Assembly (NCBI GenBank): GCA_015680905.1 | Contig: CM027381.1 | Location: 82,547,501 to 82,611,500 of the forward strand | From: Coptis chinensis | Taxonomy: Eukaryota; Streptophyta; Magnoliopsida; Ranunculales; Ranunculaceae | DNA: 64,000 bases | Direction of reading: 5' to 3' | Shown here: one piece after another, positions 1-64,000 of the stretch | Numbering within the stretch: position 1 is the first letter of the stretch | Layout of the letters: every line of letters starts with the position of its first letter | Position numbers and translations under genes: made by a program | The notes under the pieces: generated by a model | Databases searched by the model: none | What the model was told of the DNA's origin: nothing | What the model saw: the letters and a program-made list of their open reading frames with translations, nothing else

Positions 1-261
1 GGTAATGAAAGTTGGACACTAGTCATTGGTCTCTCTAGTACAAAACTCATAATAGAAGCAGACCCAACACACCAAGACAGCATATTGGTAGGCAATAAGT
101 TCCTGTCTTTCCTCGCCACCATATTCCAGTTTCATGACGACACGTACTACACTACTTAAAACCTGACGTACTGACCTTTTATCTCTCTTTTTGCACTTTT
201 CTTGAGCTTTCATTGATGTGAAAACTTTGTTGTTTCAACTCTCCTGAATTAGTATATATTT

Positions 262-800
262 GAGTTGTTGACCGCAGGTTGAATGTCAGTTTTGTGTGAT
301 CAACTTGGACACTCAGCTATTGAGTGCCAATTTATGTGCTCTCCTTGTAAGGAAGCTGCATGTGATGGTATCCGATTGTTGGGCATATCGCAAAACAGAA
401 AATAATCGGGAAGGAAGTACTTGAAGTGCCAAAGATTCGACATGTAGAAGTTATCTGCAATGGTTGGATGATTTGTTTGTGAAAAAAAATTGGGATTGGA
501 TCAAGCTCATCAACAAATGAATGCTTTAAGTGTGGTCAAGCAGGCCATTGGATGGCAGAGTGCCCATGGGTAGACCTGTCATTGCATTCAAAATGACTGT
601 AAGGGAAGGAGGACTTGTAAAACTACCGAGAATGGATTAAATGTTGGAAAGAAGTACTTGAAATGCAAGAGCTGCAAGGGATTTGAATGGCTTGAAGATG
701 CACTGAAGAGGGAGTCAAGACAGAAGAAAACCACTTTGACTGCGGAACCCATCGTTACCATAAAAATGACTCGTCGTAATTTTCAAAACTCAATATAAAT
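262..800 (+). pseudogene. Zinc-knuckle/GRF-finger protein, decayed copy 1
   Basis: Not an intact reading frame, but four zinc-binding modules follow one another. A CCHC knuckle begins near 293 (C-Q-F-C, then after a one-base frame change D-Q-L-G-H-S-A-I-E-C). A GRF-like stretch around 345-485 contains G-R-K-Y-L-K-C and L-Q-W-L-D-D. A clean knuckle near 515-570 reads C-F-K-C-G-Q-A-G-H-W-M-A-E-C (CX2CX4HX4C). A second GRF-like stretch near 598-690 contains G-K-K-Y-L-K-C-K-S-C-K-G-F-E-W-L. An acceptor-like cag lies just before the first knuckle. Knuckles and GRF fingers of this kind bind single-stranded nucleic acid in plant proteins. The domain order matches the gene at 13126-13743, so the two are paralogous. 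Frameshifts and stops between modules make it a pseudogene. It may be transposon cargo rather than a host gene. Confidence 0.7.
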
Positions 801-1159
801 GGATGCACATGTACTCAAAATTGTATGTAAGGCTAGTTCATTGTATGTAAGACTAGTTCTTCCCGTGTACTCTATTTGAAACTCAAGTCGGTTTACTCCC
901 TTGTCCTTTTTCCTTAGTTAAATTAATTGAGGAAATTAATTTCCTTAAGTTTGTCAGAAATTTTCCTTGTAAACTAAGGAAACTCGAGTATGTCAGAAAA
1001 TTTCCATCAATTTTGAGCAACTCTAGTCAGTTTACTCCAATTTGTTGTGGTTTTGGACTTTTGGCTTGTGTTGGATTATTTTGGCCTGTTCAATTACATA
1101 CCCTTCTATCGAGTAGACTATGAGCGAGGCAATCTAAGAAGGAAAAGATGGAATTGGAG

Positions 1160-1345
1160 AAGTATGTCATCGAGCTCCAAGTGCAAAACGAGTCGAGCCG
1201 AGTTGAGCTCGAGCTATTAGTAGCACTGGACAAGTCGAGCTTCAGCTTCAATGTTAAGCTCGAAGTCTAATTTGAGTCAAGCTTCTGCATGTGTGAGTCG
1301 AGCTTCAGTATAGCAAAACTCGACTCGGGTAGCTCGATGACCAGC
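1160..1345. repeat. GTCGAGCT-rich segment
   Basis: The segment is dense in gagctcgag and gtcgagcttcag words in both orientations. Such words are common in non-autonomous plant DNA-transposon debris. No terminal inverted repeat or target duplication was identified, so the class is left open. Confidence 0.35.
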
Positions 1346-1347
1346 CC

Positions 1348-1564
1348 TATGAATATTCTTTGTTCATACCACAATTGGACTATGAACAATGATTGTTCAT
1401 AGTCATGAGCTATGAACATTCTTTGTTCATATTCCAAATGGACTATGAACAGTGATTGTTCTTAGTTCGGTAAGCTATGAACACTCATTGTTCATAGCTC
1501 ATAGCTATGAACAACGAGTGTTCATAGTCCATACTGTACGTACTATGAACAATCAATGTTCATA
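1348..1564. repeat. Cluster A of ATGAACA-N5-TGTTCAT palindromes
   Basis: Seven tandem copies of a 21-bp palindrome, TATGAACA-N5-TGTTCATA, are spaced 30-38 bp apart. Arms of 7-8 bp are almost invariant while the central five bases differ from copy to copy (for example atgat, ttctt, gtgat, ctcat, acgag, atcaa). Each copy could form a short hairpin. The same palindrome recurs at 15.8-16.5, 17.02 and 18.17-18.41 kb. Conserved arms around a drifting centre suggest the arms are the selected or copied part. Confidence 0.85.
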
Positions 1565-1569
1565 GTCAT

Positions 1570-4500
1570 GAACTATCGCCATACGAGGCAATAATTCGTA
1601 AAATATCGATATCGGTTTGCTAAAAAACCGGCATATATCGTCATATTTCCTGCGGCAGTGCAGGACTATAACATAATTTATGTCATACGTCAAAGTTATG
1701 TCACTCCCTGTGACATAATACATTGACTTTTCATATTCGGAACTCTACTGCATGCCGAACGGACACATTGGTACGTGTATGGCACCAACAGTGTCATACC
1801 CCAAACTCCAATCTCACATTTGGCTCGTTTCGACTCTTTTTAGTGAACGAAGAATTTCAACATATGTGATCCACACGCGGCAAAGCAGTTTGTACGGTAG
1901 TTAAATGGAAGAGTAACATGTATGATGTGATCCGGTGAGTGGTTCAAACAATTATACCTAGGCTATATGATCCCTGACAATTAATCTGTAACCAAATTTG
2001 TTTATCCTCTTTTGTTTGTATTTCGAACTTTTTAATCTTCATTTACTGGACTAAGATCAAGTGCAAACTTTTGGACACTTCGAATGAAATATCAGCAGAG
2101 CACAACAATTTTGTTCTCCGTTCGGCTCCATAGTACCGAACAGTACGTATAATTTCCACATATGTCAGAAGCAGTGTCATACTCCACTGACATATCTCTG
2201 CCCAACAACAATTACAAGCAAAATTAGTTGCATCCGCTTTATAACCTCCTCTAATAACTTACGCAGTTTAACAACATTAAGGATCTTGAATGAACAAAAA
2301 GAGAAGCAATCCCAAAAAAGAAAAGATAGCCAGGCACTCATCTCAAGTCATTTTGTTCCGTTTTCAATGCACCAACAGTGCGTTTCTTTATATTATCCCG
2401 AAACCGAAAAAGAGAAAATTCACTTCGCTTTTATGAGCTTTGATCTTGATTTTCAAATAATCATGGTGAGAAATTCGGAAATCAAGGATCTCCAATGCGC
2501 TTTCCCTCTGGGTGATGGTAATCAGATTGAAGAAAATACTGAGATGGAAGCGGAGAAATAATGAAACAGCGATAGGTAGCTCTTTCGGAAACCAGGGTGA
2601 AAAGAGAGAATGCAAACGGAAGATGACAAAATCTCGGTGGTGGACTATGGAAAGGATGAGAGCGAATTTTAAAAGCTTGGCTTTCCACAGGTAAAATAGG
2701 ATCTTTTCAAGAAACAAAGGTAAAAATGGTTCTTGTCATCGATCTTCTCACAAGTGATGATGAGGAGAGTAATAGTGAGACGGAGGAGGACAAAGCGAAT
2801 GCAAAAAGGCTAAAGGGAAGGTAGTGGTGGATGATCCCGATACCTTGATGAATCAAGAGGGGAGTCCGAGGAGGGGCGAACCATGGGAGGATCCGCGAAT
2901 CGATCATTCGTTCGGTAACCGAGGATTTACCCCAAGCCAAGATTCTCGAAAAGCTAGGAGAAGGTAGCCGGGAGAGTGAAAAGTGGGGGACTTTTACTAT
3001 ACTCATTACTAGTTTCGGCTCTTGAGTTCTCGACTCAAGCTCAAAGCCATATTCCTTCTGAACAAAGTACATGGCTGTCCACCTAAGCAAAAAACTGGCC
3101 ATTAGATTAATTGATCCGACACGCTATTTAGTATGAAACGAAGTGAGTAAAGCTGTGGTGAGTAAACCGATCCCTTCCCTATATCTATATTTCTTGGCCG
3201 TTTGAGAGTCGGTTGATTTGTGAATTTGTTCTTTACTTAAATAGTTCAATTTGTTATTTCGGTATATTAGAGGACATCTGATATATTTGACAATATAACT
3301 AAAGACAATCTAGTGTTCTTAATTGTATTTTATTGTTTTTTCACATATATATATCTGATGTTCTCGAGGCATCCAGACTCCATTGCCTAATTCCACAATT
3401 GTCAAGGAAACACAAGCAGGTGCGACGTCAGTCGCGAGGGGCATCAGATTTTCAGCAAGAAGGACCCCCGGTTGTGAGAAGTTTGTGAATGGGCGTGGCC
3501 TTTAATGCTAGGGCTGAAGAGGAACAAAGTTGATGGGAAGTGTTTGTGTTGGTACTGATGCAATGCTAACGGGTGCACGATCTAACTTGATTACACGATC
3601 TAAATGAAGAAACTGTGCCCGACAAACAATCTCATCTAAAGTACTTCCCACATGGTCTACATATAAGTTACTAGGTTAGTAGATCATTTGGTGCCCTCTT
3701 ATAGCATATCATTCTATAATTTTGATTGTAATGATTACATGTCCAATTACATACTCCCTATTTTCTGCATATGTGGGTTAACTAGAACCACTTACCACGT
3801 CCTAACCTAACACGCGCCCAAAATGCCAATCCTTTTGACACACACTCTCTTCCTAGTTGAAATCGTACATATGAATTCTCTACTCTTAGCATAGTTTAGT
3901 TTGTAATATGTTGGTGATGGCAAAATAGATACTCATGAGACTAGTCAAAATTGAGTGACCATTTCTTTAGATTAAATCGAAGTCATAAAGCGACCAAGCA
4001 AGAGTTAGGCATAAGAGGATCACAGGCATTATCTTAAGTTATGCGCACATACATGCATTCCTTCAAAATTATACATACATGCCAAAATTCAATTGATAAA
4101 TTAATTTAGAAGTAATCGTGTATAATTTGAGGAGTTCGAGATCTGCACAAAAATTATATGCTAGGTTTTAGGTTTAGGGCCTATTTACAGTTTATAGCAA
4201 TTATAGCATATAGTCATCAAAATATCTATATTGTACCCGATGCCTATGTTTTTTTGATAATCTAGGAAATAATAGTGAAATGTTCCAATTTCTGTAACAA
4301 CAAAGTAAGTAACAATTTCCCCCTCCCCCACCCTCAAATCAAATCCATGCAATCACTAAAATTTCCCTAGTCTTTGACCACGTCAAAAATTTTCATTTCC
4401 TCTTCTCATAATCCCTTTATGAAACTTCTCCAACACTCCTCCCCTGCTGCAGAAAAGTCAGAAACCGTCCCTCACTTTTTTCGATAAACACAAAACCTCC

Positions 4501-5087
4501 CCACACTCTACCGAAAGCACCACGTCCGCCACCACCGTCTTTAGAACCCACCATCTCCACCGTCTAAAGTCACGTTGTTTTGGTAACATGTTTTCTTCTT
4601 ATATCTTACATATTTTACGAAACTTGTATGCGAAATTCATGTATTGCCTATTAACCTGTTAAATACAAATCAAAAGCGTTTTCACAAGCATGAACTAATT
4701 TGGAATTGATGGTACAATTGATAAAATTTTCAAGGTTTTTGTGATTTGGCCACTAGGGTATGTGTTTAAATTATTAGTAGTTTTGTTGTTGTGATAATGT
4801 CTCGGTATTATTTCCCTACTATGAAATTGAGAAAAGAGTCACTAAGCGTCAAGAATTAAAGTATTTATGGAGAGTTGCTAACTTATGTCCGATTCATGAA
4901 GTAATATATCATATTCTTTTTGCACCATCAACTACATCAAAACCAACATTTTAAATAATAATGAAGTAGCATACTTAGTGAACTCAAATGGACACATGGC
5001 AAAGTTATATAAGCTCCGATCCTTCACGGTTTAAATTAATGTAGTGATCCTCTTTAGAAAGATTGACTTATCTAAAATGGAGTGTTG
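1570..5087. other. Gene-poor interval
   Basis: No convincing gene. There are short dyads around TGACATAA near 1680-1730. A short acidic reading frame at 2726-2824 (D-D-E-E-S-N-S-E-T-E-E-D) ends quickly and has no recognisable family. A C-rich leader-like stretch lies at 4320-4570. The rest is AT-rich. Reading frames at 2286-3102 are low-complexity and on conflicting strands, and look like chance. Confidence 0.5.
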
Positions 5088-5880
5088 TGATAAAATATAA
5101 AATGAAATAGTTTACCCTGAGAAATGAGCGATGAACTCAAAACGTAAGTAAACTAAAACTATCTTATGAGCCTATATTTATCAAAGTTTCTACTCTCAAT
5201 TCTATCGAAATAGAGTAGAGTAACAAATTCGTTTCACTCCTAGTTCTCTAGCATGTGATGTTTTCTAATCTAATTATTAGGTCTTAAGCCTAATAGAGAG
5301 CTTTCTGAAGGGGTGTTATACTCACGATACCTATATGGAATATATTATGTTGAATTTCCTAGTGTTCATGGCATTTTCTACCAAATACTAACTAGCATGT
5401 GAGGTCGTCCACCCATTCTCATGGCGAATCCACGACCTTCTAGAGTGGAATAGATTCTACAATGCTTCACTATACACTATACCACTAAGTTTTCATCAAA
5501 GCTTCATCAACCCCTCTAATGGAGGTTTTAGCCTCGAATCATCAACCCATCATTTCCATTGAATTATAACTACACTTCATATCAAATTCTAACTTTACTA
5601 ATCTAAATTAAACAATAATTGAAATCTAATTCATAACTAAGAACTGAATGATAACAAGAATTGAAATTAGATCTAATAAATTGTAAATGACAAAATCGAA
5701 ATTGACAAGAATAACTATTTTATTTATCTAATTAAATGATGAAAAATCATTCAAGGAATTAAATAAAAAAACAAGATATGAAGCTAATTAAATTAAACTA
5801 ATTAAATCTAAGGAAAACTAGATCTAGAATTAATTAATGGATGCTACTAATCTAATATTTAATCTAGGTCTAACTATCTA
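5088..5880 (-). mobile_element. Old Athila-type LTR remnant
   Basis: This stretch resembles the LTR at 58669-60113 over much of its length. It opens with the same TGATAA terminus. It then shares blocks such as tttctactctc, ctaactagcatgtga, ttctcatgg, cttctagag and cccctctaat followed by an aggttttag block. No internal coding region adjoins it, so it is a solo or truncated LTR, heavily diverged and therefore old. Orientation is inferred from the better-preserved element, whose coding strand is minus. Confidence 0.65.
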
Positions 5881-6770
5881 CCTTTTTCAAATTTGGTAAT
5901 AGCTAACAACACAAGAGGTTAAACCATCAAAACATATCGAATCCAACAAAAAAAACTTGTCCAAATTTGAGTACAAAAAACTTGTCCAAAATACATAGTC
6001 GTATCATACAAAAAGATCTCGTACATAAATATACTGCTTGGAGACATTTTCACCAACTTGTAGCATTTGCACTTCAAGAAAACCCAAAATTCTGCAATTG
6101 AAAAAATGTAGTGAGATTCTTATAACTAGATATGATATAGAGAGTAGATGTACACCTTTACACGGTAATCAGGTAATAGGCATGGACATATTATTATACA
6201 TAAGAAATTTCTTATGACTTTTGAGAAAGTGCGGCAATAATATGATAAACGGATGTGAAATATATAAGAACCTACAATGAATAGACCAAGGTATATATGT
6301 ATTGGTGTAGGTAACAAAGTTGGACATGTTAATGGAAACTCATTGCATGTTTCCTTTGATCTCACTGCCCATGCAAAGTTACAAAGGCTATTGCATCTGA
6401 AGGTCAAAAACAGGGTGCCTACGGCAATTGACGCTAGTGTAATCATAAAAAATACCTTGACATAAACAATTTGTCAAAGGCAAATAAGACCAGTGACTAC
6501 AAAAAGGTTAGCAACGTCCACATTGCCGAGTGCATGAAGGTGTCATAAAGTATGAAGTCAGTGAACTAGACCATCAAGGTATCGGTATATGTAATTTGGC
6601 GACTCATGCTAAGCACTCACCATTCTCGGTTGAACGGGGAGATCAATGAAGTTGAGTATCAATATATAGCCACTACCGTGTGAAGACAAGGCCGATATGA
6701 TGGCAAATTGCCCGGTGTTGTAGGGGACTTTTTCATGACATTCACTACCACTCCCCATCCCCAATCGGTT
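5881..6770. other. Interval without a gene
   Basis: AT-rich sequence downstream of the Ulp1-type locus. Reading frames at 6126-6465 are short and have no recognisable motif. Confidence 0.4.
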
Positions 6771-6772
6771 CC

Positions 6773-7375
6773 TCATCCGTATCCTTCAAACTCGCACTTT
6801 CTTGAATCGGACCTTGTTGAATTCCTCTTCATTAATCCACGGTCTATTAAGTCTTTCGCTAGGGCTTTTTGGAGGCAATACGGTTCTTTTCTAAACACAA
6901 CAGGCATATGCCTGATAACACAATCGACAAATGCCAGTACATACACCCCGCAATTCCATGTATCATTTTGTTTAGCACACTCTGCAAACACTATTTCCCA
7001 GTCCTTTCCAAACTGCATATCCAACATACACTTTGTATCGTGCAACAATATGCCAACAGGCAGCAGCACACCAAGTGCCTTCAACTTGGAATTTAGGCGC
7101 TTTGTCGGTGCTTCGAAGAATCATTACACATAACATGTCCATGTCAAGAAGTTGAAGACAACAAGGACCCAATGTGTGCTCTTCCCTACGTTTAACGCCA
7201 TCATTAACCCGTTTGATTTCAAAACATGTGGCACATCTCCGTTTTCTTGAACTAAATCTCTGAATGTCATCATCAGATCGAATGAGAACAACAACCCACA
7301 TTTTGAAATCTTCTCTTCAATATTAAGACCTGTCTCATGCAGTATGCCAACCACTTGTTCATACAAGTCCAGCAA
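6773..7375 (-). pseudogene. Ulp1-like cysteine protease end of transposon locus A
   Basis: Ulp1/C48 proteases cleave SUMO-type conjugates, and plant MULE-class transposons often carry a related domain. The catalytic histidine block T-H-W-V-L-V-V-F-N-F is seen near 7165-7195. The catalytic cysteine block Q-N-D-T-W-N-C-G-V-Y-V lies near 6930-6965. Between them the reading frame changes near 7140, with a plausible acidic residue in L-D-M-D-M-L. The two blocks have the spacing and order expected of the family (His, Asp, Cys), read from right to left. Upstream exon-like pieces at about 7480-7560 (F-D-T-Y-T-I-L-P-E-T-F-F-P) probably belong to it. The frame break makes it a pseudogene unless an unrecognised intron explains it. 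It is the 3' end of the locus whose N-terminus is at 10739-11690. Confidence 0.7.
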
Positions 7376-8116
7376 ACGTACCTGTTTTCGAATTAAAACA
7401 AAGTAACAAACATATATTTAGCACTTCTAATGCCTGTCAAACCAAAAAAACAAAGGATGTGTTCATTTTAACAAATACCGGGAAAAATGTCTCAGGCAAA
7501 ATAGTGTAAGTATCAAAACTGGGTGTTGTATGTGGCACAGACTTCCTTCCGTAAGTAATCCACTGCCTATGCAACTCCAGGTAGGTAGAAATCAACTTCA
7601 AACACAATAAAGGTGTTATTTAGATCTGAGTTAGCCTAACATATAAGCTAGAAATAATTACTTAGTAGTTAGGAATACTATAAACCTTATCATTCAACCA
7701 TTTATGCGCCCTGAGAGAAGGTAGAAGGTCGCTAAATCTAATTTTAAATCATTACCATAGTGTATTATATTCGGTAACCAATATCCACGCCTTTTCAGCG
7801 ATTCCCTCTCAACCAATACTTCGATTGGCATAATCTTCGAACCGGCTGCTGCGGTTCACACTTTTATCCCATAGCTTAGCTGGCCTAGATTACTTTAGAG
7901 CTCTTATTTATGAAGGGTCCTTCACCCATAACTTTAACAATCTTTGGAATGCATATATGAGCCATTTTAGGTTTAAACCACGAAAATTTGTTCCTCTGTG
8001 CGACCTTCCTTCCTAGGATTTCTTTCACTGTTCAAAACAATGGCGGGTTAAATGCACCTTTGTCTAAATAAGTAAACAAGAATGACAAGGGAATAAATAC
8101 ATTTCTCATACAAAAA

Positions 8117-10289
8117 TTAATAAAATTCAAATAAAATTAAATAACATAAATGATAAACCTTGTCGGGATCCCTTTCATTACTATTGTTCCCTTCAAAACT
8201 TTCATTTTCCAATAATTGAACATCATCATTTTCCGTAATGGCTGAACACAACAAACTTTGCACAATTAATATTTTCACTATTATTAGTAAATATATAAAC
8301 CTAAGTTCTAAACAACCAGTACTTGCTAGCCCCTTATAAATAAAATACAGGAATATATTGAGTTTTTCAGAACTTAGGTTTTCGGACCTTTCTGCATCGT
8401 TGTTGGTACATCTCACTTTTGACTTCGCTTTTACGGTCCGTGCTCATAGCCACTTGCTTCCGTTCCACTACCGGTCCCTAATTCTTTTTTGTCCTCACAG
8501 TAGTTTCTTTGAGAACATCATCGGGATCTTTTAATTCATCGTATCTCTACCACCCTCATTTTTTTCCTCACTTGTCCCGACATATTACGGGCCCTCATGC
8601 TAAGCGAGCGTGTCTTTCCACACAAACCGCTTCTATTTGCAATACCTTCATTCTGCATAAACACATAATTGTCACTAAAATAGGTATCTATGGCACCTAT
8701 ATAAACCTAACTTTTAAATCCAGGAGGTGCTTGCCCCTTTACATTGTCGGAAACACACAATATATTGACTTTTATTAGAAAACCTACCTTTTCTTGATCT
8801 TTGTTGGTACGTATCACTTTCGACTTCTCTATGCGGTTCGTCCGGATAGCCACTCGCTTGGTTCCACTACCAATCCCTAATTCCTTTGTCTTCACAGCAG
8901 CTCCTTTTAGAACATCATCACTACGTTTCACTTGAGCTAAATCATCAGTATCTTGACCACCCTCATTTTTCCTCACTTGTCCCAAAATATTACGGGCCCC
9001 CGGGCTAGCAGCTCTTGTCTTTCCACACAAACCACTTCTATTTGCAATACCTTCATTCTGCATAACCACATAATTGTCACTAAAATAGGTATCTATGGCA
9101 CATTGGCACCTATACAAACCTAACTTTTAAATCCAGGAGGTGCTTGCCCCTTTACATTGTCGCCAAACCAACAATATCTTGACTTTTATTAGAAAACCTA
9201 CCTTTTCACGATCTTTGTTGGTGCGTATCATTTTTACTTCTCTATGCGGTCCGTCCGGATAGCCACTCGTTTGGTTCCACTACCAATCCCTAATTCCTTT
9301 GTCTTCACTGCGGCTTCTTTTAGAACATCATCACTACATTTCACTTGAACTAAATCATCAGTATCTTGACCACCCTCATTTTTCCTCACTTGTCCCGACA
9401 TATTACGGGCCCTCATGCTAGCTGAGCGTGTCTTTCCACACAAACCGCTTCTATTTGCAATACCTTCATTCTGTATAACCACATAATTGTCACTAAAATA
9501 GGTATCTATGGCACCTATATAAACCTAAGTTTTAAATCCGGGGAGTTGCTTGCCCCTTTACATTGTCATAAAACTAACTATATATTGACATTTATCGAGA
9601 AAACCTACCTTTTCGGATCTTTGTTGGTACATATCACTTTTGACTTCTCTATGCGGTCCGTCCGGATAGCCACTTTCGCTTGGTTCCACTACCAATCCCT
9701 AATTCCTTTGTCTTCAAGCAGCCTCTTTTAGAACATCATCACTACATTTCACTTGCACTAAATCATCAATATCTTTACCACTCTCATGACTCTTCACTTG
9801 TCCCAAGATTTTTACGGTCCCCTCGGGATAGCGCTCGTGTATTTCCACACAAACCGCTTCTATTTGCAATACCTTCATTCTGCATAACCACATAATTGTC
9901 ACTAAAATTGGTATCTATGGCACCTATATAAAACTAACTTTTAAAGCCTTGTAAAAGCAAACATGAGACTTTTGGTAGATGCACTAAAAATACATTGTCG
10001 AAGATCGAACCAACCTTTTTAGCGACATTAACCCGAGTACCTACCACTTCTTCAAACTGTAGTCAAAGCACCTTGTTCAATAACATCAACACAAACATAC
10101 TCTTGAGAAACACAATTTTTTAAAATGATAAAAGCTTCCTCGAGTGAAGCTAAACTGCCGGTGATTCCACAATATTTTCCGGTGATAACCCATTCTTCTC
10201 ATAACCGGCTGCATTTTTTCCCCTCCGGTTCGGTGAAGATAATCGAAGTCTTGGTACGAAGCCCACATGTGGACCATTAAGATCCACAA
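8117..10289 (-). pseudogene. Middle exons of Ulp1-type locus A
   Basis: This stretch lies between the conserved N-terminal domain (10739-11690) and the protease end (6773-7375) of the same minus-strand locus. Most of it is the four-fold exon amplification annotated separately. The repeated exon encodes a Lys/Arg-rich, Gly-poor linker with words such as N-R-S-G-L-C-G-K-T-R and V-K-T-K-E-L-G-I-G-S-G-T-K-R-V. It resembles no known domain to me. The acceptor is a CATAG just before the exon, and the donor reads GAAAAG followed by gtaggttttc. A further short open stretch at 10086-10289 may be another exon. Confidence 0.5.
8395..9935 (-). repeat. Four-fold tandem amplification of one exon plus intron
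   Basis: Four copies of a unit of about 410-420 bp run head to tail. Landmark words such as ataattgtcactaaaatagg recur near 8665, 9070, 9485 and 9897. Copies 2 and 3 are most alike; copy 4 and the leftmost copy are more diverged. Each unit contains one open exon of roughly 95 codons with the same acceptor and donor, plus a short intron. The coding phase is kept, so extra copies could add about 95 residues each. Confidence 0.85.
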
Positions 10290-10738
10290 GGCGTTTCAAC
10301 CTGTCCGCCACGGAGTTTGGTCAATTGCTGATTTTCGACTTCAATCGTACTTGTTTTCGGTTCGCGATGAATTAAGATATTACCCTATCATCGACACGCA
10401 AAATGATCAAGTACATATTTCGAAATCTTGTTTAATATTTAATATTCGACCAAACAACAACTTGGAAAGTCAACATAGTCGGGGAATAACAATAATTAAC
10501 TTACCCTCGACTTTTCCGAGTATGTCAAGATTAACATAGTCGCGTATTAACCTCCTTTCAAGCTGCAACAAAATTAACGCTATTACGAAAATATGACAAA
10601 ATAAACAAAATAAAAATCTAACTACTTGGGGCGATAGAGAGGATTGACCACCTCAAGTGCATTTTTCACAGCCTGACTTTTCTTTCACACAATAACGGAA
10701 GGCGTAGCTCTTCCCCACCACTAGAGTCTTATGATTCT

Positions 10739-11690
10739 TCAATTTCCCTTCCAGGTACTACCCCTTGTTGTTTTCCCTGGAATATCCACCCACCCTAACA
10801 ACCAAAGGAAAACATTTTCATCAAAGCGATGTGGACCCAAAGAAGTGACGGAGGAAAATCCAAAGACTAAAATTATTAAACAGACCATGGAGGCTGAACT
10901 AAAATTGGGCTGGTCCGGAAGTTCCATTTTCTTGTTAAGAGCCTCCAAACTATCCTTAATAACTTCAAATACAAAATATCCCCAAGGAAACCTATCAAAG
11001 GCTACCAAATCATCAACCCAACATCCACATTTTGAGCGGTGACCCCACGATGGCTCATGGGTATCAGAAAAGAGCCTAGAACATACAGCCTGTTTAGTCT
11101 ATAGACATCATTCCAACACTCTGCATCATTGATGGCATTTTTCTTTGCCATCGCCCTAGCTTCTAAAATTTCAACTAGAGAAATCACACTTTTTCGCTTG
11201 CCGGGAGCAACATCAAAATACTTTTCCCTAAACCTGTCGGTTTCTTCTTACACATCCAGTAGTATATGTCAGCAGGCTGATCGGTAAACAACCCTGTAAA
11301 AAGCGCAACATCAGACTTCTTAAAAGTCAAATATTCATCCTTAATTCTATAAGTCAACTTTGAAACCCTCTTCTTCAACACTTCCAAAATCAGTCTCCCA
11401 TGGGTAACAAGTTCGGACATCCTTGGTTCCTCATCTGCAGAACCAACCTGACAAGGAGCTGCAAATGGATACACATTCACCAAAAACCTAAAAGGAGACG
11501 AACTCAATTCATTTGCTTCTTGCGGTTCTAATGTATCAAAGAAATCCCTTTGCAACTTTGACAAACTGCAACGTGCCCATAATAATACAGTTTTCCCTGC
11601 GTCTTCCCTATATTTTTATCCTCCTTTTGCTGGCCCTTCTTCTTAGGGCTAATGTACTTTTGAGCCTCTTTTTTCTTCATCCTAGAAGAG
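10739..11690 (-). pseudogene. N-terminal part of Ulp1-type locus A
   Basis: Three minus-strand pieces form the N-terminal half typical of plant transposon Ulp1 proteins (DUF1985-like region). A Lys-rich start near 11680-11640 (M-K-K-K-E-A-Q-K-Y) could be a nuclear localisation signal. Then come F-R-F-L-V-N-V-Y-P-F-A, L-T-F-K-K-S-D-V-A-L-F-T-G-L and E-C-W-N-D-V-Y-R-L-N-R-L-Y-V-L-G-S-F-L. The run ends with F-D-R-F-P-W-G-Y-F-V-F-E-V-I-K-D-S-L. The same order of motifs is visible in locus B (16809-18656). The pieces are in different frames, and some switches could be introns. Function of this domain is not established. Confidence 0.65.
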
Positions 11691-11899
11691 AGCAAATATA
11701 AACAACGAATAAAAAATTTAGGCAATCTACAATAAACCAGAGATTTAGTCCACCATATGTATAAAGTTAAACCTCATTAGCAAACAAAAATACGACAAAA
11801 TTGGTAGTAAGGAGAACAATTCATAAAGAGTATTCTTAAGTAGAACTCTCATGCTAGTGAGAACAAAATTGGTAAAACACTATATGAAAAACTAAATCA

Positions 11900-13125
11900 A
11901 GACTAGATAACTGCAAGCGGTGGGGCGTGAGCGGAGGTGGAGAAGAGAGAGAGTTGGGTTTGGTTGAGAAGGAAAAGGGAGGGAGAGGGAGAGGAGAGGG
12001 AGAGGAGAAATTGCTAAATGAATGAGGGACGCATGAGAAAGCAACCAAATTACTTTTTGGGCCACATAACCCTAATCGGCCCGAAGCGTTAAGCCTCAGC
12101 TCAAGTTGGTTTTGTCCGTAAATTCAAAACATGCTTGTTTTAACCATATGTTGGAAAATTAGGCTAAATCTATGGTGGTGCGAGATGTAGAGTGCATACG
12201 ACATCTCGACCACTCATACCAAAAGTGCGTGTGTATTTAATGGCAAAAAATCTTGATCGACCCATATGACCGACCCATACGACCTGCAAGCGAAGACATG
12301 CTTTCGGAAAATTAATCCATTCAAGTTTTCTTTACCTTTCACATTTGATGACCAACGGATTACTAATTCTTGATCCTAGACAAATGACACGTCGAAATGC
12401 TAACAATCAAAATTATCTGTACCCATCATCTCAAATCACCAAAAAAATCTAAAAACTAAAACTTTCACTTTAAAATTGCATATATACCTTGGGGAGTTTC
12501 AATCCTGGGGTATTCAACCATTTGAGGAGGAACCTCATGCTCTTCTTCAACAGAGACGCCTTTATCTAGTGAGACTGAAGAGAAGAGAGTGAGTGAAGTG
12601 TGGAGATAAGGTAGTTGTGCTGTCAAAATGCACTTCAACTGTGTGTGCGGATCATTATTGAGGAGAACGAGAAAGAATTGTGGGTTACCTTGGAATAGTT
12701 TAGGGATAAAGTAGTTGAGGGAGGAGTTACTGGAAAGTTGAGTCGGCGGGAATTCTGAGTTTGAGAACGCGGGTTGTAATGCATTCGGGTCCTGTTACTG
12801 ACGGACCCCATATTGTGTTGGGCAGAAAAAAAAACAATTATTACAAGTGTGCCATTGGTCCCAAAAAAAAAAAAAACAATTACTATCATCTTTGCATGGC
12901 GGGGGGGGATGAGTGTGAGGGCTTCTTGGAGAGAGAGAGTTGGGTGATGCGGGGGGGGGAGAGAGAGAGATGGGTGAAGGAGAAAGGTATTTGGGAGAAA
13001 AAAAATAAGAGAGAAGATGAGGACAGACAGACAGAAACCAACCAAGTTGGTTTTGTCCGCGATATAACCGCCAAAATCGTTAAGCTCCGGCTCACTCGAT
13101 TAGCAACAACATCATATATTTTACG
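11900..13125. other. Interval with purine-rich and homopolymer tracts
   Basis: No supported gene. GA-rich tracts lie at 11940-12010 and 12930-13050. There is a poly-A run near 12860-12880 and G runs near 12901-12908 and 12951-12958. A short word, caagttggttttgtccg, occurs near 12102 and again near 13044. This looks like 5' flanking sequence of the two adjacent divergently oriented genes. Confidence 0.45.
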
Positions 13126-13743
13126 ATGGCTTCTGCTTGGACGTTCAAAGCTACCGAAGATGGTGAAGCTCAAGATCATGCAATACCCCCAATCGATTCT
13201 TCTGTTGGTGTGGTAAGAGGGTCTAAAACCTCATTTAATTCCTCTATTACCTTCTATTTACTGTGATGGCCAAATACAATATTCTTTAGAGCACATTTTA
13301 TTTTCTGCTCCCTTTTAATTTTCAAATAACCGTTGATTACATTCGGCTAACAAGTCACATGTCAGATCTGTGAATCAAGGAAACATACTGCACTTGATTG
13401 CAAATGCCTTAATACCCATTGCCACAAACAACATTGCAATTGTTTTATGATACCACGTTATGGAGTTTATGAATATGGTGGAGTGCACAAGTTTTTGGTA
13501 TGCTCCAACCCTCGCTGCAATGTATTCCAACAACTACCCGGTGAATTGGATGCTTGTTATTGTGGTGAAACAGATCACTGGATAGGCGTATGTCCTTACA
13601 AAGACATCCCCTGTCCAAGTGGTTGTCAAGGGGAGAGGGAATTTACCGAGATGTTGCCAAACTTGGCTGGAAAAGGGCTCACCATGCTTAAATGTGAACT
13701 GTGTGGGCAGAGTGAGATGGTTGGGCACTTGGGCCGCTGGTAG
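13126..13743 (+). CDS. Zinc-knuckle/GRF-finger protein, copy 2
   Basis: A likely first exon at 13126-13212 starts M-A-S-A-W-T-F-K-A-T-E-D and ends at a good donor, gtaaga. The second exon is open from about 13351 to the stop at 13743. It contains in order a CCHC knuckle C-Q-I-C-E-S-R-K-H-T-A-L-D-C, a GRF-like finger (H-K-F-L-V-C-S-N-P-R-C-N-V-F-Q), a second knuckle C-Y-C-G-E-T-D-H-W-I-G-V-C, and a second GRF-like finger (G-L-T-M-L-K-C-E-L-C-G). The second knuckle has one residue rather than two between its first cysteines. The nearest acceptor-like AG is out of phase with exon 1, so the splice is uncertain. Such proteins are expected to bind single-stranded nucleic acid. Paralogue of 262-800; both lie near Ulp1-type loci and ATGAACA palindromes. 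Confidence 0.6.
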
Positions 13744-14207
13744 AGAAGCTTAAGAACTTGTCTGTCACTGTTAATGTAAAAGTTGAGTGATAGAAAAGGT
13801 TTTTCAAATAACAGTTTATTATGGATTCCAGTTTCTTATGCATGTTCTTTAAATCGGATCATACGACAATGTAGTGTCGTTATACTGCAATGAAACGAGA
13901 ACATAATCAATTTCTTTGTTTTTAGCAGTCCTAAATGAAATAGCCTAATCAATGAAGTACGTTTTTTATGCTCTTGACCCAATCAATTTCTGGTCAATAT
14001 GTTGGTTTAGGTTTCAATTCAATATCGTCCACCTTATGTACCAAATTATTCATTTTAATTCATAGACATACAGAAAAGTACAATGTTTGTGGGGTATGTT
14101 TCAGTAGTACAACACAAACTACAAAACATTCCGTAATCAAACTAGAAAACAAACTGCTCATAGAAGTATTTTGAAGTTTAAGCATTCCTCGAAATCAAGA
14201 ACAATTT
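13744..14207. other. Interval without a gene
   Basis: Sequence between the plus-strand zinc-finger gene and the minus-strand phosphatase fragment. It probably includes the 3' untranslated region of the former. No motif seen. Confidence 0.4.
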
Positions 14208-14890
14208 TCACAATCCACGTACTGAAGGAGCCTGCGAACAAGAATTGATGACCTGCGAATAATGTTGCCAACATGGATGGCTCTTTGTAATTGCAGGCTG
14301 CCCAAAAGGGTGTTGCTGAATATACTTTTGAACATTCTCTGATGTCGCTACTCCATCCAAATACATCCTAATATCACCCCCATGTCCTAACGAATTGTCG
14401 TTCTTATCACGGATGTCGTATGAAGTAGGGAAGATGGCAGTGTGTGTGGGATTAAGCAATGCTTTATAAGGAGAATCATCGACGAGGAGACTGTTCGATT
14501 CATTGTACTCTCTCTTCTCCCAAGGAAGATTTGGGTCATCCTTATCCCAAAGTTTGACAAGTTCTTTCAACATCAAAGGCTTGTCATTGTTCTCAACAGT
14601 GTAAAACCCAGTAGTAGAGCAATGGGATTGGTCCCAACAAAACAACAATTGGGACTTCATATAAGCCCATGGCAATATTGAGCACACCGTCCAAATTTCA
14701 TTTTGTCCTTGATGACCAAACACCAACATTGAACCTTTGAAAACAAAACTTCAGGAAATCAACACAGATGACCTCTTACATATTGCCTTTCCAGAAATGA
14801 ACTTGTCGGCAATACAATTTGAAGGAAGGTCAAACTTGTTACCTATGTGAAGAAGCAAACCATTGACATCAAGAATGAGAAGTTTTCGCT
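14208..14890 (-). pseudogene. FCP1-like HAD phosphatase fragment
   Basis: Related plant proteins are haloacid-dehalogenase-type phosphatases with an FCP1/NLI-interacting-factor homology domain. The nucleophile motif reads R-K-L-L-I-L-D-V-N-G-L-L near 14887-14852. It is followed by a block in another frame, F-Q-R-F-N-V-G-V-W-S-S-R-T-K near 14740-14700, and then L-L-F-C-W-D-Q-S-H-C. Further on come K-P-L-M-L-K-E-L-V-K-L-W-D-K and the acidic motif L-L-V-D-D-S-P-Y-K-A-L. The end resembles the family's C-terminus (Y-I-Q-Q-H-P-F-G-Q). At least two frame changes and an in-frame stop break it. It runs without visible introns. It lies directly downstream of locus B on the same strand, which suggests capture or a local insertion. 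Confidence 0.8.
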
Positions 14891-15205
14891 TTGTTTTTTG
14901 ATCGGTGGTCTTTCAATGAGCAAGCCTTCCATATTCTCCGATTCGAGCTCTTTCTTTTTGGTGAGAAATGTCTCTCGGTAATTCCACAATTAGCATCGCT
15001 TTGTCGCATCATCACCCTTTTCATCCACATCCATTCCTTAACCGTTACAATATCGGCTTGTTGGCCCCTGTTAATATTAGGTGAAAAAGATAGGTATATA
15101 ATTAAGCTATATAATTAGGGCTCTATAATTAAATGTATTAATTAAAACTTATATAGTAGGAGCAATGTGAGGAGGACTTACATTCTTGATGTCAATGGTT
15201 TGCTT
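14853..15205. repeat. 25-bp perfect inverted repeat, 303 bp apart
   Basis: Bases 14853-14877 are the exact reverse complement of 15181-15205. The left arm is the HAD nucleophile motif of the phosphatase fragment, read on minus. The right arm sits at the end of the coiled-coil exon, where on minus it encodes E-K-Q-T-I-D-I-K-N and runs into the donor gtaagtcc. A 25-bp perfect match is far beyond chance at this distance. Confidence 0.9.
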
Positions 15206-15735
15206 TTCCCACTCTTCTTCGGTCCTTCTTTTCAACTCTTCCTTGAACTTTTCATTTTCTTCTTTGCACAATGAAGTTCTTGTTCGTGTGTTGACCTTCT
15301 CCCTCAACTCTTCCTTGAACTTTTCATTTTCTTCTTTGCACAACAGAAGGTCTTGTTCGAGTGTGTTGACCTTCTCCCTCAACTCTTCCTTCAACTTTTC
15401 ATTTTCTTCTTTGCACAACAGAAGGTCTTGTTCGAGTGTGTTGACCTTCTATTCCAACTCTTCCTTCAACTTTTCATTTTCTTCTTTGCACAAAAGAAGT
15501 TCTTGTTCAAGTGTGTTGACCTTCTCCCTCAACTCTTTCTTCAATTGTTCATTTTCTTCTTTGCACAACAGAAGGTCTTGTTCGAGTGTGTTGACCTTCT
15601 CCCTCAAAATTTGGTTCTCCAGTCTTATTGACATGGCCTCATCATCTTCTTCAGTCATAGGCTGGACAATCATTTCTTGATCAGAGGGTACAACGCCACT
15701 GGATATGTTCTACAGGAATGCTATTTCATCATCTG
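15181..15735 (-). CDS. Coiled-coil exon with five 25-residue repeats (locus B)
   Basis: A Glu/Lys/Leu-rich minus-strand exon reads V-I-V-D-V-E-G-I-T-D-D-E, then M-S-I-R-L-E-N-Q-I-L-R-E. It then has repeats of the type L-R-E-K-V-N-T-L-E-Q-D-L-L-L-C-K-E-E-N-E. The repeated unit is 75 bp; the landmark ttgaccttct starts at 15291, 15366, 15441, 15516 and 15591, exactly 75 apart. The predicted product is a long parallel coiled coil, probably for dimerisation. One stop lies in the leading part and one unit has a small frame change. The exon ends at a good donor near 15180. The plus-strand Ser/Phe-rich frame here is its antisense shadow. It most likely belongs to locus B, whose preceding small exons end in the same V-V-P-S-D-Q peptide. 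Confidence 0.65.
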
Positions 15736-15802
15736 TTATACCTTCGACATCAACAATTACCTGATAAAGTTCAGCATCAACAATTAGTGTTTGAAATTTG
15801 GA

Positions 15803-16506
15803 CCATGAACAATCAATGTTCATACTCTTATTGGACTATGAACATTCAGTGTTCATTCCTATTTGGGGGTATGAACAATGATTGTTCATAACCAGTTTAG
15901 TGGTATGAACAATATTTGTTCATAACTATTTTTGGATATTAATAATACTAATACTATAGTATATTTATACACTAATACTATAGTGTGTATTTATACACTT
16001 CATATAGGTTGAAATATACCTGATCAGAGGGTACAACGTCACTGGATATGTTCTGCATCAATGCTATTTTCTCATTTGTTATAGTTTCGGCATCAACAAT
16101 TACCTGATAAAGTTCAAAGATCAACAATTAGTGTTCGAATTTGCACCATGAACAATCAATGTTCATACTCTTATTGGACTATGAACATTAGGTGTTCATG
16201 CCTATTTGGGGTATGAACAATATTTGTTCATAACTACTATTGGATATTAATAATACTAATACTATAGTATATTTATACACTAATACTATAGTGTGTATTT
16301 ATACACTTCATATAGGTTGAAATCTACGTCGGAGGGTGCAACGCCCTTTGGATATGTTCTGCAGCAATGTTCTTTCCTCATCTGTTATAGCTTCGGCATC
16401 AACAATTACCTGATAAAGTTCAGCATCAACAATTAGTATTTGAAATTTGGACCATGAATAATCAATGTTCATACTCTTATTGGACTATTAACATTCAGTG
16501 TTCATC
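15803..16506. repeat. Clusters B-D of ATGAACA palindromes
   Basis: Four palindromes lie at about 15805-15925, three at about 16148-16232 and two degenerate ones at about 16454-16505. They have the same 7-8 bp arms as cluster A. They ride on the tandem exon duplication, so copies 1 and 2 share the order of centres. All are in intronic sequence of locus B. Confidence 0.8.
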
Positions 16507-16722
16507 CGTGAGCGTAGCGAACTCTTGAGGTCAGTTTCAAAAGCCCCCTAAAATCCACTTTGTTGGTGTATGTTTGTACCGTACCCCCCTCTCTAATAGT
16601 CTCTCTCTCTTCTCCGCCCTTCATCTCCTCCCTCCTTCATCTTCCTCCTCTCATCTGCTGATCTTCTCTTCATCTCCCTCCTTCATCTTCCTCCTCTTAT
16701 CTCCTCCCTTGCTACGCTCACG
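16507..16722. mobile_element. 216-bp MITE-like insertion
   Basis: A 12-bp terminal inverted repeat, CGTGAGCGTAGC, lies at 16507-16518 and inverted at 16711-16722. The insert interrupts the third tandem exon copy: sequence on the left matches the palindrome end of the other copies, and sequence on the right resumes their TA-rich tail. The interior is pyrimidine-rich, with an internal duplication of ccctccttcatcttcctcct. No clear target-site duplication was found. The superfamily is unknown. Confidence 0.6.
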
Positions 16723-16808
16723 CCCCAACTACTATATATGCAGTTATTCTAGTTATACACTAATACTATAGTGTGTATTTATACACTTCATATAGGTTGA
16801 AATCTACC

Positions 16809-18656
16809 GATCGACTTTTAACATGTTGAGTCTTTGTGCTCGAATTGTCCAATCAATTTCTTGATTCCATCTCGCACACCTTGGGAATTTTCTTTCATGA
16901 TTTTCCACCTTTTTAATGAGTGTGGTGTGCTCACATATCCAAAACTGCAATGTGTGTGATGAAACCCATATTTAGTGATAAAAATGTTATACAAACAGGC
17001 ATTTACAAAGATTTCATATATGAACAATCATTGTTCATACTCCACCAATTGTTATACAAACATACAAACATATATATTAAGGAGATGCAGTTGAAATACT
17101 ATACCATAAACATTATTGTGCATCCATCCACTCGATCGTCTTTATCTTCGTCTTTTTGTGCTTTTTGGCTGCAGCAATCAATTCGTCGTGTATGGCATTG
17201 GGCCAAGACAACTTTCTCAATGATTCCAAGTCTTCTACAGCCTTGATTAAGGGCCAAGTTACTCTGGAATTGGCGTTAGTAAAGAAGCAAGTGGTGAACA
17301 TGTAAAGCGACATCAGCCTTGAGAAATCTTCAGCTGCATGTTCATCATTTGTCTCATTCAAGGTCTGCAATATTGCACCCCTTATATCAGCCTTGTTGAT
17401 TACTAATTTCTCCCCACCACCCAAGTACTTTGATATGAATCTTGTTTGGTTATCTTTAGAACCAATAGTCTCTCGTTGGATTAAAAACATTTCTCATTCT
17501 GTGCAGCCTAAACATTAGACTTATCTCCTCATAAGTCAGCTTTAAACTTTTTTCATCTATCTGAAATTCATTAGAGTTGAAATCATATTTGTCCAAGAGA
17601 TAAAATATTTCTTTGTTGGGCTTGTTTACGTTACCTTCTACAATCTCCCCTTCCCACAATGCTTTAAACAACAACCAGAATGGTGTCTTCTTCATTGCCT
17701 CAACATAATTTTCTGGAATTTTCTTTTCCTTTAGAAGTTTCACTAGTTTAATCATACAGGAGAGGCTGCTTCGCAGCTGAGGTGCCTGTGCCTTGGTCGA
17801 TACTAGTTCCTTTCCCTGATCTTCCTTCTCCTCCTCTTCATTCTCCTTTTCACTCTCCTCTTCTGCCTTCTTTTTAGAAACTGCTTTCCTACTCTTCTTT
17901 TTAGGAACTACTTTGCTGCTTGACTCTTTATTCCTTTTCTTGGTAGGAGTGCTACTCGATTCTGGCTTCTGTTGCTTAGTTGCAGATTTCGAACATGCTC
18001 TTTTCCCTGGGGACTTATTTTTCTTTGATTTGTTCTTCCTCTTTAATTTGCTTTTCATCCCTTGGAGTAATTCCTACAAATAAATGAACAAATAAATGAA
18101 CGTCAGATATCGAAATTAAAAAATAGCAAAGTACCCTACAAACATTAGTCTGTTGATGTATGGTCAGGTATGAACATTCATTGTTTATAGTTCAATGGTA
18201 TGAACACTGAATGTTCATAGTCCAACAAGAGTATGATCATTCAATGTTCATAGTCCACTCTATTATATGAACACTGAATGCTCATAGTCCAACAAGAGTA
18301 TGAACAATGAATGTTCATACATATATTTCATAACATTCATATCCTAACATGTAAACTGTGCAAGTTACCATGAAAATCCAAATAGTGATATGAACAAATA
18401 ATGTTCATATCTTTTTCTAGCCAAAAAATCACAAATTTCAATAATTATAACATGAAAAATATAATTCAACATCATTGAAATGTACCCATAATGGTAGTTC
18501 GCCTTCTTCCCCGTTCTCAAGTTGTGAAAATAACACAATTTGTTGGTCTAATTTATCTTGGTGTTCTTCACAATAAATTTGATTTTGAAGACTTAGATTT
18601 GTGCAATTTTCAGTGTTGCATGTGTTCTCTTCAGTCCGCAACGGTGATTTTGACAT
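16809..18656 (-). CDS. N-terminal part of Ulp1-type locus B
   Basis: Exon 1 (about 18656-18486) begins M-S-K-S-P-L-R-T-E-E-N-T, or further upstream at 18779 in a Lys-rich leader. It ends at donor gtacat in phase 0. Exon 2 opens at 18073 after tttgtag, also in phase 0. It encodes a very basic region (K-L-K-R-K-N-K-S-K-K) and an acidic Glu run. It then has the conserved motifs T-P-F-W-L-L-F-K-A-L, L-L-D-K-Y-D-F-N and L-T-Y-E-E-I-S-L-M-F-R-L. Later pieces give V-I-N-K-A-D-I-R-G-A-I and S-W-P-N-A-I-H-D-E-L-I. An exon at about 16945-16809 gives Q-F-W-I-C-E-H-T-T-L and F-P-R-C-A-R-W. This order is the plant transposon Ulp1 N-terminal (DUF1985-like) architecture. The W-x-x-E and P-R-x-x-R-W motifs are diagnostic. 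No protease domain follows; the HAD fragment lies where it would be expected. One in-frame stop near 17110 and frame changes near 17480 suggest decay or mis-called introns. Confidence 0.65.
17022..17042. repeat. Single ATGAACA palindrome
   Basis: An isolated perfect copy with centre atcat lies in the presumed intron just upstream of the W-x-x-E exon of locus B. Confidence 0.8.
18169..18409. repeat. Cluster E of ATGAACA palindromes
   Basis: Six copies, some with one arm mismatch, lie wholly inside the predicted first intron of locus B (18074-18485). The linker gtccaacaagag occurs between copies more than once, so part of the cluster grew by tandem duplication. Confidence 0.85.
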
Positions 18657-18779
18657 TTTGTTTTGTTTTGATGGAAATTTGAGATTTTGCTTAGGTTTTC
18701 GGTTTGTGGAGAGTTTTTTGCGGGAGTTTGTGGAGCGTTTTTTTTGCGGGGGTTTGTGGGGTTTTTTTATTGTGTACAC

Positions 18780-19329
18780 GTATTCAAGGGCAAACTTGAA
18801 CTTTCCCCGTCCCTGTCCTTGAGAGTGATTATTATGAAATAAGCTTGGGTTTGGGAGTGATTATTTCACTCGATCTCTCATTTATGCGCCAGAAACTCTT
18901 CTCCAAACTCTACCGGCTTTCAAAAGGTAACAAGTATTCTGTTTAGTCTCTTAATTATTTTTCACTCTTCTTGTTTCTAAACATATATACTTGGAATTAG
19001 GGATTTGGAGATATCACCTGCGACCATTTCGAACTCCTTTTTTATTTTATTTTTTTCTTTTGTTGCATTGTTTTTATTAACATACGAGGGCATTAACTTA
19101 TTAACTTATTTGGTTGATTATTTTTCCTCTTATTGTTTGCCCACATATAAGCATCCAAACTGATCGTTCATTTTAAGATAGTTTCATTGGAGTATACTCA
19201 ATCTTTTAATTATTATTTATTTGAGGTGGTTGCACAGCTTTAAACTATGTTTTAATATAAGCGATAAACACCTACAAATACGATTATGCATCACAAAATT
19301 ATTGTAAACGTTCTAGTGATGGGAGATGA
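18780..19329. other. Interval between locus B and the Tat-lineage element
   Basis: AT-rich with a putative leader near 18880-18930. It may contain the promoter of locus B and a degraded 5' LTR of the next element, but I could not match it to any sequence downstream. Confidence 0.35.
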
Positions 19330-22300
19330 TCCTCACTTGGTTACAGCTGACATCTAAATGATTACGTTGCAGCGCTTCTACTAGAACCAAAAGAAGTAGT
19401 CTGCACGAAATGGGAACGGTCATACCGAGGCGGACCAGCAGTCACTTGTATATGCAAGATGACCATATATCCTCGTTACTTGTGGAGGGAGTGGTAATTT
19501 ATTTCGATTTCTACTCTGCTTTAATTTTATTGCACATATCGATTCACAACCAATAACTCGTGTAAATGATAAACAGGATCGTCCAGTGGTTCGTACCCCA
19601 CGCTCTAAGAGTAATGACCCTATTACCAGTACTTATGGGGAGAATCGGATTGGCAGGGATAACTACTACCCTAGACATGCCCAATCTCAAAGGGAAGATT
19701 TACCTATGAGAAGCAATTTCAAGGAAGACATCCATCCGCAATATGTCCAACATGACTGGGAAGGCGGGCATCGTAGACAAGAGCAACCAAACATGGAGAA
19801 GCAGTATAATTATACCGACCACCCTGCCAAGGGTGACTACCGGCTTAGACAGGCTGGTTACAGGGATAGAGAAAGACAATCATCGGTCGGAGCTAATCGT
19901 GCGTACCGCCAAAGATCTCTAACTCCAATAAGAGACAATGGAAGGTATCCTTCTCCACATAGGCACGACTGGGGTGTCCAGCTGTTCGAGCCAATACTTT
20001 AACTCTAACAGAACAACAGTTGAAAGAGTTGATTGCAAAAGAACTTAACGATAGAAAGTCAAGGGATGTAAGAATGAAAAACTTGACAGTCAATGACGGC
20101 ATACTTGATAATTTTTCGCTTGACATTCAAGAAGCTTACCACCATCCCAACTTCAAACAACCCGATTTTAAACTTTATCATAAGTCGGAAGGAGATCCTG
20201 GCTTGCATGTTCTATCCTTAAAAAATAAGCTGGTTTTATGGGGTGGAGATGATCCGCTCATGTGTAAGCTCTTTCGATCAACTCTAAAGGAGAAACATTA
20301 CGCTTAGTTTAGTGAAGTTGCCTTCAAGATCAATTCACCAATACAATGAACTAGAAAATCAGTTTGTTAATCGTTTCCACCACAATTGCAAGACGCCAAA
20401 GGATGTCGACTCACTTTTGAACATCAAGCAACAACGTGACGAAAAGTTACGTACTTATGTTACTAGGTTCCGAAAGATAGTAGTAGATGTTCTAGACATT
20501 TCTGATAGGATGCTTCTTTTCGCCTTTAAAGAAGCATTATATTATGAAAGAGATAGAAGTTCAAATTTCATTGTAAGGAATCTTTACCACTCTCTAATTA
20601 AAGATGTCCCTAAAACTCGGTATGATCTGTATGTTAGGGATGAACAACACATCTGTATTAACGAGAACCTATCGGCGAAAGCAGCAAGAGACAAAGATAT
20701 TCAGAGTAAAGATTTTTCTGGCAGCAAGAATTCTAAGCCGAAGCAAGGACAGTCAGATTAACAACATCACGATGGAAAGAATGACAGTCAGAAGCAAGTC
20801 AATTTCAATCGTGATGGAAAGACTCTATCTGAGCTAAAACTGACCTCACTCAATGCCAAGTACTCTGTTATATATGAGAAGTTGAAAAGTGGGAATCTTC
20901 TTTCCCCGCCTTATCTGCTTTCAGAAGATACCAAAGGTACAAGGGACAAATCCTTGTGGTGTAAATTCCATAATGACTATGGCCATGAGACAGAACTTTG
21001 TCGCTCTCTAAGGGGTCGGATTCAGAAATGAGTAGAGAAAGGACTTTTAAATGAATATCTTACTAAAAACTCTCAACAGGTAGTTGCTGCAACTTATGAG
21101 CATGTCATTAATGTTTCCCATTCTCATGTTGAGTCTCTTTCCAAAAGTCAGAGTAAGAATCAAAAGCATTTGAAAGTTAATTATGTTGGTGAATTTAACC
21201 ATGTCAACAAAGTCAATTTTGTCAAAGGAATCCGTGACGGGACTTCAAGAAGAGCCCTCCAATTCAATCGATGCGATCTCCTTGGTGTATATCACCCTCA
21301 CTATGACATTGCATAATTATCGTGGTCTATAGGTGTTTCTCGTGGTTCAACGGGTAATGATCGCATTACATGGGCTACTTCCGGGCCATTTTCTCGTGGA
21401 TGTTATTCTCGATGCAACTTCGCGGAGGGTATGATCATTGTTTAAGACAATCCTATCATCAGTTTTGATGGGACAACATCGGGCGGTTAGAAGAATTACC
21501 TTACCAATCAAATTAATGAACAAAGAAGTTGAGCTCGATTTCTTATTGATGGACTGTCGTTCCCACTATAACACAATTTTGGGCAGAGATTGGATACATT
21601 CCATGGGTGTTGTAGTATCCACATTTCATCAGTGTGTCAAGTTCCCATTCTCTGGGCATATTTGCAAGGTTCGTAGTGACTAGGTATCCGCCCATGCCCT
21701 GTCATGACAAAGCAATGGACGGCTATAAAAAATCTGAAGTTCGTGGTAATACAATCCTTGCAAGTGCCCTGCCCAAGTTGAAGTTACCAAGCGGCGTGCC
21801 CTCCATCTATAATATTGAGGCTCATGTGAAAGGGCCGCTACAGTGGATTGACTTTTGGAAGTGCAAGTAGGAGATTATTGAAGAAACCACTTTTATTTCC
21901 GTCGAACTTTCGAAATTAGAACAAAAAGAGTTGGTTTCCTTTTACAAAATAAATAAGCATATCTTTGCTTGGAAAATCGAGGAAATGCGGGGAATAGACC
22001 CATACATTTGCTGTCAAAAACTTGACATTGATCCAAGTTTCAGGCTAGTTTGCCAAAACCAAGAAGAATGGCACCTGATCGGAAGCTCAAAGTTAAGGAG
22101 GAGATTGATAAGCTACTTGCGGTTAACTTTATCCGACGAGTTACTTACCCAAAATGGCTTGCTAATGTCATCGTAGTGCCAAAAAAGAATGGACAAATCA
22201 GAATTTGTATTGACTTTACAAACCTTAACGAAGCTTGTCCGATTCATCCATATCCATTACCACTTAATTTCCAACGGTGGTGGGCCACCGGCTTCCAACG

Positions 22301-25300
22301 CCTATCTTTCATGGATGCTTCTTCAGGGTACTACCAGATCTCTTTGAATGTGGATGACCAAGAGTTCACCGCCTTCATCACTGACCAAGGCATTTTCTGC
22401 TACACTGTTATGCCTTTTGGTCTGAAAAATATCGGTACAACCTACCAAAAGCTTGTCAATACAATTTTTTCCGATCTGCTGGGAAAAATAATGGAGGCTT
22501 ATATCGATGATATAGTCGTTAAATCGAAACTTACTGGTGATCATCTTTCCGATCTTTAACTTGTTTTTGATAGGCTTAACAAGTATAACATGAGACTCAA
22601 TCCCGCCAAATGTTCTTTTGGCCTCTCTTCTGGAAAATTTCTGGGATACCTCATGACTCGTAGAGGTATTGAGGCTAATCCTGATCAGATACGCGCCATT
22701 ATTGATATGCCATCACCAAAAAATAAGAACGAAATTCAACAGCTTACTGGTCGGCTTGCCGCTCTTCATATATTTATTTCTAAATATTCCGATCGTTGTC
22801 ATCCCTTCTTCCAGACTTTAAAGGGGGCGGCAACTTGGAACGTTGATTGTGAGATGGCATTGCGACAACTGAAGAAATACTTGGTCAGTCCTCCTATATT
22901 GACAAGTCCTTCAACGGGTCAACCTATTGGCATATACCTAGCAGCTACAACTCAAGTTGTTAGTGCTGTTCTTTTCGTTGATGATGGTAGACCCATCTTT
23001 TTTATCAGTAAGACTTTAACCGGAGCTGAGTCTCGTTATTCAAAGATGGAAAAAGTTGCACTTGCATTGGTTCATGCCACTCGTTGATTGAAACCATACT
23101 TCCAGGGGAGATTGGTCTCAGAGTTTATACCGAGTATCCCTTACGCAAGATCTTTCGTAACGCATACAGGAATCAAGCAGATTAGCCGAATGGGAAAGTT
23201 ATCTTAGTGCATATAGCATTGTCTTTGAAAGTCGTACTGTTGAAAAAGGACATGCTCTAGCTTCTTTGATAGTTGATTTTCCGATTGATGATTTTCCTAT
23301 TGATGATTTCTTGCGCCAGGAAGAATCTATGGAAGACATTTTGCCGCCAATAACTGGGGGTGACGAAGACCAATTTGAAAATGCAATTCCTAATACCATT
23401 GACCTATGGATTGTTTACTTAGATGGCTCCCATAATAAATCTAGGTCTGGAATTGCATGCGTTTTTGTTAAACCCGACGGAGAGAAGATTGAGAAATATG
23501 TGCGACTTGGCTTCACCGCTTCAAATAATGAAGCCGAATATGAGGCTGCCATTTGTGCCTTGAGAACAACTTTGAAATTGGGGGCGCGCAAAAGCTCCAA
23601 TTATACACGGATTCTCGCCTTGTTGCCAATCAGTTTGGCTGGTCTTTTGAAGCAAGAGATGAGCGTATGGCGGCTTATCTTAGTTTGATACATAGCCTTG
23701 CCCAACAATTTGATAGCATCTATCACTCAAAGACCCTGAAATGACATACATCATGCAGATTCATTGGCTTATCTCTTCACCGCAGTTAGAAGCGAAGAGT
23801 CAAGACACATCACTGTGGAGTTCCAAAAAGAGCCAAGCATTGCCTTTATCGACAAAGAGTTGCATGACTTGTATGTACATGAAAGCAATTACCTCTTTTG
23901 CTTGTATGCTAATAAATGGGGAAATATGACCCACATATAATCGCACCAATCATGACTCGAAAGTGGAAAAGGGAGATGGAAAATTCACAACATGACCGCA
24001 CTTTGGATCTTCCATCAGAATCCATAGATCCATTTGTTCCTCCTGAGTTCGCTCCAGAAACAGATAGTGAGTTGGTACATGAAGCAGATGATAGTCTTGA
24101 AGTTCCCGATATGATACTATCGGAGCCAGTAATGATCTCCGATGAGAAAGATTGGCGTCTCCCTTACAACCAATACTTGCAAGTTTCTTCACTTCCACCA
24201 GGACCAAAACTCGCTGAAAGAATCAAACGCAATTCATGGAAGTTTTTGGTGATATCTGCTGCTGACGGAGGTTTGCAATTATATCGCAAAGGCTCTGACT
24301 TAAACCCTATGTTGCGATGCCTGTCAAAATAGGAAGGACTTCAAGTTTTGGAGGCGATTCACTCTGGTTTATGTGGAAGCCACTCCAAAGGATGAAGTTT
24401 AGCTCATAAGGCTATGACACATGGCTATTGGTGGCCAGAGATGCAAAAGGATGCAAAACACCTATCTGAGAGGTGTGAGCCATGCCAAAAGCATGACAAT
24501 ATGAGTAAACTCCCTGTTACTGAGTTACATCCCATGCTTAGCCCATGACCATTTGCCAAATGGGGCTTAGACATTACTGGCCCTTTACCTAAAGCTCCAG
24601 GTAGTATATGATTCCTACTTGTGGCAACCGATTACTTTACCAAATGGGTAGAAGCGAAACCTTTGGTTCAAATCCATGCTTCCAATGTCAAGATGTTTTT
24701 ATGGGGAAATATTGTCTGTCGTTTTGGCATCCCTGTTGCACTTGTATCAGATAATGGTAAACAATTTGATGCAGAAGAAATTCGTTAGTTCTGTGCTAAT
24801 TTGAAGATACGACATAACTTTTCCGCACCTTATCATCCATAGGCCAGTGGGCAGGCCGAAGCCACCAATAAGGTGATTTTGGCCAACCTAAAAAGACATT
24901 TGACTGGTGCCAAAGGAAATTATGTCAAGGAGTTACCAGCTATCTTGTGGGCTTATAGGACAATGCCAAAATATTCAACTGCATTATCACCTTTTAACCT
25001 TGCATATGGTGCTGAAGCAGTCTTACCTACAGAGCTGATTTCCAATACATCTCAGTCAGTTGCTGTTAAAACAGGCTCCAATGACAATACTTTGGCTCAG
25101 TCAAAAGCTCTTATTGATGAGGTTTGCTCTGAAGGACTACAACAGCTTATTAAGTATCAAGCTGATATGAAACGGAACTACGACAAGAAGATCCGTCCTA
25201 AGTTTTTTGCCCTTGCGGATTGGGTTCTATGTAGAAACCTAAAGCTTATAGAATCAGGAAAGTTTGGAGAAAATTGGCAAGGACCCTACATCATAGATTG

Positions 25301-25910
25301 TCCAGCATCTAAGGGGTCATATTTCCTCTGTACTATTTTTGGAAGAATGATAGAGAAGCCATGGAATGCTTACCACATTCGCAAGTTTTACCGTTAGGAA
25401 ATCTTTTGCATTTTTACATTTACTCCATCAATAACAAACCTATCCATCAATAAAGGCATTCAAATTCCATTCTCATATGTTTGGTTGTCATTTTACATTA
25501 CTATATTCTTCTGTACTCTTCCTTTCAACAATGTCATTCATTAACGTTAATTCTAGAAAGGTCATCCATATTATGCCTTCTTCGGTCCGAGTAAGTCGCA
25601 TTCATGCCTACTTGAAGGAAATCCGAGTCAATACGATGGCCATTCTTGCTCGGTATAATTATTGCAATACTCCGAAATTACAATATCCGTGCAAATTCCA
25701 CTACTAAGGCAACGATGTTGTGTTTTAGTTTTGTCCCAGTGCAAGGGTGACGACCTTGCACATGTGACAACTCCAACAGTTGTCAGGCCTTGCTTCACGT
25801 TCGGTACAAATATTTTGACACCTGAATAGCTAGGTTCATTGAGGATGATCATGGCCCCTTTGCCTTTCAATCACACTTTCTCCAATGGATTTTATATTGG
25901 GGGCGTATGC
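19330..25910 (+). mobile_element. Tat-lineage Ty3/gypsy LTR element, broken
   Basis: Parts are in canonical order on plus: a charged leader region with a GT-AG intron-like interval (about 19495-19577), gag about 19586-20760, aspartic protease about 21440-21680, and reverse transcriptase about 22050-22560. RNase H follows at about 22590-23090. A second, archaeal-like RNase H at about 23400-23740 (Y-L-D-G-S-H-N and A-S-N-N-E-A-E-Y-E motifs) is a hallmark of the Tat clade. Integrase runs about 23760-25400. A purine tract near 25893-25903 could be the polypurine tract. No LTR pair could be recognised, so outer ends are approximate and age cannot be estimated from LTRs. It is a fossil with roughly ten or more breaks. 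A minus-strand gene lies immediately downstream (26086-27895). Confidence 0.85.
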
Positions 25911-26085
25911 TTTCCCCTCATTATATCGCTATCATATTTTTCTATCTATACTACGTATCGACATGCAGCAAAGAACGAAAGATCAAAAGCAAGATGATAT
26001 ATTATTATCAAATTATTGCCGACGATGCATGTTCATTCAAGGTTGGTAGTATTTTTACTACATTTATTTCAAAATCAACAGTCTA

Positions 26086-27895
26086 TTAAGTTCTCTCTGG
26101 AAAAGGCACACCTTTCGGAGCAACTTTCACAATCTCCATATACATTAGATATAATTTATTATAGGTCTTCTTTCTCTTTTCATTCTCTTCCAGAACAGCT
26201 GCCTTTTGCCTAACTATTTGCATCCTTTCCATCTCCTTATTTCCTATCTCTAGAGAAGCTTGTGTTAACAATTTCTTGTTTTCCACATTCTCTTTCTTAG
26301 CAGCACTTAATTCTTTTTCTAACCCCAACACTTTTGCAGTCATCTTTTCATTTTCTTCTTCCTGAGTTTTCACCCGGGATTTCAAATCTTCTAATTCTTC
26401 GGTCCTTATAGTGGCGTTCCACTCCTGTTCTTCCATCTTATTTAATTCTTCCATTATTCTCACTACCTGAAACATTAACGTAACCTTAAAACGCATGTTA
26501 CAAATAAATATTAAACAAATAGAAACATAATTTACCTCGTTCCTTTTCTCCCGTTGCATGCTAGTTGTCACATGGATTAAATTGTTGGATTCACCTTGCG
26601 TTTTGTGCTTTTCCTTTAGTGCTAAAATGCCAAATCCAACCTGTACAGTATCGTCTTTCTTCTCTAAATTTTTAGCCATAATTGACTCCTTTTCTTTTAC
26701 TCTCTCTTATCTCCCATAACCATCTTCTAAAAATTTATAAGTTTCTCCGTCGTCCTTCAACTATAACTCATAATCTTTTTTTCTTAACGTTCTCCTCTTT
26801 TTTGAAGTATTCACTTCTTCCTCTGTATCACTATTACTATCTTCATCTTCTACGATTATTCGCTTATTCCTAATAATATTGTTTTGATCTTTTATCTTAT
26901 TTTGTCTAATTAATTGTCCACTCATAACTTCAAATTCTTTAGTTCGCTTTTCTCCACACCTCTTTTCTTATTTTTCCTTCCTACAACTTTACAACTCTCA
27001 TCTTCATCCTCTCCTTCAACACTTCCTTCTTCTTCTCCCTCATCACTTTCTTCTTCACTCTCTTGCCCTTCACTCTCATCTTCTTTTTCCGCCTCTTCCT
27101 CCACCTCACATAGGAAGTCCACAATATCATCTAGGAAACTTAGGTCAAATACTTCAGATAGTATTTTCCCATGGAAGTAAAATTTTAAGTTATCCTGTGT
27201 TTTGCTATCCATGTCTACCATATCAATCTGCGGAATTTCATCTACAAATACAACCACCAACAAAAACACAATTAGTAATTAAGTTATTACAAAATCTTCC
27301 TTTCCTAACACAAACATAGTATCGACCTATGCGTATATACAATACAGTTTCTTACAAGTAAAATTGTTTGGAACGTCCTTTCCTGTCGTGTTCCACTTCC
27401 CTCGTATGCGATACGGATAATCTTCCCTATGCTTGTAGCTATCAGGAAGACCACTAAACCTTTCCCTTCTATTTTTAAAGTGCACGCCAAGCATTATGAA
27501 ATTGTCTTTCGGAGTGACATGAGGTCTTGCAATTGAGTAAAGCTCTTGACACCCAAATTTTCGTTTGTACCGTAATTGTAATCTTCGCATCCTTGAGACT
27601 ATTAACCAAAATAGAACTGACATCTGTGCAAGTGTAACATGCCACCATTCTAAGATCCTTGCAATGGTATTATCCAAGGGAAATTTCAACCCATATGATA
27701 ATTGGTGCCATGTTGCTACTACTTCATCTTCTTTGGTCTTTTGTAAAACACTTTTCACACTGTCCACATTGAATTTTTGTAGTGCAAAACGTTTCTTCAT
27801 CTCTGTTATTGGAGTCTTCCTTGGTTGACCTCATATGTATAGAGTACCCTTTGTCTTGGTCCATCTTCGTTGAAGTTGAATTCTCGCCATTATCG
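26086..27895 (-). CDS. Antisense acidic/coiled-coil protein, putative gypsy-type transposon protein family
   Basis: Minus-strand pieces run right to left. The first, 27800-27327, has K-F-P-L-D-N-T-I-A-R-I-L and F-S-G-L-P-D-S-Y-K, reminiscent of the plant family called putative gypsy-type transposon (Transposase_28-like, PF04195). The second, 27257-26922, opens after an acceptor (tttgtag) and ends in a long Glu/Ser/Asp run and a basic tail. The third, 26679-26086, is a Glu/Lys-rich coiled coil (K-T-Q-E-E-E-N-E-K-M-T-A-K) interrupted by a clean intron, GAG-gtaaat to tttcag-GTA. It stops with G-V-P-F-P-E-R-T. Such genes are often found antisense between the integrase and 3' LTR of Tat-type elements, and the position here fits. 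It could instead be a separate transposon gene. Function is unknown. Confidence 0.5.
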
Positions 27896-27899
27896 TATC

Positions 27900-28650
27900 A
27901 AATTCTCGCTTCTAATTTGTTAAATCAGATTAGTTAATCTTGCTTTCCTATTATTTTTCTTTCCTTGAAGACGTTTTATCCATGTGTCGTACCTTGTTAT
28001 TTATAATGATGAAGTCTTTTGTTTGATTGGACTAGAATTGCAAATCTATTTCCCTTGTGCAATGGGACTCAAAGTTCGACCGCTTCTAAAACCTTTTCCT
28101 TGGTTTTCTAATCGAAAAATAATTTGTCACCTTCTCACATATGGGTCCTCCCACCATTCCTTATACTAAGTACGTTATTTGCTTTATCCGCTTTTTTCGA
28201 AAAAGTAAAACCGCTTCAGGCACATTTCTTATACTTTTTTGTATTTGCTCTTTGACTTTTTTCAAAAAGTTAAATCGCAAGATTGTTTACTTTTCTTCAA
28301 TTTCCTACAGCCTGACTAAACTAGGCCGGTCTAGTATATTTTGTCTCTTCTTAACTTTGTCTCGTCTTAACAAAAACCAAAGAGTGCTGTATTGGGCGCC
28401 ACTGAAATTAGATCGGGCAGCCTCCAGCCCAGTCCAAACAACAAAGTCCAAACAAGAAAGCCCAATACACCCCCCACCAAATCGCAAACCGGAAAAACCT
28501 GTTCTTTCGGTCATCTCTCTCGGTCATCTCTCTGCCAAAACCCTTCGGCCAATTATCGCGAAACCTAACAAAAAAAAATCAAAATCCGAATTGAAGCAAT
28601 CCAATTGAACCTTCGACTATGAGGAAGGGTTTGTTCTAGTAGCAAGAAAG
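27900..28650. other. Interval without a supported gene
   Basis: Frames at 28141-28608 are basic and low-complexity. A leader-like stretch at 28380-28570 contains a tandem tcggtcatctctc word. No family recognised. Confidence 0.35.
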
Positions 28651-28654
28651 CCGT

Positions 28655-28756
28655 GTTTATCGCCAACAGCTTGCCCTTCATCAAACTCAAGTTTATCGCC
28701 AACAGCTTGCCCTTCATCAAACTCAAGTTTATCGCCAACAGCTTGCCCTTGATTTG
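28655..28756. repeat. 36-bp tandem repeat, three copies
   Basis: The unit begins gtttatcgccaacagcttgc and starts at 28655, 28691 and 28727, exactly 36 bp apart; the last copy is partial. The copies are essentially identical, so the expansion is recent. On minus the unit is open (K-G-K-L-L-A-I-N-L-S-L-M), but no gene is evident. Confidence 0.85.
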
Positions 28757-28759
28757 CGT

Positions 28760-31700
28760 TTCAATCTTCTTCATCCTGATTTAGGTATATATTGTGTTTT
28801 TTTTGTGTATATATTGTTATATACTAGTTTCAATTATATAGTAGTTCTAGATTATATACTAGTTGGCGTTTCTTATATACTAGATTCAATATATACTAGT
28901 TCTAGATTCTCGTAATTATCTAACAATATAAGAAATCACTTGAATGTCGCATGCATTACTGCCAATCTTTGCATAGTTACTATTATATGAATTTTGGTTT
29001 GCGTTAAAAAGAACAAGACAATAGATAGCGTACCTGAGAATGCTAAGAGTTTCACTTTGTGGTTTATATATATAATCGAATCTATTTATGTCATTACATG
29101 AAAGAGAAGCAATTTGGAGATATACTAGGATGCAATCCTTACTTTATTGCTTACAGAATAGGTCAAATATTTGTAAAAGAATGAGGCTTAGAAGAAAAAA
29201 AGCATTTGCTGCTCCAAATCTGAAACACGATTTCTTTTTCAAGTCTCTGTATTTTGTAGTAGTGACAATGACATTATCCAAAAAAAAAAGTAATAGATAC
29301 GAGGATGCCTCTGCTGAAAAAAGTAATGTGAGTGGTTTCTAGTGTTAATGCTCGATAGAGAACAGTTTGAGGAAGTTTATTTATCTAGGGGGTTGATTTG
29401 TTTTAGAGCTTGGAGTAGATTTTGATTCTATTGGAGAGTGAAAGATCTTTCAAATGAATTTCATAGGATTGGAGGAAGAGATCGGGGAGATAGCAACTTG
29501 TATGGTAGGGTTCACGCCCGATTGATTTCGAGTTTCTTCATAATGCCGGCTGCAGTATTTAAGTAGAAGTAGAGTACATAACAGATTGTACCTTTGTATC
29601 CTGAATTGCGGATGTTGAAGGCAATGTGTTCTATCGGTTGATGGGAGGAGTATCCTCTTTGATCTTTTCCGAACCCGTTTTGTTCTTTTGGTAGGAGAAG
29701 TTTTAGTGGCATGTTAGTGAGTATATATACCACCGACGCGCCTAGTGAAAATGTGGGTTATGGAAGTTGGTTTATCGTAAATTTGGAAGAATTATAACAT
29801 GTCAATTATTATTGCTTGGGTCGTTTCAAGGCATTATTTGCCGCTTTGAAGGGAAGGATTGGGTATGTGCAAAACCAGAAAAGAAAAAAAAGAAATATGT
29901 TTAATTGGATCGGGGCTTGAGGAGTTCAGGTAGGGCCTCTCAGATCGACTTTGTTCATGTCTTGTAGTTCGGGCCTTTCGATTGAATTCTACAGAGGCTA
30001 GGAGGCCTCTTTTGGGATGGTTTGTTAGGTGGGCAATGATATGGTCGGGCTCCAAATATTAGTTTACACCGGAAATTGTTTTTCCGGGCAACAATTGTTT
30101 TCAATCGAGGGGTTGTTAGAAGGATCGCTTTCTTTGTGTTAATTATCCAGATCTGAAAATAATGCTTTGAAACAAATGATGATTTTGCTTTTGTTCCCTG
30201 TTTTGAAAGGTTAAAGCAGTAACACTTGGTTGGTCGATAGCTAAGACAGATTGGGGTGGCTAGGAGGTTTTTCCTCATCAGCCCCGTCTCTAATTACTTT
30301 CACCATTTTGCTAGTGTAGTAAACTGCATGCAGTGTCGGTGGCTAGAAGGTTCTTGCTCTCGAAAAGCTCCTTCTCTTATTTACTTACTTATCGCCACCA
30401 TTTTGAGCCCTTGCTTTCGTGTTGTGTCGATTTTAGAAACTTATTCAGAATTCCTTTTGGATAGTAGTCTTGCATGAGCATGAACACCTACTTAGTTTCA
30501 CTTTCACCGTAAGTCGGGGAGAGTTGAATTTTGGATGATGCTCTTTGGAGTAGTGAGTAAATAAAACCTCCGGTTAAGTAAAAGTGTGCAAAGATCTTTC
30601 GCATGAATGACAAAGCGTTTTGCTATTCCATCAAATGCTTCCAATCAAAAATAGAATCAGATATCATTGTCTTCAAGAATGACAAGCAGAGGAGTATGTC
30701 AAGCTTGAATAAAAATTGTAAAATGAACTAGGTAAAAGAGGTCCGAGATTGTTGTGGTTCACTTGAGTATCGCTTGTAGAGATTAATGGTAAAAGAAAAT
30801 AGTAAGTGTATTATGAAGTGTTCAAGCTTGGTGGAAAGTGTGTAATAGCTTCGTTTTCGGGTTGTTAATATAATTCGTGATAGCTTCACTATTTGAAGAA
30901 ATAACTATTTGTAAATTTGTACAAACAACCAATAAGATAAATTAAAAGGCTTGCCTTCATATCGGAGTGACAGAAGTCGTTGAAGGGCATTTCCTTGAAG
31001 CCTTAATGGAGATTCATAAGCTTTGCCTTCTCGCAAGTCATGGTGTAAGCCTCCACCGCCTTCTAAATAGTTGTGCATTCAATTAAATTTCGACAATACT
31101 TGATGGTACTCGGTTTTCAGAGGTATTAACTATTAACTCACCTATTAAGGAACAGTTTACAACCGCAATTATGTAACTTGGTTCTCGGTTATGCATCCTT
31201 GTACTGGACACGCACCTTAGTTTCAATTCTTGATTGTGTGACATCTAAACTCTCGGCAACTGGTTTCTACTCGACGGATCATTTAGCGTGAAGACAGTTT
31301 GCCGGGGGTTGGGACTTGGGAGTTTGGGACATGGGGTTGGCCAATGCTAGGCTTCGAATGCAAGTCTCGTTCGAAATGTGAGGTCCTAGCCCGCCCAAAC
31401 AGCAGAATAACAACCTCAGTATGGATTCAAATCCTTTTACCAACCTTAATAGTTGAAATGGAAAAACTACCCTCAAAACCACAAATGAAGTAAAAAACAA
31501 AGAAAGGTTATATTCATCCGATTGCGATTTGGGATGTCCGATTTGTTTTCCTAAATCACGGTGTTGGACATCGAACTTGATTTTGTTACAATTCTTGAAA
31601 ATGACTTGTTTTCTTCTTTTTGAGTTTTTTTTTTCTGGTAATCAAGGATCACAATAAACTCGTTTGTTCTGAAAATACAAATTCAGATTCAATTGTAAAT

Positions 31701-32900
31701 TAGTTTTTCAAGCAATGTAAATTCAGATCTCATTGGAATCTAATTTTTGGTGCATTTCGATTTAAGATTGGCCCCAAGCTAAATATTTTTGTGGTATGGT
31801 TAGAACTTAGAAGAGGGTGACAATGTGTCATAGCATCAAGGTGCACCTGCTGTTATAATGAGGCTTTCTCTTTTGAGGATCAATACATTAGGGTTATGTA
31901 TCATAGATCAAAGACTACTTTTCGGATAGGTGACAAGCGAAATACATTAGGGTTATTCTCTTCTTTTGTCTGCTTCTTTATTTCTTATTTCCTTGTTTCT
32001 GTTTCTGGTGTAATCTACATGTTTGAGTTTGAGTTATATGTGCGGATAATGAATTTAGGGGGAAAGGTGCTAGTGGTTGGACTTTGCTAGGATTCAAGCC
32101 CAAGAACTTATTCGACTTTCTATGTAAAGAAACCTTTTTCTTTGATCATGAATGATGAATATGAAGTTACTACTTGGGGGAAAGCTACTTTGATCATGAA
32201 TGATGAATGATGTTATAAGAGAAGATACTTTTACCATTTTATGATTAGTGTTTACGACATTCATTTACTCACCCTTCATAATCGCTTATGTTCTTGAGTC
32301 TTGGCTAATGAGTAATGACCTTGATCACATGCAGCTTTTACGAAAGTACTTGCTTAAGGTCGGATCTGAGGGAACAAAACCGGGCGGTAAAGCATTATAG
32401 GTGAGAAGCTCTTTCTTTGGTTATCAAATTTTACATGAATGTACAATCAAGGTGGTTTTTGGGTGGTTTCCCTATACTTGACGAGGGGAGTCAAGTTCAT
32501 TTTGTCAGAGAGAGTCCGGTTATTTTGTTGTAATACTTGATGTACATAAATGGCGGTTCATAAAAGCTTGATCTTATATATATATACATTTTGGTAATCG
32601 TGTAAAAGTTAGGTTATATGTACATATGGTTGTTGGAAGGATGTCATTATTGATTTCCGTGTTATGACAGGTTTAAGTATACTGAAATGTTGACCAAACA
32701 AAGGAAAACGCCTCAAAAATTCGATAGAATTTGGATAGCTTAACGCCTCATTCTATTTCTTCATATATACTTGGAGTTATCATAGCATGCTTATAAGTCT
32801 ATTAGTTTTAATGAATCGAGATGATCTCTTTTTTCTAGTGGTTTTCTTTGTACATTGTTTATTTAAATATGGTTTACTAATACTTGTTTTATTTTTCTTT
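28760..32900. other. Long interval without a supported gene
   Basis: About 4.1 kb of AT-rich sequence with only short unrelated frames. It shows TATAC/TAGTT-rich stretches near 28790-28910 and a duplicated tactttgatcatgaatgatgaa word near 32138-32215. It may contain the 5' region of the mobile-domain gene that follows. I see no RNA gene, terminal repeat or coding family here. Confidence 0.4.
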
Positions 32901-32903
32901 GTA

Positions 32904-35290
32904 GCGATGGGTCCTCGATCAAAGAATGTGAAGAATGTAGCTTAAAACTACATTAAAGGGTGTTAAGAAATTGTTTGGTGGCGGTTCCTCTAGCGGTGAT
33001 GCAGTTGGAAGAAAAGACATGGCAGACGGCTTAACCAAGCATCGGCAAGTAGAGGGGACCATTTGGAAAAAGAGGTTCTTGAGGTTCCTGAGGTTGATTC
33101 GTTTAGTGAAGATAGTGTAGATAGTGTAGATAGTGATACTAATGTAGGTTTAGATGTAGGTTTAGACAAAGGGAAGAGTATAGTAGAAGAGGAGAGTGAG
33201 AGTGAGGAGGAGAGTGAGGAGGAGAGTGAGGAGGATGATGAGCAGGATGATGATGTTGAAGAATATGTGGTAGAAGACGTACCACCAGTGGAAGAAGCAC
33301 CTCCGGTATTGGATTTCGTAAGAAAATCCAATGATGATTTGGAGTTTCAAAGAGGTGTGTATGGGGGAGGCCCGTATGAGTCAGAGTTGTTGTATGACTA
33401 TGACGTGCATGTCGCTCGCGATGTTTGGGAGAGAAGGGTAATATTTTGTTTTTCTTGTGTACTTTGATTTTCTTTTACAAAATATTTTGTTTCTGTTCAT
33501 ATATATCTAATCGCGCTTTCGGTTGTTTTGTGAGGATCGCTGAGCGCTTGAAGTGTGTTTCACACTTAGCCGGTTATCCCAATGGAATTTCAAAAATGAA
33601 TGTGAAAGGTCTCCGAGATTTGCCGTTGTTGAGAAAGATCGGGTTGTTTGATCTCGTGGAAGGTTATCACGAGCATATGGATCCACCATTGATCTCGGCG
33701 TTTGTGGAGAGATGGCATCCGGAGACCAACACCTTCCATATGCCGCTTAGGGAGATGATGTGACTTTGGACGATGTTGTCCAAATCTGTGGAGTCACAGA
33801 TTAGAGGAAGAGCGGTGCAAGGGGACAAAGCTGAGTGAACTTACAATAATCGATAAATCTCTTTACATCTTGGTCCGGGGCTCCCCTATTGATTTGATTA
33901 GGGCGGAGATGGAAGCTAGCAGGGTTCACTTCAAAAGTAAGGCTAGAATTCATCCGGAAGCATTTTGCTAACAAGATTCATGATAGCCCTATATGTGTTT
34001 GGCATTGAATGTGGTAGAGAAGGCCTCGAAGTTTCCTGGGATGTTCAACGGATTGTTAGAGCTTTTATTCTCGTTTTTCTTTGGATGTGCCATTTTACCG
34101 ACAAGTCCGGGACTGGAGTGCCTATATGTTATCCTCGAGGCCGTTGTTGAAATTCAGTGAGATAGAAGAGTATGCATGGGGTGCAGCAATTTTGGCGCTT
34201 TTTTATATAGAGGTCTCGGGGCCGCCACATGTGCTAAGGTGAAAGGGGTTACAGCTATATGACTCTTCTACGTAAAATTTGAGTATTTTAGAGTTTATTT
34301 TTTTAATGTTAATTTTATTACTCTATCAATATGTTAACTATTTGTGTATATCTAGGCATGGATCTATGAGTATTTTCCGGTATTCATGACAGTCCCAAAT
34401 TTCAACTATATCTCGTCTCACCAAGCGTGCTCATAGACACATCCCGCCGCTCCACACTATTACGACACAACAACGCGATGCATTGCAGTTTTTATCGGCG
34501 ATAATTGATGATTTGAATGAGTTCAATGTAAGTATTAAATTCAATGACAATTTGGTATTTAAGTTTGTTTATATTTATTTTTTAGTAATTGATCATTAGA
34601 GTTGTTAATGACACATTTGATTTTTTGTTTCAGTTGTTTGGCATCCCTACAAAAATATCGTGAGATACAAACCCGATCGATGACATTGCATTTTTTTGAG
34701 GGATTGCTATGTTTTTCAACATTGTCGAGCTTTTTACTGCCGCAAAGGGTGGTGCGCGGTTGGGTTACGTGCAACTTGTACCTAAAGATCCTCCAATGCC
34801 AAATTGGAGAACAAGAACGTGGCGGGGACGCTGGTATGAGGTGAGTGGACCAATATTGGGCCACTTTTATCGAGTCGTGCGTAAGAATCACGTGATCCAA
34901 CTCGCAACCGAGGACCTATTTCATCTTATCCATGGGAGTGTCATCAAAACTACATGACTTGGTATGCGAGGAATTCTCATGTAGTTTTGGTGAACCCCGA
35001 GCTTCTTCCGATTCATCCCTCCCCGAGACACCGCCTTAACCGCTTTTCACCGATTGTAAGTATTGTGATTTTTAATTGAGTTTTCTAACCGCTGTGATTT
35101 TTGCATTCGATTGGTAACTTATCTTGATTTTTCTTTTTTCGACAGAACGACGTCATCGATGAAACCAGTCGTTTGCTAGAGAGAGGTCTGCAATTGGCTG
35201 GGAATGATATGCCAGAGGAAGCAAGGTCCTCATTCGAACAGGCATACAACTTGACTAGGTGCAAGTACATTGGTGGGCGCTATAGTTGAT
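32904..35290 (+). pseudogene. Plant mobile domain (aminotransferase-like/MAIN-type) gene, decayed
   Basis: After an acceptor (ctttgtag) the frame opens M-G-P-R-S-K-N-V-K-N-V, then breaks. A long acidic exon (33063-33438) has S-E-D-S-V-D-S-V and Glu runs and ends W-E-R-R at donor gtaata. The next exon (from about 33535) carries the diagnostic block L-V-E-G-Y-H-E-H-M-D-P-P-L and F-V-E-R-W-H-P-E-T-N-T-F-H-M-P. It continues, frame-shifted, into V-T-L-D-D-V-V-Q-I-C-G. Further blocks are T-D-K-S-G-T-G-V-P near 34090-34125 and E-Y-A-W-G-A-A-I-L-A near 34168-34200. The end is L-E-R-G-L-Q-L-A-G-N-D to C-K-Y-I-G-G-R-Y-S, stop near 35289. Plant mobile-domain proteins occur in host silencing genes and in transposons; this copy is probably transposon-borne. 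It has several frame breaks. Confidence 0.75.
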
Positions 35291-35645
35291 TTGTTTCAGT
35301 TTAGGATTTGTAACTTTGTAATTTAGTTTGATGGATGTAATTTGTTTCAGTTTAGGGTTTGTAATTTTGTTAACTTCGAATGAATTGATGGATATGATGT
35401 TTGCATGAATGTTTGAATGGAATTTAATGTTTAGGGTTTAGGGTTTAATGTTTGAATGTAATTTGTTTAAGTTTAGGGTTTAATGTTTGAATGGAATTTT
35501 ATGTATGGATGAATTTGATGAATGAGAGTGTTTGATATCTAATGTTTGAATGAAAAAGTGGAATTTGATGAATGAGAGTGTTTGATATTTGATGTTTGAA
35601 TGGAAAAGTGTAATTTGATGAATATGAAAGTGTTGTAAAACAAAA
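35291..35645. repeat. TTTAGGGTTTA-rich and 50-bp tandem repeats
   Basis: Variants of tttagggtttaatgtttgaatgg recur between 35351 and 35490, including a short telomere-like tttagggtttagggttt. From about 35517 a unit of about 50 bp (gatgaatgagagtgtttgat...) repeats two to three times. No gene. Confidence 0.7.
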
Positions 35646-35667
35646 CTAATTTTGAAAATTTTTCTTC

Positions 35668-35935
35668 CAAACGACCTACCAAGATCGTTTGGCATAAAGG
35701 CCAAACGACCTCAGAGATCGTTTTTCCTTTATACCTAAAACGACCACGCGCAGATCGCTTTAATCTCTCAATTTTGACCAGCCAGATCGTTTGGTGTCTA
35801 AAGGCCAAACGACATAGCCACATCGTTTGGTCTAAAGGCCAAACGACATGACCACATCGTTTTCCCTTTAGACCAAACGACGCCGGCCGGGTCCGTTTTT
35901 GTATTAAAGCCAAACGACCTCACCGTAGTTTCGGT
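35668..35935. repeat. 34-bp dyad array L, about eight units
   Basis: Units start at 35668, 35702, about 35737, about 35771, 35806, 35840, 35874 and about 35911. Each has the form CAAACGAC-N8-ATCGTTTG plus a linker near gtctaaaggc. The 24-bp core is an imperfect palindrome, and spacing is 34 bp for most steps. The same core and period recur at 39439-39702 and 40931-41960. Confidence 0.85.
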
Positions 35936-35999
35936 CATTATTGACAACATACTTAACGTTATTTCAAATCACTTTCGACAAGGGTCCGAATCAACTAGT

Positions 36000-36330
36000 C
36001 GATCACTCGATTGCCATCCGAATCAACTTAGTCGATCATTCGATTTCAAAATCACTCGATTGACGTCCGAATCAACTTAGTCGATCGCTCTATTTCCAAA
36101 TCACTCGATTGCCGTCCGAATCAACTTAATCGATCACTCGATTTCCAAATCAAATCAAATAAAAGCCTTAACATTATTTCCAAATAACAAAAAAATAAAA
36201 TAAAATTACATTTGTTCCAAATTACATCAATATATCACTTAGTCGATCGCTCGATTTCAAAATCACTCGATTGCCGTCCGAATCAACTTAGTCGATTACT
36301 CGATTTCCAAATCAAATCAAATAAAAGCCC
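36000..36330. repeat. 49-bp tandem repeat and larger duplication
   Basis: The word atcactcgattg begins at 36002, 36051 and 36100, 49 bp apart. The unit contains ccgaatcaacttagtcgatc. A second block at about 36237-36330 repeats the same unit, followed in both blocks by ttccaaatcaaatcaaataa and a similar AT-rich tail, so the block itself was duplicated. It lies between array L and the transposase gene. Confidence 0.75.
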
Positions 36331-36445
36331 TAACATTGATAACATAAAAATCAAATCAAATTACACTTGTTCCAAATTACATCAAAATACAAATTACATC
36401 AAAATATCATATCGACAACATACAAACAACTTAGTCGATAACATG

Positions 36446-39200
36446 TATCATTGGTCTTCAACAAGCTCCTTTTCCCATATTAAATTGGGAATGTTCAATG
36501 CCATAAATTGCAATTGCCTTACTGTCAAGGCCAAATTCCAACTTTCAGCAATATCATATCGAGCTCTAAGCCATTGGCGACATCGAGGAACCGGACAATC
36601 TTCAACAAGTTCAACATTGACAAAATGATTTCCACCAACATGCGCTTACCCAACACTTGGGTCACTCTCTCGGGATTTGCTTGGGTTCTCAGCGGCATGA
36701 GAAGGAAGCACCGACGAGCTCCTAAATGCATAAGGACAACATTAAATCTTGAAGCAAATAAGTATCCAAAGAAAAGGCATGCTCATCCACTTATTTAAGG
36801 GTGCGTGAACCTTCTTCATGTAGGATTTCCTTCATCGAATAAAAACCTCACTTTGATTGTACAAAGTACAATAAAGGGGAGGTTGTCAAGAAGCTTTTCG
36901 TGACAACTCCCTTCTCATCCGTGGCCATTCTTCTTGACTTCTTCCTAATGCAATGCAGAAAGCTTCTATACCGCAGTTGCCATCGCCAACGGTGGTCATG
37001 GACTCTAACAATGTATTTATGCATTTCTTCAGAATATCCAACCCGTAATCCTTAGGACCCCTCGCCTTTCCAAAGTCTAAGCCATCTCTCACATTTCGTG
37101 GTGTGACTGTTTTTGGAGAAGGCTTTATTTCGTGGTGTGGTTGTTTTGGTGTTTTTGGGAGAAGGTTTATTTCTTGGTGTGGTTGTTTTGGTGTTTTGGA
37201 GAAGGCTTATTTGTTGGTGTGGTGTGGATGTTTTGGATTGGTAGTTTTGGAGAAGACTTCTTTCTTGGTGTAGTGTGGGTGTTTTTGGGTGGGATGTAGT
37301 GTTTGGTTGTGGACGAGACCCACTCTTCATGGTCACGTTGAGAATGTTCAAAATGAGATGGATCTCGCTTTGAAGAGTTATCATCTCCGGTTTGAAGCTT
37401 TTTTGCGGCTACCTACCTTCGGCCGACCTTTGGTTTTGCTTCCTCACAAGGCGGTACTAGCCATGTACTTTCTCGGTACGGCAATCTCCATAAGCTTCCT
37501 AATCATAACCCCGCTCTTCTTCTTCGTAAAACCATTGCAAACCTATTCATGAACAAGTCCATCGAAGGTGCAACATCGGGACCAACACCCACCGACACAT
37601 TGGGAGAAGGCATAATGTTTTTCCAAAAGGGGTCGAGAAGCAGACAAAGGGATGGACCGCTCTTGCTCTTCAAACTCAATTAATTCATGAGCACATGGCA
37701 GTCCATGACTTCGCGGGCGCAAATAGCACCAACACCTTTATCTCCATCTTTAACACGCTTTACGCGGGTATCTATTTCTTCAAATAACAAGTCTAAACAC
37801 TTGCGTGAGACAAGGCCTCGAAGTTCACGAAACAAAGGAATCCGTGGTGGTGGTGCTGAAGTTACAATCATACTTCTCGTCGAAGGTAGCTCTAATCTCG
37901 ACATCCGGATCTCTAGAATCGGGTGGATTAAGCTAAACATACTCAAAAAATCATGACAGGTTGCATTTCCTAGTACACGCTTCACCGGAGCATGAGACCC
38001 TTCAACTCTATTGGTCGTTGTACTCCAAAGTGAATGTGTTGGTCGGGTCCCAACAACATATGAATCGATCCCCGTGAGGAAACCAAGTCTCTCGCAAATA
38101 ACAAACAAAATGGAGTAGTCAACCCCGTAATATTTTTCCAAAGTATCCCATCTACTGGAAAATAACCTCTCATCTTCGATTTGACTACGGTGTTCCACGA
38201 AAACGGGGCCTTCTACAAGTTCTGTAGTTGGAAAAATATCGTAACATTTTGAAAGGACGACGCGCGAGCGATATGCCATCTACATAGATGCTTGTGTGCG
38301 TTAGGAAAAACTCTGTCACCGCACTCATCGGCTAAGTCCCCGCCGACCACGATCACAGATGGGCTTATGTCACCAAGCAAACCACTAAAATGATGCAGGG
38401 CCCACTCATAGTCGACTGTTGTCTCAGACTGAAGCAGCACCTGACACACGGTGAAAGATTTCCACGTTGAAGTCACCCCTACAAACTGTACGAAAGGGCC
38501 ACCGATACACCGTTAGTTTTGTAGGTAGCGCCTAACATGAAAAATCGTTGAAAAGTCCGAGCCAACTTAACACCTTCTCGGATGGGCCCATAACAATCCG
38601 TTATCTCCTCGGTATTCTCATCCTGTCTCAACTCCTCAAAATAATGTTCTTTTGCTAACAACTCACGCAATCTCAGAATTGTGTGAGACCGCTCATATCC
38701 AATTTCCTCACCTTCGCCTTTGCGGTAGACTTGGGATATACTAGAGATGTTATCATGATACCTATTCTTGATGGAATCCAATATTTGTTTAGGTTTTATT
38801 CCACACTTACTCATCTCGACGACAAATACTTTAACTCGAACGGTTAGTCGAAAGTAGCAAATGCATGTCCTTCAAGGGTCTTCGCCAATGGATGGTTGTG
38901 AACACCATTAAGAATCGACAATTTTCCAACTATCGACAAGTCTTGCGTTTGAAAATACCTTTTAACTTAAATGGACATCCCGATTTCTTGGTTCCCCGAC
39001 CTTCTCTTATTAGCCTTCTTCTTCCTTCTTGTGTGACCGATACACACCCGAAAGCACTCGCAAGCCAAATTCAATCTTGCTACTCGGTTTCCTTTGGCAC
39101 ACTCCGACTTTTCAATGACCACAACAACATTAACTTGTCTTCCTCTAGCGGTTGCCCAATCGATTGCCTCGCTACGTGTATGAAAGACCTAAACACATAA
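36446..39200 (-). pseudogene. MULE transposase with FAR1-like and OTU segments, decayed
   Basis: Reading right to left, 39200-38830 is a FAR1-like DNA-binding segment (S-E-A-I-D-W-A-T-A-R-G-R; K-S-G-C-P-F-K-L; G-V-H-N-H-P-L-A-K-T-L-E-G-H) spread over three frames. Then 38814-37680 is the Mutator-like transposase: F-M-L-G-A-T-Y-K-T-N, S-T-W-K-S-F-T-V, D-Y-E-W-A-L-H-H-F, L-C-R-W-H-I, T-N-R-V-E-G-S-H. The family normally has L-D-A-T-Y-K-T-N, so the first catalytic aspartate is replaced by glycine. The usual T-D pair before the second conserved D-x-x-L-A is G-G. An OTU-type protease segment follows at 37000-36886 (T-T-V-G-D-G-N-C-G-I-E-A-F). The end near 36446 reads M-A-L-N-I-P-N-L-I-W-E-K-E-L-V-E-D-Q. 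Transposase plus OTU is a known plant MULE architecture. It is non-functional as it stands. Arrays L and M flank it and may be its terminal regions. Confidence 0.8.
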
Positions 39201-39438
39201 AAAACAACAACTATTATTAATACACTAATAAAATTATATTTAGAAAATTTAAAAAAAAAAAATGAAATCAATGCCTACTCAATCATACCTCTTCTCAGAG
39301 TAAAATTTCTGTTGTATCACTTAAAATCGGTTGACAATCCACATCATTCGAGTTTGCAGAAGATCGGTTCCCCGGATAGCGCAAAGAATTCTACATATAG
39401 AAGAATAAAACAAGAGTCTCAAACAATGCATTTAGTTT

Positions 39439-39702
39439 CAAACGAATCCAGACCATGTAGTTTCATCAAGAGTCCAAAACGACCCGCCATGTAGTTCTAT
39501 AGTGTAATGAAACGACCGCCATGTAGTTCTATAGTGTAATGAAACGACCCAGCCATGTCGTTCAGTAGTGTTCTCAAACTACACCACCATGTCGTTCAGT
39601 AGTGTTCTCAAACTACACCGCCATGTCGTTCAGTAGTGTTCTCAAACTATGTGCCCATGTCGTTTGATAGTGTTCCCAAACGACCCAACCATGTCGTTTG
39701 GG
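39439..39702. repeat. 34-bp dyad array M, eight units
   Basis: Units start at 39439, 39475, 39509, 39541, 39575, 39609, 39643 and 39677. The core is CAAAC(G/T)AC-N8-GT(C/A)GTT(T/C)-N with a linker near gtagtgttct. It sits upstream of the MULE reading frame, opposite array L, as expected of terminal or subterminal repeats. Linker sequence differs from arrays L and R. Confidence 0.85.
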
Positions 39703-39709
39703 CTCGGTT

Positions 39710-40130
39710 TTGCATTCATTCATTTTGCATCCATTCATTCATTCATTCAATCAATCAAGTGTTTTGTATTCATTTTAATCAAGTGTTACCTCATTATTTA
39801 GGGTTTGCATTTTGTCGCCGACGATTTCTCGAATTTCATTTGCTTTCGACTTGTCGATCTTCAAATTCTTCACCTTGACCTTCAACATTTTGTTCCACTT
39901 CTTCACTTTCAACATATCTTCTATTTTCTCCTTCTCTAATTTGTTGTTCTTCTCTAATTTGTTGTTGTACATCAAACATTACCTCAAATACTTCTTCTTC
40001 ATCTTCATGTTCCATTTAGAGAAACTTGAGTGTAGAGAAACTTGAGTATGTAAAGAAACTTGAGTATGTAGAGAAACTTGAGTATTCTATGTAAACCCTA
40101 AACTCTAAACCGAAAGTGAATGAGTATTCT
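39710..40130. other. AT-rich interval with short tandem words
   Basis: Contains cattcattcattcatt (39719-39750), a duplicated ttcttctctaatttgttgtt and a triplicated gagaaacttgagta (40020-40085). No gene; the Asn/Lys-rich minus-strand frame is low complexity. Confidence 0.5.
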
Positions 40131-40740
40131 ATATATATTTGAAATTTTGATATATTTCAATAATTGAGTGAAATATATTTGTAAACCCCCAAACTAGTTT
40201 ATTATTTACAATTGAATAAAAAAATGGAAAATAACAAGTTTAGATATAAAACAGATTATTATTTTAGATTTGGATAATTTAGTGAAATATGTTTGAAATT
40301 AAATTTTTTTATGTCTGCATTTAAATTTGTAAACCCTAAACCCTAAACCCCAAACCCCAAACCCCAAAACCCCAAACTAGATTATGATTCAAAATTGAAA
40401 AAAGAAAATAAAAAATAATAAGTTTATAAATAAAACAAATTATTATTTTGAATAATTAAGTAAAATTTGTTAGCACGAAATTTGTAAACAACTCTAAACC
40501 CTAAACCCTAAATCTCAACCTAGTGTATGATTCACAATTTTAAAAATAAAATAAAAAATAACAAATTTAGATATAAAACAAATTATTATTTCAAATAATT
40601 AAGTGAAATATGTTGGTACTAAATTTCTAAACCTTGAACTCAACTCTAAACCCCAAACTAGTTTATGATTCACAATTGAAAAAATAATAATAATAACAAG
40701 TTTAGATATAAAACAAATTATTATTTTAGATTTTATAGCA
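40130..40740. repeat. Four degenerate tandem units with CCCTAAA-like tracts
   Basis: Four units of about 125-170 bp each have the order gaaatatgtttg, an aaaccctaaacccc-type tract, caaactagtttatgattcac, an A-rich block, and aaacaaattattatttta. The telomere-like tract varies in length and is longest near 40332-40378. These are short interstitial degenerate copies inside a larger unit, not a telomere. Confidence 0.75.
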
Positions 40741-40930
40741 TGTTTGATTACATGTTTTAACTTGGTTATAAAGATACTATGTCATAACAGATAAAGAGTG
40801 TAGAGTGCATGTAGTTTTATTGATGTAATTGTGTTGTTTCTAACCCAATTTTTTAAATCGGATTTCAATTTTTCTAATTCAATTGAAATCGCTTTGAGCG
40901 CATTTGGAATCGTTTGAGTGCGTTGTGTCA

Positions 40931-41960
40931 TCGCCGTTTGAGTGTACACTCAAACACGTGACCAAGTCGTTTGAGTGTATACTCAAATTACATGTCCAAG
41001 TCGTTTGAGTGTATACTCAAAAACTACATGGACAAGTCGTTTGAGTGTTACTCACACTAACACACAAACTACGCGGCCATATCGTTCGCGGCCATGTCGT
41101 TTGAGTGTACACTCAAACTACGCGGCCATGTAGTTTGAGTGTACACTCAAAACTACTCGGCCATGTCGTTTGAGTGTATACTCAAACTACATGAACCCGT
41201 CGTTTGAGTGTTACTCACACTAACACTCAAACTACGCGGCCATGTAGTTTGAGTGTACACTCAAACTACGCGGCCATGTCGTTTGAGTGTATACTCAAAC
41301 TACATGAACCCGTCGTTTGAGTGTTACTCACACTAACACTCAAACTACGGCGCCATGTTGTTTGAGTGTACACTCAAACTACGCGCCATGTAGTTTGGGT
41401 TTACACTCAAACTACCGCCATGTCGTTTGAGTGTATATTCAAACTACATGAACCCGCCGTTGAGTGTTACTCACACTAACACTCAAACTACGCGGCCATG
41501 TCGTTTGAGTGTACACTCAAACTACATCGGTCATGTAGTTTGAGTATACACTCAAACGACATGGCCGCGAAGTTTGAGTGTAAACTCAAACGACATGGAC
41601 ACGTAGTTTTCGTGTTAGTGTGAGTAACACTCAAACGAATTTGTTCATATCGTTTGAGTATACACTCAAACGACTTGCCATCTAGTTTGAGTGTAACTCA
41701 AACTTCAAAGTAACACTCAAACGACATGGTCATGTCGCCTGAAAAGTGTACACTCAAACGACTTGGCGAAGTCGTTTTCGTTTTTCACTCAAACGACATG
41801 GTCATGTCGTTTTACGTTTACTCAAACGACAGCGACCACCATGTCGTTTTGAGTGTAAAGAAAACGACCGCCAAGTCGTTTGAGTGTACACTCATCGATA
41901 TGGTCGTGTTGTTTGATTGTAAACGTAAACGACCGGAGGGTTCGTTTTGGCAATACCGGT
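40931..41960. repeat. 34-bp dyad array R, about 30 units with an orientation switch
   Basis: The basic unit is CAAACTAC-GCGGCCAT-GTCGTTTG plus linker agtgtacact, 34 bp. The linker and its flanks form the perfect palindrome GTTTGAGTGTACACTCAAAC, so two different dyad centres alternate. Longer linkers with gttactcacactaac appear near 41045, 41205, 41315 and 41465, making a higher-order pattern. To the left of about 41520 units read ...actacgcggccatgtcg...; to the right they read as the reverse complement, ...cgacatggccgcgaagt.... No coding potential. Confidence 0.9.
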
Positions 41961-42320
41961 TGAATTGGTTGCTGGGCTTGGGCTTTATGGCAAATTTGTA
42001 ATATGGCAAATTTGTAAAATTTCTTTTTTTTTGAGGGGTTGCCCAATCCAATTTGATGAGTGCCCAATGGAATCACCAAACCAAAATACGGCAAGCCGGT
42101 CATAATGTACTATCACTACCCCACTTCAAGACAATAAAGTGTGGCACGTCCCACTTCCTATCCAATTTTAAAAACTCAAAATCGGCTGGCCGGCCTTAAA
42201 ATTCTTTTACCTATTTAATTTTTTCCTTCTTATTCTTATGACCAAACAAGTTCCAAACTATTGTACTTTTACAACTCTATTATTTTTAGCCTTTTAGCCG
42301 ACTACACACAATCTATTAAG
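41961..42320. other. Interval without a gene
   Basis: A duplicated atggcaaatttgtaa word near 41988 and 42002, otherwise plain sequence. Minus-strand frames here are shadows extending into array R. Confidence 0.4.
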
Positions 42321-42334
42321 TTAAAACATTATTT

Positions 42335-43065
42335 CTGCCAATAAATTCCGCCCTTCCGCTAATAATTTTTGCCAATTATTTCCGCCCTTCTGCCAATAAT
42401 TTTCGCCAATTATTTCCGTCAATAACTTCTGCCTTTCCGCCAATAATTTTTGTTAATTATTTTCGCCAATAACTTCCACCCTTCTGCTAATAATTTTCGC
42501 CAATAATTTTCGCCCTTTCGCCAATTATTTCCGCCAATAACTTCCGCTCTTCCACCAATAATTTTTGCCAATTATTTATGTCAATAACTTCCGCCCTTTC
42601 GCCAATAACTTCCGCCTTCCGCCAATAATTTTGGCCAATTATTTCTGTCAATAACTTCCGCTAATAATTTTCGCCAATAACTTCCGCCCTTCCGCCAATA
42701 ATTTTGGCCAATTATTTCCATCAATAATTTTCGTCTTTTCGCCAATTATTTCCGCCAATAATTTTTGCAAATTGTTTTCGCTAATAATTTCGCAAATTGC
42801 TTCTACCAATGATTTTCGCTAATTATTTATGTTAATAATTTCCGCCAATAATTTTTGCAAATTATTTTCGCCAATCAACTTCCGCCGATAATTTTAGCCA
42901 ATCAACTTTCGTCAATAATTTTCGCTAATTACTTCCGCCAATAATTTCTGCTAATTATTTCCGCTAATAATTTATGCTAATAATTTTTGATAATTATTTC
43001 TGCCAATAATTTTTGCTAATTATATCCGTCTTTTGTCGACAATAATTTTCGCCTCCTGTCACCGC
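42335..43065. repeat. Short-period (GCCAATAATTTTC)n array
   Basis: About 730 bp consists almost wholly of degenerate 12-19 bp words such as ccgccaataattttcgcc, gccaattatttccgcc and caataacttccgcc. Every period places TTCCGCC or TTTCGCC before an AATAATT or AATTATT core. The sequence is strongly strand-biased (pyrimidine-rich CGCC on plus). No coding frame. Confidence 0.9.
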
Positions 43066-43189
43066 CTATTGTCGCCTTTAATAATAAGATCACGTACGCC
43101 AATACTTGGTGACATTTTTTATATTATATATTTTTTTCTTTTAAATCAATGTTTTTCTATTCTTTTTTCTATATTAACTTCTTTGCCAC

Positions 43190-43700
43190 ATGGGCTTTGC
43201 CCATCCACCAAAGAGAGGGCGATGTATAGACCCCCACTTTGTGGCTCATTAAGCCCACGGATCCAGCCCAAATCAATTAAGCCTAAGGGCTTAATCATAG
43301 TTACACCTAATAACTAGTCTATTTAATAATATGTCCAGGTTCATTATTGTAGAAAGATAAAGATAAAAGTTTAAAGAGATAACAATTCTTGTGACACAAA
43401 CAAACACAGTCCTCTTAGGACTCAACCTAGTCATATAAAAACCATTTTTTCTCATAATGTGAACTACGTTGAAACTTGATCCCTAGAGAATAGATCTTGG
43501 AATGCGATTATCGCGACCATTATCTTGGTTCTGTTTCATCTCCCCCAACATCAATTTCCTCTGTTTCTTAGTGCGTTCTTTGTCATTTGCTCTCGTTGTG
43601 TTGAAGCATGTTATTGCCGAAACAACAGAGTCTAGGTGGTTTGGATTAAGTTTTGCCATCTTAGTGTGTTTTTGCTCTTTGGATTTTGGGATCTGACTGT
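43190..43700. other. Interval upstream of the spliceosomal pseudogene
   Basis: Possibly includes an intron of the duplicated host gene, since an acceptor-like cacttcag at about 43708-43715 precedes the first recognisable exon. Nothing else recognised. Confidence 0.35.
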
Positions 43701-43714
43701 GTTGCTCACTTCAG

Positions 43715-44775
43715 GTTCTAGTGGGGGGTGGGCGGGCAAGAGAAGGACCCCTTTGTGATAAGCCCATCAAAAATGTGAAATTCAAGATTGTTGATGCGAA
43801 GATCGCTTAAGAGCCCTTGCATAGGGGTACTAGTAAGATCATTCCCACTGCCCGAAGTGCTTTTCTGATGGCAACACCTAGGCTTATGGAACATGTTTAT
43901 TATGTAGGTAAGTCCTTTCTTTTTCGTTTTCTTTTTTTTTTTATGGAAACAAAAAGGTCTATGAGCAAATACTTAAATTTCACTCCATATGTTATTTTCG
44001 CTGCCCAGTGAGTTTGTTAAGCTTTCCTATGTATTGTTTCAGATATATACAAACCCCAATTGATTGTGTATCTGCAATCTACACAGTATTATCTCGTCGT
44101 CGTGGACACGTGACTGCTGATGTCCCTCAGCCGGGTGCCCCAGCTTATTTAGTCAAGGTTGGTGGTCAACTAATTTTTACTATACATAAATGAGCTACAT
44201 ATATACATGAACCAGAATTGTATACTTCTGCCTCCATAGCATGTTCTATTTTTTCGGTTAAATCATGCATTCATGTCGTACAGACCTTGAATATCTTTTC
44301 CTTTAAGTAAACCTTATTGCAATGTTATAGTGTCATTGTTAACCAGGGATTTCTTGGTCTTCAAATTTTTTTAGGCATTTTTACCAGTCATAGAATCTTT
44401 TGGGTTCAAGACAGACTTGTGGTACCATACTCAAGGCCAAGCGTTTTGTATTTCTGTGTTTGATCATTGGTCTATAGTTCCTGGTGATCCCCTTGATAAA
44501 AATATTGTTATCCGACCTCTTGAACCCACTCCAATACAGCACCTTGCCAGAGAATTTATGGCAAAAACGAGACATCGCAAGGTATGGTTTCTTTTAGCAC
44601 AAATTCTGCTACATGGGTCTGTCCACGCTCCATCTCTAGGAATGGTGTTTTACTGAAATCTTTGTTGTTTCTGACAGGGAATGAGTGAAGACGTGAGCAA
44701 CAACAAATTCTTTGATGAATCCATGGTGGTGGAACTCGCTCAACAGGCTGCCGATCTTCATTAGCAGATGTTGTG
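43715..44775 (+). pseudogene. CLO/GFA1-like: C-terminal part of U5 snRNP GTPase (Snu114/EFTUD2/CLO-type)
   Basis: The intact protein is the EF-2-like GTPase of the U5 snRNP that controls spliceosome activation. Four exons are visible. Exon a, about 43740-43907: E-G-P-L-C-D-K-P-I-K-N-V-K-F-K-I-V-D-A-K, then R-L-M-E-H-V-Y-Y-V. Exon b, 44043-44157: [19 protein letters not shown]. Exon c, 44375-44581: [19 protein letters not shown] and I-V-P-G-D-P-L-D-K. Exon d, 44678-44775: G-M-S-E-D-V-S-N-N-K-F-F. Introns are retained with GT-AG ends, so it arose by genomic duplication, not retroposition. An in-frame TAA near 43807, an apparent 2-bp shift at the start of exon b, and TAG in place of a Gln codon near the end mark it as a pseudogene. 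The GTPase domain is absent. Confidence 0.92.
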
Positions 44776-45119
44776 AACGTTGCTGAAACACCGAGCCGAG
44801 AGCCAATCACTTTACTAATCTCCTATGGGTTATGTTCAGTTAAGGAATTTTTGTTACGTAAGCTTGTTTTTGATATCTTACAATCCCAAGGTTATGATGT
44901 AAATGACCTGTATATGGCTTTCTTGTACAAGTAGAATGGGGGCATTTGTTGTCTTCTACAGTGTATATTGTTATTTCACATCCTAGCACCTTTTAGTTGT
45001 TCTATTGTGTGATTTTCGCTCTATGAAATGCAATCCATCCTGTTTTATTCCAATTTCTCTATGAATTTTATGATGGGAAGTCTGCTAAGCACGACTGTCA
45101 AACAAGAAGGTGACCTGTA
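44776..45119. other. Probable 3' flank of the pseudogene
   Basis: Continues from the stop without recognisable motif; likely the duplicated 3' untranslated region and flank of the GTPase gene. Confidence 0.45.
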
Positions 45120-45512
45120 AAAAAAAAACGGGCCAGAAAATTCCATTTTTTTAAAAAAAATAATAAATTATTACTAACGGATATAGAACCGTTACAAATT
45201 CTTCATCCAAATAGTTATAGTAACGGAATAGCAAGCGTTAGAAAGGACTAATTACTAACACTTTTATTTGTTGGGAATGAATGAAGAACAAAATTAATAA
45301 CCGTTACTAATAATTTACTAACGGTTGATATGTATTACTTAAATTAATTTTAGTAACACTTGATAACAGTTAGTAAATTTTCTAACACTTGATAACCATT
45401 ACTAATATTCGTTACTAATATTTGTCACGCAATTGTGTCAACGCAAGATAACCGTTACTAATATTTTTTGTAACGGATGTATATCCGTTACAAATAGACT
45501 GTTATGGTGTAG
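45120..45512. mobile_element. CACTA-type non-autonomous element or end fragment
   Basis: The right end reads, on minus, CACTACACCATAACAG, the hallmark CACTA terminus, ending at 45512. About nine ccgttac/gtaacgg words follow inward between 45170 and 45490 in both orientations, typical of CACTA subterminal repeats. One near-palindrome lies at about 45469-45492. A matching left terminus is not clear; the left edge near 45120 is an A-rich stretch followed by ccagaaaattcc. No coding capacity. Confidence 0.75.
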
Positions 45513-45520
45513 TGTGAAGT

Positions 45521-46868
45521 CTAATTAGACCATTTGCACTCTCCCCATTCATCACTAGTAAACATTGTTCTCAACTTCTCTTTTTTATCTATCAAACTTT
45601 GCAAAGTCAAGAAAGAAGTTGCGAATCTAGTAACTCCCAGCCTCACTATGTCTCTCTTTTTTGTAACTTTACTCATCATCGACAATGTTTTATGATGTGA
45701 ATCAATGAAGATAGTGAATGTCTTTGCTTTGTCAATCACTTTTTTGAACCTTGGTAGCTTTCCAATCCCTTCCAGCATAAGGTTCAATGTGTGAGTGGCA
45801 CATGAACTCCAAATCAAATGTGGCCTCTTGTTCCTCAGTAAAACCGCCGCAGCCATATTGTTCGAAGCATTATTGGGGGGAACTTGAACTACATTTTTTG
45901 TCCCAATTTCTTCAATACACTTATCAACATAAGAAAAAATAAATTTTTCATGTGTGAATCATCTGAAACTTCCTTAGAATAAAGGAAAATACTGCCTAGC
46001 TTGCAATTGACACATAAATTCATGAGGCTTCTTCTTTTTTGAGATCAGACCACGCGTCCGTCATAATAGAACACCTACTAGTACCTCATTCTTCTTTTTA
46101 CTTCTCGAGTGAACTTTTGGTTCACTCATATTCTTCTTTCAACAATGGCTCCCTCAACTGGTATTGGCTTGGAGGTTGGTAACCCAAGCCAAACTGACCA
46201 ACCGCTTCAACAAATCTTTTGAAGCTATCATTATCAGTAGCATGAAAAGCAATATAGGTTTCATACACCCATCGAGACAAATATTGATGCACGCTATGAG
46301 TTCTTTCCTTCCAAAGTGCATCATTAATATTTTGTTGCCGCATCTTTTTTCTTGCATCAATTGAGAAATCGAGAATGATAGCGGATGCAAATTTATCCAT
46401 AGGCCCTAGAGTGTGTGGCCTCTTCCTCGACACCACCTCGCCATCTTCTTCATCAATAATTTGAACTTCTGCTCTTACTTCTGCAAAGTGCTTGTCTTTC
46501 TTACCCTTATTAACTTTTGCTCTTTCTAGTGCAGCTTTACATTTGGCTTTATTTTCATTGGTAGATTTTGGACATGGTGTTACTTGTCCCTTAACGTTCA
46601 CAATGTGCAACTTCATTCAATAGATTCCCCCACTAAATTTTTTATTGCACAACTTACATTTTAACTTATTCTTATTGTTTGCATCTTGCAACATCCCATA
46701 CTCCCAACCAACATCGTCAGAATCACGTTTCAAGGGATCGGGCTCGGATTTGGGCACGCCATTAGATGTCGCAGACGAAGCAACATTACCAACCATTGAA
46801 TTGAAAAGAAGAAGACATAACAAATAAATCAAATAACTAAATAACCACAAAAATACAAAATCAGACAT
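45521..46868 (-). pseudogene. hAT-superfamily transposase, truncated
   Basis: Right to left: a BED-type zinc finger near 46700-46570 (L-K-C-K-L-C-N-K-K-F-S-G-G then K-L-H-I), with a stop between its halves near 46617. Next is a linker with basic and acidic runs, then the core D-A-L-W-K-E-R-T-H-S-V-H-Q-Y. The catalytic-core block at 45830-45525 reads L-I-W-S-S-C-A-T-H-T-L-N-L-M-L-E, V-T-R-F-A-T-S-F-L-T-L-Q-S-L and F-T-S-D-E-W. Between 46122 and 45856 the frame is broken although family-like residues persist. The C-terminal dimerisation domain is missing: the coding sequence stops a few codons before the CACTA terminus at 45512. Not functional. Confidence 0.85.
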
Positions 46869-46919
46869 AACAACTTCTCCTTAAATAACTATTAGTTTAA
46901 AACTTTCAATAAATAATTA

Positions 46920-48215
46920 GCTATGTTATTATTATTAGTTCTATCTTCTGTGTTATTATTTGTGATGCTAATAGTTTCATTTGATATATGTCTGCTGATC
47001 AACTCCCAAATGTGCATTTTATTACCCTTACATTACTGCATTACAACCCTTCTTACGCATAATAAAAAAGACAACTCATACCTTTTATTGCCTTTTTTTC
47101 AAGTTATCACAGAGCAATTCAGACCACTTATCATAAAAGCTGCATCTTAGCACCAAAAGGAGCCTTATTTATGCTTATTATGAAGACTCGAAGTTCCTAT
47201 GAAAAAGTGCTGAAAAAGCCAAAGTCAAAAGTCAAGGACTCAAAGCGAGAGAGCTGAAAGTCAAATCTTTAACTCAGAATACCAAAGATGAATGGCCTTG
47301 ATACAAAAGAAGGTTTTCTCTAAGCCTAGCTTGATCAAGAAGAAATGAAAAAACAAAAGGAGAAAAAAGCAAAAAGAAAAAGCATAAAGCAACTTTGGTG
47401 AGGTGTCTTGATTGTGGAGGGAGAGGGCAAATCAGTATTTTGTAGAAGTAGGGGTATAAGAACTCAAAAGTAAAACCCTCCCAAGTGGAGGGTTAATGAT
47501 GCTCATGTGAGGATTAGTGCACGTTTTAGGGATCTAGAATCACTGCTTAGAGGCTTAGGTTTTTTTTGACACCCAGTTACAAAATGACTGAGACCAACAA
47601 ATTTTTAAGCTTGGAGCTTTAGAAAAGTTACCGCACATGACCTATTGACAATGGGATCAATCGCGCGCGTGAATCCTGGAGAATCCAGATTTTTATCTTT
47701 GTCCGGATGGCGTGAAATGAAACCAGGAGTTGAAGAGACATTTTAGAGATGAAATATCTCGAAAACTCCTCATGCAAGAATGATGGACTTAGAGATGAGT
47801 ACATCTTGTTAGGGATCGATACTCAAATCAGTTTTGGGTTTGTCTATGAACCTGAGACTGATTAGAGATGGGTGATTTTAATCCCTAAAAAGCTATGTAA
47901 CTAATCTTGCATGGGTATGTTAACCCTCTCCTTATTTTTCTCTCTCTATTTATTTAAGAAACAACTTGCAAATTTTAGATAACTTGCATAAGAAGTAATC
48001 GTTAGGAAAAAGAAATCTTCAAAATACCTAATTAAAAATCCTTCTCACTTAGTTCGCTAAGGTGCTAGAATTTCAGTTGTGATATCAAGTCTTGTCTTAA
48101 GGTTGGAACGAAACCCTTACTCTAAACATACAAATGAAAACACGTGAGTAAGGAAATCTTCAGTTTTAGTACGTAGTAGGTTGTGAAAGATCAATTTCAT
48201 AAAAGACATAAAAAT
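46920..48215. other. Interval without a gene
   Basis: AT-rich left part. The part at 47150-47990 has a distinct base composition, with A-rich words (aaaaaagcaaaaag) and a unique-looking gcgcgcgtgaatcctgg. It may be transposon untranslated sequence. No open family. Confidence 0.4.
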
Positions 48216-48222
48216 GCTAACA

Positions 48223-51200
48223 TCAAATAACAACTATCTTAGTTATGGCTTCTACTAGGTTCATACAGTACCATGGTGCGGTTTCTTTTCCCTTTAGAAT
48301 TTGGATGGCTCGAAGAGAGTCTGAGCATACTTGAATGTACTTAAGATCATTCTTTAGACATAGGGTTAGACCCACCTCAATAGCTTTCAGTTCTTGAAAC
48401 ATAACTGAACTCCTAAACCTACCTCCTGAGTAAGTAAATATAACATTTCCTTCTTGGTCTATTGTTAAGCCTATAAAACCAACTCTTTGATCAGCAACAG
48501 ACCCATCCGTGTTGAGTTTGAAAAATCCACTAGGTGGTAGTTTCCATCTGTAGAAAATAGGGTTTTGAGTCTTGTATTGAACTTGTATATCAAGCCTTGT
48601 GAGTAAGGCCCCTCGATGTCGCCAGATCAAGCACATAATCAATTTTGATGCTGATGTAGAGTTTCATGTCCTTCAAGATTGAGTTGGTAAGGTGTTGCCA
48701 AGTTGTAGATCGATTTTTGAACCTCCTCCCATTTCTTTCAGACTATATATAACCAATTGTGGCATAGACATAGGCTTTGTAAACTTCAGCAAAGGGGGAC
48801 TTTTTCCTACAGAGAATGATGATGCTGCACCATTCTTCATTTGAGTTTTTCACTTCGTATCCCAGTCCTAAAGCCTGCTTTACTCTTGACCAAACATTTG
48901 CAGAGTATTGTCAATCAAAATACAGATGCTTAGAGTTTTCTTGTGAGCAATTACAGAAGCAACAATTAGAGGTGCTTAAGACTTTCTTGTGCATGAACCT
49001 ATCTTGAGTAGGTAGGCTGCTTGAAAATAACTGCCATCCATTAAAAGAATGCTTTGGCAGCACTAATTTCCCTCAAACCATCCTACACCAGTTTTGAGTT
49101 TCTCTTTTCGGTCTAAGGTTATGATAGGCTGCGTTAGAACAGAAAACACCCAAGGGAGAAGACAACCAAACCACTTTGTCCTCTGAAATGTGTGTGTGTT
49201 TATTTCAGTGGTCATAATATGGTTCTTAACCTCACCATCAAGAAGATTATTAACCAGCAGATTCCATTTTGCATCTGTAATAAGAGAGCTAACCTTAGCA
49301 TCTAAGGGAAGAGGCAAGAGGTTGGCATCTCGGCAGTGAAGTAATGAGCCAGGAAAACACCAAGGATCATGCTATAGGAAAGTTTGTTCTCCAGTAGATA
49401 TGCTGTACTTGAGAAGCTTTATGATTGTTTTTCTATGCTTCAATACGCACCTCCATGTACATGAGCAATCCCTTGGAGTCGGCATAGTCCAAAAGAAATG
49501 GTTTTTAATGTGCTCAGACCATGTCCATGCAACCTAAAGGCTAGAATCTTTGCATGCAATTTTATAGATAAGACCACAATAAGAAATGGTTTTTAATGTG
49601 CTCAGACCATGTCCATGCAACCCAAAGGCTAGAATCTTTGCATGCAATTTTGTAGAGAAGACCACAATAAGAGGCTTTGTTCCATATTACAGGGTCTTGT
49701 ATACCTAGCCCTCCCTCATGCTTCGGAAAAAGAAGGTTTTCCCTACTTGAATGAAACATCTTATTTCCCATTTCTGGTCCAATCCAAAGGAATTTAACAC
49801 ATGTTTTAGAGATTATTGTAAGTACACCTTTTGCGAGTATGAAGGTCTTGGCACAATAAATGTGAAATGTTGTCAAGATAGAAATAATAAGCTGCAATCT
49901 ACCTGCGTGGCTCAAGAACCTATTTTTCCAGCTTATCAATCTTTAAGGTAGTTCGATTTGCACCAAGGGGAGACAATCTTTTTACACTTATTCTGGCTGA
50001 TACTAGACGCAGTCCTAGGTATTTTATAGGTGGAGCAATAGTCTGCACACCTAGTATTTGAGCTAGATGAGTGTTATCTTCATGTGATAAACCTCCAGCC
50101 AACAAAGAAGACTTGTTAAGGTTCAAATTCAATCCAGTTGCCAATGAGAAGACTTCCAGAATACCTTTTAAAGCCAAGATTGAGTCTTCTTTTCCTCTAG
50201 TGAATATGAGAACATCATTTGCAAAGCACAAATGTGTAACTTTCATTCTTTTGCAAGTTGGGTGGGGTTGGAAATCTCTTTGGTGTAGCCCCCTCAACAA
50301 CAAAGAGTTTAACAACTCCATGACTATGACAAAGAGATATGGTGACATTGGATCACCTTGCCTCAGCCCTCTCATGCCTTTGAAAAAACCTCGAGGTTCT
50401 CCATTAAAGATAAGGGAGTAGAATGGAGTGGTGTAGCAGACTTCAATCCATTTTTTTTAGCTTAGTTGGGATGCCATATCTGTCCAGTATAAGAGAGATG
50501 GTCTGCCAACTCACAGAGTCAAATGCCTTTTAAAGATCCACCTTGATATTACATCTGGGGGTGCCATGTTGTCTTGAGTAGCTTCTGAGCATTTCATGCA
50601 CAAGCAAGAGATTGTCTTGTATTAATCTCCCTGGTACAAAAGTAGATTGGCTAGGAGCCACCAAGTCATGTATAACATGCTTTAGCCTATTAGTGATCAC
50701 CTTAGAAATGCATTTATATTTGACATTGGTACAAGAAATAGGCCTGTAATCTCCTACTTGAGATGGATTATTCACTTTAGGTACTAAGCAAATAAAGGTG
50801 GAGTTTATGCACTTTGGAATAAAAAGAGTGAAGAAAAAATGTACTTTTGACCTTTGTGTAGTCTTCACCTATCATATTCCAACATTTTTGAAGAAAAATG
50901 CATTATATCCATCCGGACCAGGGGATTTGTTATCATCTTGCTAAAAAAGAGTAGCTTTGATTTCTTCTTCAGTCATATCCAAATCTAGCTCATTCCGTTG
51001 ATGTTGTTGTAGAGCACCGGTGACTGCAATCTCACGAAAGAAACTTTTTTCTACAATGTTATCACCTTGCTGCCCTAATATATTCTTATAGTAATCCAGA
51101 AAAGCTGCAGAGATGGTGTTAGAGTCATTTAAAGTTTCTCCTTGCTCATTCACTACAAACCAGATACAGTTCCTCCCCTTTCTTTCCTTGATGGCATTAC

Positions 51201-52306
51201 AAAAATAGGCATTGCATCTCTCGCCAAACTGTAACCAGTCACAGTTTGCTTTTTGCTTCAAGTCCACCTGCCCCATCTTTGAAAGCTCAATATATAGGCT
51301 TCGGGCTTGCTTCTCATGCAGAGCTAGTGTTGCATTATGTGGGTCTGATTGCAGTTGGTGCTGCAACTTGTATATGTTTTCTCTAGCTGCTTTGACTCTC
51401 TCATAGAACTTTGAAAATTTCTCTTTTGACCATCCTTTGAGGGCTTTTTTAAGTTCTGCAAGCTTAGAATATAACACAAAAACTGGGGTGCCATGAAACT
51501 GTTTTTCCCTCACAGAGGTGAGCACTTCATGAAAGTTAGGATGTAAGAACCAAATGTTGTTGCGAATCTAAAAGGAAAATGGATTTTTTTAGTCATACCA
51601 AGTCACCATCATAAGAGAATGATCAGAGATTCCTGGAGGTGTAAATGAGGCTCCAGTTAAGAAACAATTATTCCAGCTTGCATTGACAAGAACTCGGTCT
51701 ATCTTTGACATCTTTCTGAGGACTCCTTGAGCATTGTTTGACCAGGTGAAAAAGAAGCCCGTGTACTTCATGTCAGAAAGTCTGGATGAGATAACACAGT
51801 CCATGAAATCTTCAACTTCTTTGGGATGAACAACATCACAACCAACTCTTTCATTTGTAAACAATACATTGTTAAAATCACCCATGAGACACCAAGGCTT
51901 TGAGAAATAGTTTTGCATCCCTTTTTATAATATTCCACAAAGCTTTCCTTTTAGTGAGTTCATTACTGGCCTATATCACGGTTAGCTCAAACATTTGAGC
52001 TGTAGAAAGAAGTTTTATAATGACATGAATGTGTTGCTTACTCTTTGCTATTTTCTTTACTTCCAAATAGTTTGAATCCCAGCATATCCAAACTCTTCCA
52101 CTCGGGTTACTGTCATAATTGGCATAAATACTCCATCCAGGATAACATAGGTTGCTAATGTGATCGAAATTGTCTTTCTTAACTTTAATTTCAATGAGCC
52201 CCAAAAGACATAAGTTAGATTTTTTCCTCACCTTATTTACCTCCTTAGCTTTCTGAGGCATGCTTATTCCCCTAACATTCCATACTGCTATCTTATTCAT
52301 CATCAT
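48223..52306 (-). mobile_element. L1-type plant LINE, ORF2 with endonuclease, RT and RNase H, decayed
   Basis: Right to left: APE endonuclease 52306-51589 (I-A-V-W-N-V-R-G; W-C-L-M-G-D-F-N; G-I-S-D-H-S), linker 51525-50941, then reverse transcriptase 50868-49562. RT motifs include Y-R-P-I-S-C-T-N-V, G-L-R-Q-G-D-P-M-S-P-Y-L-F and L-C-F-A-N-D-V-L-I-F. The last is normally F-A-D-D, so one catalytic aspartate is asparagine. A zinc-binding C-terminal region follows near 49317-48900. RNase H is at 48500-48223 (F-K-L-N-T-D-G-S; Q-E-L-K-A-I-E-V-G; C-S-D-S-L-R-A-I), keeping the D-E-D residues. Numerous stops and frame changes break ORF2. No poly-A tail or target duplication was identified at the left end. 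Confidence 0.9.
49493..49668. repeat. 88-bp tandem duplication inside the LINE
   Basis: The word aagaaatggtttttaatg starts at 49493 and again at 49581, and the two copies differ at only a few positions. The duplication lies in the region between reverse transcriptase and RNase H and arose after insertion or in the source copy. Confidence 0.9.
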
Positions 52307-52315
52307 ATGAGTATA

Positions 52316-52765
52316 CTAGGAGTGAATTTTCCCAGCCCCCTTGGACTGTGTCTTTGACCTCTTATTCTTTCTTGTTTTCTGCCAATTTGTTGCATTTGAG
52401 AGCTCTGAATGGACTGTGAGTTGTTTAGTTTTGACAGTGACCCCAGTAACTGGTGGAGATACATGCATTCTAGCTATCTCGGAGCCATCCTCTGAGGAAA
52501 TATGGTCAGAGAAATATTCCTTCTCTTGTTCTTCTTTGCTAGTATCTAGATTATATTCTTTCTGCACTGAACCTTTTTTGAGAGAGTAAGCAAGCTGTTT
52601 CTCAGTGTTTACTTCAGGGAGCCCTTCCTCTAATTCTTCTTCTTCAGTGAAATTGACAACTTCAGTAGCCTCAAAATCTATCTGTACTTCTTCAAAAAGC
52701 TCCTCATGATGTGGATCTTTCTTTGTACTTTGGTTGTCAGTGAAATATGGAATTGTTTCTAGGTT
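52316..52765 (-). pseudogene. LINE ORF1 C-terminal tail
   Basis: A Glu/Lys/Ser-rich frame runs E-T-I-P-Y-F-T-D-N to S-K-G-A-G-K-I-H-S, stopping a few bases before the ORF2 start at 52306, as in L1-type LINEs. It has no nucleic-acid-binding motif left; the upstream part is missing where a 30-bp repeat (52777-52806) begins. Confidence 0.65.
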
Positions 52766-52949
52766 TAGGTTGAGACTAAACGACAGCTAAAAATTCTTTT
52801 TCCATATTCATCTGGTCGGCAAAAGAACTTTGAATTATTATAGAAATATTCAGTAAGTTGAGGGGAATACGAGTCATCAGGACTTACCAGTAGATGTGTC
52901 CATTTTTCTCTAGTTACATAATTTGAAGACTCTATTATATCAGACTGGT

Positions 52950-53595
52950 TCATTTTGAATATCCATTTCCTTCATTCTTAAACCATCACCTAATCCCCGC
53001 AATACCTAATAAAGACCTCTAGCTTAATTAGGAATAGGTTAGTGTGATAGTAAAGTGGCGATGTGTTTGATCGACCCGGCTTCTTTGTGTGTCATTGAGA
53101 TTATGTAAGGTAAAGTGTGCCCACCGCATTAATCGGAGAAATAAAAACTTGAGCGGAAAAATCAGAGTGTTTTTTACTTGACTTTTATGTGAGGACCTAC
53201 TTAAGGATACTATTCCAAAGTTTCAGAAACGGACCTGTTATTGCATTTCATAGCATTACTCATTGTATATATGTTTATTCATAGATGATTGATTATTATG
53301 CATATATTAGCTTAGGTTTTGACTTGATTATTCTGTATTCATTGCTAGTGAGATGTATAGATATTTGAGAATAGATAAGGAAATAATAGTTTTATTTCTT
53401 AGTCGTTGTAGTATAGATGAAGTTTGTGAGTACCTTCACTGAAAAACTCTCACAAGCTATAACTCGTCCACTAGGGAATTCCTAGTGGTTTAAGGCCTTG
53501 TTGCATATGGTCAATGCAATCGCACTCGGTGAAACAAGATTAGTTAGAACTCCATTTTTTGTCATTTATTCTAATTTCTCATATTTGCTTGAGGA
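52950..53595. other. Interval, possibly 3' untranslated sequence of an Athila-type element
   Basis: No gene. Its right end runs directly into gcttgaggacaagc and a polypurine-like tract, so at least the right part is probably the 3' non-coding region of the plus-strand element fragment that follows. Confidence 0.4.
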
Positions 53596-54018
53596 CAAGC
53601 AAAATGCTGTATGGGAGTGGTTTGATAAGAGTCCAAAATTGTAGTTTTAACCCCTTAACAATATTGCTTTTAGACCAATTATGTGATTAATAAGAGTTAG
53701 TGTTGTTTACGTGCTTTTATATATTTCAGACATTGGAGTCAATTATATGCAGAAATGCGTCCCTTTTGCTAGGTAAAGGAGAAAAGGTTGGTAGCTAAGA
53801 AGTTCTATGATTAAAGGCAAAGATTCAAGGAGAAAAAACCTTTTTAAAGCCCGGTCAAAGCTGAAAAGTCAAAGTCAACACGGGCAGAAATAGCGCACAA
53901 AAGTCAACAGAACTTCCGCAGGCCGTATCTTTGGACTCAGATCTCAGAATTGGGCCTACCATATGTCAAAACGACCGTCTCGGAACGAGCTTTCTAAATT
54001 GTCCACATATCTAAAGCG
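53596..54018 (+). mobile_element. 3' end of an Athila-type element, fragment
   Basis: A polypurine-type tract (tatgggagtggt, near 53609-53620) is followed by TGATAAGAG, the LTR start. The next 400 bp match, in inverted orientation, the outer part of the LTR at 59715-60113. It is a fragment of a second copy lying tail-on to the larger minus-strand element. Fossil, incomplete. Confidence 0.75.
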
Positions 54019-57000
54019 TAAACGACAGCTAAAAATTCTTTTTCCATAGTTGTATAATTCCTTTGAGCATCGTTTAAAGTTTTGCTAGCATAATAAATAA
54101 CGGTGGACTTATTATCTAGTTTCTGTCCCAACACAGCACCAACAGCATAATCACTAGCATCACACATGAGTTCGAAAGGTTTAGACCTATTGGGAGGCTA
54201 TATAATGGGTGCAGATGTTAAAGCGGCTTTCAAAGTTTCAAAAGCCTGTTTACAGTTATAATTGAAATAAAAAATGGTATCCTTTAAAAACATATTAGTT
54301 AAAGGCCTAGCTATTTTTGAAAAACCTTTGATAAAACGCCTATAAAAACCTGCATGGCCTAGAAATGCTCTAATATCACGGACAGTCTATGGTATAGGTA
54401 GAGACTCTATCTTATCTAGTTTGGCCTTATCTACTTCGATGCCATCACTAGATACAATGTGACCTAGAACTATTCCTTTTTTAACCATGAAATGACATTT
54501 TTCCCAATTTAAAACTAGACTCTTCTCTTCACACCGTGTCAAAACCTTAGACAGGTTAGATAGGCAGTCAGTGAAAGAGTTTCCATAGATAGAAAAATCA
54601 TCCATGAAAACTTCCATGAAGCGCTCTACCATGTCACTAAATATATGAAGCAAACACCGCTGGAAGGTATCAGGAGCATTACAAAGGCCAAAAGGCATTC
54701 GTTTATAGGCATATGTTCCAAAAGGACATGTGAAGGTAGTCTTTTCTTGGTCATCAATATAAATAATAATCTGAAAATAGCCAGTGTAGCCATCTAAAAA
54801 ACAATAATAAGCATGACCAGCAAGACGTTCGAGCATCTGATCTATAAATGGTAAAGGAATATGATCCTTTCATGTCATGGCATTTAAACGTCTGTAATAA
54901 ATACAGATTCTCCATTTCATAGGAACACACGTGGAAACATATTCACCCTTAGTATTACGTACCATGGTAACCCCCGATTTCTTAGGAACTACATGAATGA
55001 GACTTACCCATTCGCTATCGGAGATTGGGTGTATGATACCCGCATCGAGTAACCGTAAAACTTCTTTCCTGACCACCTCTTTCATGGCAGGGTTCAAGCG
55101 ATGCTGAGGTTCATGAGAAGTCTTTGCATTATCCTCCAAATGGATACGATGTGTGCATACATTAGGGTTAATCCCCTTAATGTCGTCTACGGACCAACCA
55201 ATTCATGGAACGATGTTCCTAATCACCCTAATCAAACATGCCTCTTCATCCGCAGATAATGAGAGAAGATATAATTACCGGATGACTACCATCCGAATCA
55301 AGTTGAATATACTTCAACTCGAAGGAAGAGGTTTAAGCACAGGGATGGGATGAATGTCGATAAAGGCTTCTGGAGGTTCCTCATCGTGAGTAGTGAAAAC
55401 TTGTTTAGGTATCAAATCTTCATACTTGGTAGATGGAGCTACAGAAAGATCTAAAGTAGGTGTAGACTCGAAGAGGGCGTTGACTTCCTCTACGTAGGAG
55501 TCATCCTTAAAATCTGAACTTCCGAAAGAAAGGAATTTATGCATCTTGTTTTATGGAAATGTGTTATTAAAATAGTCTTGAGCTAAGCTCTCGATCATGT
55601 TAACCTCCCCATCGATAGTCGTATCAGATAATTGTTTCATCATTTTAAAAACATTTACCTCAATAGAAAGATGGCCAAAAGACATGGACATTGAACCATC
55701 ACGGCAGTTTATAAGCACGATGGCAGTTGTTAAGAAAGGATGCCCTAAAATGATCAGAACAGAGTCGTTAGCAACTTCTGTATCGAGGATAACAAAATCA
55801 GCAAGATAGTAAAAATCCTGAACCTTAACAAGCACGTTTTCAACCACACCCTTAGGATACTTAATAGATCGATCAGCTAATTGCAACGTCATTTTAGTAG
55901 GTTGCATCTCCTGTAGACCTTTTTGTTTGTATAGATAATACGAGAGTAAGTTAACACTCGCCCCTAGGTCTAATAAAGCAGTGGTCGTGTGAGTATCCCC
56001 TAAGGTGCATTGTACAGTAGGACGACCAGGGTCCTTGTACTTAACGATTCCATTATATTCAGATAAAGTTGGAAATTGTTCAGTTAGAAAGGCGTCTTTT
56101 GGAATATTTGTTTTACACCTAGTAGTGCACAACTCTTCAAGAAACTTAGCATGTTGTGGTAACTTTTTTATAGCTTTAAGAAAAGGTAGGTTTATCGTTA
56201 GATTCTTAAAAACTTCCCTAATCTCATCGAAATTGTGTATCCTTGGTTAACATGGCTAATCTCGGGAAATGGTGGTTTCTCTCTATATTTAGCATATGGA
56301 TCAACGGGATGTTTAGCTTTGGCCTTTTGTTTCTTTGGTTGTGGTTTAACTGGTACCTCTACAGGGGTAGGATCTTCAGTTACTACTTTTGTATCTAGTA
56401 AAATATCTGGTGTAGGGACTACTGGTGGGGTAACTACAGGCATAGTTATGGCGTTATCAACCACTCTACCAGAACGGAGAGTGGTGATAACATTTAGCTC
56501 ACTTACGTTTCCATTTTCATTACTAGTATTACCGTTTACCTCAAAGGCTGTATTTGTTGTTTTAGGATTAGGTATCGCTTGACCTGGAAACACACCTTTT
56601 GGTTGTACTTTCTCTTGGGTTAACTGTTGTAAGGAAAGTTAGATGGACTATAAAATCTGTTATTGGGTTTGCATAAAGGCGTCGAAATGATCCGGTTGTC
56701 GAGGAGTGGTTGTTACAGGTTGTGTGACAGAACTATGTCACGTTGATTATTAATGGGTGGGTTGTGATAGTTATTATTTACCGGAACGATACCTCTATTA
56801 GCATTACAATTATTATTGTTATAATTATTATAATTACCTTGTCCTTGTCCTTGTCGTGGTGGAGCTTGATTGTAATTGTTTGCTGACCTAACATTTTGAT
56901 TATTATACCTTGGAGGTGTAACTTGTTGATTATTTCTCCAACTGAAGTTGGGATTTTGTCTCCAAGGGGCGTTAGGAATAGGATAGCTATTAATGGAGCA

Positions 57001-60000
57001 AAATTATCTGGTTGTGATGGCTGTTGTTCATAGGTGAGAGGACAGTAGGAGTCGGGATGCTCAGGACTCAAACAGAAATTACATGGGATAGAGTTGACAT
57101 TCATGACAGGGGTATGCTTTTGTTGAACATAAATAGCTTCTACCTTTTTAGTGAGAGATTCGATTAAATTTTTAATCTCAGGATCAGGTTTCATCTCAAA
57201 CATATCGGCAACCTTAACTGTTGAAGAAGAATTAGCGGAGTGGGGGATATCGTCTCTACCCCGGTTATTATTTATGCTTTGTTTGATCTTCTAAAACCTA
57301 TAAGCCTCTGAGGCTCCTTAACTAAGGAAACTACCCCCATTCATTATATCAAGGACCTCTTTATAGTGGTGTAAAAGTCCCTTGAAAAAGGCACGAACTA
57401 ACGTGTCTTTCGCAAGGTTATGGTGTGGACACTCTATAAGATGATCAGTGAAACAATTCCAGGCCTCTGAAAAGGATTCATGAGGATTCTGGCGGAAAAA
57501 ATGAATCTTGGAAAGCATTTCATCTGTCTTCAGTGGTGGGTAAAAATGTTCCATAAACAATTGAACAAGTTTGGCCCATGAGTCCACAGAATTAGGCGCT
57601 CGGGCAGTTAACCAAGACGCCGCCTTATCGGCTAGGGTGAAAGGAAACACCCTCAATTTAATTTGTTCCGCTCCTACCGTAGGATGATGGAATGTGGTAA
57701 GAACTTGTTCAATCCTACTCATATGATGATAAGGCTTCTCATGGTTTAACCCATGAAAAACTGGTAACACATTAAATATATTCGGGGGGATTCGGAAATC
57801 CCCCATTGGGTCTGCAAGAACGATGCAAGACTTAGGGCTATCGTTCAGAGCTTTGTAAAGGTTAGAGAAAGGAGTCTCTCTTTCTTCAGCCATTATTTCA
57901 GGTGTAGTGTGTGGTATACTAGGTAGGTGTGTAATGTGTGGTATACTAGATAGGCGTGTGTGTTGACGTTGATGATAGATTACGTTAGTCATTTTTTTCT
58001 ACCTGACCTTAATCTTATGCAAGGCTAAGTCTAATATTAAAGAAACACGACAACAATCAAAACAACCCTGATATGCTAGTTTAATTTTTCTAACAGGAGA
58101 GGCGAGGAGTGGAAGAAAGAAGTACCTGAATGCCTCCTTGCTTCGCTTATGAATAGCGTCTTGTATACGAGAGCTCAGTGTATTTAACAAGTTAGAAACA
58201 CTGAATAACTTGAAGAAATGGAAGTTTGTACTAACCTTTGAAAATCGGGTCGTTCGAATAGGGCGAGGTGCTTTCGAATTTGCCTTTCAAAGGCATGAGC
58301 GCCTTTGTCCGACTTCGAGCTCTAGGCACTTCAAAGGTGGTCTGAATTTGCCTTGGAAGCGGTGCAGGCGCTTTGCTTGACTCAATGTCTAAACTTGGCG
58401 TGGCGGCTTCTAAATTTGCCTTGGAAGGGCGCAAGGTGCGCTTTTGCTCGACTTCGATGTCCGAGCACTTCGGTGGCGTGGTGCGCTGAATTTACTCAGT
58501 ATAGGCACGCGTGTTGCTTCGGTGTATTCTGCGAAAAAAATTAGTTTATGAGCCAGACAAACACAGTTAGAACCAAACAAGGCTGGGTGGGTTTAATGGG
58601 ATTTTGGTAGGATTAACACTACTAAAGGAAATGAAACTAAACACAACTAAGATGGCAGCGACGCCATTTGATAATATGAAAAATGATAGTTTTACCTACG
58701 AATAAGTAATTAAACTCAAATGTAAGTAAAACAAAAACTAATTCGTGCTTAATATCAAAATTTCTACTCTCGTTATCAATGCAATATTTGGAGCAGAGAA
58801 TTCGTTCTACTCCTAGCTCGTTTAGATGTAAACACTTCCTAGTTTATGTATTCTAACGAAATGATGAGAGTAATGGAATTGAATTTAACTACGATGGTGA
58901 ATCAACTAATCAAGATGATATAAATCAAACTACGGAAATTCAATACTAAATTAACAATATGAGCAGGAATTAGGGGAATTTGCTTCCACCTTGATTCGAC
59001 TTAATAAACTAGCATAGAATATGTTGTAATCCTAATTTTTACGTTTTCACGTAAAAATTGGGTATTTCTAATCCCTAAATATTCATGGTAATCTCTACCA
59101 ACTAATAACTAGCATGTGAAGCAATCAAACTTATTCTCATGGTGAACTAATTACTTTCTAGAGTAGAATAGAACATTACAACTATATCTATGCTAACAAA
59201 AATCAAGTTATCATCAAGGCTTCCTCAAACCCCTCTAATAAAGGTTTTAGTCTTGAATCATTAAACTATCATTTATAGAACAAGAACAATAAGAACAAGT
59301 CATTATTGAATGAATAACAATTACTTTATTAATCTAATTGAACAATAGTCTAATGATTCCAAAATGAATTAAAACTGGATTAAAACTAATTTAGAACTAA
59401 GATTATGAATAACTAATTATGAAATTAAAACAAACTAAAGCTAACTTAGTATTGAATTAGAAACTAAGTAACTTGAAATATAAACTAAGTATTTGATTCT
59501 AAAAACTAATTTCTTGTTCTAAAACTAATTACTTAAGAGTTAAGTCTTAGTCCTCTTTATAGAGAAGAGGCTAGATTCACAATTTCGTGCATGAGCTTAT
59601 TAGCCATGTTTTGGGTCGAAAAATCGAGCCCAAAACCTCATTACTTCAATTTATAAAAGGGGTTTTCGGTTGAAATGACTTCAGCAGCCCTTTTCGCCCC
59701 ATACGCCTCCTCGATTGGGTAAAGGCTTAGACCATTTAGAAAGCTCATTCCGGAGATGGTCGCTTTTAACATATGGTAGGCCCATTCGAGGTCCGAGTCC
59801 AAAGATATGGCCCGTAGGTTTTGTTGACTTTTTGTCGCTTATTTCTACCCGCATTGACTTTGACTTTTCAACTTTGAATAGGGTTTTAAAAGGCTTTTTC
59901 TCCTTGAATCTTGGCCTTTAATCATAGAACTTCTTAGCAACCAACCTTTGCTCCTTTATCTCGCAAAAGGGACGCATTTCTGCATATAATTGACTTCAAT

Positions 60001-60113
60001 GCCTGAAATATATAAAAGCACGTAAACAACACTAACTCTTATTTATTAATCACATAATTGGTCTAAAAACAATATTGTTAAGGGGTTAAAACTATAGTTT
60101 TGGGCTCTTATCA
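54019..60113 (-). mobile_element. Athila-type Ty3/gypsy LTR element, broken and incomplete
   Basis: Right to left: LTR 58669-60113 (1,445 bp, TGATAA...TTATCA termini), primer-binding site 58654-58666 (minus TGGCGTCGCTGCC), and a leader with GC-rich degenerate repeats at about 58240-58510. Gag follows at about 57992-56600, including a C-x2-C zinc-knuckle-like part. Protease-like region is about 56132-55551, reverse transcriptase about 55139-54387 and the beginning of RNase H to 54019. Integrase and the second LTR are not present in this orientation. A fossil with several breaks. It is younger than the chromovirus at 60114-63501, into whose integrase region it inserted. Confidence 0.9.
58669..60113 (-). 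repeat. 5' LTR of the Athila-type element
   Basis: Terminal inverted hexamers TGATAA and TTATCA bound the LTR, with the primer-binding site immediately inside. The outer 400 bp recur at 53621-54018 (inverted), and the inner half resembles 5088-5880. Confidence 0.85.
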
Positions 60114-63100
60114 ACTTGCCTGTAGACCTGTTAACAACATTATAAGCGAACTCATCCTAGGATAATGCAAAGTCCCACTTAATCGGATCATCACCGACAA
60201 TGCAACGGAGTAAATCACCCAAGCTAAGGTTAACAACCTCGGTTTGACCATTTGTATGTGGATGAAAGGCAGTGGAAAACTTCAAGGAACACGACAATAA
60301 TTTCCTCAGGGTTAGCCAAAAGTGACTAGTGAAACGGACATCTCTGTCAGAAGTACTGCTACGAGGAATACCATGCAAGCGCACAATTTCTTTGAAATAT
60401 AAATTAAAGTAGCGACATGACTAGCATCTAACGTCTTTCTACAAGGAATAAAATGTGCCATCTTAGAGAAACGGTCAACTACCATGCATGAAAACAGAAT
60501 CAAAACCCTTTGCTGTTTTTGGCAATCCCAGAACAAAATCCATGGAAACATCAAGCCAAGGGTGCACAGAAATCGGCAATGGCAGATATAGTCCGGCATT
60601 AGTTTTCTGACCTTTGGCTGTCTGACATGTATTGCACCGACGTATAAAAACGTTAGTATCATGCCGCATTGAAGGCCAAAAGTACCGCTCGCGTAAGGTA
60701 GGGAAAGTGTGTAGTACACCCGGCCCACATGACCAGATAAGCATCCATAATGGAATTCAGCAATAAGCTTGTCACGAAAAGAGGACTCTGGAATGCATAG
60801 TTGTGATCCTTTAAAAAGAAAGCCATCCTGTAAAAGGTACTCACCAAACAAACCAACATTAGTACTACAAGACTGGAAAATAGGGCCAAAAAAATTATCA
60901 GTAGGATATAGTCCTTTGAATTCCTCGAAGCCAAAGACAGTAGTATGGAGGGAAACAAGAATGTGATCCTGACGGCTCAAAGCATCAGCAACTTTATTAT
61001 AGCCTGATGTTTAAATAGGAAATTGTAACCTTGTAAAAAAGCAAACCATTTCACTTGTCGATCACTGACTTTAACCTGACTGTTCAAATAATGTAAAGCT
61101 TCATGGTTAGACTTGAGAACAAATTCCTGATGAGGGAGGTAATGTCGCCAATGGCGTAAAGCCTGTACCACGACATATAGTTCAACATCATAAGTAGAAT
61201 AACGACTAGAAGGACCAGACAACTTCTGACTATAAAAGGCCACTGGTCGGCCATTCTGGCTAAGGGCAGCACCAACACCGTGCTTACAAGCATCACAGGC
61301 TACTTCGAACAGAAGAGCTAAAACTAGGGCAGTGGTCAGTTTCTCTTTAATAAGTCGAAAAGCATCAGCTGCTTCTTCAGTCCACACAAAGAATTTTTCT
61401 CGCAATAACGCTGTTAGAGGCGCCATGATACTACTGAAGCCATGGATAAAACGCCAATAAAAATTGGCCAGCCCGTGGAAGCTTCGAACATGAGAAATAG
61501 AAGATGGGATAGGCCAATCAACAATTGCTTGAATCTTTGACTCATCGACCCGAATACCATCACCAGAAACAACATACCACAGAAAATTAACAGAAGATAC
61601 CATGAAAGAGCATTTCTTTAGTTGCAATTATAATTTATGCACGCGGAGAACTTTTAGTATAATTTGAATATGCTGTAAATGCTCTTCCTCTGTGTTACTG
61701 TAAATAAGTATGTCATCAAAGTACACAACTGCAAACTTACCGAGATATGGCCGAAGGATGTTAGTCATTAACCGCATAAAAGTAGAGGGAGCGTTAGACA
61801 GACCAAAAGGCATTACCAACCACTCGTACAAACCATCTTTAGTCTAAAAGGCTGTCTTCCATTCGTCGCCCTTCCGCATCCTCACCTGATAATACCCACT
61901 CTTGAGGTCGAACTTTGTGAAAATACGAGCACCTTGTAAAGAATCCAATAAGTCCTCTAGCCGCGGGATAGGAAAGCGATACTTAATGGTAATCTTATTT
62001 ATCGCTCGACTATCTACACACATACGCCAAGAGCCATCTTTCTTTGGGGTCAATAAAGCCGGAACGACACAAGGGGATTTGCTTTCTCGTAACAAACCCT
62101 TGTCACATAATTCTAAAACCTGACGCTGTAACTCTGCATGTTCAGTAGAGGTCATCCTATAATGAGGGAGATTTGGCAAAGATGCTCCAGGAATAAAATC
62201 AATGGAGTGCTGAATATTTCAGAGAGGAGGAAGACTACTATTTTCTAGCTCATAGCAAACATCAGAATAAGAAGCCAAGATGGGCTGTAAAACAAAAGGC
62301 ACTTCTGTCACTCAATCTTCATGGTGCAATAGCGAAAAACGTGCCATATTCACGAGCTTCCACTAAGAAAGATGCACGCACAGAAGTGGTGATATTTGGT
62401 GGCTTGAGTTGTTCCAGAACCAATTTCTGGCCGATGTGAAAAAAAGGAATAAGTATTAGATTCATCATCATGGATACTCTTGCGATCAAATTGCCAAGGC
62501 CGCCCTAATAAAAGATGACAGACATCCATCAGAATGATTATACACCAGACATCGTCTCTGTAAGGACCTATCTCGAACGGCACTAAACACTGCTTGTTTG
62601 CCTTCACGGGGTTTCCGGATTTAAACTACTGAATAGAAAACGGATTAGGATGCGTAACAGTCTTCAGTTGCAATTTATCGACCATCTCTTGAGCAACTAA
62701 ATTATCTGTTGAACCGCCATCAATGACTATATTGCATAACCTGCCTTTACTGATACACCTAGTCCTGAAAATTGCATGACAATGCCACGAGTGAGACTCC
62801 TCCCCGTTCTTTTTGGAAGGCTGCGAAAGTAGAGTGGCAACCAAGGAAAAGTGGGGAATTTCCCTGCTTGATGATGGGCCGTTCAACTTAGGGTTAGCAT
62901 TGGATGGTGGAGTAAACCCTAGGGGCACCATGGTAGCAATGGACTCCTGATCGTCAGCTTGCTCAGTAGTCCCACTGTTGATTCGTCAAGACCCCAACCT
63001 TCGTCCCATTCTGACTCAAGCAACTGATTCATATTTGATTATGTAGACATATTCAAATTTATGAAACTCTGTAAAGATCAAATCTTTGATCGAAAAATTT

Positions 63101-63501
63101 AATATATATTTTTTTCTCAGGAACGATTCGCTCCGATACCAAATAATGTAAACACAAACTGGTGGAAACTTCAGTTAAATAGAATCTACACTTTAATTGA
63201 AACACAATTTAAAGAAGACCTAAAAATCACTCTTTTATTGAATCTCTCAATCACAAATAACATAAACACTGACGAACCCTAATTACAAGCCCGTTATTTA
63301 AACTAAACCTAGAAAGCATAAACCAATAGTAACATGACATATGCCATAACTAACTAAGACAAAACATAAAAGGGCCACATAAGCAACTCGTGGGTTTGGA
63401 CTCGAGATACAGGCACACACCCATAATACGTGGAGGGAGCATAGGCGCACGCCTATGACACTGACAACATCTACTAATGTTACATCTACTAATGTTCTAC
63501 A
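60114..63501 (-). mobile_element. Chromovirus-type Ty3/gypsy LTR element, broken
   Basis: Right to left: 5' LTR 63147-63501, primer-binding site about 63131-63141 (minus TGGTATCGGAG, initiator-methionine tRNA type), and protease region about 62930-62350 with a C-H-L-L-L-G-R-P-W-Q block. Reverse transcriptase is about 62180-61628, RNase H about 61627-60990 and integrase about 60980-60114. Little or no gag is visible between the LTR and protease. The element ends where the Athila LTR begins, inside integrase, showing nested insertion. The rest and the 3' LTR are not found in the window. A fossil with several breaks, older than the Athila insertion. Confidence 0.88.
63147..63501 (-). repeat. 5' LTR of the chromovirus
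   Basis: 355 bp with TGTA...TACA ends, two bases from the primer-binding site. It contains an adjacent duplicated 15-bp word, acatctactaatgtt, near its outer end. Confidence 0.75.
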
Positions 63502-64000
63502 TCAGAAGCTTTGCCACAAAAAGAATCTAATATATAAAGGAGTATATATTTGCCTAATTCTCTTAATATTTCCTTCGTCAATCCTATCAATTCGATTTAA
63601 TAGTGTCAAAGCCATGATTATTTGAAGCCTGGGGATCTCTTGTCATTTTGTGGATGAGTACTCATGACAGAAATTGTATTGTACTCCTTGGATTGAAGGT
63701 TTTCAGGAGGACAATGGGTTACTTTTTAAGGTGGGCAGCTAAAAACAAGACAGATTATGAATCAATGAATGCATTGATTGATGGACGTTTCTTGTTTCGC
63801 CGAAGAATGGCTTCTGCAACGCATTAGTTTGATTTAAGGATTTTGAGGATTTAGCGTCAGGAGACAGAAGAGTACTACATTTGCATACCATAAATATGCT
63901 CATGTATTACCTAAAAAGTGTTCGACGTGGATTGTCAATCTATTTAGAATTTGGTATCTGATTTGACATATAGAGTAAGAGGAAACTGTTGTAAATTGTT
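63502..64000. other. Flank outside the chromovirus
   Basis: A short open stretch near 63700-63825 on plus (G-Y-F-L-R-W-A-A-K-N-K-T-D-Y) ends at a stop. It matches no family I recognise. The window ends without another feature. Confidence 0.35.

Follow-up and report, generated by a model that had tools for sequence, protein, structure and literature searches.

The window, by which we mean the whole 64-kb stretch of DNA that was analysed, was plant-like, with a GC content of 0.38, a match to a plant mobile domain (PMD) and many pieces of transposable elements (TEs). Its main features are collected in Table 1. Three arrays of palindromic repeats, referred to here as L, M and R, were found at the coordinates which a first-pass annotation of this DNA had given, and its proposal that L and M bracket a MULE agreed with the Pfam results, as the transposase domain by which a MULE is recognised (PF10551) falls between them. 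This domain was also found when the whole frame was used as the query (E 1.1e-8). The remaining pieces of the transposase gene had no Pfam match; an OTU-like C-terminus and FAR1/SWIM-like parts were suspected by eye and abandoned, the scans of the pieces giving no such match.

The PMD gene on the other strand was recognised by a partial match to PF10536 at about 33671-33757 (E 1.5e-6; its 28.1 bits fall short of the curated cut-off of 34.9). As judged by eye, M is located upstream of the minus-strand transposase frames, and L apparently in the gap where the PMD and transposase genes converge, 3′ end facing 3′ end. The frames scanned with Pfam comprised 36401-39400, 35401-36400 and 39401-40940 on the minus strand, 32401-35400 and one frame of 35401-36400 on the plus strand, and both strands of 42001-45500 and 28801-32400. 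No DUF1985 match was obtained in these frames around the three arrays (within 28801-40940 and 42001-45500); the element is decayed. Rfam, at gathering scores, and ARAGORN gave no match.

Table 1. Positions of the repeat arrays, genes and related features in the 64-kb window.
Feature	Position	Strand	Description
Second-system cluster	1348-1564	unstranded	7 dyads TATGAACA-N5-TGTTCATA, 30-38 bp apart
Weak Ulp1 (Peptidase_C48) match	6887-7195	-	E 8.3e-4, 19.7 bits, cut-off 20.7; two in-frame stops
Tandem repeats	15232-15607	-	About five 75-bp (25-aa) units, read as coiled-coil-like peptide repeats
Second-system clusters	15804-16506	unstranded	9 dyads (4, 3, 2), repeated along with an exon-like stretch
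Second-system lone dyad	17019-17039	unstranded	
Second-system cluster	18169-18409	unstranded	6 dyads; apparent intron of a minus-strand gene (by eye)
Likely decayed PMD gene	32912-35288	+	Antisense to transposase; limits by eye
Array L	35668-35935	-	6 detectable dyads CAAACGAC-N8-ATCGTTTG; linker GTCTAAAGGC
Decayed MULE transposase gene	36450-39190	-	Broken frames; limits by eye
Pfam MULE domain PF10551	~38267-38506	-	E 3.3e-10, 40.7 bits, cut-off 27.6 (ORF 38213-38512)
Array M	39439-39702	+	8 detectable dyads; linker GTAGTGTTCT
Array R	40931-41960	unstranded	Fold-back array of 25 detectable dyads; linker AGTGTACACT or a 21-bp one
R-left higher-order repeat	41114-41483	+	Three-unit period of ~113 bp, with the 21-bp linker (TRF)
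R inversion centre	41479-41581		Arms 41479-41527 and 41533-41581, 49 nt each, 96% complementary, 5-nt gap

When the dyad CAAACKAC-N8-RTCGTTTG was searched for in the window with up to two mismatches, 43 strand matches were obtained, corresponding to 23 distinct places on the plus strand, all 23 of them inside L, M or R. The chance level for this 24-bp dyad, from 100 dinucleotide shuffles, was 0.13 ± 0.42 matches, so that the palindromic core attributed to the three arrays from the outset is well founded. A looser scan without a chance control of its own (up to three arm mismatches, spacer 5-11) detected 45 dyads, 39 of which were inside the arrays. Most unit starts had been described as 34 bp apart; among the within-array steps of this looser scan, exactly 34 bp was seen in only 13 of 36 (L 3/5, M 4/7, R 6/24), whereas 26 of 36 measured 32-37 bp (L 4/5, M 7/7, R 15/24). 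Array R had, besides, five steps of 44-45 bp.

At the level of half-sites, counted with at most one mismatch per 8-mer, the three arrays formed a ladder of mostly alternating inverted 8-mers, the orientation alternating in 11 of the 12 steps of L, five of the 10 of M and 45 of the 52 of R. In the three arrays combined, the spacing within a dyad (plus to minus) was 16 bp in 20 of 31 steps, and that across the linker (minus to plus) was 18 bp in 18 of 30. Four linkers in R gave a half-site spacing of 29 bp, that is, 11 bp extra, which may represent one ancestral event copied by duplication. These 11 bp are the sole other hint of helical phasing, and the helical argument attached to the 34-bp period is a weak one. 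The whole window held 315 half-sites, 77 within the arrays and 238 elsewhere; when it was shuffled 20 times, block by block (500 bases each), the count was 218 ± 15. Therefore, half-sites beyond the arrays occur at about the chance level or slightly above it.

Among the 47 half-sites of the arrays in the exact context CAAACxAC, the CpG was kept in 27, T was present in 18 and A in two, and CAAATGAC was absent among the half-sites of the arrays. As T at this position is a transversion, CpG transition products are rare. The observed/expected ratio of CpG was 1.47 in L and 1.40 in R, in both cases higher than the 95th percentile for sliding windows (1.31 and 1.21, respectively), 0.99 in M, which is not raised, and 0.69 in the whole window; as the motif itself contains CpG and M is not raised, the high ratios are weak evidence.

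The comparison of arms with linkers took in strict 34-bp units alone, two of the six in L, four of the eight in M and seven of the 25 in R. Units with indels, truncation, no following linker or the 21-bp linker were left out, as were L units whose linker is inverted. Between arrays, mean identities in arms and linker were 12.4/16 and 2.0/10 for L and M (Fisher 0.014), 12.9/16 and 1.0/10 for L and R (Fisher 0.0008), and 13.1/16 and 4.4/10 for M and R (Fisher 0.046), the tests being run on rounded means of few and related units. The arms are thus conserved between arrays while the linkers turn over, as expected from the common core that had been claimed for them. Within arrays, identity was 10/10 (L), 9.0/10 (M) and 9.4/10 (R) in the linkers of the strict units, 15.0/16, 13.5/16 and 14.8/16 in their arms, and 6.0/8, 5.0/8 and 6.1/8 in the dyad centre, which is the most variable part. 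Since linkers vary no more than arms do within an array, arm conservation is visible only between the three arrays.

The first-pass annotation had also described the linkers as uniform within each array and private to it. Uniformity was seen in the chosen strict units, but the L linker occurs both ways round (inverted in two of six recognisable copies, by eye), and R also carries the 21-bp form at five places, one of them inverted. As for privacy, it applies to the L linker and is doubtful for those of M and R, which share AGTGT..CT, a weak likeness because 241 of 5000 shuffles were equally good. M and R could be aligned over 199 columns (68%, E 6e-10), cores included. A common ancestral linker may lie behind those of M and R; descent of all three from a single ancestor, which that annotation had named as counting against its own reading, may hold in that part, the L linker being private.

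Array R was found to be a fold-back structure. The inversion centre is near 41530, and arms at 41200-41307 and 41531-41638 were 94% complementary over 108 nt (among the 25 longest of 277 pairs). Long inverted arms of tandem repeats, by which fold-back elements are recognised, are present in R. The higher-order repeat of its left part comprised 3.7 copies with 84% matches according to TRF; after manual division, copies 1 and 2 were identical in 112 of 114 columns, and copy 3 was more diverged (107/144 against each of the two). Such a structure would be accounted for by slippage combined with palindrome-mediated inversion. When 40945-41944 was folded as RNA, the minimum free energy was -578 kcal/mol, compared with -269 ± 8 kcal/mol in 20 shuffles (z -37); the z-scores of L and M were -8.0 and -3.3. 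These values would suit a scheme in which R, and L and M less so, are transcribed into a long hairpin, a putative source of small RNAs silencing the family. We regard this as improbable, as folding is automatic for palindromic repeats and a preference of arms over linkers is not expected from it, and it can in any case be compatible with the arrays being target sites.

The same structural features could also reflect neutral, satellite-like expansion of a palindrome, growing by template switching and slippage with no protein involved. The near-identity of the first two higher-order copies, the flipped linkers of L and the 5-nt gap at the inversion centre of R fit such growth. Neutral expansion would not, however, predict that arms are retained between arrays while linkers are replaced, nor that the commonest linker length is 10 bp despite the unrelated sequences of L and R, and we consider it an unlikely explanation.

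For polarity, 25 dyads out of the 39, namely the listed ones with an 8-bp spacer, were scored with a template that has CAAACGACATGG in one half and CAAACKAYGYGG in the other and was picked after the units had been viewed. All three of the L units scored pointed in one direction, though in one case the margin was a single point. The five M units scored all pointed in the opposite direction. The left part of R had seven of 12 units oriented like M, two ties and three opposite by one point, and the right part two of five like L and three ties; over the whole of R, five of 17 units tied and three pointed against their own arm. Alignment of the reverse complement of L with M scored 33 (shuffle maximum 26), and direct alignment scored 28 (shuffle maximum 25). 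As the direct score also exceeded the shuffles, the evidence only leans towards L and M being mutually inverted, which would place their perfect half-sites on the outside. Those of R lie the other way round, facing inward, and therefore R is not a simple deletion derivative.

Outside the arrays, no TIR clear of shuffles was found in eight comparisons, two of which were of L against M, and AAACCCTAAACC-like flanks scored 40, equal to the maximum of 60 shuffles (40). The flanks of L and M shared 25 exact 9-mers, a number with neither a boundary to tie them to nor a chance control. VANDALs may lack TIRs, according to the accessible text of PMC6446971. In the flanks of R, there was no exact 8- or 9-mer TSD, and allowing a single mismatch yielded nothing at 10-11 bp and just two pairs at 9 bp. 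The suggestion that L and M are subterminal arrays of the MULE thus gains from their flanking of its domain and from their opposite polarity (3/3 against 5/5), and is unproven, as no TIR clear of shuffles and no convincing TSD were found; the apparent location of L between two 3′ gene ends also bears on it.

These data bear on a further explanation, in which L and M are tandem-repeat TIRs of a MULE, with R as a non-autonomous relative of the fold-back type, so that the repeats matter as transposon ends and not as regulatory targets. The opposite lean of L and M and the single giant hairpin with long inverted arms formed by 40945-41944 are in its favour, and MULEs with TIRs made of short tandem repeats have been published, Muta1 (PMC5225508) and Tm1 (PMC3169594), as far as the available parts of these papers go. 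However, R has only the two imperfect 9-bp pairs in place of a TSD, its polarity is inside-out with respect to L and M, L is apparently between two 3′ gene ends, and the 34-bp units exceed in length the subterminal repeats of 9-15 bp given for Ae. aegypti MULEs in the accessible text. Taken with these points, the explanation is possible and somewhat doubtful.

A second, unrelated dyad, TATGAACA-N5-TGTTCATA, was present in the window in 23 copies, compared with 0.06 expected, and 16 of its 22 steps measured 30-38 bp. That the window contains two dyads of similar period but unrelated sequence is a further point against neutral expansion. By eye, the dyads at 15804-16506, 17019 and 18169-18409 were in or between minus-strand exon-like stretches, to which the 25-aa repeats also belong. 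The weak Ulp1 match is on the same strand as these stretches, about 8 kb away, and is at most a candidate part of the same gene. At the second locus, DUF1985 was matched by one ORF at E 0.096, but neither the frame scans nor the joined query showed it; this identity was dropped because the match was so weak and was not reproduced. A lysine-rich part of the locus matched PFF1_TM below the cut-off (E 7.9e-4). On the plus strand, at about 5.9-6.0 kb, PF13963 was matched weakly, below the cut-off (E 0.043). We take this transposase-associated domain to go with CACTA-type elements, and the second locus may therefore be another kind of DNA transposon. No MULE transposase was seen at this locus, and its TE nature is less sure than that of L, M and R.

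Judged by analogy, the closest known system is that of the VANC-target arrays of Arabidopsis VANDAL MULEs. As described in the available portions of PMC5735166 and PMC10398659, VANC targets are short motifs in tandem in the noncoding regions and introns of these elements, and the targets of VANC21 and VANC6, like L, M and R, form dense arrays in noncoding MULE DNA. Their position, in introns as well as upstream of the transposase gene, and their rapid turnover, with units diverging together and a different motif in each TE family, are likewise reminiscent of the present arrays, as far as those portions describe them. Short motifs in dense tandem, as in VANC targets, were found here, and a single orientation was not: in the accessible text the VANC21 motif, YAGTATTAY, is in one orientation, whereas here inverted half-sites form dyads on a ladder of about 34 bp. 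No VANC-like gene was identified at the locus of L, M and R, and the second locus has weak hints only. That locus resembles, as an analogy, VANC or KIU genes with target repeats in introns. KIU (Kaonashi) is a VANDAL with a captured Ulp1 domain in the available part of PMC13317346, and the second dyads share a strand and a stretch with the weak Ulp1 match; unlike KIU as described there, the second locus has DUF1985 at E 0.096 only, an Ulp1 frame with stops and no MULE transposase that we could see.

Other comparisons concern gene layout and repeat structure. MULE-Solanaceae_1 and others have the transposase on one strand and a PMD on the opposite one, as here; arrays are unmentioned in the accessible text on these elements (PMC6446971), and the likeness is one of gene layout. 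For R, the closest structural match, again as an analogy drawn from partly available papers, is the tandem-repeat TIRs of Tm1 and Muta1. Muta1 (PMC5225508) and Tm1 (PMC3169594) have tandem repeats at their ends, inverted between the ends, and R is likewise a hairpin; unlike R, their repeats are of 12-15 bp, are not described as dyads in the text available and come with TSDs of 8-9 bp. Short interrupted repeat cassettes (SIRC, PMC10342631) occur in TEs, including a VANDAL3 copy, and some are palindromic, but in the available text their repeats are separated by diverse sequences, whereas here the linkers of strict units are nearly uniform in each array. A description of this array type was not found in the accessible literature on MULE and VANDAL arrays, which does not prove its absence.

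Some candidate likenesses were set aside. Of four strings made from the letters of the motif, one occurred once, in a single paper, which was taken as chance. In viral contigs, the core pattern was found in two, as the same single hairpin word and with no array, the second word had one match each in four, and four stretches fitted a pattern from the transposase ORF, none of which was confirmed.

Our preferred reading, to which we assign a probability of roughly one half, is that the three arrays are clusters of sites targeted by a DNA-binding protein from one MULE family. The putative binding unit would be the half-site CAAACGAC, with the variants CAAACTAC and CAAACGAT; two inverted half-sites would make a dyad suited to a dimer, and such dyads would recur about every 34 bp. 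The candidate protein would be the transposase, reading subterminal sites, or alternatively an anti-silencing factor like VANC, which would recognise noncoding DNA of the TE. The arrays would grow, and their linkers become locally homogeneous, by slippage or unequal exchange, of which the higher-order repeat of R may be an example, and inversion at palindromes could provide a second route of growth, as the flipped L linkers and the fold-back of R suggest.

The target-site reading is favoured by dyads far above chance, by arms kept while linkers turn over and by the MULE domain between L and M, and further by the 16/18-bp ladder, the antisense PMD, the opposite polarity of L and M and the rarity of CpG transitions. 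The second locus, with a like build and a different word, intron-like placement and peptide repeats, points in the same direction, as does the precedent of VANC targets in VANDAL MULEs. Against it are the VANC21 motifs, which have the same orientation and are not palindromes, the lack of DUF1985 in the frames scanned around the arrays and of a clear TIR or TSD, the inside-out polarity of R with its ties and contrary units, the alternation of M in only five of 10 steps, the uniformity of linkers within arrays, which leaves arm conservation to be seen only between three of them, the post hoc choice of templates and the inversion of L and M, which is only a lean.

All these conclusions rest on one 64-kb window plus the literature. 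According to the available part of PMC5735166, which part of a VANC protein sets its target was left to future study. The work on VANC anti-silencing considered so far, in the portions available, concerns Arabidopsis. Two unrelated words on similar ladders in this window suggest that the build of an array may be kept while its word changes. More tentatively, and with rather low odds in our view, separate TE families of this plant might each have, within their noncoding DNA, a private palindromic word on a common ladder of about 33-34 bp, read by family-specific dimeric proteins acting as anti-silencing factors or transposases. If true, the VANC system would have a palindromic counterpart here, in which sites multiply through palindrome-driven inversion.

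The dyads of the second system, each consisting of two inverted half-sites around a spacer, were spaced mostly at 30-38 bp, and their arrays were located both within and around the exon-like stretches that bear the 25-aa coiled-coil-like peptide repeats. A unit of ~340 bp, comprising an exon-like piece together with a dyad cluster, was found tandemly repeated at 15678-16505 (84%, 525 columns).

A weak NIF-phosphatase match at 14208-14912 on the minus strand (E 9.1e-4, below the cut-off) adjoins the exons with the peptide repeats, and a very weak match to PF13963, a transposase-associated domain, lies between the arrays of the second system at ~5880-6047 on the plus strand (E 0.043). A zf-CCHC (zinc knuckle) match was also obtained at ~519-566, on the plus strand (E 3.1e-5).

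Around L and M, the dyad arrays that bracket the decayed MULE transposase gene, weak telomere-like stretches of TTTAGGG / CCCTAAA were observed on the outer sides, in opposite orientation (35289-35500 and 40331-40728). Beyond R, the third of these arrays, inspection by eye of the CGCCAATAATTTC-like array revealed no dyad.

Coordinates of the repeat arrays
Feature	Position	Remarks
Second-system dyad arrays, TATGAACA-N5-TGTTCATA	1348-1564, 15804-16506, 17019, 18169-18409	independent of the L/M/R word
413-bp tandem repeat	8396-9945	3.8 copies
49-bp tandem repeats, CGAATCAACTTAGTCGATCACTCG..	36002-36320	immediately inside L
CGCCAATAATTTC-like array	42332-43030	right of R; 13-bp sub-period, also 34-bp period (TRF)

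At 43739-44500 on the plus strand, broken frames gave a match to domain V of EF-G at E 9.4e-7 and another to its domain IV at E 1e-4, the latter falling short of the cut-off, and no GTPase domain was found within the frames scanned. This EF-G piece may be part of a host gene or a captured fragment.
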